A DNA stretch of 36,567 nucleotides from Butyrivibrio sp. Lineage in GTDB: Bacteria; Bacillota; Clostridia; Lachnospirales; Lachnospiraceae. The translations under genes and the position numbers were made by a program. Position 1 is the first letter of the stretch; each line of letters begins with the position of its first letter. Below, piece after piece: positions 1 to 36,567 of the stretch. The stretch covers positions 1-36,567 of the forward strand of contig JAFXTN010000039.1 of NCBI GenBank assembly GCA_017535785.1, read 5' to 3'. Under the pieces are notes generated by a model. The model worked only from the letters and a program-made list of their open reading frames with translations. It was not told the DNA's origin and ran no database searches.

Positions 1-1
1 A

Positions 2-358
2 ACATTAAATGCGGTATGGTGCCTTGCAGAGCAAATCAATGATTATTTTGATGAAATCAATAGAATTATTGAAGAAGCGCTTCTTTATAGTCCAGTAAAG
101 GTGTATGTACACGATATTAACGATAAACGCAGCCATATTTATCGTCATCTGTTTGATCACCTTGATAAGACCTCTCACTATTTCATTAACGCAAAAGTTC
201 TTTTTAGATTAAAGCATGATATTTACAAGGACAGAAGTCTTTTAGAGTTAGTGAATTATGATTATGTCTTCAAGCCAAAGCCCGTGTTTGGTCAATTACC
301 AAGTCAAATCACTTTCATTGATAAATCAGGTTGCAAGAAGGTACTTTTTCAAAGATAA
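2..358 (+). CDS. Unidentified protein, C-terminal part (5' end outside the window)
   Basis: The frame is open from the left edge (first full codon at base 2) to a TAA at 356-358, so this is the last ~118 residues of a longer protein. The GTG at 101 is internal, because in-frame codons continue upstream without a stop. The fragment is soluble, with no membrane segments: an acidic, probably helical start (EQINDYFDEINRIIEEAL), then a His/Lys-rich middle (NDKRSHIYRHLFDHLDK) and a beta-like end. I do not recognise the family. It is plus-strand and convergent with everything to its right, and is separated from it by a terminator. Its position near the tmRNA 3' end would fit cargo of an integrated element, but nothing in the fragment itself shows that. 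Confidence 0.6.
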   Translation, partial: TLNAVWCLAEQINDYFDEINRIIEEALLYSPVKVYVHDINDKRSHIYRHLFDHLDKTSHYFINAKVLFRLKHDIYKDRSLLELVNYDYVFKPKPVFGQLPSQITFIDKSGCKKVLFQR

Positions 359-362
359 AATG

Positions 363-398
363 ATCCCCGCAGACATGAATCATGTTCTGTGGGGATTT
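363..398. terminator. Bidirectional intrinsic terminator between convergent genes
   Basis: ATCCCCGCAGA and TCTGTGGGGAT form an 11-bp stem with one G-T wobble around a loop of about 12 bases. On the plus strand it is followed by TTTCTTTATT, and on the minus strand by a T-rich stretch (ATCATTTTATCTTT). It sits just after the plus-strand ORF that ends at 358 and just beyond the minus-strand ORF that ends at 436, so it can serve both. Confidence 0.8.
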
Positions 399-435
399 TC
401 TTTATTGTGGTAGTTATGAATAAAGAGCAGAGAAC

Positions 436-738
436 TCAAGTTCCCTGCTCCTCTTTTTCTGCTATAAATCCTAATACTTTAAAAGCTTCTAATACTGCCA
501 GTTCCTTTTTACTCTTCAATTTTGGAACAATCTTGGCAGCACCAGGCTCAAGCTTATCAGCCCCGCATTTATCCCTTACGGAACAAACACTGGATTTACT
601 GATATCAAGCCCATATGACTTCTTAACCCATTTTCTGACTCCTCCAATCGATAGCGAATATGTATTCTGCCATTTTTTGGACTCCTCATCAAATGGGTTT
701 GGAAAGCCACAAATTAGATAAATGCGCGTTTTGTACAC
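436..738 (-). CDS. Small protein resembling the C-terminal domain of Lachnospiraceae RlmD (possible gene remnant)
   Basis: The ORF has 100 codons and begins with GTG at 738. Residues ~27-58 (TYSLSIGGVRKWVKKSYG, then LDISKSSVCSVRDKCG) look like a small helical nucleic-acid-binding unit. The tail KKELAVLEAFKVLGFI matches, from memory, the pattern EKE.AI..A...F..I that ends 23S rRNA (uracil-5)-methyltransferases of Lachnospiraceae, which carry an extra C-terminal domain of this layout. The methyltransferase domain itself is absent. The start is poorly supported: there is no Shine-Dalgarno, no other Met occurs in the ORF, and the GTG lies inside a hairpin directly downstream of ssrA. The open frame continues upstream into the ssrA 3' end before meeting a stop. 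It may be a stand-alone small protein, or a gene tail left by recombination at ssrA. The similarity is recalled, not searched. Confidence 0.4.
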   Translation of the reverse strand: MYKTRIYLICGFPNPFDEESKKWQNTYSLSIGGVRKWVKKSYGLDISKSSVCSVRDKCGADKLEPGAAKIVPKLKSKKELAVLEAFKVLGFIAEKEEQGT

Positions 739-765
739 CTTTATGGAGAGGTGTTCGTCAAAACG
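727..765 (-). terminator. Two-part hairpin at the 3' side of ssrA
   Basis: CGTTTTG (727-733) pairs with CAAAACG (759-765), and inside it ACACCT (735-740) pairs with AGGTGT (749-754) around an 8-base loop. The structure starts about 9 nt past the mature tmRNA end. It could be the ssrA terminator or a processing structure, but the downstream minus-strand sequence (CGCATTTATC) is not a clean U-tract. An inverted repeat at this position would also fit a recombinase site. Confidence 0.45.
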
Positions 766-773
766 TGCTGTCG

Positions 774-1122
774 TGGATTAGGCGGGAGTCGAACCCGCGT
801 CCAAAAACTCATCCCCTATCCTTCTACTATCATAGTCAATTATTCCGGGATTCTGCATCCCCGTTCCCTCATGCCGCGGTAATTGACAACTGCAAACAAT
901 CGGTAGCTTCATGATACGACCATAGCCGCAAAGCTTAAGCTATGTCGTTTCCTACAAAGTTTGACGCCGATTACCGAATGTGTAGGTGCATCCGGGTCGA
1001 CGTGCTGCATTTAGGCAGCTGCTAATTCTGTGTTAGCGTTTAATTTTAATTTGAGGTTTAACGCACCGTCCTGCGGATAGCTTCTCCAGCTTCAAAATCC
1101 CTGTCGAAACCTTTACTAACCC
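774..1122 (-). ncRNA. ssrA: tmRNA (transfer-messenger RNA)
   Basis: This RNA rescues stalled ribosomes together with SmpB. The 3' end on the minus strand shows the T-arm GGGTTCGACTCCC and the acceptor strand CTAATCC followed by A. The 5' end GGGTTAG (1122 to 1116) pairs with CTAATCC with a single G-U. The conserved 5' segment GTTTCGACAGGGAT follows. The tag reading frame GCT-AAC-ACA-GAA-TTA-GCA-GCT-GCC-TAA occupies 1037 to 1011 and encodes ANTELAAA if GCT is the resume codon. The sequence after the discriminator A is CGA, so the terminal CCA is not encoded and must be added. The length, ~349 nt, is normal. It lies directly downstream of smpB and has its own promoter at 1147-1175. Confidence 0.95.
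1011..1037 (-). other. tmRNA proteolysis-tag reading frame (ANTELAAA)
   Basis: Eight sense codons and TAA lie in the expected place, after an A/T-rich single-stranded stretch and before a GCTGC/GCAGC hairpin. I chose GCT as the resume codon by analogy with the A-rich sequence before the resume codon in Bacillus tmRNA. The frame is open further upstream, so the exact resume codon is inferred. The tag ends Leu-Ala-Ala-Ala instead of the usual Ala-Leu-Ala-Ala. Confidence 0.7.
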
Positions 1123-1146
1123 TTATTAAATTTGTATTGCTACTAC

Positions 1147-1175
1147 AGTATATCGGTAACAATCATCAAAATCAA
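1147..1175 (-). promoter_or_regulatory. ssrA promoter (sigma-A type)
   Basis: On the minus strand TTGATT (1175-1170), a 17-bp spacer and TATACT (1152-1147) lie ~25 bp upstream of the mature tmRNA 5' end. This would give a short 5' leader that is trimmed off. It lies in the gap after smpB, so ssrA can be transcribed independently of the operon. Confidence 0.65.
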
Positions 1176-1190
1176 CAGATAGAACCCTCT

Positions 1191-1661
1191 TTATTTAAAT
1201 TTAAGCTTAAACTCTTTATCAACTTCTCTCTGCTGATCCTTCTTGGCCATATCCGCTCTCTTATCATAGAGCTTCTTACCTTTTGCAAGACCGATCTCGA
1301 CTTTCACCTTGCCGTTCTTAAAGTAAACCTCGAGAGGTACAAGGGTGTACCCCTGTACCATTTTCTGTTGGTCAAGCTTTCTTATCTCAGCTTTATGCAA
1401 AAGAAGCTTCTTAACTCTTAAGGGATCCTTGTTAAAGATATTGCCTTTCTCATAAGGGCTTACATTCATGCCCATGATAAAAGCTTCACCTTTATCAATG
1501 CTGATCCAGGCTTCTTTTATACTGCACTTACCCTGACGAATGGATTTTACCTCGGTTCCGAAAAGCTCGATACCTGCTTCGTACTTCTCCTCGATAAAAT
1601 AGTCATGATATGCTTTTTTGTTATTAGCAACTAGCTTTCTTGCCTTATTATCTTCTGCCAT
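1191..1661 (-). CDS. smpB: SsrA-binding protein SmpB
   Basis: SmpB binds the tRNA-like domain of tmRNA and brings it to stalled ribosomes. The 156-residue protein has the usual length. It shows the N-terminal [18 protein letters not shown] segment, the [18 protein letters not shown] core, [20 protein letters not shown] in the middle and the basic tail ([20 protein letters not shown]) that probes the empty mRNA channel. The start ATG at 1661 lies 16 nt after the rnr stop, with a weak GTAGG upstream, so it is probably translated from the rnr transcript. ssrA lies directly downstream, placing the two trans-translation partners side by side. No anomalies are seen. Confidence 0.97.
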
Positions 1662-1677
1662 CGTAATTACCTACAAT

Positions 1678-4029
1678 TTATCTTTTCTTTTTTCTGCCCT
1701 TGCCCTGAGCACTTCGAGCAGCCTTACTCGTTGCCGACTTCTTGTACTTATGGACCTTGTAGACCTTTCTTGTGGACTTGGTCTTCTTTTCGGCATTCTT
1801 CTCAGATTTCTTTGTTCCCTTTGTCTTGGACTTCTTTGAATCCGACTTTGCCAATGATTTCTTGGCTTTCTTTAAAAGTCTGTCGACTTCTTCTGAAATC
1901 TGCGCATTGTCAGCATCTTCTTTAGCTTTTTTGCTCAAGGTCCTTATCTTCTTTGCCTTGTCGCCTGCAAGCTTACGAGCCTTTGGAACATATTCCTCTT
2001 CATAGTATACATTATCTTCAGTCTCATCATAGTCTTCATCGATGAGCCTAAAATCTATAGTCTTGGATATCCTGTCTGCTCCGACAACCTTTATCCTGAC
2101 CTTCTCACCAAGCGTATACTCCTTGTGATAGCGCTCGCCGACAAGCTTCATATTGGCTTCGTCATATACATAAAAATCATCAGCCATAGATGCAGCCGCA
2201 ACCATTCCTTCGCAGGAATTTTCAAGCTCGACAAAAAGTCCCCAAGCGGTCACACCGGATACAACACCCTCAAAAACTTCACCGATATGATTTTCCATGT
2301 ACTGGGCTTTCTTGAGCTTATCGGTCTCACGCTCAGCTTCCTCGGCTCTTCTTTCTGTCTCTGAAGAATGCTTGGCCACCTCATCTAGGATCTCGCTGTA
2401 GTGAAGCATCTTGGCTTCATTCATCCTACCTCTTAAATGATCCTTTATGATCCTGTGGATCTGGAGATCCGGATATCTTCTGATAGGAGATGTAAAATGG
2501 CAATAGTAATCAAACGCAAGTCCGAAATGTCCGGTACACTCCGTACTGTACTTGGCCTGCATCATACTCCTTAGTGTCATTCTGCTGATAACAGCTTCTT
2601 CCTTGCTTCCCTCTATATTCTTAAGAAGCTTCTGGAGCTCTTTTGGCTTAACTCCCTCATCGCGCCTTGTCTTGATATGAAGTCCGAAGCTGTTTACAAA
2701 AGCAGACAGCGTCGAGATCTTCTCAGGATCGGGCTGTTCATGGATACGATATACGAAAGGACTCTGAAGGAAATAAAAGTGCTCCGCAACAGTCTGGTTA
2801 GCTGCAAGCATAAAGTCCTCAATAAGCTTGGTCGCCGTATTTCTCTCGTGAGGAACGATATCTATGGGATTTCCTTCCTTATCAAGAATGATCTTGGTCT
2901 CGGGGAAATCAAAATCTATCGCGCCCTTCTTCTCTCTCTTTTTCCTAAGGATACTTGAAAGCTTGGCCATATCTTTGAACATAGGAACAAGCTCTTCATA
3001 TCTTGCGATCTCTTCCTCGTCCTCATCCTCAAGTATCTTAGCAACGGAAGTATATGACATTCTCTCGTTGACATTTATGACCGTCTCAGCGATCTCATGG
3101 TCGATAACTCCGCCGTTCTTATCGATAGTCATAAGACATGAAAGCGCAAGCCTGTCCTCACCGTGATTTAGCGAACAGATACCGTTAGAAAGCCTGTGAG
3201 GAAGCATAGGTATAACTCTGTCGACCAGATATACACTGGTTCCACGCTTAAGAGCTTCTCTGTCGAGCGCAGATTTCTCCTGCACATAGTTGGTAACATC
3301 CGCAATATGAACACCGAGGTGATAAAGGCCTTCCTCATCGATCGAAAGACTGACAGCATCGTCAAGGTCCTTGGCATCCTCACCGTCTATAGTGACCATT
3401 GTCACATCACGAAGATCCATCCTGCCAAGCATATCCGCTTCGCTGATGGTATCGGGACACTTATTGGCCTGGTTGATAACTCTCTCGGGGAATTCCGTCG
3501 GAATATCATAGTTCTTTACAATAGATAAAATATCGACACCGGGATCGTTGATGTTGCCGATAACCTCTTTTATCTTGCCCTCGGGCTTCTGTCTCTTCTT
3601 GGGATCACCGTAATCAGTGATGGTCACAACAACCTTATCTCCGGTAACGGCGCTTCCGTGGAATTCTATAGGTATAAAGATATCGCTATTAAACTTATCG
3701 CTGTCGGGGATAACAAAACCAAAATTCTTCTCCGCCTGATAAGTTCCCACTATCTCCTGTATGCCTCTTACAAGGATATTTCTGATACGTCCCTCTTTGC
3801 GTTTACCGCTCTGAACGGGAAGGATCTCAACTTCAACCGTATCCGTATGAAAAGCTCCGTGAACATAATCTTCGGGAATGAAGATATCTTCATCCTCTCC
3901 CTCTATCGTCACAAAGCCGAATCCCCTTGCATTAGAAATAAACTGACCGACCACATGATCGTCAGAATGCTTCTTACTATTACCAAATAGGCTTTCTTCT
4001 ACTCTTTTAAGTCTTCTTCCTTTACTCAT
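1678..4029 (-). CDS. rnr: Ribonuclease R (3'-5' exoribonuclease)
   Basis: RNase R is a processive hydrolytic exoribonuclease that degrades structured RNA and, in trans-translation, the faulty mRNA. The 783-residue protein has two cold-shock domains (about residues 27-65 and 92-140). The RNB catalytic domain carries the metal-binding motif DGEDAKDLDDAV, with the DLDD acidic cluster at 221-224. An S1 domain follows at ~600-685 (GEVFEGVVSGVTAWGLFVEL), then a very Lys/Arg/Ser-rich tail of about 85 residues that probably binds RNA. The N-terminal helix-turn-helix domain of longer RNase R proteins is missing: the first cold-shock domain begins by residue ~27. The start ATG at 4029 has GAGGG just 3 nt upstream. 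A strong hairpin separates it from secG, and smpB follows after 16 nt. Confidence 0.96.
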   Translation of the reverse strand: MSKGRRLKRVEESLFGNSKKHSDDHVVGQFISNARGFGFVTIEGEDEDIFIPEDYVHGAFHTDTVEVEILPVQSGKRKEGRIRNILVRGIQEIVGTYQAEKNFGFVIPDSDKFNSDIFIPIEFHGSAVTGDKVVVTITDYGDPKKRQKPEGKIKEVIGNINDPGVDILSIVKNYDIPTEFPERVINQANKCPDTISEADMLGRMDLRDVTMVTIDGEDAKDLDDAVSLSIDEEGLYHLGVHIADVTNYVQEKSALDREALKRGTSVYLVDRVIPMLPHRLSNGICSLNHGEDRLALSCLMTIDKNGGVIDHEIAETVINVNERMSYTSVAKILEDEDEEEIARYEELVPMFKDMAKLSSILRKKREKKGAIDFDFPETKIILDKEGNPIDIVPHERNTATKLIEDFMLAANQTVAEHFYFLQSPFVYRIHEQPDPEKISTLSAFVNSFGLHIKTRRDEGVKPKELQKLLKNIEGSKEEAVISRMTLRSMMQAKYSTECTGHFGLAFDYYCHFTSPIRRYPDLQIHRIIKDHLRGRMNEAKMLHYSEILDEVAKHSSETERRAEEAERETDKLKKAQYMENHIGEVFEGVVSGVTAWGLFVELENSCEGMVAAASMADDFYVYDEANMKLVGERYHKEYTLGEKVRIKVVGADRISKTIDFRLIDEDYDETEDNVYYEEEYVPKARKLAGDKAKKIRTLSKKAKEDADNAQISEEVDRLLKKAKKSLAKSDSKKSKTKGTKKSEKNAEKKTKSTRKVYKVHKYKKSATSKAARSAQGKGRKKKR

Positions 4030-4049
4030 ATTCCCTCATAAAACAATCA

Positions 4050-4078
4050 AGGCACTCTATAATTGTTATAGAGTGCCT
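4050..4078 (-). terminator. Perfect 13-bp hairpin between secG and rnr
   Basis: AGGCACTCTATAA and TTATAGAGTGCCT pair perfectly around a 3-base loop. On the minus strand it is followed by TTGATTGTTTTATG, which is T-rich but interrupted. It lies ~20 nt upstream of the rnr start, so it may be a partial terminator that lowers readthrough from gpmI-secG into rnr-smpB, or an RNase III processing site. Confidence 0.65.
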
Positions 4079-4105
4079 CACAATAATCTTACAATAACAG
4101 TTCTA

Positions 4106-4348
4106 TCAGAACATATGCATGTTAAGAATGATACTGAGTACGATAAATGCAACAGATAAAACAACCGTTACAGTCTTAAGGATTCCTTCTGTGGAACGGC
4201 CTCTGTTCTTGCCCCAATATGTATTCTCAACTGTTCCCTGAATAGCACCAAGTCCCTGATTCTTACCTTCCTGAGCAAGAACAAGCACTACAAGTGCAAG
4301 GCAGATCAATATAAAAATTACTCCAACTACATAACTTAAAGTACTCAC
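4106..4348 (-). CDS. secG: Preprotein translocase subunit SecG
   Basis: SecG is a small membrane subunit of the SecYEG channel. It has two membrane segments (VIFILICLALVVLVLA and TVTVVLSVAFIVLSIILNM) flanking the conserved loop QEGKNQGLGAIQG. The ORF extends to an ATG at 4357, but GGGAGG lies only 1-2 nt before that ATG. The GTG at 4348 has GGAGG at 10 nt, and starting there gives an N-terminus reading (V/M)STLSYVV, which matches the usual SecG start and an 80-residue length. I therefore prefer 4348. The gene follows gpmI, with a structured intergenic element (4384-4441) between them. Confidence 0.92.
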   Translation of the reverse strand: MSTLSYVVGVIFILICLALVVLVLAQEGKNQGLGAIQGTVENTYWGKNRGRSTEGILKTVTVVLSVAFIVLSIILNMHMF

Positions 4349-4383
4349 GAAATACATTCCTCCCGGTACATATTCTGCATATC

Positions 4384-4441
4384 AAAGTATCATGCGCTTT
4401 CTCAGAGCCAATGCTCTCACAGTCAGCGCATTTAATACTTT
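4384..4441 (-). other. Imperfect long hairpin in the gpmI-secG intergenic region
   Basis: Three stacked complementary pairs share one centre: AAAGTAT (4384-4390) with ATACTTT (4435-4441), TGCGC (4393-4397) with GCGCA (4426-4430), and AGAGC (4404-4408) with GCTCT (4413-4417). Internal loops separate them, the largest 6 by 8 bases. No T-tract follows on the minus strand (ACTTTGATATGC), so it does not look like an ordinary terminator. It ends about 36 nt upstream of the secG start and could be a leader structure or a processing site. I cannot assign it to a known RNA family. Confidence 0.4.
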
Positions 4442-4450
4442 ATCATATTA

Positions 4451-5998
4451 TCACTTTTTAATCAATAAAGACTTTCCTGTCATCTCTGCAGGCTGTTCCT
4501 CGCCCATACACTCGATAAGTGTAGGGATGATATCAGCAAGACATCCGCCCTCCTTGAGTGTGTATGCAGGATCATAGTTAACAAGGATGAAAGGAACAGG
4601 ATTGGTTGTATGAGCTGTCCAAGGTTCTCCTGTCTCATAGTCGATCATCATGTCAGCGTTACCGTGGTCTGCGCAGATGAACATTGTTCCGTTTGTAGCC
4701 TTGATAGCTTCAACGATCTTACCAACGCACTCATCTACAGTCTCGATAGCTGAAACCGCTGCAGGGATAACACCTGTGTGTCCTACCATATCAGGGTTAG
4801 CAAAGTTAGCTACAACAACATCATATTTCTGAGAGTTGATAGCATCAAGGATCTTCTCGCATACCTCGGGAGCACTCATCTGAGGCTTAAGGTCATATGT
4901 GGGAACGTCCTTAGGGCTGTTAACAAGAACTCTGTCCTCTCCCTCGTTGGGCTTCTCAACACCACCGTTAAAGAAGAATGTTACGTGAGCATACTTCTCA
5001 GTCTCAGCGATACGTGCCTGCTTAAGACCCTTAGCAGCAAGCCACTCACCAAATGTGTTTGTAAGAAGTACCTTCTTGAAGGCAACTTCCTTATTAGGGA
5101 TAAGAGGATCATAATCTGTGAAGCAAACATAAGTTACATCAAGTCTCTTACCTCTGTTGAATTTATCAAAATCATCATCGCAGAAGCAATGTGTGATCTC
5201 TCTGGCTCTGTCGGGACGGAAGTTAAAGAAGATGATCGAATCCTTATCCTTAACTGTAGCAACGGGAGCTCCATTCTTCATGATAACAGTAGGGATAACG
5301 AACTCATCTGTCTTGCCGTCCTTGTATGTCTGAACCATGCACTCGTGAGCGCTGTCAGCCTTGTTGCCCTCGCCCTTTGTAAGTGCGTTGTAAGCAACCT
5401 CTACACGGTCATAGTTATTATCTCTGTCCATAGCATAGTAACGACCTGAGATAGATGCGATCTGGCCTACGCCGAGCTCTTTCATCTTGTCCTCAAGCTG
5501 CTGAACAAAGTCGATTCCACTCTCCGGAGGAGTATCTCTTCCGTCAAGGAAGCAGTGTACATAAACCTTGCTAAGTCCGTTCTTCTTGGCAAGCTCAAGA
5601 AGTCCGTAGATATGTGTGATATGGCTGTGTACGCCACCGTCTGAAACAAGTCCGTACATATGAAGTGCTGAATCATTGGCCTTACAATTGTTGATAGCTG
5701 CCATAAGTCCCTCGTTGGTGAAGAAATCTCCATCCTCGATCGACTTAGTGATTCTTGTAAGCTCCTGATAAACGATTCTGCCGGCACCCATGTTCATGTG
5801 TCCTACTTCAGAGTTACCCATCTGTCCGTCGGGAAGACCTACAGCAAGTCCGCTGGCAAGTCCCTGCACAAAGGGATACTCCTTCATAAGAGAATCCATT
5901 ACGGGAGTCTTTGCCATAGCAATGGCATTTCCCTCAGGATTGGGGTTAATTCCGTATCCGTCAAGGATCAAAAGAACTGTTGGCTTTGAACCTCTCAT
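4451..5998 (-). CDS. gpmI: 2,3-bisphosphoglycerate-independent phosphoglycerate mutase
   Basis: This glycolytic enzyme interconverts 3- and 2-phosphoglycerate using two Mn ions and a phosphoserine intermediate, in the cytoplasm. The alkaline-phosphatase-superfamily metal motif LILDGYG (Asp13) and the nucleophile motif MGNSEVGHMNMGAGR (Ser63) are present. So are the insertion-domain signature HCFLDGRDTPP and the C-terminal metal residues in ADHGNADMM. The length of 515 is typical. The ORF runs to an ATG at 6013, but GGAGG stands 8 nt before the ATG at 5998 (MRGSKPTVLL), so 5998 is the start. A promoter is visible at 6068-6097 and secG follows, so gpmI is probably the first gene of the gpmI-secG(-rnr-smpB) unit. 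Confidence 0.97.
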   Translation of the reverse strand: MRGSKPTVLLILDGYGINPNPEGNAIAMAKTPVMDSLMKEYPFVQGLASGLAVGLPDGQMGNSEVGHMNMGAGRIVYQELTRITKSIEDGDFFTNEGLMAAINNCKANDSALHMYGLVSDGGVHSHITHIYGLLELAKKNGLSKVYVHCFLDGRDTPPESGIDFVQQLEDKMKELGVGQIASISGRYYAMDRDNNYDRVEVAYNALTKGEGNKADSAHECMVQTYKDGKTDEFVIPTVIMKNGAPVATVKDKDSIIFFNFRPDRAREITHCFCDDDFDKFNRGKRLDVTYVCFTDYDPLIPNKEVAFKKVLLTNTFGEWLAAKGLKQARIAETEKYAHVTFFFNGGVEKPNEGEDRVLVNSPKDVPTYDLKPQMSAPEVCEKILDAINSQKYDVVVANFANPDMVGHTGVIPAAVSAIETVDECVGKIVEAIKATNGTMFICADHGNADMMIDYETGEPWTAHTTNPVPFILVNYDPAYTLKEGGCLADIIPTLIECMGEEQPAEMTGKSLLIKK

Positions 5999-6067
5999 AT
6001 ATATATCCTCCATCTTCTACGCATATAGCGATTAAAAAACTAATAAAATATATTTTTACCACGTCAT

Positions 6068-6097
6068 AGTATATCTCAATTAACCGCCATATGACAA
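6068..6097 (-). promoter_or_regulatory. Promoter upstream of gpmI
   Basis: Minus-strand TTGTCA (6097-6092), an 18-bp spacer and TATACT (6073-6068) lie about 70 bp before the gpmI start, right after the stop of the upstream membrane-protein gene. This matches the sigma-A consensus well. Confidence 0.6.
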
Positions 6098-6104
6098 GAT
6101 GGGT

Positions 6105-6797
6105 TTAATTATTTGTCTTAGACACAAGGATAAGTCCAAGCGGATACATTACGCCTGCCAAAAAAGCAAGCATAAGCATCAGATATAATACGTACAATTC
6201 AGCAACGAACATAATAAATGTATATCCGATAACAAAAAATGCAACCATGGATACAAAAATACAGAAAAGTGTCATGAGCACGCCCAGGAACAGCTTTAAC
6301 AGATATTTTCCTGCCGACAATCCGCTCTTTTTATAGAAAAAATACGCCGCTATAGCGTACATAATAAAAAGAAAACAAAGAGCGACTATTCCGGAAATAT
6401 CACTCAACTGCATGATCTCATCCCTGCCAATGCCATAACCGGCAACTCTTTCTTCAAGCCCTTGCATTGTAACCGATGAAAAGAGCCCGATCACTCCTCC
6501 AAGCAATAAACTAAAGATAATGACAATGATCTTGGCGATAACAGCACCGGAAGAAACGGTGAAATCCTTGCCGCACTCCTTAACTTTATATGAACGATAT
6601 GCCTCAAAAGGAAGCATTCCTATAGAAAAAACAAATAATACAGCTGAAATAAAATCCACTACTCTTTCAGGCCTGGATGCGATCGTATCCATAAAATGAG
6701 CCGTACTTGAATATAAGATCATTGCTACTACCATACATATCACAGAAACCTTATGTTCCTGCAAGATCTCTTTATAAGTTCCCTTAATTCTAAACAT
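6105..6797 (-). CDS. Polytopic membrane protein of unknown function
   Basis: The protein has 230 residues and about six hydrophobic segments (at roughly 20-37, 50-70, 90-115, 135-155, 170-195 and 200-222), with short loops and no enzyme motif I recognise. The loop before the fourth segment (EERVAGYGIGRDEIMQLSD) is polar and probably exposed. The ORF could begin with a TTG at 6821, but GGAGG is 6 nt before the ATG at 6797 (MFRIKGTYKE), which is the better start. A near-consensus promoter lies just upstream (6844-6872). With gpmI under its own promoter, this gene appears to be a single-gene unit. Function unknown. Confidence 0.75.
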   Translation of the reverse strand: MFRIKGTYKEILQEHKVSVICMVVAMILYSSTAHFMDTIASRPERVVDFISAVLFVFSIGMLPFEAYRSYKVKECGKDFTVSSGAVIAKIIVIIFSLLLGGVIGLFSSVTMQGLEERVAGYGIGRDEIMQLSDISGIVALCFLFIMYAIAAYFFYKKSGLSAGKYLLKLFLGVLMTLFCIFVSMVAFFVIGYTFIMFVAELYVLYLMLMLAFLAGVMYPLGLILVSKTNN

Positions 6798-6843
6798 CTC
6801 TTTCCTCCAAATAATAAGCAAATTTATTACATATTATTTCTAA

Positions 6844-6872
6844 AATATAACAGATTCGTTAATTATTTGCAA
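6844..6872 (-). promoter_or_regulatory. Promoter of the 230-residue membrane-protein gene
   Basis: Minus-strand TTGCAA (6872-6867), 17 bp and TATATT (6849-6844) lie ~47 bp upstream of the ATG at 6797. Confidence 0.6.
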
Positions 6873-6882
6873 GCGATGTTCT

Positions 6883-8058
6883 TTAAGCCTTGTAATCAGC
6901 CTTATCTATAGTAATATCGCATTCTATATCCGGATGGATCCCCTTAATGTGATCATCCAGATATTTTATGATATCCGCATCCTTGATATTGTACTTGTAC
7001 GGGACAGTCAGATCAAAGGCAACTCTTCTGCTGTCGCCCTTTGCGTGAATGACCCTGAAATCATGGAAATCAAGCTTTGGATCAAGTTCAGCAACAATAT
7101 GCTTTACTTTTCTCCTTAATTCATCGGAAAATTCATCGTCGGTAACTACGGGATCCATGTGGATAACGACCATGCATCCGTATTTTTTCCTTATATCATT
7201 CTCAATATCATCGACAAGATCATGGACAGTGACAATATCCTTATCCCCCGGAACCTCAACATGCAAGGATACAAAATTCCTTCCGGGTCCGTAATTATGT
7301 ACGACCAGATCGTGGACACCGAGTATACCGTCGTAGCCAAGAACAAAGGCCTCTATCTCATTTACAAGTTCTTTGCTCGGTGGCTCTCCAAGAAGCGGAC
7401 TTATCGTGTCCTTGGCCGCTTCACAACCTGTCTTTATGATAAATATACAGGCAAGAACACCGATGTATCCGTCAAGAACAATCCCCTTCTTATAAGAGAT
7501 AAAAGAAGACAGCAAAACAATTCCCGTTGTAATAACATCGGAAATGCTGTCCATTGCAGTATTTCTAAGAGCCGCGCTCTCTATCTTATGCGCCGCCTCA
7601 AGATTACCCTGAAACATTATCAACTTGACGATCATGGAAAAAATAAGGATTCCGGCTATAAGGCCGTTAAATAAAGTCGCTTTCGGATGAAGTATCTTTT
7701 CAACCGAAGACTGCATGAGCTCTACGCCCATGATAATGATAAAAAGAGCCACGATAAGCCCTGCGATATACTCTATCCTGCCGTGTCCGAAAGGATGCTC
7801 CTCGTCAGCCTCCTGGCCTGAAAGCTTAAAGCCGACAAGCGTAACTATGCTGGAAGCCGCATCGGACAGATTATTGAAAGCATCGCCGGTTATTGAGATC
7901 GATCCGCTTATAACACCCGCAAACAGCTTGGAAGCAAACAAGATGCAATTGAGGAAAATGCCCACAATCCCACTAAGGATCCCATACTTATTTCTTACTT
8001 CAAGATCACCCGTATTTTTATGATCTTTTATAAAAAAAGCTGCAAGGAAAGATATCAT
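6883..8058 (-). CDS. Cation diffusion facilitator (CDF) family metal exporter
   Basis: CDF transporters move divalent metal ions out of the cytoplasm in exchange for protons. The 391-residue protein has the six-segment CDF membrane domain (residues ~25-215) and a cytoplasmic C-terminal domain with HDLVVHNYGPGRNFVSLHVEVP. A further C-terminal stretch of about 80 residues (ELRRKVKHIVAEL to the end) looks like a second regulatory fold. The transport-site residues are Asn and Asp in segment 2 (FNNLSDAAS) and Asp and Asp in segment 5 (MDSISD). There is no His, which argues against the usual zinc site and favours manganese or a related ion (inference). The start ATG at 8058 has no clear Shine-Dalgarno and lies 27 nt after thiN, so translation may be coupled. 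Confidence 0.92.
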   Translation of the reverse strand: MISFLAAFFIKDHKNTGDLEVRNKYGILSGIVGIFLNCILFASKLFAGVISGSISITGDAFNNLSDAASSIVTLVGFKLSGQEADEEHPFGHGRIEYIAGLIVALFIIIMGVELMQSSVEKILHPKATLFNGLIAGILIFSMIVKLIMFQGNLEAAHKIESAALRNTAMDSISDVITTGIVLLSSFISYKKGIVLDGYIGVLACIFIIKTGCEAAKDTISPLLGEPPSKELVNEIEAFVLGYDGILGVHDLVVHNYGPGRNFVSLHVEVPGDKDIVTVHDLVDDIENDIRKKYGCMVVIHMDPVVTDDEFSDELRRKVKHIVAELDPKLDFHDFRVIHAKGDSRRVAFDLTVPYKYNIKDADIIKYLDDHIKGIHPDIECDITIDKADYKA

Positions 8059-8085
8059 AAGTTGTACAAGCTACGGCCAAACGCG

Positions 8086-8757
8086 TTATCTATCCGCAAA
8101 TTCGATGCAGATAAGAAGCGTTCCCCTCTCTACCGTAACCTCTGCCTCCTCATCGATTATAAATTCATTACTTACACCAAGCGGAAAATCAGCGGTAAGT
8201 TCGCCGTGATCAAGCGTATAACTAAGTCCTTTGATCGTAACGCCCTCTGATTTTTCGGATAACGAAAATACAGAAACGTAACCTGTATTTCCTCTGTTGA
8301 ACTTAACTGTCTCATTTTCGGCGATCATGATCATCTTGTCATGTGCCATGATATAGCCCGTTCCGCCGTTATGTTTAATATACAATAAAGTCTGTACGTT
8401 GGCAAAGCTGTGATCAAACCTGCTTCCGCCCAAAGCGCCGTATAAAAAGATCTTTTTATAACCTTTCAAAAGAGCTATCTTAACAGCCTTCATTGTGTCA
8501 GTGTCATCTTTTCTGACCTCCAGCTGCATTATCCTATCGGGGTCGCTCTCCCTTATTTCTTCGAGAGTCCTTACGGCATCAGGCCCCAGCTCATTAAGGG
8601 AATCAAAATCACCGACTATGAGATCCGGCAGTATCCCCAGATCTCTTGCGTACATAAATCCCGCATCGCAAGCAATACAATAATCCCCTTCTTCAAGAGG
8701 GATCTCTATAGGTGTGAAACTTCCCGCAGAAATAATAACGCATCTTGGTTCTCTCAT
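8086..8757 (-). CDS. thiN: Thiamine pyrophosphokinase
   Basis: The enzyme converts thiamine and ATP to thiamine pyrophosphate and AMP. At 223 residues it has the usual length. Diagnostic motifs are CDAGFMYARDLGILPDLIVGDFDS (N-terminal catalytic Asp cluster) and RKDDTDTMKAVKIAL, followed by GALGGSRFDHSFANV. The C-terminal thiamine-binding beta-domain ends with FPLGVSNEFI. The start at 8757 is preceded by GGGGAG at ~4 nt. It lies 12 nt after the TPR-protein gene and 27 nt before the CDF gene, so it is probably part of a longer transcript. No TPP riboswitch is visible. Confidence 0.95.
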   Translation of the reverse strand: MREPRCVIISAGSFTPIEIPLEEGDYCIACDAGFMYARDLGILPDLIVGDFDSLNELGPDAVRTLEEIRESDPDRIMQLEVRKDDTDTMKAVKIALLKGYKKIFLYGALGGSRFDHSFANVQTLLYIKHNGGTGYIMAHDKMIMIAENETVKFNRGNTGYVSVFSLSEKSEGVTIKGLSYTLDHGELTADFPLGVSNEFIIDEEAEVTVERGTLLICIEFADR

Positions 8758-8769
8758 GATTCTCCCCGA

Positions 8770-10164
8770 TCAAGCTCTGATCCTTGATTCTATAGTGTCT
8801 ATATCCATTACCCATTCATTAGCGCCGCCCCAGTCGCCGACAATTGTCTCATCAACAGTGCCGTCACGACGCTCAATTGTAGTATCCAGCCTGTAATTCA
8901 TCTTGGCAACTCTCGTGGAATTACCTGATGTGATATAGCTGTACAGATAAGTGACCGAATACTTGGTGTGCGGATACATGTTATCTTCTATTGAAGCAGG
9001 TTCATAAGAAATAGAACTTCTCTGAACACCGTCATCTTCAAAGTAATTGGCCCAAAGAGTTATGACTCCTGCGGTAGACGGATTCTCCTCAAAGCTAAGG
9101 AATCTATAGCTCCATTTATCGTCCTTCCTGTTCAGGATTATCGCCTCTCTGCTGATAGGCACATAAACTGTATTCTCCTGAGGAGTCTCCTCTTTATTTA
9201 AAAAGATATCTCTTAAAGCAATGTATTCATCGGAAACGACAAATTTTCTCAGTTCATCAACATTTCCAACATCAAGCTGCGTAAAGATATCTGCAAATAT
9301 CCCCTGCACCTTTTGGCTGTCGTCCAGGCACGCCATGAAGGAATCGATATTCTCGTCACTTCCTGTGACCGCCATAGCCTTTTCAAGCAATCCTTTATAC
9401 TCGGGAACATCCTCAACATTAAGTGTAAATGAGTCTTCCATAGGTATCATATATTCTCTTATGATCTTCTTAAGTTCCTCTGAAGGTGCTGTATTATAGA
9501 CATTTATCATTCTGTCGACAACAGAACTATACTTTTCAAAAGAGCACTCAGAAACGCCCTCAGACTTATCTTTTACATGATCAGGTCTGAAAAGAGCATT
9601 GATATCATCACCGTACGCCTCTTCAAAGCATCTTGAATATGCCGCATCAATAAGTTCTATCGCATCAGTATTGCCGTTGTCTTCTTCAAGCACAGTGACC
9701 ATTGAATCAACTACGTCAATATCCGTCTCCTTGCGATTCATCTTATCAACAGCCTCATTTAAGATGACGGCATGATAATTATCTAAAAGCTCTTCGTTCT
9801 CAGTATTCTGCCATCCGTTATACAATATCTTCTTGGCTGACTCGGGATCATCTATGCTAAGATATGCCCCTGCCATGTTGGAATAAGCAATGACAGACTT
9901 TGAATCGATCTCTATTGCCTTCGTATATGAATCTATCGCTGCATCATACTCTTCATTCTTTGAGTATTTATTTCCGGCTGCGATGGCTTTTTTTACCTTA
10001 ACATTAGGAAGATGAAGATATACACCAGCGCCTATAGCTACAAGAGCACCTAAAGAAAGAGCTAAGATCCCGACTTTTCTAAGATCAAATCTCTTTCTGC
10101 GTCTTCTTCTGCCTCTATATGAATTTCTGCCTCTGCCGGCAGGCCTTCTTCTATCGTAACTCAA
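8770..10164 (-). CDS. Membrane-anchored TPR-repeat protein
   Basis: The 464-residue protein begins with a very basic segment (residues 4-30, with runs such as RRRRRKR), then one membrane helix (~30-50, VGILALSLGALVAIGAGVYL). Next comes a TPR pair (~55-125: GNKYSKNEEYDAAIDSYTKAIEI, then YSNMAGAYLSIDDPESAKKIL) and a long acidic region with a beta-rich C-terminus. The positive N-terminus should stay inside, which places the TPR and C-terminal domains outside the membrane (inference). The start ATG overlaps the stop of the HAD gene by 4 nt (ATGA), so the two are translationally coupled. I do not know the exact function; a scaffold or envelope sensor would fit. Confidence 0.8.
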   Translation of the reverse strand: MSYDRRRPAGRGRNSYRGRRRRRKRFDLRKVGILALSLGALVAIGAGVYLHLPNVKVKKAIAAGNKYSKNEEYDAAIDSYTKAIEIDSKSVIAYSNMAGAYLSIDDPESAKKILYNGWQNTENEELLDNYHAVILNEAVDKMNRKETDIDVVDSMVTVLEEDNGNTDAIELIDAAYSRCFEEAYGDDINALFRPDHVKDKSEGVSECSFEKYSSVVDRMINVYNTAPSEELKKIIREYMIPMEDSFTLNVEDVPEYKGLLEKAMAVTGSDENIDSFMACLDDSQKVQGIFADIFTQLDVGNVDELRKFVVSDEYIALRDIFLNKEETPQENTVYVPISREAIILNRKDDKWSYRFLSFEENPSTAGVITLWANYFEDDGVQRSSISYEPASIEDNMYPHTKYSVTYLYSYITSGNSTRVAKMNYRLDTTIERRDGTVDETIVGDWGGANEWVMDIDTIESRIRA

Positions 10165-11000
10165 TTTAAAAGCTCTCCCATTTCTTTAATAGACTCAAAT
10201 ACAGCATCGGGACTGCAATCAAATTTATCCATGTCTTCAAGCTTTGTTTCGCCTGAAAGAACAAGGATCCCGATCGCTCCGTTATTGACTCCCGTAGCCA
10301 CATCCGTATATATTCTGTCGCCGACAAATGCGATTTTTTCTTTGGAAACGCCTGTCGCTTCGACAACCATATCTACGGTTTCTTTAAAAGGCTTACCCAC
10401 AAATCTGGGCTCTTTACCTGTAGAGAGCTCGATCGCTTTGCATATGGCACCGCAATCCGGGATGAACCCGCCCTTCATGGGACAATTGATATCCAAGTGT
10501 GTAGCCAGAAACAGAGAGCCTTCTCTTATATAAGTACATGCATTTGACAGCTTATCAAACGTAAGTGTTTTATCAAAGCCTACAACAACGATGTCAGGTC
10601 TCTTGTCCATATTGGCAAGCGCATCGTCATTTTCAAGATTAAAAAGGTTTATGCCCGCAGCTTTAAAGCTCTCTTCCAACGGTTTTGTGCCAAGGAGATA
10701 AACCGACTTTCCGGGGTGATTAACATTAAGATATGCCGTCATGACATCGCCTGAAGTCATGATCATATCTCTTGTTATATGGCAGTTCATCTTGGCGAGC
10801 TTTTCAATATAAAGCTCAGCCGAGGTCGATGAATTATTGGTGAAAAAGATATATCTTTTCCCCGCCTTTTTTACCGCCTCCAAAAAATCCAGCGCTCCGT
10901 CCAATATATCATTTTCAAGATAGAACGTGCCGTCCATATCAAGGACAAAAAGCTCCGTTTTATCTAAGATTTCTTTCTTTGTTTCAAGATCAAACATCAT
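10161..11000 (-). CDS. HAD-superfamily phosphatase, NagD/PGPase type (HAD-IIA)
   Basis: Proteins of this type hydrolyse small sugar phosphates and nucleotides and are often metabolite-repair enzymes. The 279-residue sequence shows motif I FVLDMDGTFYL (Asp nucleophile), motif II FFTNNSS, the C2-type cap between residues ~85 and 190, motif III in GKPFKETVD and motif IV IAFVGDRIYTDVATG. The start is at MMFDLETKK and has only a weak ribosome-binding site. It lies 14 nt after the K+ channel gene and overlaps the TPR gene by 4 nt. The substrate cannot be read from the sequence. Confidence 0.92.
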   Translation of the reverse strand: MMFDLETKKEILDKTELFVLDMDGTFYLENDILDGALDFLEAVKKAGKRYIFFTNNSSTSAELYIEKLAKMNCHITRDMIMTSGDVMTAYLNVNHPGKSVYLLGTKPLEESFKAAGINLFNLENDDALANMDKRPDIVVVGFDKTLTFDKLSNACTYIREGSLFLATHLDINCPMKGGFIPDCGAICKAIELSTGKEPRFVGKPFKETVDMVVEATGVSKEKIAFVGDRIYTDVATGVNNGAIGILVLSGETKLEDMDKFDCSPDAVFESIKEMGELLN

Positions 11001-11014
11001 AAATCAAATTCCGC

Positions 11015-12220
11015 CTAAACATTTTCATTTTGGACATGCTTTCCGTAAATAAGCACGGTATCGCCTGCCTTAAGAATAAGACTACCCTTGGGAACAAGTG
11101 CCTTCCCATTTCTTCTTATCATAAAGATAAAGCTCTGTCTGGATATATCTATATCCCTAATGGCCGTTCCGTTCCAGGAATGGCCTTCATTTATAATGAT
11201 CTCTTTTAGATCGATCGGCTGAAGATCCTTGGTCTTCTCAGAACACATCACGACAAGATCGTTCTTCTTAACGACCGTCTCGCCCCTTGGTATTATGGTG
11301 TCATTACCTCTTTGGAGCGCAACTACCATCATATCTTTCGGAAGCCCGATCTCATTTATCTTCTTATCGCACCACTTATCAGCGGCGCCGAGTCTTACTC
11401 TGATAAAGTGAATATTCTCTTCTTCAGTATATTCACCGATCGTCTTAAGTCTCTGATACTGCTCGACGAAGCCCGCGGAAATGATACCCGTTGGGATAGC
11501 GACCATTCCGACGCCTAGGAAAGCTATAACTATTCCAAGTATCTTACCGGCAACGGTCCTTGGATAAATGTCACCGTAGCCTATAGTCAAAAGAGTTGAC
11601 GCGGACCACCAGATTCCCGAAAAAGCATTTTGAAATACTTCGGGCTGCGTCTCATGTTCCACGCTGTACATACAAAGACTTGCTGACATCATGAGTATCA
11701 GGATGATAAATACAGAAGCCATAAGTTGTTGCTTTTTGCGGCTGATTACTTCAGTGATAACATTGAGCTGATCGTAATAGGAATTGATCCTAAAAAGTCT
11801 TAGTATCCTTGCCACTCTAAAGAGCTTAAACACCGCAGTTCCTCTGGGGAAGAAAAACGGCATATAATACGGCAGGAATGATATCAGATCGATAACTCCG
11901 GTAAACGATGCCGCGTATTTAACAGGTGCATATCTCTCGGATTCCTTCGGATAAAGTTCAGGAGCCGTAAAAACTCTCAGAACATAATCCACCGCAAAGA
12001 AAAATGTCGTTACTGCTTCTATAGCAAGAAGGAGCGAACCGTAGTTCTGCTCCATATGATCAAAGGTAATCGCAAAAGCTGAAAACAGATTCAAAGCCAG
12101 CGCAATAATACTGATAACATCATACAATCTGTTTATGGGCTCATCGACAACACCCACGCTTACCATGTTAAACAGCTTAGCTCTTATTCTTCTGCTCTTT
12201 GTATTCGTGCCTTTACTCAT
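11015..12220 (-). CDS. Voltage-sensor-type potassium channel with TrkA-C (RCK-C) domain
   Basis: The 401-residue protein has six membrane segments. An Arg-rich S4 helix (KLFRVARILRLFRI, ~132-145) is followed by a pore loop with the K+ filter TIGYGD (212-217). A cytoplasmic region after S6 holds a TrkA-C domain (VRLGAADKWCDKKINEIGLPKDMMVV, ~275-300) and a second similar unit near the C-terminus (SWNGTAIRDIDIS to GDTVLIYG). No full RCK-N/Rossmann domain is present, so it binds ligands, if at all, through TrkA-C; in related proteins that domain binds cyclic di-AMP (not shown here). Start at 12220 with GGAGGGGG at ~2-4 nt. It is followed closely by the HAD gene. Confidence 0.92.
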   Translation of the reverse strand: MSKGTNTKSRRIRAKLFNMVSVGVVDEPINRLYDVISIIALALNLFSAFAITFDHMEQNYGSLLLAIEAVTTFFFAVDYVLRVFTAPELYPKESERYAPVKYAASFTGVIDLISFLPYYMPFFFPRGTAVFKLFRVARILRLFRINSYYDQLNVITEVISRKKQQLMASVFIILILMMSASLCMYSVEHETQPEVFQNAFSGIWWSASTLLTIGYGDIYPRTVAGKILGIVIAFLGVGMVAIPTGIISAGFVEQYQRLKTIGEYTEEENIHFIRVRLGAADKWCDKKINEIGLPKDMMVVALQRGNDTIIPRGETVVKKNDLVVMCSEKTKDLQPIDLKEIIINEGHSWNGTAIRDIDISRQSFIFMIRRNGKALVPKGSLILKAGDTVLIYGKHVQNENV

Positions 12221-12235
12221 TACCCCCTCCTGTAT

Positions 12236-13924
12236 TTAATTAGCATAAAACTTCCAGGCTGTCACTCCGTCAACTTCAACCGATCTTGCATCTATGCCCG
12301 GTCCGTATTTCTCATTGAGATAACTCATCAAGGTATCTTTGGCTTCATCATCACTTACAAAAAATACGTTTTCGTTTTCAAACAATGCTTTGGCCGGATT
12401 GGAAATACCTGCCTTTCCGGCAAAATATAAACCGCTCGGAGAATTACCGTTTCCGCCCATCTCGGTGATATTCGCATAATAATCCGCATATTTACGGTCT
12501 ATATCAAAAATATCCTTAGCTCCAAGAAGCATTCCGTAATCAGCTATATTATATATCACGAAATGTCCTTTTGCTTCTCGTATATTGAGAAAATCTTCAT
12601 ACTTGCTATCGCCGTTGGTAAATTTGGAATTATCCATCACCTCGGACTTGATAAATACGGTAGCTATAAGGAATAACAAAACGGCACATACAGCGATCTT
12701 TTCGAATCTCTTTGAAAGCTCGGTAATATTATCTTTCTTTTCAATCTTAGAAGAAAGATGATCCACAACAATAAAGCCGCTAATCAAGACAGCCGAAAGC
12801 CATATGATGATCTCGACTCTCCAAAAGAATCTTCCCTTAAAGATCAGATAATAATACTCGGCAAAAGAAAGCACTGCATAAATGATATTCTGAGCAATAA
12901 GCCATCTGTCACCTATCGCAAGTGAAAGTAAAACGATCACCATTAAAAGGCCTGCAAGAGTCCTGTTTCCGAATCTGGATACAAACTCCTTTACTGTACT
13001 CTTAAGTACACTCATGTTTAGGCCAAGGCCGCTGTTATTATGCTTCTCTCCAACGCTCTCAAGTTTTCTTAAGTTTGCTTCGTTAAACGTCTCCGGATCA
13101 TTGAACATCCAATGATGTATCATATCAAAATCCGCAGCTGTTATCCCCTCAGCTTCATAATCCTCTGAGCCGTTGGAATAATCATACATTCCAAAGTCTC
13201 TGACTTTTATAAGGATATCGTCACTCACCTTAAAATCGCGCCACTGTGTCATGTAGTAAGCATGATAATTAATTGCAAAACAAAGAACACATGCTGCAAA
13301 AGGGATGAGCAATAATCTGTATCGCATAAGTTTGTCCGTTTTTCTTAAAGCACATGCTCCAAATACGAACAATACAAATACAAAAGGCAATACACTTTCA
13401 AAGGATTGAATCCTTACGCAAAATCCCAATACAAGCATTAAGGATGCCAAAGAAAAAGAGATCTTATCAACCTTTTCATCACGCCTAAAGAGCATGATCA
13501 TATAAATGCTTGCGGCAACAACATAAAGTACCGCAGATTTGGAATAATGGATATGAATATAAAATTCACCGGCCAAAAGAAAATTCAGAAAAACAGTGAT
13601 GATAACAGAATGCTTTATTGACAGTTTATCCGAAAAAGCCAGAGCCAGCATGATTACCGCAAATAAGTCGGTTATAAGATAAAACCAAAGATAACAGTTT
13701 ATTCCGGGAAAGATAAAATAGAAAAACTTTATCATATATCCCAAAACAATATTGGTATAAACAAGGTACTGCGAGAAGATCCCATATGCACCTGCCGCGG
13801 CCATATTCATGCCGGCGTCATCATTCACGTCATATGATACATACCCAAAGCATACACACAATGCCCATATCAATAATGATATACAAGCAATATATAATGT
13901 CTTTTTCTTCATCACAGTACCCAT
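12236..13924 (-). CDS. Large polytopic membrane protein of unknown function
   Basis: The 562-residue protein has 11-13 predicted membrane segments. An early extracytoplasmic loop reads YVSYDVNDDAGMNMAAAGAYG, and a C-terminal soluble tail of about 110 residues follows the last helix. The layout (Asp-containing first loop, many helices, soluble tail) recalls GT-C glycosyltransferases and related polysaccharide membrane proteins, but I see no diagnostic motif. Several starts are possible: ATG 13924 with AAGGA only 1-2 nt away, GTG 13915 or ATG 13912 (MKKKTLYIACIS). The later two have better spacing and give a normal signal-anchor start. It sits 15 nt upstream of the K+ channel gene and 26 nt downstream of the helicase gene on the same strand. 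Confidence 0.7.
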   Translation of the reverse strand: MGTVMKKKTLYIACISLLIWALCVCFGYVSYDVNDDAGMNMAAAGAYGIFSQYLVYTNIVLGYMIKFFYFIFPGINCYLWFYLITDLFAVIMLALAFSDKLSIKHSVIITVFLNFLLAGEFYIHIHYSKSAVLYVVAASIYMIMLFRRDEKVDKISFSLASLMLVLGFCVRIQSFESVLPFVFVLFVFGACALRKTDKLMRYRLLLIPFAACVLCFAINYHAYYMTQWRDFKVSDDILIKVRDFGMYDYSNGSEDYEAEGITAADFDMIHHWMFNDPETFNEANLRKLESVGEKHNNSGLGLNMSVLKSTVKEFVSRFGNRTLAGLLMVIVLLSLAIGDRWLIAQNIIYAVLSFAEYYYLIFKGRFFWRVEIIIWLSAVLISGFIVVDHLSSKIEKKDNITELSKRFEKIAVCAVLLFLIATVFIKSEVMDNSKFTNGDSKYEDFLNIREAKGHFVIYNIADYGMLLGAKDIFDIDRKYADYYANITEMGGNGNSPSGLYFAGKAGISNPAKALFENENVFFVSDDEAKDTLMSYLNEKYGPGIDARSVEVDGVTAWKFYAN

Positions 13925-13950
13925 TTCCTTATGCGTTATTTAATTTCAGT

Positions 13951-15789
13951 TTATTTATTATTCTTGCGTTTTCCGAAGCTCTCCATTACAAGATCACTTA
14001 CATCCTGAAGATAATCAAGGCTTCTCTTCTTGTTATCAGACTTGATTTTCTTCTTGTCTGTCTTAGAAACGTTCATGGTATTGGTATCTTCGCTCTTCTT
14101 GTTGGAGCGTTTGTTGTCGTTTGAATCAAGATACCACGCCTTGGTAGAACCTTCGCCCTTTATGTTTATCCTTCCGACATTTTCAAAACCTTCGGAAGCC
14201 TGTTTCCTGGGTTTACGCTTTCTATCCTCAGCTTTTCTTCTGTCATCAGACTTTCTTCCGTCACGTGATCTCTCATCGTTTCTCTTACCGCCTGATCTTC
14301 TGTCTCCGGGCTTTCTGTCGTCATACTTGCGATCGCCCTTATAGCTACGTCTCCTATCTCCGGACTTACCGTCACGTGATCTTGAATATGAGCCGCGTGA
14401 ATCGCCTCTACCTCTTCTTCCGTAGCCGTCTCTTCTGTCGCTTCTCTTTTCAAAAAGAACAAGATCTTCAATATCTGCGCCCATCTTGAGCTTCATAAAG
14501 CCTGCGGCGAGCTGCTCTGCAGTGTATTCACCCTCTTCAACCTTCTGGTTTACAAACTCAAGAGCAGATGTGATATCTGAGTTCTCGATGATATCGATGA
14601 CTTCGGCAAATACCTTCTGAGATTTTGCCCTCGTGATCTCTTTTGCTGAAGGAACACGTCTCTCTTCGATACGTGTATGGCATACCTTCTCGATCTCACG
14701 AAGCTTGTACATCTCACGTCCGCCGACAAGCGTGAACGATCTTCCGCTCTTTCCGGCACGACCGGTTCTTCCGATCCTGTGAACGTAATACTCTATATCC
14801 TCAGGAATATCAAAGTTAAATACGGCCTCAACACCGCTTACATCTATTCCTCTTGCAGCAACGTCGGTTGCAATGAGAATATTGATCTTTCCTTTTCTGA
14901 AAAGATTCATAACGGTATCTCTCTGATTCTGAGAAAGATCACCGTGAAGGCCATCAGCAAGATAGCCTTTTCCTTTAAGGCTCTCGGAAAGCTGATCCAC
15001 CATCTTCTTGGTATTGCAGAAAATAAGTGTTCTTCCGGGATTATAGTAATCAAGGAGTCTTACAAGAACTTCCTCTTTCATCTTCTGAGGAACTCTGTAA
15101 TATGCCTGCTCGATAGCGGCAACAGTGATCTCCTTGGGTGTCATCTTAATGTACTCAGCATCCTTCTGATATTTTCTTGTTATCTGAAGGATGGGTTCGG
15201 GCATTGTAGCAGAGAAAAGAGCTGTCTGCCTCTCTTCCGGCATTCCGTCGAGGATAGTCTCGATATCCTCTCTAAAGCCCATGTCGAGCATCTCATCGGC
15301 CTCGTCAAGAACAAGGACTCTCACGCTCTTCATTTTCATAGTATGTCTGCGCATATGGTCCATTACACGACCGGGAGTTCCGACGACGATCTGAACTCCT
15401 GCAGAAAGTGCTCTTATCTGTCTTGAGATATCCTGTCCTCCGTAAACTGCGAGGACTTTGATCCCGTGCATATACTTCGCGAAATCTCTTATATCGTCGG
15501 CAGCCTGCATCGCAAGTTCTCTTGTGGGACACAGAACAACTGCCTGTAAATGCTTGTTCTCAGGGTCTACCTTCTCCAAAAGAGGTATACCAAAAGCTGC
15601 TGTCTTTCCGGTTCCCGTCTGAGCCTGACCTATAATGTCCTTGCCCTCCATCATTACGGGAATCGCTGCATTCTGGATGGGAGACATATATTCAAATCCC
15701 ATCTCGCTTACAGCGCGGATAATTCTTTCATCAAGGCCTGATTCATCGTATCTGACCTTTACTTCTTCTTTTTTCTTACTTACTTCCAT
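13951..15789 (-). CDS. DEAD-box ATP-dependent RNA helicase (CshA/DeaD type)
   Basis: This helicase unwinds or remodels RNA in ribosome assembly and mRNA turnover. The 612-residue protein has the Q motif (GFEYMSPIQ), Walker A AQTGTGKT (56-63), PTREL (88-92), GTPGR (137-141), DEAD (162-165), SAT and the C-terminal HRIGRTGRAG. After the core (to ~370) come a helical extension and, from ~465, a low-complexity tail of about 145 residues rich in Arg, Gly, Asp, Lys and Ser (repeated GDRR, DDRK, RDG units). Such tails bind RNA and can drive condensate formation. The start overlaps pgsA by 14 nt and has AAGGA at 8 nt. It is the last gene of the yicC operon, or is followed by the membrane-protein gene. 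Confidence 0.95.
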   Translation of the reverse strand: MEVSKKKEEVKVRYDESGLDERIIRAVSEMGFEYMSPIQNAAIPVMMEGKDIIGQAQTGTGKTAAFGIPLLEKVDPENKHLQAVVLCPTRELAMQAADDIRDFAKYMHGIKVLAVYGGQDISRQIRALSAGVQIVVGTPGRVMDHMRRHTMKMKSVRVLVLDEADEMLDMGFREDIETILDGMPEERQTALFSATMPEPILQITRKYQKDAEYIKMTPKEITVAAIEQAYYRVPQKMKEEVLVRLLDYYNPGRTLIFCNTKKMVDQLSESLKGKGYLADGLHGDLSQNQRDTVMNLFRKGKINILIATDVAARGIDVSGVEAVFNFDIPEDIEYYVHRIGRTGRAGKSGRSFTLVGGREMYKLREIEKVCHTRIEERRVPSAKEITRAKSQKVFAEVIDIIENSDITSALEFVNQKVEEGEYTAEQLAAGFMKLKMGADIEDLVLFEKRSDRRDGYGRRGRGDSRGSYSRSRDGKSGDRRRSYKGDRKYDDRKPGDRRSGGKRNDERSRDGRKSDDRRKAEDRKRKPRKQASEGFENVGRINIKGEGSTKAWYLDSNDNKRSNKKSEDTNTMNVSKTDKKKIKSDNKKRSLDYLQDVSDLVMESFGKRKNNK

Positions 15790-16318
15790 TCATTACATCC
15801 TTATTCTTCACCAGATAATCAATCAGTGAAACAATCGTGAGCGCAAGAGCTATCCACATTACAACCATGGTAACTGTCGGCATATAAGGACCGCCTATGT
15901 TAGCGATCATAAGAACAACCATTACCATCTGGAATGTTGTCTTAAATTTGCCCCAGTAGCTTGCTGCAATAACTCTTCCGTTATCTGCAGCGATGAGTCT
16001 GAAGCCACTTATGATAAATTCTCTTGCAATAATAATAATTACAACTACGGAAGGGATCCTTCCAAGTTCAACAAGTCCGATCATAGCCGAGCAAACCAAA
16101 AGCTTATCGGCAAGAGGATCCATAAACTTACCAAAATCGGTTACCAGATTATACTTTCTGGCAATCTTTCCGTCCACAAGATCTGTCAGCGAAGCAATGA
16201 TAAAGGTTGCAAGCGCTGCCCATCTAAAAATCTCATTGTACGGATCGCATAAAAGAAAGAACACAAAAAAAGGAATCAAAACCACTCTTGCTACAGTTAA
16301 CTTATTAGGTAAATTCAT
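15776..16318 (-). CDS. pgsA: CDP-diacylglycerol-glycerol-3-phosphate 3-phosphatidyltransferase
   Basis: The enzyme makes phosphatidylglycerol phosphate, the precursor of phosphatidylglycerol and cardiolipin, in the membrane. The CDP-alcohol phosphotransferase signature D-xx-DG-xx-AR-(8)-G-xxx-D-xxx-D is complete in DLVDGKIARKYN and TDFGKFMDPLADK (about residues 46-71). Several membrane helices follow, and the length of 180 is typical. The N-terminus MNLPNKLTVARVVLIPFFV is also characteristic. The start ATG overlaps the rimO stop (ATGA) and has GGGGAGG at 7 nt. The helicase start lies inside its last codons. Confidence 0.96.
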   Translation of the reverse strand: MNLPNKLTVARVVLIPFFVFFLLCDPYNEIFRWAALATFIIASLTDLVDGKIARKYNLVTDFGKFMDPLADKLLVCSAMIGLVELGRIPSVVVIIIIAREFIISGFRLIAADNGRVIAASYWGKFKTTFQMVMVVLMIANIGGPYMPTVTMVVMWIALALTIVSLIDYLVKNKDVMNGSK

Positions 16319-17670
16319 TGTATTTCCTCCCCTATAAGGTCATATTCATTAGATCCGGTTATCTTAACTTTTATAAAATCTCCCGTCATGAGTTCTCTCC
16401 TCACTCCGGTAACAAACAGGTATCCGTCGATATCTGGCGCATCCTTATATGTTCTTGCGACATAAGAAAATGTACCGTCATCCTCCATATCACCGATACG
16501 TCCCTCAACGACCGCATCAAGTGTTCTTCCGACCATATTCTCAGCTTCTTCAAAAGCGATCTCCTGCTGAAGACGCATAAGCTTGTTCCTTCGAGTGTTC
16601 TTAACCCTCTCTGTGACCTGATCGGGCATCGTTGCTGCAGGCGTATCCTCTTCCTGCGAATAAGTAAACACTCCGAGTCTGTCAAACCTAAGATCCCTTA
16701 CAAGAGCCATCGTCTCGTTATGATCTGCTGCGGTCTCACCCGGGAATCCGCTTATAAGCGTAGTCCTTATGCAGATATCGGGTATTTCCTCGCGAAGTCT
16801 TTTGACAAGGCTTCTGATCTGTGCATTATCTGTACGTCTTCCCATTCTCTTAAGTATCTTATCGGAACCGGATTGTATGGGTATATCAAGATAATGACAT
16901 ATCTTAGGTTCGTTCTTTATCGTCTGTATGAGCTCTTCATTGATCTCTTCGGGATAACAATACAATATCCTGATCCACTTAAAGCCATCAATCTCACAAA
17001 GCTTATGCAAAAGCTCCGGAAGCTTCTTTTCACCGTACAGATCGACTCCGTATAATGTTGTCTCCTGAGCAACCACCAAAAGCTCGGTAACACCGGCTTC
17101 GGCAAGCTTTTTGGCATCCTCAAGGAGCTGTTCCATCGGAACACTTCTGTATCCGCCTCTAACCTTGGGTATAATGCAGTAGGTACAACGTTTATCACAA
17201 CCTTCTGCTATCTTCAGATAATTATAAAGACCTCCCGTCGTAATGACTCTGTCCATGCCTCCAACGGGTTTCTTATTGATGTCATAGAAATAATTCTTGT
17301 GAGAAAATAACTTGTTTCGTGAAATAGTTTCATCAATAGCGTCAATGATCTTATCGGTAGCCGTAACTCCCAAAATCTCATCAACCTCGGGAATCTCCTT
17401 CTGGATCTCCTCTTTGTACCTCTCTGCGAGGCAACCGGTAACTATGAGAGCCTTGAGCTTGCCGCTCTTACGCATCTCCGCAAATTCCAGAATGGTATCG
17501 ATACTCTCCTGTTTGGCATCATTGATAAAGCAGCAGGTGTTAACAACTGCTGCTTCCGCTTCGTTCTCATCGTCCGTAAAGTCATAGCCCTTGCTTCGGA
17601 GCATTCCAAGCATAACCTCGGTATCGACTCTGTTTTTGTCGCATCCTAACGACACAAATATAATCTTCAT
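16315..17670 (-). CDS. rimO: Ribosomal protein S12 (uS12) methylthiotransferase RimO
   Basis: RimO is a radical-SAM enzyme that adds a methylthio group to an Asp of ribosomal protein S12. The N-terminal MTTase domain carries cluster Cys residues 10, 46 (or 47) and 80. The radical-SAM CxxxCxxC motif is Cys158, Cys162 and Cys165 (EGCDKRCTYC). A C-terminal TRAM domain lies at ~380-451. The short linker and TRAM sequence fit RimO better than MiaB. Length 451 is usual. The gene starts 1 nt after the rpoZ stop and overlaps pgsA by 4 nt, so all three are tightly coupled. Confidence 0.96.
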   Translation of the reverse strand: MKIIFVSLGCDKNRVDTEVMLGMLRSKGYDFTDDENEAEAAVVNTCCFINDAKQESIDTILEFAEMRKSGKLKALIVTGCLAERYKEEIQKEIPEVDEILGVTATDKIIDAIDETISRNKLFSHKNYFYDINKKPVGGMDRVITTGGLYNYLKIAEGCDKRCTYCIIPKVRGGYRSVPMEQLLEDAKKLAEAGVTELLVVAQETTLYGVDLYGEKKLPELLHKLCEIDGFKWIRILYCYPEEINEELIQTIKNEPKICHYLDIPIQSGSDKILKRMGRRTDNAQIRSLVKRLREEIPDICIRTTLISGFPGETAADHNETMALVRDLRFDRLGVFTYSQEEDTPAATMPDQVTERVKNTRRNKLMRLQQEIAFEEAENMVGRTLDAVVEGRIGDMEDDGTFSYVARTYKDAPDIDGYLFVTGVRRELMTGDFIKVKITGSNEYDLIGEEIQ

Positions 17671-17671
17671 A

Positions 17672-17980
17672 TCAGTTTTCTTCAGTATTCTCAGCTTCCT
17701 GTGCTACTTCTGCATTAGCCTCTGCAGCATTTGCAAGTGCTTCCTTCTCCTCGTCAGTGAGAATTCTGAGAGTGTCCTCGTTCATCTCGTCAACAGCGAT
17801 TGAAAGGGGCTTCTGCTTATCCTTAACTCTGACCATAGGCTCGTCGCCTGCGATGATCTGTCTTGCTCTCTTAGCTGTAGCCATAACTACAGAATATCTT
17901 GAGCTGATAACAGGCTCTTCACCTTCCTCAACGCCCTTGTTAACTACTTTCATAAGATCTACATATGAAGGATGTATCAT
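17672..17980 (-). CDS. rpoZ: DNA-directed RNA polymerase subunit omega
   Basis: Omega is the small RNA polymerase subunit that helps fold beta'. The 102-residue protein shows the omega core: MIHPSYVDLMK, then ISSRYSVVMATAKRARQI (residues ~26-43) and KPLSIAVDEMNEDTLRI. It ends in an acidic Ala/Glu-rich tail that is probably disordered. The start at 17980 has AAAGGA at 8 nt. It lies between gmk and rimO in the usual clostridial order. Confidence 0.96.
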   Translation of the reverse strand: MIHPSYVDLMKVVNKGVEEGEEPVISSRYSVVMATAKRARQIIAGDEPMVRVKDKQKPLSIAVDEMNEDTLRILTDEEKEALANAAEANAEVAQEAENTEEN

Positions 17981-18025
17981 AACTTAATTCCTTTCCTGCG
18001 GTTCTGCCGCAAATGGCAGCCGCCA

Positions 18026-18646
18026 TTATAATTGCTTTAGCTGCGTTCTTATTGTTTCTATAAAATCAAGATTCCGGCCGGGACTTAAATGTGCGGAGCT
18101 TATGATCTGATGTACATTTTCCACACTGTCCTCAAGCTTATCATTGATGACTATATAATCATAGTTCTCGATGCCGACAGACTCTTCAACAGCTCTGTTA
18201 AGTCGCTGTCTGATAACATCCTCTGTCTCTGTTCCTCTGCCGCGAAGTCTCTTTTCAAGCTCCGTTGCCGAAGGTGGCATTACAAAAAGTAAAACCGCAT
18301 CCGGATACTGCTTCTTTATCTGAAGTGCACCCTGTATCTCTATCTCAAGAATGACGTCTATTCCCTGTGAAAGTTTATCTTCAACATACTTCCTGGGAGT
18401 GCCGTAGTAATGATTTACATACTTGGCATGCTCTATAAGTCCGTCTTCCTCAATAAGCTTCTCAAACTCTTCATTGGTAATGAAGAAATACTCTCTACCG
18501 TTAACTTCGCCTTCTCTGGGTGATCTTGTAGTTGCCGAAACGGATAATGCATACTGATCATACTTGGCTGTAAGTGCCTTCATGATAGTTCCCTTACCTG
18601 CTCCCGAAAAACCCGAGACAACGATTATAATACCTTTACGATTCAT
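18026..18646 (-). CDS. gmk: Guanylate kinase
   Basis: The enzyme phosphorylates GMP to GDP. The P-loop SGFSGAGKGT lies at residues ~11-20. The GMP-binding segment SATTRSPREGEVNGREYFF and the lid/Arg region ELEKRLRGRGTETEDVIRQR are complete. The open frame extends to 18715, but residue 24 of that frame (MNRKGIIIVVSG, ATG at 18646) is the normal start. It gives 206 residues, while the upstream part reads through remA in another frame. The chosen start overlaps the end of remA by 11 nt. remA, gmk and rpoZ are consecutive in many Firmicutes. Confidence 0.95.
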   Translation of the reverse strand: MNRKGIIIVVSGFSGAGKGTIMKALTAKYDQYALSVSATTRSPREGEVNGREYFFITNEEFEKLIEEDGLIEHAKYVNHYYGTPRKYVEDKLSQGIDVILEIEIQGALQIKKQYPDAVLLFVMPPSATELEKRLRGRGTETEDVIRQRLNRAVEESVGIENYDYIVINDKLEDSVENVHQIISSAHLSPGRNLDFIETIRTQLKQL

Positions 18647-18899
18647 CTGCAATACTCTCACTCTCCATCTGTGTCCTGCCGCTGATTGTTTCGGGCAAAA
18701 GAGCCGACAAAACAAGCATACCGTTTTCCATGACTATGACAGCCTTGGTCTTACGGCCCTGTGTTGCATCAACACTTGTCCCGTCTTCCTTAGCCTTCTG
18801 AACCATCCTTTTTACAGGGGCCGCATCAGGACTGACTATACTGATAATCTTATCGGCGTTGACTATATTGCCAAAGCCCACATGGATGAGTTTACTCAA
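18636..18899 (-). CDS. remA: RemA family regulator (DUF370)
   Basis: RemA is a small DNA-binding protein that, in Bacillus subtilis, activates extracellular-matrix and osmolyte genes. The 87-residue sequence KLIHVGFGNIVNADKIISIV, then APVKRMVQKAKEDGTSVDATQGRKTKAVIVM and LVLSALLPETI, matches that family over its whole length. It starts with a TTG at 18899 that overlaps the end of yicC by 8 nt (ATTGAGTAA, read in two frames). That rare start codon and coupling probably keep its level low. The C-terminus is slightly longer than in B. subtilis. Confidence 0.93.
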   Translation of the reverse strand: MSKLIHVGFGNIVNADKIISIVSPDAAPVKRMVQKAKEDGTSVDATQGRKTKAVIVMENGMLVLSALLPETISGRTQMESESIADES

Positions 18900-19779
18900 T
18901 GTTCTGAATCTGCTCCCTTACCTTTTCTATATCGGTCTTAAGTGCGATTCCTCTGTCAGAGATCTTAAGATCTGTAGACTTGGAAAGAATCGTATTGGCT
19001 TCTCTGTTCATCTCCTGTGCAAGGAAATCAAGCTTTCTTCCTATTCCGTCCTTGTCATCTCCGCTTAAAAGAGTATCCTTGGTAGCACCGATATGACTGC
19101 GAAGTCTTGTTATCTCTTCATCGACACACACCTTGTCGGCGAATATCGTAACTTCCATGGCAAGCCTGTTCTCATCTATCTGCTTATCTTCAAGAAGATC
19201 GCTGATCTTCTCTCTGAGCTTGCTCTTATATTCCTTGATGATCTCGGGTGAACGCTCTGAGATATATTCAACATTCTCGCGCATACCGTCAAGCTTGGAA
19301 GTAAGATCGTTACAAAGGAACTCGCCTTCTTTTATCCTGGAATCAAGGAACTTCTGTCCGGCCTCATTAAGAGCCTTCTTAAGTCCTGCCCAGACCTCTT
19401 CCTCATCAAGTTCTTCCTCTTCCATAGTAAATACTTCAGGAAATCTGGACAAAAAAGATATCTTTATATCCTGATCAAGTCCGAAATCGGAAGCCATCTC
19501 TTTTAAATAAGTAACATATTCTTCTGCGATCGCCTTGTTATATTTAACTCTGGAATCTGATTCCGAGAAATCCTCATAGCTGATGAATACATCAACCTTG
19601 CCTCGTTTCATATATCCTTTTAATTCGGAACGAATTGCAGACTCAAATGCATTGAATTTCTTGGGCATCTTGATATTGATATCAAGGTATCGATTGTTTA
19701 CAGATTTAAGCTCAACAATATACTTGCGCTGACCCTCTGTGACTTCACTCCTGCCAAACCCAGTCATACTGCATACCAT
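18892..19779 (-). CDS. YicC family endoribonuclease
   Basis: YicC proteins are RNA-degrading factors (E. coli YicC acts on the RyhB small RNA; B. subtilis YloC is an endoribonuclease). Diagnostic parts are the N-terminus SMTGFGRSE, ELKSVNNRYLDINIKMPKKF, and the C-terminal GRKLDFLAQEMNREANTILSKS and GIALKTDIEKVREQIQNIE. The frame extends to 19935, but the family start is MVCSMTGFGR at 19779, with GGGAGGG ~11 nt upstream. That gives 295 residues, the usual length. It is the first gene of a seven-gene operon and its promoter lies at 19825-19853. Confidence 0.95.
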   Translation of the reverse strand: MVCSMTGFGRSEVTEGQRKYIVELKSVNNRYLDINIKMPKKFNAFESAIRSELKGYMKRGKVDVFISYEDFSESDSRVKYNKAIAEEYVTYLKEMASDFGLDQDIKISFLSRFPEVFTMEEEELDEEEVWAGLKKALNEAGQKFLDSRIKEGEFLCNDLTSKLDGMRENVEYISERSPEIIKEYKSKLREKISDLLEDKQIDENRLAMEVTIFADKVCVDEEITRLRSHIGATKDTLLSGDDKDGIGRKLDFLAQEMNREANTILSKSTDLKISDRGIALKTDIEKVREQIQNIE

Positions 19780-19824
19780 AAGTAGGTACCCTCCCTTATT
19801 TTTGGGCATAATAATACACAAGTT

Positions 19825-19853
19825 ATTATAATATATCGCATTTTTCAGGTCAA
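19825..19853 (-). promoter_or_regulatory. Promoter of the yicC-remA-gmk-rpoZ-rimO-pgsA-helicase operon
   Basis: Minus-strand TTGACC (19853-19848), a 17-bp spacer and a consensus TATAAT (19830-19825) lie ~46 bp upstream of the yicC start. A second TTGACA lies 6 bp further upstream but would give a 23-bp spacer. Confidence 0.75.
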
Positions 19854-19938
19854 TGTCAATTGCCTCTGAGCTTGCGACACATCTTGGTTTTCGTTGACAA
19901 AACAATTCCTCCTGCATTAATGTATAACACATCACTGC

Positions 19939-19952
19939 ACTAATTAATTAGT
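19939..19952. promoter_or_regulatory. Perfect 14-bp palindrome in the yicC-TraX intergenic region
   Basis: ACTAATTAATTAGT is a perfect inverted repeat ~55 bp upstream of the TraX-family gene. It may be an operator. The rest of the 227-bp intergenic region holds the yicC promoter; I see no convincing promoter for the plus-strand gene. Confidence 0.35.
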
Positions 19953-20006
19953 ACAGCGGCACAATAAATTAAACGCTTATATTATAAGAAATATCAGGAG
20001 GCAAAA

Positions 20007-20801
20007 ATGGAAAGAGGAATTGACGCTTATAAACTAAAGATAATAGCAATGCTATTTATGGTACTGGATCATGTAAAGACATATATATTTAATTGTCCTG
20101 TGTTTCCCGTACATATGCCGAATTGGGTTTCATTGATCACCAGATTTGTATCACCGCTGTTTGTGTATCTGATGATAGACGGATTCTATCATACAAGGAG
20201 CCGTAAAAAATATCTGATCAGACTGTTTACGGCTGCGATCATCATGTGGACAGGAAATACGATCATCAACTATATTTTCCATAGTGTGGACCCCAATACG
20301 GGACAATATACTTTCAGATCATTGGTACTGCAGGGAAATAACATTTTTCTCTCCCTTGCTCTTTCATTTTCCGTTATCTGGTGTTTGGAAAATATAAGAC
20401 AAGGCAAGAACAAGCTCTTGTATGGTGCACTTGCATTTATCACCACTTGTTTATGTTTGTCATTTTATGTTGAAGGTGGATCATCCGTATTATCCGTTGC
20501 AGTGATCATATGGTTCTTCTATGAAAAAAAGAATTTGCAATGTATTGCGATCGGAGTTTTATGCGTCGTTAGGCTGCTCTTAATGCTTATGGTATATGCT
20601 TTAGGAAGCACCGGATCGACTCTGTATGCTTATATGTGCTACAACAACGGATGGGCAGCCGCCCTGGTTATCCCCCTTATACTTTTATATAACGGAGAAA
20701 GAGGCAAGAATACCAAATTCACCAAGTACCTCTTTTACGTTATCTATCCCGCTCATTTATGGATACTTATGATCGTACGTTACCTTATCGAACAGCACTG
20801 A
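20007..20801 (+). CDS. TraX family membrane acyltransferase-like protein
   Basis: The 264-residue protein has eight or nine membrane helices. It starts with RGIDAYKLKIIAMLFMVLDHVKTYIF, the TraX-type opening with an Asp-His pair in the first helix, followed by SPLFVYLMIDGFYHTRSRKKYLIRLF. TraX was first known as the F-pilin N-acetylase, but chromosomal homologues in Firmicutes are distant relatives of membrane acyltransferases and their substrates are unknown. The start at 20007 has AGGAGG at 7 nt. It is a single plus-strand gene, divergent from the yicC operon and convergent with the gph-like gene. No other conjugation gene is nearby, so a role in pilin acetylation is unlikely here. Confidence 0.85.
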   Translation: MERGIDAYKLKIIAMLFMVLDHVKTYIFNCPVFPVHMPNWVSLITRFVSPLFVYLMIDGFYHTRSRKKYLIRLFTAAIIMWTGNTIINYIFHSVDPNTGQYTFRSLVLQGNNIFLSLALSFSVIWCLENIRQGKNKLLYGALAFITTCLCLSFYVEGGSSVLSVAVIIWFFYEKKNLQCIAIGVLCVVRLLLMLMVYALGSTGSTLYAYMCYNNGWAAALVIPLILLYNGERGKNTKFTKYLFYVIYPAHLWILMIVRYLIEQH

Positions 20802-20822
20802 TCTGTGAAGTCCTATTGCATC

Positions 20823-21482
20823 TTAGAATAGTTTTTCAATAGCATCCAGTAATTGCATGGGCTCTTTTACGAAAATATCAGCACCGAGGGTCCTTAAGAA
20901 ATCCTCATCTCTAAAGCCCCAAAGCACAGATATACAAGGGAGTTCCGAGTTCTTGGCTGTCTCAAAGTCAACCTCGGAATCTCCTATATAAACAGCTTCT
21001 TCCTGCGTACTGTGAAGCTCCTTAAGCGCTTCAAGCACCATATCCGGCGCAGGTTTTCTGTTTATGCCGTCCTTTTCTCCGATAGCAACATCTATAGCAT
21101 CGGAAAAGAACTTTTTATTCAGCTCTTTTACCGCCGAATCTATCTTATTGGAAACAATAGCCATCTTGTATCCGCGCTTTATGAGTTCTTTCATCACAAG
21201 AAGGATCCCGTCATAGGGACCCGTCTTATCAAGGCAGTGCGCATTATAATGTTCTTTAAATATCGGAAGCATCTCATCGATCGTTTCGGAAGGAGTGCCC
21301 TCCGGAACAGTCTCGCACAGAGCATTTCGGATTCCGTTTCCGAAAGCTTTCCTGTACTCGTCTTCCGTATGTGTAGGGAAACCGAATCTGTTCATCACAT
21401 GGTTCATAGAAACCGTAAGATCGGTAAGTGTGTTGAGCACTGTACCGTCCATGTCGAAAATTATTGTATTTATAGACTTCAT
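20823..21482 (-). CDS. HAD-superfamily hydrolase, phosphoglycolate-phosphatase-like
   Basis: This 219-residue HAD subfamily IA phosphatase has motif I FDMDGTVLNT, a helical cap (residues ~18-85), motif II AIVSNK, motif III KPAPDMV and motif IV YIGDSEVDFETA. These resemble Gph, but the exact substrate is not readable. GAAGGAGAG lies ~4 nt before the ATG. It follows pgmB after 60 nt and looks like the last gene of the GH3/ABC operon. There it could remove unwanted phosphates or belong to the same sugar pathway. Confidence 0.9.
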   Translation of the reverse strand: MKSINTIIFDMDGTVLNTLTDLTVSMNHVMNRFGFPTHTEDEYRKAFGNGIRNALCETVPEGTPSETIDEMLPIFKEHYNAHCLDKTGPYDGILLVMKELIKRGYKMAIVSNKIDSAVKELNKKFFSDAIDVAIGEKDGINRKPAPDMVLEALKELHSTQEEAVYIGDSEVDFETAKNSELPCISVLWGFRDEDFLRTLGADIFVKEPMQLLDAIEKLF

Positions 21483-21542
21483 ATTCTCTCCTTCAACAGC
21501 TCAGAGTATATACAATGCCTGCCTCCAAAGAGAGATACGATA

Positions 21543-22178
21543 TCAGATCTCCATAATGCTGCTGATTGGTCTGTCAGTCTTATGATAGTTTGCGGCCTCA
21601 CCGATTCCGATGGCATACATACCTGCCGCCTTGGCTGCATCTATTCCCGACTCGGCATCCTCAACCACAGCGCAGTACTGCGGATCTATGCCAAGCATCT
21701 CTGCAGCTTTTAAGAAAACCTCTGGATCGGGCTTAGACTTCGTAATGTTGGTTCCATCCGAGATGGCATCAAAGAAATCAGTCATGCCGATCTTATTAAG
21801 GATAAGCTTGGTATTCTTACTTGATGATCCGATAGCAAGCTTGCATCCGGCATTCCTAAGCTCTGTGAGTTTCTCTCTGACTTTACCCACAACATCGTCG
21901 GGAGTCATTGTTTCAAGACTTTCTCTGTAATACTCATTTTTTTCTTCGGCAAGAGCCTTCTTTTGTTCCTCAGAATATCTCTTGGCACTCTTTTCAAGTA
22001 TGATCTCAAGAGAATCCATTCGGCTCACGCCTCTGAGTCTGTTATTTATTTTTCTGTCAAATTCAATATTAAGCTTATCTGCTATTTTTTTCCAGGCTAA
22101 ATAGTGAAGCTCATCCGTAAAAACAAGCACACCGTCCAGATCAAATATATATGCTTTTATTTCTTTATCCATTATCAT
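21543..22178 (-). CDS. pgmB: Beta-phosphoglucomutase
   Basis: The enzyme converts beta-glucose 1-phosphate to glucose 6-phosphate via a phospho-Asp. The 211-residue HAD protein has FDLDGVLVFTDELHYLAWK, with the nucleophile Asp13 and the general acid/base Asp15. The cap motif NRLRGVSRMDSLEIIL, the phosphate-binding AIGSSSKN, KPDPEVFLKAAEML and VVEDAESGIDAAKAAGM are also present. All are specific for beta-PGM among HAD proteins. The start overlaps the esterase stop by 4 nt. Its presence in the GH3/ABC operon implies that a beta-sugar 1-phosphate is made by the pathway. No maltose- or trehalose-phosphorylase gene is seen in the window. Confidence 0.93.
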   Translation of the reverse strand: MIMDKEIKAYIFDLDGVLVFTDELHYLAWKKIADKLNIEFDRKINNRLRGVSRMDSLEIILEKSAKRYSEEQKKALAEEKNEYYRESLETMTPDDVVGKVREKLTELRNAGCKLAIGSSSKNTKLILNKIGMTDFFDAISDGTNITKSKPDPEVFLKAAEMLGIDPQYCAVVEDAESGIDAAKAAGMYAIGIGEAANYHKTDRPISSIMEI

Positions 22179-22942
22179 ACACTTCTTTTACAATTTCTGT
22201 ACTTATCGGTTCTGGGAATCCAGTCCATGAATTCCTCTACTATCAGATTCCAAAATCTCCACTCGTGAGCATAGCCTTCCTTCTTCACAAATGTCACAGG
22301 AAGTCCGCACTTTTCAAGATGATCCTTGAACTGAATATTGTTCTTCCACAGCATATCCTTTTCGCCACAGGCAAGGAAAATAGGAGGAAGTAATTTACCT
22401 TTGCATTTTTCAGCAAGAGCGTAAGGGTCGTATTCGCTTCCCTTAAGGTTACTTGTCGCATCTTCTGTCTCAACCGCTGCAGAGAACGCACCTATGGCTG
22501 CAAATTTTTCCGGATTTGTAAGTCCATGGATAAGCGCACCATAGCCACCCATGGAAAGTCCCGCGATATATCTGTCGGAAACCTTATTGGATACAGGAAA
22601 CATGTTTTCAACAAATTCAGGAAGCTCCTCAGAGATAAATCCGAAGAAGTCGTCTCCCTTATCCTCTGTGCGATACCACTTGTTCTCTCCCGAAGGCATC
22701 ACCACAGCAATCTTTCTCTCTTCAGCAAAGACCTCAACATTGGAATAGCTTGTCCATTCCGTTGCACTGTTTCCAAGTCCGTGAAGAAGATAGATAACCG
22801 GATATTTCTCCTCTATCACATGTGTTGCTTTCTCTCCCGTAACACCAAGAGCTTCCGGTATTGTTGTGGAAGGGATTATAACAGTAAGCTCAACTGATCT
22901 TACAAGCTTGCGTGAAATCATCTTTACATTAAAATGTGCCAT
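22175..22942 (-). CDS. Alpha/beta-hydrolase esterase (EstA/esterase-D-like family)
   Basis: The 255-residue protein has the oxyanion region VIYLLHGLGNSATEW, the nucleophile elbow GLSMGGYGA, an acid in CGEKDML and the catalytic His in GYAHEWRFW. It is related to tributyrin, acetyl and feruloyl esterases of the putative-esterase family. There is no signal peptide, so it acts in the cytoplasm. The start codon is joined to the end of the permease gene (TAATG), and pgmB overlaps its stop. The context suggests deacylation of an imported sugar or glycoside, but the acyl group is not known. Confidence 0.9.
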   Translation of the reverse strand: MAHFNVKMISRKLVRSVELTVIIPSTTIPEALGVTGEKATHVIEEKYPVIYLLHGLGNSATEWTSYSNVEVFAEERKIAVVMPSGENKWYRTEDKGDDFFGFISEELPEFVENMFPVSNKVSDRYIAGLSMGGYGALIHGLTNPEKFAAIGAFSAAVETEDATSNLKGSEYDPYALAEKCKGKLLPPIFLACGEKDMLWKNNIQFKDHLEKCGLPVTFVKKEGYAHEWRFWNLIVEEFMDWIPRTDKYRNCKRSV

Positions 22943-23958
22943 TATGCCATCTCCTTAGTCTTAGGTCTGAAAAGCCTGTTTATGAATGCTGTGATCCTTG
23001 CGCCATCATTGATATAAGCCATGATAAGAGCAAGTACTACACCGGTAACTATGGTCTGGATCGACGCATCTATCTTAAAAGCGTTGAGACCATATCCGAA
23101 AACTTCCATTCCAAGGGCTGCTACAAATATTCCCCAAGGCATGTTTGTAAAGTTTGCCAAAAAGAGTCCGATAAGAACCGGAGCCATAGATCCAAACATA
23201 AGTCCTGTGGAGCTTAAGTTATTGAGGGGCTCAACCTTGGCTGTGCACGCATTTAACATAGCGGCACATCCAAGTAAAGCTCCTATGAGAACATAGGTAA
23301 GGATAATGTTCTTCTTTTCATTAACACCGGAATTGACCGCAAGTCTTGAGTTGTTTCCAAGACTCTTTGTGTCATATCCGAACTTAGTCTTATATAGCAA
23401 AAACCAAACTGCCAAGCAGATAACAAGAAGCAATATAAAAATATATGGCATCTCATTTACTGCAAGTATCTTTTTAAGGTATACCGCGTCAGCTGCATAG
23501 AAATTTACACCAAGGCCGTTGTAGATAAGTCCTCCGAGAGCCTCAAATACCATGACAACTCCGAGAGAAATGATCATATTGGGCACCTTGAGAGTCACAT
23601 ACAAGACAGCCTCAACAAGAGCAAGTACAATGCACGAAGCTATACATGTAAGTAAGATTCCCATAGAGCCAAGCCCAAGGCTCATTCCTATATTTCCGCC
23701 GATGATAGCGCCAAGCATAACGATCGCACCGGGGCCAAAGTCCCATCTTCCGCCTGAAAGCGGGATTGCAATCGCAAGTGCAACTATCGTATTCAAGACG
23801 GTATCATGAAGCATTCCCTTTATGATATAGCTCTTAAAGAAATTCATATTACCGCTTGCCAGCGCGATCACTGCAAAGACAATATACATTCCGATCGGAA
23901 ATAAAAGTGTCATTGCATACCTTTTAAGTTTACTCATTCCATCTGCTTTTCGGTTCAT
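22942..23958 (-). CDS. CUT2-type sugar ABC transporter permease (first of two)
   Basis: This inner-membrane subunit of a ribose/galactose-type transporter has 338 residues and about nine helices. The conserved central loop GGRWDFGPGAIVMLGAIIG is a variant of the BPD_transp_2 signature, and the stretch LGNNSRLAVNSGVNEKKNIILTYVLIGALLGCAA matches RbsC-like proteins. The start at 23958 has GAGG at 7 nt. It lies 15 nt after the binding-protein gene, and its stop overlaps the esterase start. A second permease in the same operon suggests a heterodimeric pore. Confidence 0.93.
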   Translation of the reverse strand: MNRKADGMSKLKRYAMTLLFPIGMYIVFAVIALASGNMNFFKSYIIKGMLHDTVLNTIVALAIAIPLSGGRWDFGPGAIVMLGAIIGGNIGMSLGLGSMGILLTCIASCIVLALVEAVLYVTLKVPNMIISLGVVMVFEALGGLIYNGLGVNFYAADAVYLKKILAVNEMPYIFILLLVICLAVWFLLYKTKFGYDTKSLGNNSRLAVNSGVNEKKNIILTYVLIGALLGCAAMLNACTAKVEPLNNLSSTGLMFGSMAPVLIGLFLANFTNMPWGIFVAALGMEVFGYGLNAFKIDASIQTIVTGVVLALIMAYINDGARITAFINRLFRPKTKEMA

Positions 23959-23973
23959 AGTGATACCTCAATA

Positions 23974-25176
23974 TTATTTGTTTGCAGCGATATCGCTAAG
24001 GCTGCGATTTGTAAGAGTGTTGAGCTGCTCAAGTGTAGCATCTGCGTTGTTTGAGATAATGCAGTTCTTAAGCTCTTCTGCTGTTACGCATCCGTTTGCT
24101 CCGTCATCGGGAATGATGTACTTCTGATAATCAGCAAGATCATCCTTGTTCTTGATAACGGGATATCCGGCAACACCGTTCACAATACTGCCCTCGTTGT
24201 ATTTGCCTTCAGCGCTGTCACTGTAGCTGTTACCTTCGATCGCATTGATAAGACGTGCAACACAGCTTGCGATAGCCTGTGTATGATTGTTGTTACCGCA
24301 TGCGATGAGCTCACCGCTGTCCATAAGTGAAGCTACTGATGTGTCATAGCCCATTGCGATAAGCTTGATTCCGCTTCCCTGGATTGCAGGATATACAAAA
24401 TCAAGACCTGAACTCATTCCGAAGATAGCATCCATACCTGCTGTAGCGTTAACAAGATCCTTGGTATTCTGCTGAATATCATCGGCTGTCATTCCGCTTG
24501 CAAATGTAAGCTCATCAACTGTGATACCCGCTGCTGAAAGCTTGTTCTTGAAGCCGTCGTAAATTGCGGGAGCGTCTGAAAATGCCCATGCAGGGAAAGA
24601 GATTCCGCCGATGTGTGTAACACCGCTGTCTGCAACAGCCTCTGCATACTCTTCACCAAGTGCATTTAAATCTCCGCCAAACTGTCTTGTTCCGCCTACA
24701 AAGAATTTGCTCTCCATTCCGGCAAGGTCTTCTTCTGTGATCTGATCAAGTGCTACTGCATAGTAAACGCCAGCCTCTTCACATGTGCTGAGTGCCGCAA
24801 CAATATTGGTGTCATATCCGCTGATGATAGCGTTGCATCCCTTGCTGATAAGGTTCTCAACACAATCAAGCTGAGCATCGTCATCGTAGTAGGTTGATTC
24901 ATATTCAAAGCTTACGTTCATATTCTTTGAAAGATAATCGCAGAACTTCTGAATGTTCTCGCCCTGAGAATCAGTCCACTGGTACATAACAATTCCGATC
25001 TTATAAGTATCGCCTGTTGCCTCATTGACATCGGCAGCTGTTTCCTCTGCAATCGTTGTAACCTCTTTGGCGCCATCATTTGCGCCTGCTCCGTTTCCTG
25101 CAGCAGCTCCGCATCCTGTCAAAAGACTTACAGATAAAGCCGCAGTCACAAGTAATTTGAAAATATTCCTTCTCAT
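23974..25176 (-). CDS. Sugar ABC transporter substrate-binding lipoprotein (RbsB-like)
   Basis: The 400-residue protein has a lipoprotein signal (LLTGCG lipobox, Cys at residue 22), a Gly/Ala/Glu-rich linker and a type-I periplasmic binding fold. It begins YKIGIVMYQWTDSQGENIQKFCDYL and includes LISKGCNAIISGYDTNIV and GVTHIGGISFPAW. These features match the PBP1 class that serves CUT2 transporters. It has an ~90-residue C-terminal extension past the fold. AAAGGAG lies 6 nt before the ATG. The ligand is not readable; context suggests a small glycoside. Confidence 0.92.
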   Translation of the reverse strand: MRRNIFKLLVTAALSVSLLTGCGAAAGNGAGANDGAKEVTTIAEETAADVNEATGDTYKIGIVMYQWTDSQGENIQKFCDYLSKNMNVSFEYESTYYDDDAQLDCVENLISKGCNAIISGYDTNIVAALSTCEEAGVYYAVALDQITEEDLAGMESKFFVGGTRQFGGDLNALGEEYAEAVADSGVTHIGGISFPAWAFSDAPAIYDGFKNKLSAAGITVDELTFASGMTADDIQQNTKDLVNATAGMDAIFGMSSGLDFVYPAIQGSGIKLIAMGYDTSVASLMDSGELIACGNNNHTQAIASCVARLINAIEGNSYSDSAEGKYNEGSIVNGVAGYPVIKNKDDLADYQKYIIPDDGANGCVTAEELKNCIISNNADATLEQLNTLTNRSLSDIAANK

Positions 25177-25204
25177 AATACTTCTCCTTTAAAATAAAAA
25201 TATA

Positions 25205-26179
25205 TTATCGTGGCATCTCTCTGACTGTCTTATTTTGTCTGAGAGTTAGGCCAATAATAACTATGAAAATGATTCCCTTCACAAGGGTTATGTATTCCTG
25301 CGCAACCCCTGCCACAGTAAGTCCGTTAGCCAAAAGAGTATATGTTATCGTTCCGATTATTGCTGCCTCCATACGGCTCTTAGCTCCGCCGTTTAAGTTC
25401 ATACCACCAAGGATTACCGCAACCATTACATCCATCTCTTTTCCCGCGCCTATGTTCTTACCGACATTGCCGCCTCTGGCAAGAAGGAAAAGGCTTGCTA
25501 TTCCTACGCATACACCTGCGATAACATAGCACCAGAACATAACAGCCTTAACATTGGTTCCGCTCTGGATAGCGCTTAGCTTGTTATCTCCGATCGCCTT
25601 GCAGTACTTTCCAAGCTTGGTGTAGTTAAAGAGGATAAGTCCTGCAATTATCACAACAGCCATGGCCGCGATCGACAATCTTATATCGCTCTTAAACGGC
25701 ATTATCAGGTTGTAGTGCATTATGTTGATCCTGCCGTCATTGAGAGAAAGAATGTAAGTCACTATTCCTCTTGCAATGAACATGACCGCAAGTGAAGCAA
25801 TGATACTCATAAGCCCCAGATAAGCAGTAACAAACCACATAAAAAGATACAAAAGAACCGACACAACAATCGAGATTACAATGGAAAACCCAAGGTTCTC
25901 TGTCTTGTTAAGCACGAGCGTTATGACCAGACTGCAAAGCCCCGCCACAGCTCCCGATGCTATATCAACGGTCCCGTGTCCGAACATAAAGATCATTCCG
26001 CAGGATATAATCATGAGAACACACATCTGACCAATAAGGCTTTTTAGGTTATATGCCGAGAAGATCTGACCTTTCGTCATAACAGAAAAGCCAAGGACAA
26101 CGGCCAGGAAACTTCCGTAACATACAACGGCATTTCTGTTGTTTTTAATAAAAGAAATAAGTTTATTTGAATTCATCAC
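25205..26179 (-). CDS. CUT2-type sugar ABC transporter permease (second of two)
   Basis: The 324-residue protein has about nine helices. GHGTVDIASGAVAGLCSLVITLVL is the RbsC-like signature region, AIGDNKLSAIQSGTNVKAVMFWCYVIAGVCVGIASLFLLAR is the conserved coupling loop and following helix, and GKEMDVMVAVILGGMNLNGGAKSRMEAAIIG is the usual C-terminal pore motif. It is more typical of RbsC than the first permease. The start is GTG at 26179 or ATG at 26176; AAGGG lies 8 nt before the GTG. It begins 14 nt after the ATPase gene. Confidence 0.92.
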   Translation of the reverse strand: MMNSNKLISFIKNNRNAVVCYGSFLAVVLGFSVMTKGQIFSAYNLKSLIGQMCVLMIISCGMIFMFGHGTVDIASGAVAGLCSLVITLVLNKTENLGFSIVISIVVSVLLYLFMWFVTAYLGLMSIIASLAVMFIARGIVTYILSLNDGRINIMHYNLIMPFKSDIRLSIAAMAVVIIAGLILFNYTKLGKYCKAIGDNKLSAIQSGTNVKAVMFWCYVIAGVCVGIASLFLLARGGNVGKNIGAGKEMDVMVAVILGGMNLNGGAKSRMEAAIIGTITYTLLANGLTVAGVAQEYITLVKGIIFIVIIGLTLRQNKTVREMPR

Positions 26180-26193
26180 ATCAAGTTCCCTTC

Positions 26194-27699
26194 TCAGATC
26201 ATGTACGAAATGATATCCTGCTCACCAAGCTCTGCACTCCTTTGCGCTCTTCCGGATATCGCTCCGTCCTTCATGATCAGAATCTCATCGCTCATACCGA
26301 TCAGTTCCTGCATCTCTTCCGAAATGAGAAGTATCGCATATCCCTGTTTCTTGAGCTCTGTAATAAGCTGATACATCGTTGTCTTAACTCCTATATCAAC
26401 ACCTCTTGTAGGACTGTCCATGATGATTATCTTGGAGTCGTTTCCTATCCACTTTCCAAAAGAAACCTTTTGCTTGTTACCGCCGGAAAGCTCTCCAACA
26501 GCCTGATTCATTGATGAACACTTAATATTCAGATCATCTATTATCTTCTGCGCAAACTCTTTTTCCGTCTTCTTTGTAATAAAGAATTTCATCTTACTTA
26601 AGTTTGCAAGAACGAGATTATCCTTGATCGATGCCGGAAGCACCAATGCTTCCTTATCTCTGTCCTTGGAGATATAGCCTATATTATTTGAAAGAGCATC
26701 CTTAACGCTTTTTATCTCAGACTCTTTATCCGAGATAAATGTAGTAACACGACCCTTCTTTAATTTCTCAAGTCCGAAGATCGCACGGCCAAGCTCATGC
26801 ATTCCGCTTCCCGAAAGTCCTGCAATACCGAGGATCTGTCCTTCTTTTAGGTCAAAAGAAACATCGCAGAGAGTATCACTCTCCAGATTCTCAGCTCTGA
26901 CGATCACCTTGCCGTCGCACTTTCCGTCGTAGTCACTCCTGTAATAGTCGCCCTTTATTTCTCTTCCTACCATGGACTTCTTGATCCGGTCCTCATTGAA
27001 CTCATCCTTTGAAATCGTTTCAACAAGATTACCGTCTCTGAGAACCGTAAGTACATCGCAGTTGTCCATGAGTTCCTGAAGATCGTGAGAAATAAGTAGC
27101 ACTGCTTTATTATCATCACGAAGCTTATGGATTAGTTTATACAAGATCTCTCTTCCGTGCTGTGAAAGAGCTGTTGTGGTTTCATCTACAATAAAGAGCT
27201 CAGGATCGTAATAAACCGCCTTTGCAACCTCAACAAGCTTTCTCTCCTCAAAGCTGAGCATTGCAGCAGTTGCTGAAGGCTCGATATCTTCGATACCTAT
27301 GGACAAAAGAGCTTTCTTAGCCTCTTCTTCCATCTTCCTTCCGTCAACGATCCCTCTTTTTATAAAGCGCTTCTCATCTCCCAAAAAGATGTTCTCCGCT
27401 ACAGTAAGTCCGTCAATCGTTCCGGCCTCCTGAACTATCATTGTGATGCCGTTATCTATGGCATCCATTCTGCTTGAAGGTGTGTACTTCTTGCCATCAA
27501 GGAACATCTCGCCGGAAGTAACTGTATGTATTGCGCTTATCATTGAAGATATTGTTGATTTACCTGAACCGTTCTCTCCGATAAGGCCTAGGATCTCACC
27601 TCTGTTTATCTTGATGCTCACCTTATTTACTGCGACAACATCATTAAATTTTTTGGTCAGATCTTTTGTTTCTATCAGGAGTTTTCTTTTTTCTTCCAT
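26194..27699 (-). CDS. CUT2-type sugar ABC transporter ATPase (RbsA/MglA-like)
   Basis: This double-ATPase subunit powers the transporter. The first domain (about 1-240) has Walker A GENGSGKST, a divergent signature LSFEERKLVEVAKAVYY and Walker B LFIVDETTTAL. The second domain (~265-501) has a degenerate Walker A, GLSGSGMHELGRAIFG, as is normal for this family. It keeps the signature LSGGNKQKVSFGKW and Walker B KIIIMDSPTRGVD. The frame extends one codon to TTG 27702, but ATG 27699 is preceded by AGAGG at 8 nt and is chosen. It lies 12 nt after the GH3 gene. Confidence 0.95.
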   Translation of the reverse strand: MEEKRKLLIETKDLTKKFNDVVAVNKVSIKINRGEILGLIGENGSGKSTISSMISAIHTVTSGEMFLDGKKYTPSSRMDAIDNGITMIVQEAGTIDGLTVAENIFLGDEKRFIKRGIVDGRKMEEEAKKALLSIGIEDIEPSATAAMLSFEERKLVEVAKAVYYDPELFIVDETTTALSQHGREILYKLIHKLRDDNKAVLLISHDLQELMDNCDVLTVLRDGNLVETISKDEFNEDRIKKSMVGREIKGDYYRSDYDGKCDGKVIVRAENLESDTLCDVSFDLKEGQILGIAGLSGSGMHELGRAIFGLEKLKKGRVTTFISDKESEIKSVKDALSNNIGYISKDRDKEALVLPASIKDNLVLANLSKMKFFITKKTEKEFAQKIIDDLNIKCSSMNQAVGELSGGNKQKVSFGKWIGNDSKIIIMDSPTRGVDIGVKTTMYQLITELKKQGYAILLISEEMQELIGMSDEILIMKDGAISGRAQRSAELGEQDIISYMI

Positions 27700-27711
27700 C
27701 AAATTATCCTC

Positions 27712-29409
27712 TTATAATCTTGTATCGAGTCTTCCGCAGAAAGGATCGATAGGACTTTTACCCTTAAACTCACTCTTTCCGGTAAGCTTTTTAATAAGCT
27801 CATCAACCACTTCATCATTTCCCGAATAACAGTTGATAAAGGTCTTAACCCTCGGGAAGTCCAGGAGATGATAAGGGTTTTCAAGTGAAACAAAAACTGT
27901 CTTTACATCGTTTATATACAATCCGCAATCAGCGCCCATGGGCTGTTTCCACTCTATCCTGACAACAGTCTGATTACTCTTGGTCGCAAGATTGGCTACA
28001 TACAGCATCAGATCATACTTCGAAGTTATCTCTTCATATTTGGAAGTGAAGCCTTCTCCGTATGGCTGTGGTTCAAACTCATCTACTTCAAAACCTTCCT
28101 TGATAAGCTTATCCTTAACTCTGTCTATTACAGGATTGGTCTTATAGATCGAATACCCCTCACCTACAGGTTCTATCCTATAAAGAAGGATCCTCTTATA
28201 TTTCTCAGGTGTTATGGGAAGCACTCCCTTTTCTTCTTTAACAAGAGTGATCGCTTTGTCAGCGCATTCCCTCGCCCATTCCTTGTGCTGCGGACATCCG
28301 ATGATCTCTTTTGCTCTCTTAGGATCGGGACGATCAGTCTTCTTGTGTAATCCAAGAGCCGCTTTCATCGCAAGGATCCTTGTAACAGCTTCATCAAGTC
28401 TCTCTTTGGTGATTATTCCTTCCTTGATACCGTCAAGCATGAAGTGGTAATCCTCTTCAAGGTTTCTGGCAAAGAGGAACATATCGCAGCCTCTTGCTAT
28501 CGATTCCGGAACAGCTCTTCTTCTGCCCATAGCCAGCATGTATCCTGCCATCGTTGTCGCATCCGTAGATATCACGCCGTTAAATCCAAGCTTTTCTCTA
28601 AGTAACCCCTGCAAAAGAGCTTTCGACAAAGTCGCAGGCATGCAATCATCATCCTTTATAGCCGGATCCATCTCTTTTTCCCAAGCAGGAAGCATTATGT
28701 GGCCGGCCATTACGCTCAAAACGCCTTTATCTATTCCTGCCTTGTATACTTCGCCGTAGGTCTTCATCCACTCATCAACGGACAAATCGTTTATTGAAGT
28801 AACAAGATGCTGGTCTCTCTCATCTCGTCCGTCACCGGGGAAATGCTTAATCGTCGCCGCAAGTCCATGGCTCTGAACCTCTTTCACATAGGCAAGTCCC
28901 ATGCGCTTAACTCTCTCAGCATCTGAGCCAAAGGTTCGTGTGTTGGTGATCGGATTTCTGAAATTACTGTCTATATCTATGATCGGCGCAAATGCCCAGT
29001 TGGCACCGACAGCTTCAGCTTCCAAAGCACAGGCTCTTGCCATCTTAGCTGCAATGCTCTCATCATCCGTAGCTGCTATCTCCATGGGAGAACCTACTAA
29101 AGTGCCCTCCGTCACAATGCCGTTGCCACCCTTCTCAAGGTTAGCTGCAATGAGTGGATATATCTCTGATCTCTCCACCACGGTATCAGTCGCATGTATC
29201 GCTTCCTCTGTAGACATCACCCTATACATAAACGCACCGGGCTTTAATATATTGAAGATATAATCTACGGTCTCTTTGTCATCTCTTTTAAGAAGTACAC
29301 AAAAGAGCTGAGCCGCCTTCTCTTCAGTAGTTAATCTATTTAAAGTTTTGTTCACCCATTCGATATCTTCATCACTTAGAAAGAACGGATTTCCTTTTAA
29401 ATCAATCAT
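27712..29409 (-). CDS. GH3 glycosidase or phosphorylase with NagZ-type Asp-His dyad
   Basis: This family-3 glycoside enzyme acts on beta-glycosides or beta-N-acetylglucosaminides. From the start at 29409 it has 565 residues: a TIM-barrel domain (~20-360) with KHFPGDG, the acid/base loop RDQH (Asp199-x-His201, as in NagZ) and the nucleophile Asp283 in ISTDATTM, then an alpha/beta sandwich domain. There is no signal peptide, so it is cytoplasmic. GAGG lies 7 nt before the ATG at 29409; upstream GTG 29421 and ATG 29415 are less likely. In published GH3 enzymes a His acid/base has been linked to phosphorolysis. Together with pgmB this favours a phosphorylase role (inference). It is the first gene of the operon and lies opposite the ROK gene. 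Confidence 0.88.
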   Translation of the reverse strand: MIDLKGNPFFLSDEDIEWVNKTLNRLTTEEKAAQLFCVLLKRDDKETVDYIFNILKPGAFMYRVMSTEEAIHATDTVVERSEIYPLIAANLEKGGNGIVTEGTLVGSPMEIAATDDESIAAKMARACALEAEAVGANWAFAPIIDIDSNFRNPITNTRTFGSDAERVKRMGLAYVKEVQSHGLAATIKHFPGDGRDERDQHLVTSINDLSVDEWMKTYGEVYKAGIDKGVLSVMAGHIMLPAWEKEMDPAIKDDDCMPATLSKALLQGLLREKLGFNGVISTDATTMAGYMLAMGRRRAVPESIARGCDMFLFARNLEEDYHFMLDGIKEGIITKERLDEAVTRILAMKAALGLHKKTDRPDPKRAKEIIGCPQHKEWARECADKAITLVKEEKGVLPITPEKYKRILLYRIEPVGEGYSIYKTNPVIDRVKDKLIKEGFEVDEFEPQPYGEGFTSKYEEITSKYDLMLYVANLATKSNQTVVRIEWKQPMGADCGLYINDVKTVFVSLENPYHLLDFPRVKTFINCYSGNDEVVDELIKKLTGKSEFKGKSPIDPFCGRLDTRL

Positions 29410-29424
29410 AATCATCCTCACGAA

Positions 29425-29448
29425 CTTATTTAATTGATTTAATTATAT
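29425..29448 (-). promoter_or_regulatory. Operator-like motif A overlapping the GH3 operon -10
   Basis: The minus strand reads ATATAATTAAAT, two bases, then ATTAAATAAG. The TATAAT inside it is the -10 hexamer of the operon. The first 19 positions match motif B (29558-29577) on the plus strand, except for the two central bases, in the same orientation relative to the gene. A regulator bound here would block transcription. Confidence 0.6.
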
Positions 29449-29469
29449 CATTGGCTTTTAATTCTTCAA
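29442..29469 (-). promoter_or_regulatory. Promoter of the GH3/ABC/esterase/pgmB operon
   Basis: Minus-strand TTGAAG (29469-29464), a 16-bp spacer and TATAAT (29447-29442) lie ~33 bp upstream of the GH3 start codon. Confidence 0.65.
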
Positions 29470-29480
29470 TCACTTATTTA

Positions 29481-29500
29481 AACAATTTAATTAAGTTGTT
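29481..29500. promoter_or_regulatory. 20-bp near-perfect palindrome between divergent promoters
   Basis: AACAATTTAATTAAGTTGTT is self-complementary except for one T-G pair at positions 6/15. It lies upstream of both divergent promoters, so it could be the primary operator of the ROK regulator or a site for an activator. It shares the TTAATTAA core type with motifs A and B. Confidence 0.55.
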
Positions 29501-29534
29501 TTTGTGAAAAGTATACAAATAATAGGTGCTATGA

Positions 29535-29564
29535 TTGACATCACGTTTCTTTTTTCCATATAAT
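29535..29564 (+). promoter_or_regulatory. Promoter of the ROK regulator gene
   Basis: TTGACA (29535-29540), an 18-bp spacer and TATAAT (29559-29564) are both consensus hexamers. It starts transcription ~30 bp upstream of the ATG at 29602. The -10 lies within motif B. Confidence 0.75.
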
Positions 29565-29577
29565 TAAATAGATTAAT
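29558..29577 (+). promoter_or_regulatory. Operator-like motif B overlapping the ROK gene -10
   Basis: ATATAATTAAAT, two bases, then ATTAAT. This is the same motif as A in front of the GH3 operon and has the same relation to the -10. It suggests autoregulation of the ROK gene together with regulation of the operon. Confidence 0.6.
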
Positions 29578-29601
29578 TTTTAAACAAGAAGGGAGAACCA
29601 A

Positions 29602-30798
29602 ATGCAGAACAACGGCAAGAATCAGTTGGCCATTAAGATATCCAACCAATCCGCCATCAGGAAAATGATATATCTGGATGGGCCTGTCCTCAGAGCAGAT
29701 ATCGCGGAATCCTTGGGTCTTACCCTGCCAACCATCACTACCAATATAGTGAAGCTGATAAATACCGGCATCGTATATAACGATAAAGACGCCGTTGTTT
29801 CTACCTACGGAAGAAGTGCTCTCCCCGTCAATATAGTTCCCGATTCCAGATTCTTTATAGGAATAGAGATCACAACTCGCTCCAGAGAGCTGTACTTAAC
29901 AGATTACAGAGGTAACATCGCATATCAGGTCACAGACACCGCTGTCTTTTCCGATTACGATGAAGTAATTAAGAGTGCCTCAAGTCTCATCAACACTGCT
30001 CTCTCTTCAGGAGCTGTCTCTACAGAAAAGATATACGGAATCGGTATCAGTATGCCCGGTCTTATCGACAGTGATACCGGAATGCTCCTTGCTCATCGTC
30101 AGTACGACTGGTACAACAAGAACGTTGTTTCCGATATAAGAGCTCAGATCTCTTACTCAGGTCCCATATCGATCGGTAACAACGCCTATGCAAGAAGCCT
30201 TGCGGCTCAGCTCTTTATGAGAAAAGAGCTATCTGCTGTTCCTTCATTTCTATATCTGTACGTCTCTACCGGAATTGCGGCTCCTTTTATCACCAACGAC
30301 AAGAGCCTCAAGATGGCCAATACCGGTACAGGTGAGCTCGGTTACATGATCATGGATGCTCATGCAGGTTTTGATTCATATGGTAGCTTGGGAAGTCTTA
30401 ACACCTTGGCGGGTGAAAGAATTATGAAAAAGAAGTATGCCAAGATCAAGGGTCTGCCTGACGATTATGATTCATCCTACATTCCCATCGCTCAAATTTT
30501 GGAAGATGCAAAAACAAACAAAAAGATCTCTGAGCTGGTTAAAAACTCTTGTTTCTATCTCGGTATAGGTGTTGCCAATGAAGATAATCTGGTAAGACCT
30601 CACACCATCCTTGTTGATGCAGAGTTCTTTACCACTGAAGAATATCGCAGTTACTTTGCGGATACCATCAAAAAGTATTCCTTCCGTCCGGATTCATTTG
30701 AGTTTAACTTCATCTATATAGACAGAAGCTACATAAACGGCCCCAGGAGCGCTGCTGCTCTCGCGATCAGAACAGATTTTGATGTCTATATTCCGTAA
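29602..30798 (+). CDS. ROK-family transcriptional regulator with lost kinase and zinc motifs
   Basis: This 398-residue regulator probably represses the divergent GH3 operon and itself. A winged helix-turn-helix covers residues ~15-75 (NQSAIRKMIYLDGPVLRADIAESLGLTLPTITTNIVKLI). A ROK domain follows, with GIGISMPGLIDSDTG well conserved. The catalytic positions are changed: DxGxT is replaced by GIEITTRS, the catalytic Asp of the usual NDANAAA motif is Asn (GNNAYARS), and the Cys-rich zinc loop reads FDSYGSLGSL with no Cys. So it is very likely a sugar sensor without kinase activity. GGGAG lies ~7 nt before the ATG. A terminator follows at 30832-30868. Confidence 0.92.
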   Translation: MQNNGKNQLAIKISNQSAIRKMIYLDGPVLRADIAESLGLTLPTITTNIVKLINTGIVYNDKDAVVSTYGRSALPVNIVPDSRFFIGIEITTRSRELYLTDYRGNIAYQVTDTAVFSDYDEVIKSASSLINTALSSGAVSTEKIYGIGISMPGLIDSDTGMLLAHRQYDWYNKNVVSDIRAQISYSGPISIGNNAYARSLAAQLFMRKELSAVPSFLYLYVSTGIAAPFITNDKSLKMANTGTGELGYMIMDAHAGFDSYGSLGSLNTLAGERIMKKKYAKIKGLPDDYDSSYIPIAQILEDAKTNKKISELVKNSCFYLGIGVANEDNLVRPHTILVDAEFFTTEEYRSYFADTIKKYSFRPDSFEFNFIYIDRSYINGPRSAAALAIRTDFDVYIP

Positions 30799-30831
30799 AT
30801 TATTATTCATTATATAATACATGATATTTAA

Positions 30832-30868
30832 AAAAGGTAAGCGAGTCAAATCAACTCACTTACCTTTT
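30832..30868. terminator. Bidirectional intrinsic terminator
   Basis: AAAAGGTAAGCGAGT and ACTCACTTACCTTTT form a 15-bp stem with one mismatch around a 7-base loop, followed by TATTTTAG on the plus strand. On the minus strand it is followed by TTTTTTAAATATC. It ends the ROK gene (plus) and the amino-acid ABC/VanZ/C_GCAxxG_C_C transcript (minus). Confidence 0.85.
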
Positions 30869-30871
30869 ATT

Positions 30872-31327
30872 TTAGTTAATAGGATTCTCTTTGATATACT
30901 GCTCAAGAAGCTCTGCAGCATCTCCGATTATCTCTGCACACGGGCGCTTCTTGTAATATTCCTTGGTGCGGGCCTCGGGAGTAGGAACATCATGTTTAAC
31001 ATCAAGCCCCAGCATCTCACGGCAGACTATGGATCCATGAGTCTCCTCAAATCTGTGGGCAAGTTCCTGTATCCTTGCGTAGTGATCAGCCTTCACCTGT
31101 CCTGTCTCAGGTCCGTCATATCCATATAATAGTCCAACTATCATAAACATTCCGCTGACAGAACCGCAGACCTCACGCAGTCTTCCAATTCCGCCTCCGA
31201 AAGATGAAGCCATCTTGGAAAGTGTTGTGCTATCTATAGGTAACAGATCTTCAAATGCAAGTATAATGGACTGCGAGCAGTTGTATCCCTTTAAAAAATT
31301 AGCCATTGCGGTTTCACGCCTAGTCAT
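30872..31327 (-). CDS. C_GCAxxG_C_C family protein (putative redox protein)
   Basis: This 151-residue protein of the C_GCAxxG_C_C family is defined by spaced cysteines: GYNCSQSI, REVCGSVSGMFMIVGLLYG, SIVCREMLG and RPCAEIIGDAAELLEQY. The Cys positions are all present, but the GCA of the second motif reads CGS here. The family is thought to be redox-active or metal-binding; no reaction is known to me. It lies 10 nt after the 78-residue gene, at the end of the transcript. It is cytoplasmic, with no signal peptide. Confidence 0.85.
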   Translation of the reverse strand: MTRRETAMANFLKGYNCSQSIILAFEDLLPIDSTTLSKMASSFGGGIGRLREVCGSVSGMFMIVGLLYGYDGPETGQVKADHYARIQELAHRFEETHGSIVCREMLGLDVKHDVPTPEARTKEYYKKRPCAEIIGDAAELLEQYIKENPIN

Positions 31328-31337
31328 AATAATCTCC

Positions 31338-31574
31338 TCATATCATCTTATATCCGCAGTCACTCTTCTCGGGACCATCTATCCCTGATTCGTAGTGCGC
31401 TCTGAATTCCATGTTGATATCGCGGATTTCTTTCTTGCCATCGATATAATCCTGATACATCTCGGCAAGTCCTGACATGCAGCCGTCGCAGGATCCGCTG
31501 ATATTTCCGATCGATTCGGCCACTATTCTCTCCCGCTCCTCGCGGGTTGTATCTTTAATTAAGATGGAGTCCAT
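31338..31574 (-). CDS. Small conserved-looking Cys protein of unknown function
   Basis: The 78-residue acidic protein has CDGCMSG near residue 30, MYQDYIDGKKEIRDINMEFRAHYESGI in the middle and one more Cys near the end (KSDCGYKMI). The CxxC and the third Cys suggest metal or redox chemistry, but I know no family function. The start at 31574 lies inside the end of the VanZ-like gene (20-nt overlap), with GGAGG at 6 nt. The C_GCAxxG_C_C gene follows after 10 nt, and both encode small Cys-bearing proteins. The overlap and strong Shine-Dalgarno support it as a real gene. Confidence 0.75.
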   Translation of the reverse strand: MDSILIKDTTREERERIVAESIGNISGSCDGCMSGLAEMYQDYIDGKKEIRDINMEFRAHYESGIDGPEKSDCGYKMI

Positions 31575-32127
31575 ACTTTCCTCCTCTATGCACAGAATTC
31601 CTGATCTTTCTGATCACAAACACGATCATTGCACCGATAGCCACCCCCATCGTATTCAAAATAAGATCATCTATATCAGTATGTCTTCCGTAGCAGATAA
31701 GCTGACTGATCTCAATCAAAAGAGTATAGCCAAAACCTGCAAGCACAGTCTTCTTGTAGGTATCAAGCTCCTTAAAGCATATAGGCCATACAATACCAAC
31801 CGGAATAAACATTGCGATATTTCCGATAACGTTCATAAGCCAGCCATCATATCTGTCCACCAGGAAAAAGAAAGGTTTAAAGCTTATAAGTTCATCAGGA
31901 TCCTGGTGGGGACCGATCCTAAGAGGCTCAATCTTCCCATCAACAAGATGGAATTCAAAGTAAACAAATCTCGATATCACTACAATACATATATATACAA
32001 GAAGCATCTGCAGTTCACGCTTCAAAGAAAACTGCTCACTCCTATACGCAACGGCTCCTCTAACGAATATCCATAGGACCGTTATAAAAGCAACCATCTG
32101 TGGAAAAGTAATTTCTATCATAACCAT
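31555..32127 (-). CDS. VanZ-like membrane protein
   Basis: The 190-residue protein has four or five membrane helices and the VanZ-type core: a helical hairpin with VIGNIAMFIPVGIVWPICF, then TVLAGFGYTLLIEISQLICYGRHTDIDDLILNTMGVAIG. The IEISQ and TDIDDLILNTMG motifs are characteristic. VanZ lowers teicoplanin susceptibility in the vanA cluster, but most homologues have no known role in resistance. The ATG at 32127 lies 1-2 nt after the ATPase stop, so it is the fourth gene of the amino-acid ABC transcript, an unusual place for it. Confidence 0.88.
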   Translation of the reverse strand: MVMIEITFPQMVAFITVLWIFVRGAVAYRSEQFSLKRELQMLLVYICIVVISRFVYFEFHLVDGKIEPLRIGPHQDPDELISFKPFFFLVDRYDGWLMNVIGNIAMFIPVGIVWPICFKELDTYKKTVLAGFGYTLLIEISQLICYGRHTDIDDLILNTMGVAIGAMIVFVIRKIRNSVHRGGKYGLHLN

Positions 32128-32128
32128 A

Positions 32129-32905
32129 TCACAACACCTTACTTAAAAATTCTTGAAGTCTTGGATGCTGCGGTTTTTCAAATATATCTTCAGGAGTGCC
32201 CTGCTCAAGAAGCTTACCGTCAGCCATGAAAAGTACTCTGTTGCCGACCTCACGGGCAAAGCCCATCTCATGAGTGACAACAACCATCGTCATTCCTTCA
32301 TCAGCAAGCTGCTTCATAACATCAAGAACCTCTCCTACCATCTCGGGATCGAGGGCTGATGTAGGCTCGTCAAACAGCATAACCTCAGGCTCCATCATAA
32401 GAGCTCTGACAATAGCAATACGCTGCTTCTGTCCGCCGGAAAGCTGTATGGGATATGCGTCAGCTCTGTCCTCAAGTCCGACTCTTTTTAAAAGCTCGAG
32501 AGCCTTCTTTTTGGCTTCCTCTTCGGGAACTTTTTTGACCTTAACGGGAGCAAGTATCATGTTTTCCATGATGGTCTTGTGAGGGAAAAGATTGAAATGC
32601 TGGAATACCATTCCCATCTTCTGCCTGTGAAGATCCATATTTACCTTAACCCATTTGCCGTTTTCGTCTTTGTATTTTTTCTTGGTTATATCAACGCCGT
32701 CAAAAATGATAGCACCGCCCGTAGGCTCCTCAAGGAGATTTAATGATCTGAGGAATGTGGACTTACCGCTTCCTGAAGGTCCGATAACAACCACAACATC
32801 TCCCTTGTCTATTTCTGCGGTAACACCGTCGAGAGCCTTGATGGCGCCGAAATTATAGTGTTTTTCCAAATCAGTGACCTGAATGATCTTATCTCTTGTC
32901 TCCAC
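32129..32905 (-). CDS. Polar amino-acid ABC transporter ATP-binding protein (GlnQ-like)
   Basis: The 258-residue ATPase has Walker [10 protein letters not shown], the Q-loop [11 protein letters not shown], signature [15 protein letters not shown], Walker [16 protein letters not shown] and the H-loop [12 protein letters not shown]. These are typical of the polar amino-acid uptake (HisP/GlnQ) family. A small insertion of charged residues ([17 protein letters not shown], ~75-91) follows the first strands. It begins with GTG at 32905, with GAGGAGG at 7 nt, and overlaps the end of the permease by 17 nt. Confidence 0.95.
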
Positions 32906-33677
32906 GGCTCATCCTCCTCTCAAAGTGTGCTATAAGTTTGCTTGTAGGGAAGCACAGGCAAAAATAGATCGCCGTAGCCACAAGCAAAGGCTCAATGATG
33001 ATAAATGTCGCTCCGCGGACCGCGTTAACAGCAGACATTATATCCTGAACACCGATCGTATATGTGATGGCAGATTCCTTGATGATAACAACGAACTCGT
33101 TGGCAATAGCCGGAAGGATATTCTTGATAGCCTGAGGCATGATGATGTATTTCATATTCTGGAACCAGCTCATACCAAGGCTTCTTGCAGCCTCTGTCTG
33201 TCCGCCGTCAATTGACTGGATTCCCGATCTCATGATCTCGCAAAGGTAAGCACCTGAGTTCATTCCGAGAGCAACTACGCCGGGGAAGAATCTGTCAAAC
33301 TTGATAAATCCAAAGAAAGTAAAGCTCGGAAGCTCAAAAAGAGCTCCAAACACACCGTAATAGATGATCGCAACCTGCACGATAACAGGAGTCGATCTTA
33401 ATATCTCAACATATGCCGTTGCAAGGAAAGCCAGAGGATTAAACTTACCAATGGCAACTCCCAATCCTCTCTCCCTCTGATGGCCCTCTTTATCAAGCCC
33501 AAGAAATGCAAAGGGACAAAAATTGGACATCCTCATTGCGGATAAGATGATCGCAAGGACGAAACCTATAGCTACAGTACACACTGAGAGCATCACCGTT
33601 ACAATGATACCCTGAACAAAAAGCTCAGCGTAAGGTGCGATCCTTCCGAAATTCTCGATTTGTACAAAATTATTCAT
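32889..33677 (-). CDS. Polar amino-acid ABC transporter permease
   Basis: The 262-residue permease has the HisM/GlnP layout: helices, a conserved [14 protein letters not shown] stretch and the EAA loop [29 protein letters not shown] (~175-205), which contacts the ATPase. Between the first helices there is an unusual hydrophilic loop ([24 protein letters not shown]) that most family members lack. GGAG lies 8 nt before the ATG at 33677. A hairpin (33711-33741) separates it from the binding-protein gene. Confidence 0.94.
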
Positions 33678-33710
33678 ACAGAATTCTCCAACAAAAAAAT
33701 AATTTAGTAA

Positions 33711-33741
33711 GAGGCATTGAAGCTCTTCGCATCAATGCCTC
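33711..33741 (-). terminator. Intercistronic hairpin between binding protein and permease
   Basis: GAGGCATTGA and TCAATGCCTC form a perfect 10-bp stem around an 11-base loop, followed on the minus strand by TTACTAAATTATTTTTTTG. It probably ends part of the transcription after the lipoprotein gene, so that more binding protein than permease/ATPase is made. Confidence 0.7.
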
Positions 33742-33782
33742 CAAATAATCATATCATAAATTTCATCTTATAAACTCATAGA

Positions 33783-34661
33783 TCATTTATTATCATCAAG
33801 AAGTCCCTCAATGATCTCTCCTGAAGCCTTCTCATTGGCTGTTGCGATGAACTCATCCATTGTACCGTCTTTAAGTGCCTGTGTGATAGCCTCGTTAACG
33901 CCCTTAAGAAGAGCGTCGTTTCCTTTGCTCACACCGACTGCAGAACCTTCTGCGCCCTCGTAAGGAACCTCAAGTGCAATGCAAAGATCCGGATAGTTCT
34001 TGGCATAGCTCTCAGCTACAGGCGTCTCGATATAAGCTCCGTCAAGCTTTCCTGCAAGAACCTCGGCCACGATATCTGTAACCTTTGTAAGCTGGATTAT
34101 ATCTGCTGATGAGCTGTATGTATTAGCAAGGTCAACCTGGATAGATCCTGTCTGTGCTCCGATCTCCAAATTGGAATTGTTTGTATCATCAAGACTCTTG
34201 AACTTATCTTTGTTGGCCTTTGATGTCACAAATGACTGTCCGCCAACATAGTAAAGCTCTGAGAAGTCCATGATAGCTTCACGCTTAGGATCGGGTGAAA
34301 GACCTGAAATTCCGATATCAACAGACTTAGTCTGAACTTCCATAAGTACACCGTCAAAATCAACGGGAACTATCTCAAGCTCAAGTCCGAGATAATCAGC
34401 AATATAACCTGCAAGCGCAATATCAAAGCCTGCAAGCTCGGGTGTTCCGTCCTCGTTTACCGAATAGAACTCATAAGGTGCAAAATCGGGTGATGTAGCT
34501 ACTGTAAGCTTACCCGGTGTAACTGTTGTGATCTGTTCTGTCTCTGTTTGTGCAGTCTCACCTGTGGTGCTCTGCGCATTATTATCCTTAGATGAACCGC
34601 AAGCAACAATACCGATTGTCATTGTAGCTATCATAATAGCTGCCATGATCTTTTTTCTCAT
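33783..34661 (-). CDS. Polar amino-acid-binding lipoprotein
   Basis: The 292-residue solute-binding protein has a lipoprotein signal (IGIVACGSS, Cys 21), a Ser/Thr/Gln-rich linker and a type-II periplasmic fold: KLTVATSPDFAPYEFYSVNEDGTPELAGFDIALAGYIA, then DFDGVLMEVQTKSVDIGISGLSPDPKR and SVDF-type contacts. These are typical of polar amino-acid (Glu/Gln/His/Cys-type) receptors. GGGAGG lies ~8 nt before the ATG. A promoter stands at 34704-34732, and an intrinsic hairpin follows the gene. Confidence 0.95.
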   Translation of the reverse strand: MRKKIMAAIMIATMTIGIVACGSSKDNNAQSTTGETAQTETEQITTVTPGKLTVATSPDFAPYEFYSVNEDGTPELAGFDIALAGYIADYLGLELEIVPVDFDGVLMEVQTKSVDIGISGLSPDPKREAIMDFSELYYVGGQSFVTSKANKDKFKSLDDTNNSNLEIGAQTGSIQVDLANTYSSSADIIQLTKVTDIVAEVLAGKLDGAYIETPVAESYAKNYPDLCIALEVPYEGAEGSAVGVSKGNDALLKGVNEAITQALKDGTMDEFIATANEKASGEIIEGLLDDNK

Positions 34662-34684
34662 AATATTCCCTCCCTGATATGCAA

Positions 34685-34732
34685 AGACATATGTCTAAAA
34701 CGAATGATAATCTCTTTTATTTCGTTTTGCAA
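34685..34732 (-). promoter_or_regulatory. Amino-acid ABC operon promoter with nested inverted repeats
   Basis: Minus-strand TTGCAA (34732-34727), 17 bp and TATCAT (34709-34704) make a good promoter ~43 bp before the ATG. AAAACGAA and TTCGTTTT (minus strand) form an inverted repeat that brackets the -10. The perfect palindrome AGACATATGTCT (34685-34696) follows near the expected transcription start. Either could be an operator. Confidence 0.55.
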
Positions 34733-34771
34733 CATGAGGTGTCCAATGTTCAACAATAATTCACAACTTGC

Positions 34772-36271
34772 TCAAAGACAGGAACCGTAAGCCTCCAAAG
34801 CACCTTTGTTTTTAATTACCTTAAGGTCTTTTATCACCGCATCAGTGAGTCCTTCTATCTCATTTAGATCCGTGTCCCACATCTTTGTATTTCCAAGAAC
34901 TGCTCTTACCAGTTCCTCATCTGATGTGTTCTTGTTTTCATAGTAAAACTCCAGCACCCATCTGTCATCGCTAACAACATAAGTATTTCCGGCAGGTCTC
35001 TTACAAACAAGTCCCGTATCCGTAAGCTCTTTTGCCTCGCTTGAATAGAATGCGATATAGGCTGCAAGTGACATTGTAAGACACACAGGGAGCTTTCCGT
35101 TCTTATCTATATAAGCCAGAAACGACGGCATATTCCTCGCTTTCCACTTACTTGTGGAATTGAGCGAAATAGACATAAGCTCATGATCAACGAACGGGTT
35201 GTTGAACCTGTCCTTAACTGCTGTCGCAAATTCAATAAGATCTTTTTCATCCAGATGATCCGTAAGAGTCGGAATGATCTCCTCATAGAGCATCTTGTTC
35301 ATAAAGCCCGCAATAATCTCATTATTCATGCAATCGCGAACAATGTTCTCTCCTGCGAGATATGCTCCGAGAACAAAGCCGGTATGCGCGCCGTTAAGAA
35401 TACGCACCTTGCGATGCTTATAAGGCATAACATCGGGAACAACATGTACGTTAACTCCCGCCTTCTTAAACGGAAGCCTGTCCTCAAGCTCCTTAGGCCC
35501 CTCGATGATCCATACGCCAAAGATCTCACCGACATCGATAAGCTCATCGTGATATCCGTTTTCTTTTTCCAGCCTTACGATCTCGGCTTCATCCCTGATC
35601 CTTCCGGGAACGATCCTGTCTACAAGAGTTGAGCAAAAGATATTGCTTTCGTTGATCCACTTCTTAAACTCATCCCCAAGCTTCCAGAGGTCAACATATT
35701 CATTGACGCACTTTAAAAGCTCTTTTCCGTTATTGTCTATGAGCTCACAGGAAAGCACTACAACACCGCTCTTGTCCGCCTTAAAACGCGCATAAAGGAC
35801 CTGTGTGAGCTTACCCGGAAAGATATTTGCTGGAATATCAGTGAATTTGCATGAAGGGTCAAAAGAGATCCCGGCTTCGGTGGTATTGGAAACTATAATA
35901 TCCAGATCGTCACTAACGGCAATATCAAGCATCTTTTCATAATCCTTCTCATTATAAGGATCAAGACACTCATCTACTGCGGTGATAACTCTCTTTCTGT
36001 CTACCTTCTCACCGTTCTCACTTCCCCTTAGATATAAGGTATAGAGCCCCTCCTGATCGTTTATTATCTTGGTAAGGCCCTGAGATATCGGCTGAACAAG
36101 CGCGATCTTACCGTTAAAGCCGGCTTTTTCATTGCTTATGTCAAAAAAATAGTCTACAAACGCCCTTAAAAAGTTGCCTTCGCCAAACTGAAGGACCCTG
36201 ATCGGCGCATCTTTCAATACATATCCGTCGTAACCTGATTTTTCCAAAATATCGTAATTTAATTGTTCCAT
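34772..36271 (-). CDS. uxaB: Tagaturonate reductase (mannitol dehydrogenase family)
   Basis: The enzyme reduces tagaturonate to altronate with NADH in galacturonate catabolism. The 499-residue protein has an N-terminal Rossmann domain opening with IRVLQFGEGNFLRAFVDYFFD, SNTTEAGISFD and LSCELIDNNG. It also has VDRIVPG, then the C-terminal catalytic domain with HRKVRILNGAHTGFVLGAYLAG, the Lys-containing signature of the polyol dehydrogenase family. The related fructuronate and mannitol dehydrogenases share the fold, but the opening matches UxaB best. The frame extends to a TTG at 36286, but GGAGG lies 8 nt before the ATG at 36271, which is chosen. Two LacI-type operators lie upstream. No altronate dehydratase or isomerase gene is in the window. 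Confidence 0.92.
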   Translation of the reverse strand: MEQLNYDILEKSGYDGYVLKDAPIRVLQFGEGNFLRAFVDYFFDISNEKAGFNGKIALVQPISQGLTKIINDQEGLYTLYLRGSENGEKVDRKRVITAVDECLDPYNEKDYEKMLDIAVSDDLDIIVSNTTEAGISFDPSCKFTDIPANIFPGKLTQVLYARFKADKSGVVVLSCELIDNNGKELLKCVNEYVDLWKLGDEFKKWINESNIFCSTLVDRIVPGRIRDEAEIVRLEKENGYHDELIDVGEIFGVWIIEGPKELEDRLPFKKAGVNVHVVPDVMPYKHRKVRILNGAHTGFVLGAYLAGENIVRDCMNNEIIAGFMNKMLYEEIIPTLTDHLDEKDLIEFATAVKDRFNNPFVDHELMSISLNSTSKWKARNMPSFLAYIDKNGKLPVCLTMSLAAYIAFYSSEAKELTDTGLVCKRPAGNTYVVSDDRWVLEFYYENKNTSDEELVRAVLGNTKMWDTDLNEIEGLTDAVIKDLKVIKNKGALEAYGSCL

Positions 36272-36288
36272 ATCCCGAACCTCCAAAA

Positions 36289-36304
36289 ATGTAAATATTT
36301 ACAT
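36289..36304. promoter_or_regulatory. LacI-type operator O1 for uxaB
   Basis: ATGTAAATATTTACAT is a perfect 16-bp palindrome just before the uxaB Shine-Dalgarno. It has the same TGTAA/TTACA half-sites as O2 and would lie in the transcribed 5' leader, downstream of the promoter. Confidence 0.65.
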
Positions 36305-36335
36305 TCAGATAGCATGAATATTTAGCCCATTAATA

Positions 36336-36364
36336 GTTATATCAAGTAATGTAAGCGTTTACAA
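36336..36364 (-). promoter_or_regulatory. uxaB promoter
   Basis: Minus-strand TTGTAA (36364-36359), a 17-bp spacer and TATAAC (36341-36336) lie ~65 bp before the start. Operator O2 overlaps its -35 and spacer. Confidence 0.6.
36350..36363. promoter_or_regulatory. LacI-type or cre-like operator O2 for uxaB
   Basis: TGTAAGCGTTTACA has the TGWAANCGNTNWCA form of LacI-family operators, including the catabolite-responsive (cre) sites bound by CcpA. It overlaps the -35 region. Its centre is 60 bp from that of O1. Confidence 0.7.
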
Positions 36365-36469
36365 TAATTAATTATGAATTTTTTATGGACTTTCTAAAAT
36401 TTATATAAATTTGAACCGAAATATGATATAAATGTTTTAAGGGGTGTCTTGTAATAGGAGGTATTCTAA

Positions 36470-36567
36470 ATGTCAGAAGTTAATAATGACTACGTTAGGC
36501 TTTCACAGGCTGAAATTGATAGACTTATAGAGAAGATTAACGAAGAAAAAAAAGAAAAGAAAAAAGA
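36470..36567 (+). CDS. Start of an unidentified protein (cut by the window end)
   Basis: ATG at 36470 is preceded by AGGAGG at ~8 nt and opens 32 complete codons: MSEVNNDYVRLSQAEIDRLI, then a run rich in Glu and Lys. The LSQAEIDRLI piece resembles the LSQ.EID.LL motif near the N-terminus of flagellar switch proteins FliM/FliY, but the context is too short to decide. The following Lys/Glu-rich stretch is not typical of FliM. It is divergent from uxaB; the gap 36365-36469 shows no clear plus-strand promoter. Confidence 0.6.
   Translation, partial: MSEVNNDYVRLSQAEIDRLIEKINEEKKEKKK

What the first reader, a model, noticed from the sequence alone, without database searches (positions are those of the whole stretch)
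20823..30798. Operon joining a Asp-x-His GH3 enzyme, CUT2 sugar transporter, esterase and beta-phosphoglucomutase: a possible GH3 phosphorylase pathway
Seen: a tightly spaced minus-strand set (GH3, ATPase, permease, binding protein, permease, esterase, pgmB, HAD) with a divergent ROK gene. Known: GH3 enzymes with a His acid/base have been reported to act as phosphorylases, and beta-phosphoglucomutase needs beta-glucose 1-phosphate. A retaining cleavage of a beta-glycoside by phosphate should give a beta-sugar 1-phosphate, exactly what the mutase uses. No other phosphorylase gene is in the operon. Inference: import of a small acylated beta-glycoside, deacylation, phosphorolysis, then conversion to glucose 6-phosphate without spending ATP on the sugar. 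As far as I know, coupling of GH3 phosphorolysis to beta-PGM in one operon is not described.
Basis: partly seen in the sequence, partly recalled or inferred. Interest (0 to 1): 0.75.

Follow-up and report, generated by a model that had tools for sequence, protein, structure and literature searches.

The report
GH3 beta-glucoside phosphorylase feeding beta-phosphoglucomutase
This bacterial gene set most likely imports small beta-glucosides and splits them with phosphate instead of water, so the freed sugar is already phosphorylated and enters metabolism through its own dedicated enzyme.

Summary
A ROK regulator diverges from a minus-strand operon: GH3, CUT2 ATPase, permease, binding protein, permease, esterase, beta-phosphoglucomutase (pgmB), HAD. 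In 14 of 28 genomes with GH3-linked pgmB no GH65, the classical beta-Glc1P source, was detected; the window's genome has two bPGMs, one beside its only GH65 and one here. Unexpectedly, a sister clade of 53 GH3s has no nearby pgmB of its own, and 43 have a different unnamed HAD instead. Against: 21 of 71 members outside that clade show no nearby pgmB. The operon looks like a new pathway variant built from known parts. The listings of ten literature searches showed no such coupling, but the BglP paper is not held and most listed papers were not opened. Activity, phosphate dependence and natural substrate are inferred.

The parts
27712..29421 (-). GH3 beta-glucoside phosphorylase, BglX/BglP family (GTG at 29421, alternative ATG at 29415); acid/base dyad D203/H205, nucleophile D287; no signal peptide evident by eye
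26194..27702 (-). CUT2-type sugar ABC transporter ATPase (two ABC domains)
   Evidence: PF00005, two stretches; best NCBIfam AraG/XylG/RbsA, below their cut-offs
25205..26179 (-). CUT2 permease 1
   Evidence: PF02653
23974..25176 (-). Substrate-binding lipoprotein of the CUT2 system
   Evidence: lipobox-like start LLTGCG read from the sequence; no binding-protein family hit; relatives in the same place in L007, L008, L028
22942..23958 (-). CUT2 permease 2
   Evidence: PF02653
22175..22942 (-). Esterase, alpha/beta hydrolase of PF00756; proposed intracellular de-acylase
   Evidence: PF00756 83.5 bits; nearest solved 4rgy esterase; same place in L008, an esterase of another family in that place in L028
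21543..22178 (-). beta-phosphoglucomutase PgmB (FDLDGV, GVSRMDS)
   Evidence: TIGR01990 252.8 bits, cut-off 189.4; nearest solved structures 3nas, 4gib, 1lvh
20823..21482 (-). HAD hydrolase, phosphoglycolate-phosphatase-like; probably an accessory gene
   Evidence: below the equivalog cut-offs shown; relative in 1 of 28 group I loci, the window itself
29602..30798 (+). ROK-family transcription regulator, divergent; ROK zinc cysteines not seen by eye
   Evidence: PF00480 71 bits; best NCBIfam NagC 94.6 bits over residues 11-344, below cut-off; sequence
29442..29469 (-). Promoter-like site for the operon: TTGAAG-16-TATAAT with TG before the second hexamer
   Evidence: consensus match only; 16 sites found in the region against 17.0 expected, this one among the two best
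29535..29564 (+). Promoter-like site for ROK: TTGACA-18-TATAAT
   Evidence: 12 of 12 consensus letters
29480..29501 (.). Candidate ROK operator: near-perfect 22-nt palindrome between the two promoters
   Evidence: 20 of 22 self-complementary; 11 of 500 dinucleotide shuffles of the spacer do as well, so suggestive only

Best explanation
The operon encodes a phosphorolytic route for small beta-glucosides. The CUT2 importer brings in a small, probably decorated beta-glucoside (inferred). The cytoplasmic esterase removes an acyl group (inferred, weakest step). The GH3 enzyme transfers the glucosyl unit first to Asp287 with His205/Asp203 as acid/base, then to inorganic phosphate, giving beta-glucose 1-phosphate with retained configuration (inferred from BglX/BglP homology). 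PgmB converts that to glucose 6-phosphate (inferred from family membership). The ROK protein represses both divergent promoters until a sugar ligand appears (inferred). Net effect: one ATP saved per glucose, and a dedicated mutase because ordinary alpha-phosphoglucomutase does not take the beta anomer (general knowledge). Shown here: gene content, homology, family-wide linkage and its clade pattern. Not shown: any activity.
Against: No assay exists for this protein. 21 of 71 members outside the sister clade show no pgmB in the stretch fetched (12 of the 53 with at least 5 kb on both sides); 14 of these 21 lie in 11 genomes that were searched, all with a bPGM elsewhere, the other 7 were not checked. 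In L117 the pgmB lies beside GH65 genes, not the GH3. In L073, one of the two nearest rows to BglX, the pgmB is on the opposite strand. BglX also takes GlcNAc (PMC8950772), so the donor sugar is not certain; the same review says BglP acts on cello-oligosaccharides, which would not need an esterase. That Gln in D-Q-H favours glucosides is recalled from the BglP abstract, not read. I also recall a later report disputing how general GH3 phosphorolysis is (not read). One genome of the window's own genus lacks the GH3 (G291), so the operon is accessory.
Confidence: 0.83

Rival explanations
1. The GH3 is a beta-glucosidase or hexosaminidase (hydrolase) and pgmB serves another enzyme.
Against: Full-length BglX match; pgmB linkage in 50 of 124; no GH65 detected in 14 of 28 genomes with GH3-linked pgmB; the one GH65 of this genome has its own adjacent bPGM.
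Confidence: 0.1
2. It is a phosphorylase, but the donor is a beta-GlcNAc or another beta-hexoside, and pgmB acts on that sugar phosphate.
For: BglX uses beta-GlcNAc1P too (PMC8950772); the ROK regulator is nearest the NagC model, below its cut-off.
Against: PgmB passes the bPGM equivalog model and keeps its motifs; no nagA, nagB or GlcNAc kinase appears among the operon's families; position 204 is Gln in 69 of 71 members outside the sister clade, not Ser as in the NagZ-like GH3 of this genome.
Confidence: 0.07
3. The operon works in reverse, making glucosides from beta-Glc1P for export.
For: Phosphorolysis is reversible in principle (general knowledge).
Against: The transporter is a binding-protein-dependent importer type; neighbours across the family include catabolic enzymes such as rhamnosidases and sulfatases.
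Confidence: 0.02

Closest known systems
BglX/BglP, GH3 beta-glucoside phosphorylase (PDB 5VQD, 5VQE; Macdonald 2018, doi 10.1074/jbc.RA117.000948, not held)
   Same: Full-length homology at 48% identity, same dyad D-Q-H, same two-domain fold; likely same reaction
   Different: BglP came from a metagenomic screen (PMC8950772 passages); whether its paper discusses pgmB could not be checked. Here the gene is in a CUT2-esterase-pgmB operon
GH65 phosphorylase + PgmB pathway (maltose, kojibiose, trehalose type)
   Same: Makes beta-Glc1P for PgmB (recalled; GH65 inversion giving beta-Glc1P also in PMC7178133 passages); present in this same genome at C25
   Different: GH65 inverts alpha-glucosides; here a retaining enzyme acts on beta-glucosides
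Nag3 of Cellulomonas fimi (GH3)
   Same: GH3 with His acid/base reported as a phosphorylase (PMC8950772 passages)
   Different: GlcNAc and peptidoglycan recycling; not compared by sequence here
MglBAC-like CUT2 importers
   Same: Same transporter class; Mgl carries small beta-galactosides (recalled)
   Different: Two unlike permeases, binding protein without a family hit; ligand unknown

Membership tests
GH3 beta-glucoside phosphorylase (BglX/BglP) | Full-length homology to the characterised enzyme, above homology to hydrolases | tested here: met
GH3 beta-glucoside phosphorylase (BglX/BglP) | His/Asp acid-base dyad and Asp nucleophile | tested here: met
   D203, H205, D287 in the window and in 124 of 124; roles by analogy with GH3
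GH3 beta-glucoside phosphorylase (BglX/BglP) | Phosphate-dependent cleavage giving the beta-sugar 1-phosphate | not testable with these tools
   needs purified enzyme
GH3 beta-glucoside phosphorylase (BglX/BglP) | Phosphate-binding residues seen in the crystal structure | not tested
   primary paper not held, residue list not available
beta-phosphoglucomutase (TIGR01990) | Score above the curated equivalog cut-off | tested here: met
   252.8 against 189.4
beta-phosphoglucomutase (TIGR01990) | DxD and GVSR signature of the active site | tested here: met
   FDLDGV and GVSRMDS; motif meaning recalled
CUT2 sugar ABC importer | Double ATPase, PF02653 permease, periplasmic-type binding protein | tested here: inconclusive
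   ATPase and two permeases met; the binding protein has no family hit
ROK regulator | ROK domain | tested here: met
   PF00480 71.1 bits, cut-off 22.9
ROK regulator | N-terminal DNA-binding helix | tested here: inconclusive
   NagC model match spans residues 11-344 but is below its cut-off; helix read by eye

The most novel reading that the evidence does not exclude
The BglX-like GH3 family is a broad set of retaining phosphorylases in which each clade travels with its own HAD-fold partner for its beta-sugar 1-phosphate. Most clades, including the window's, are paired with PgmB. One 53-member sister clade is paired instead with an unnamed HAD family (HADx), often among glucuronate genes (UxaC, UxuA, GH2), and would phosphorolyse a different glycoside, perhaps a beta-uronide, with HADx as an undescribed mutase or phosphatase for that sugar phosphate.
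Probability: 0.45. Interest if true: 0.82.

Novelty: new variant of a known kind. Interest (0 to 1): 0.62.

Why it matters
Phosphorolysis of beta-glycosides by a retaining enzyme is known from two characterised GH3 proteins (review passages), without a physiological pathway for BglP in any passage I read. The linkage to PgmB supplies one, shows that it is common in the window's bacterial family (71 of 397 genomes sampled, the window's own included, carry the GH3 family at E 1e-90 or better), and suggests natural substrates from neighbours: rhamnosyl-glucosides where GH78 rhamnosidases lie nearby (19 of 21 group II loci), sulfated ones with sulfatases (15 of 28 group I loci), acylated ones here. 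The sister clade with a different HAD points to a further unassigned sugar-phosphate enzyme.

Tried and rejected

Limits: the trees use a quick search without the mixture model and warn of long branches; group edges may move. Groups I, II and III were cut by me from the tree. Counts include the window. Presence was judged only inside the stretches fetched (up to about 10 kb per side); 25 of 124 have less than 5 kb on one side. In L125, which holds two GH3 genes, both partners lie within 10 kb of the first GH3 (bPGM at 312 nt, HADx at 7,611 nt); each GH3 was given its nearer partner, and the clean 50/0 against 0/43 split depends on that. One search scored at most 3 candidates per genome, so further copies may be missed. 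Cap enzymes and uronate genes were counted by phmmer hits to representatives and thresholds chosen by me, per locus. The chance figure of 0.0094 uses rounded genome sizes and bPGM counts typed into. The Fisher p is not corrected for relatedness.

Dropped before counting: 4 near-identical rows (over 97%), L105 (weak outlier), L029 (partial) and L172 (outgroup). Not fetched: 2 fragments and 6 partial or weak places in new genomes.

Literature: 10 searches, judged from listings. Passages only were read of PMC8950772, PMC7519651, PMC6550366 and PMC7178133; no paper was read whole and the other listed papers were not opened. The two Macdonald papers were not read: the 2018 one is not held, the 2015 one was not looked up.
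Full report
OBSERVATION. The operon order is GH3, ATPase, permease, binding protein, permease, esterase, pgmB, HAD, all on the minus strand, with neighbours overlapping or at most 28 nt apart down to pgmB; the HAD follows after 60 nt. A ROK gene diverges. The 180-nt spacer holds promoter-like sites for both directions and a candidate operator palindrome at 29480-29501 that is only suggestive (20 of 22 positions; 11 of 500 shuffles as good).

IS PGMB REALLY LINKED? Relatives came from three sources: 26 loci from genome contigs; 36 stretches from a sample of 150 genomes of the window's family (37 of 39 places outside the window's own genome, 2 fragments left out); and 64 stretches from further genomes of a 397-genome sample (6 partial or weak places left out), plus one stretch from another family of the phylum. 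After dropping 4 near-identical rows and 3 outside or partial ones, 124 GH3 remained, the window included. bPGM was called with a profile whose scores split cleanly, 255 bits or more against 34. Result: 50 of 124 have bPGM within 10 kb, 43 have another HAD family (HADx), 31 have neither, 10 of these 31 with under 5 kb on one side. Of the 50, 49 are on the same strand and 23 within 150 nt or overlapping; the exception in strand is L073. The mean chance of a bPGM within 10 kb of a gene in the 38 genomes counted is 0.0094. Results against: 21 of 71 members outside the sister clade show no nearby bPGM (12 of the 53 with at least 5 kb on both sides). 14 of these 21 lie in 11 genomes that were searched, each with a bPGM elsewhere; 7 were not checked. 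In L117 the bPGM sits beside GH65 genes instead.

WHO ELSE COULD FEED PGMB? The classical source is GH65. The window's genome has two bPGMs over the cut-off and one GH65; the GH65 sits next to the other bPGM. Over 38 genomes chosen because they carry non-sister GH3, 38 of 38 have bPGM and 20 of 38 have GH65. Of the 28 with GH3-linked pgmB, 14 have no GH65 match. These 14 are 77 to 100% complete, 12 of them 92% or more, so single absences are soft.

CLADE PATTERN. In the 124-row tree a branch with full SH-aLRT support separates 53 GH3 (group III) from the rest. Group III: 43 HADx, 0 bPGM, 10 neither. The rest: 50 bPGM, 0 HADx, 21 neither (Fisher p 1.6e-27 for 50/0 against 0/43, not corrected for relatedness). 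One locus, L125, carries two GH3 genes with both partners between them and was split by nearness. The 63-row tree under a mixture model gave the same kind of split, 23 rows without bPGM on a fully supported branch. BglX itself, added, groups with L073 and L130 (63% to L130); the supported set of 6 holds 5 others, each pgmB-linked. So the assayed enzyme and the pgmB linkage meet in one clade. Beyond the window's family, pgmB also overlaps or adjoins the GH3 in Paenibacillus records and in a contig labelled Spirochaetales (L022-L025, L027, L030, L031).

WINDOW SUB-BRANCH AND SUBSTRATE. L008 has the same order ROK, GH3, ATPase, permease, binding protein, permease, esterase, pgmB. L007 matches until its contig ends. 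L028 keeps the order without the ROK gene and with an esterase of another family before pgmB. Group I (28 rows) has sulfatases in 15; group II (21 rows) has GH78 rhamnosidases in 19, and in L078 a GH78 domain is fused to bPGM 25 nt from the GH3. The common theme is inferred: a cap-removing enzyme, then the GH3, then bPGM. This makes decorated plant-type glucosides a likely food. For the window an acylated glucoside is a guess from the esterase alone.

NOVELTY. The listings of ten literature searches in the held library showed no paper joining GH3 phosphorolysis to bPGM. This is limited: four papers were opened, by passage only, and the BglP paper is not held and may say something. The enzyme kind is known, and the GH65-PgmB logic is known; the retaining beta-glucoside version with dedicated operons and the HAD partner split appears undescribed as far as these searches go. 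The GH3 is absent from the one other genome of the window's genus that was sampled (G291), so the operon is an accessory trait. Verdict: new variant of a known kind.

Noticed in passing
L104:10861-11706 (-) and 42 other group III loci: Unnamed HAD-fold family (HADx) usually directly beside BglX-like GH3 of a sister clade without pgmB; loci often hold UxuA, UxaC, GH2
   Followed up: partly
L078:6947-9076 (-): Fusion of a GH78 rhamnosidase-like domain with a beta-phosphoglucomutase domain, 25 nt from the GH3 phosphorylase gene
   Followed up: partly
G077:C34:72587-74425 and G754:C4:60832-62772 (coordinates, not fetched): GH65 and bPGM matches lie in open frames of the same length (967 and 996 aa), apparent GH65-bPGM fusions; G077 is the genome of the GH78-bPGM fusion too
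   Followed up: no
L115 (G588:C147), L117 (G626:C9), L168 (G717:C234): GH65 genes or fragments near the BglX-like GH3, so both kinds of beta-Glc1P-forming enzyme in one cluster
   Followed up: no
L084, L120, L125 (13889-15658), L167: D-H-H in place of D-Q-H in the acid/base motif of four GH3 family members
   Followed up: no
G641:C74:2641-4157 (coordinates, not fetched): A bPGM match lies 27 nt from a partial GH3 match that was left out of the counts
   Followed up: no
window 34772-36286 (-): Tagaturonate reductase-like gene, 561 bits against a cut-off of 359, with an amino-acid-type ABC transporter next to it at 32129-34661
   Followed up: no
window 773-1122 (-): tmRNA gene with tag peptide ANTELAAA
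   Followed up: no
window 20007-20801 (+) and 31555-32127 (-): TraX-family gene (PF05857), and a protein weakly like VanZ (48 bits, far below the cut-off of 375)
   Followed up: no
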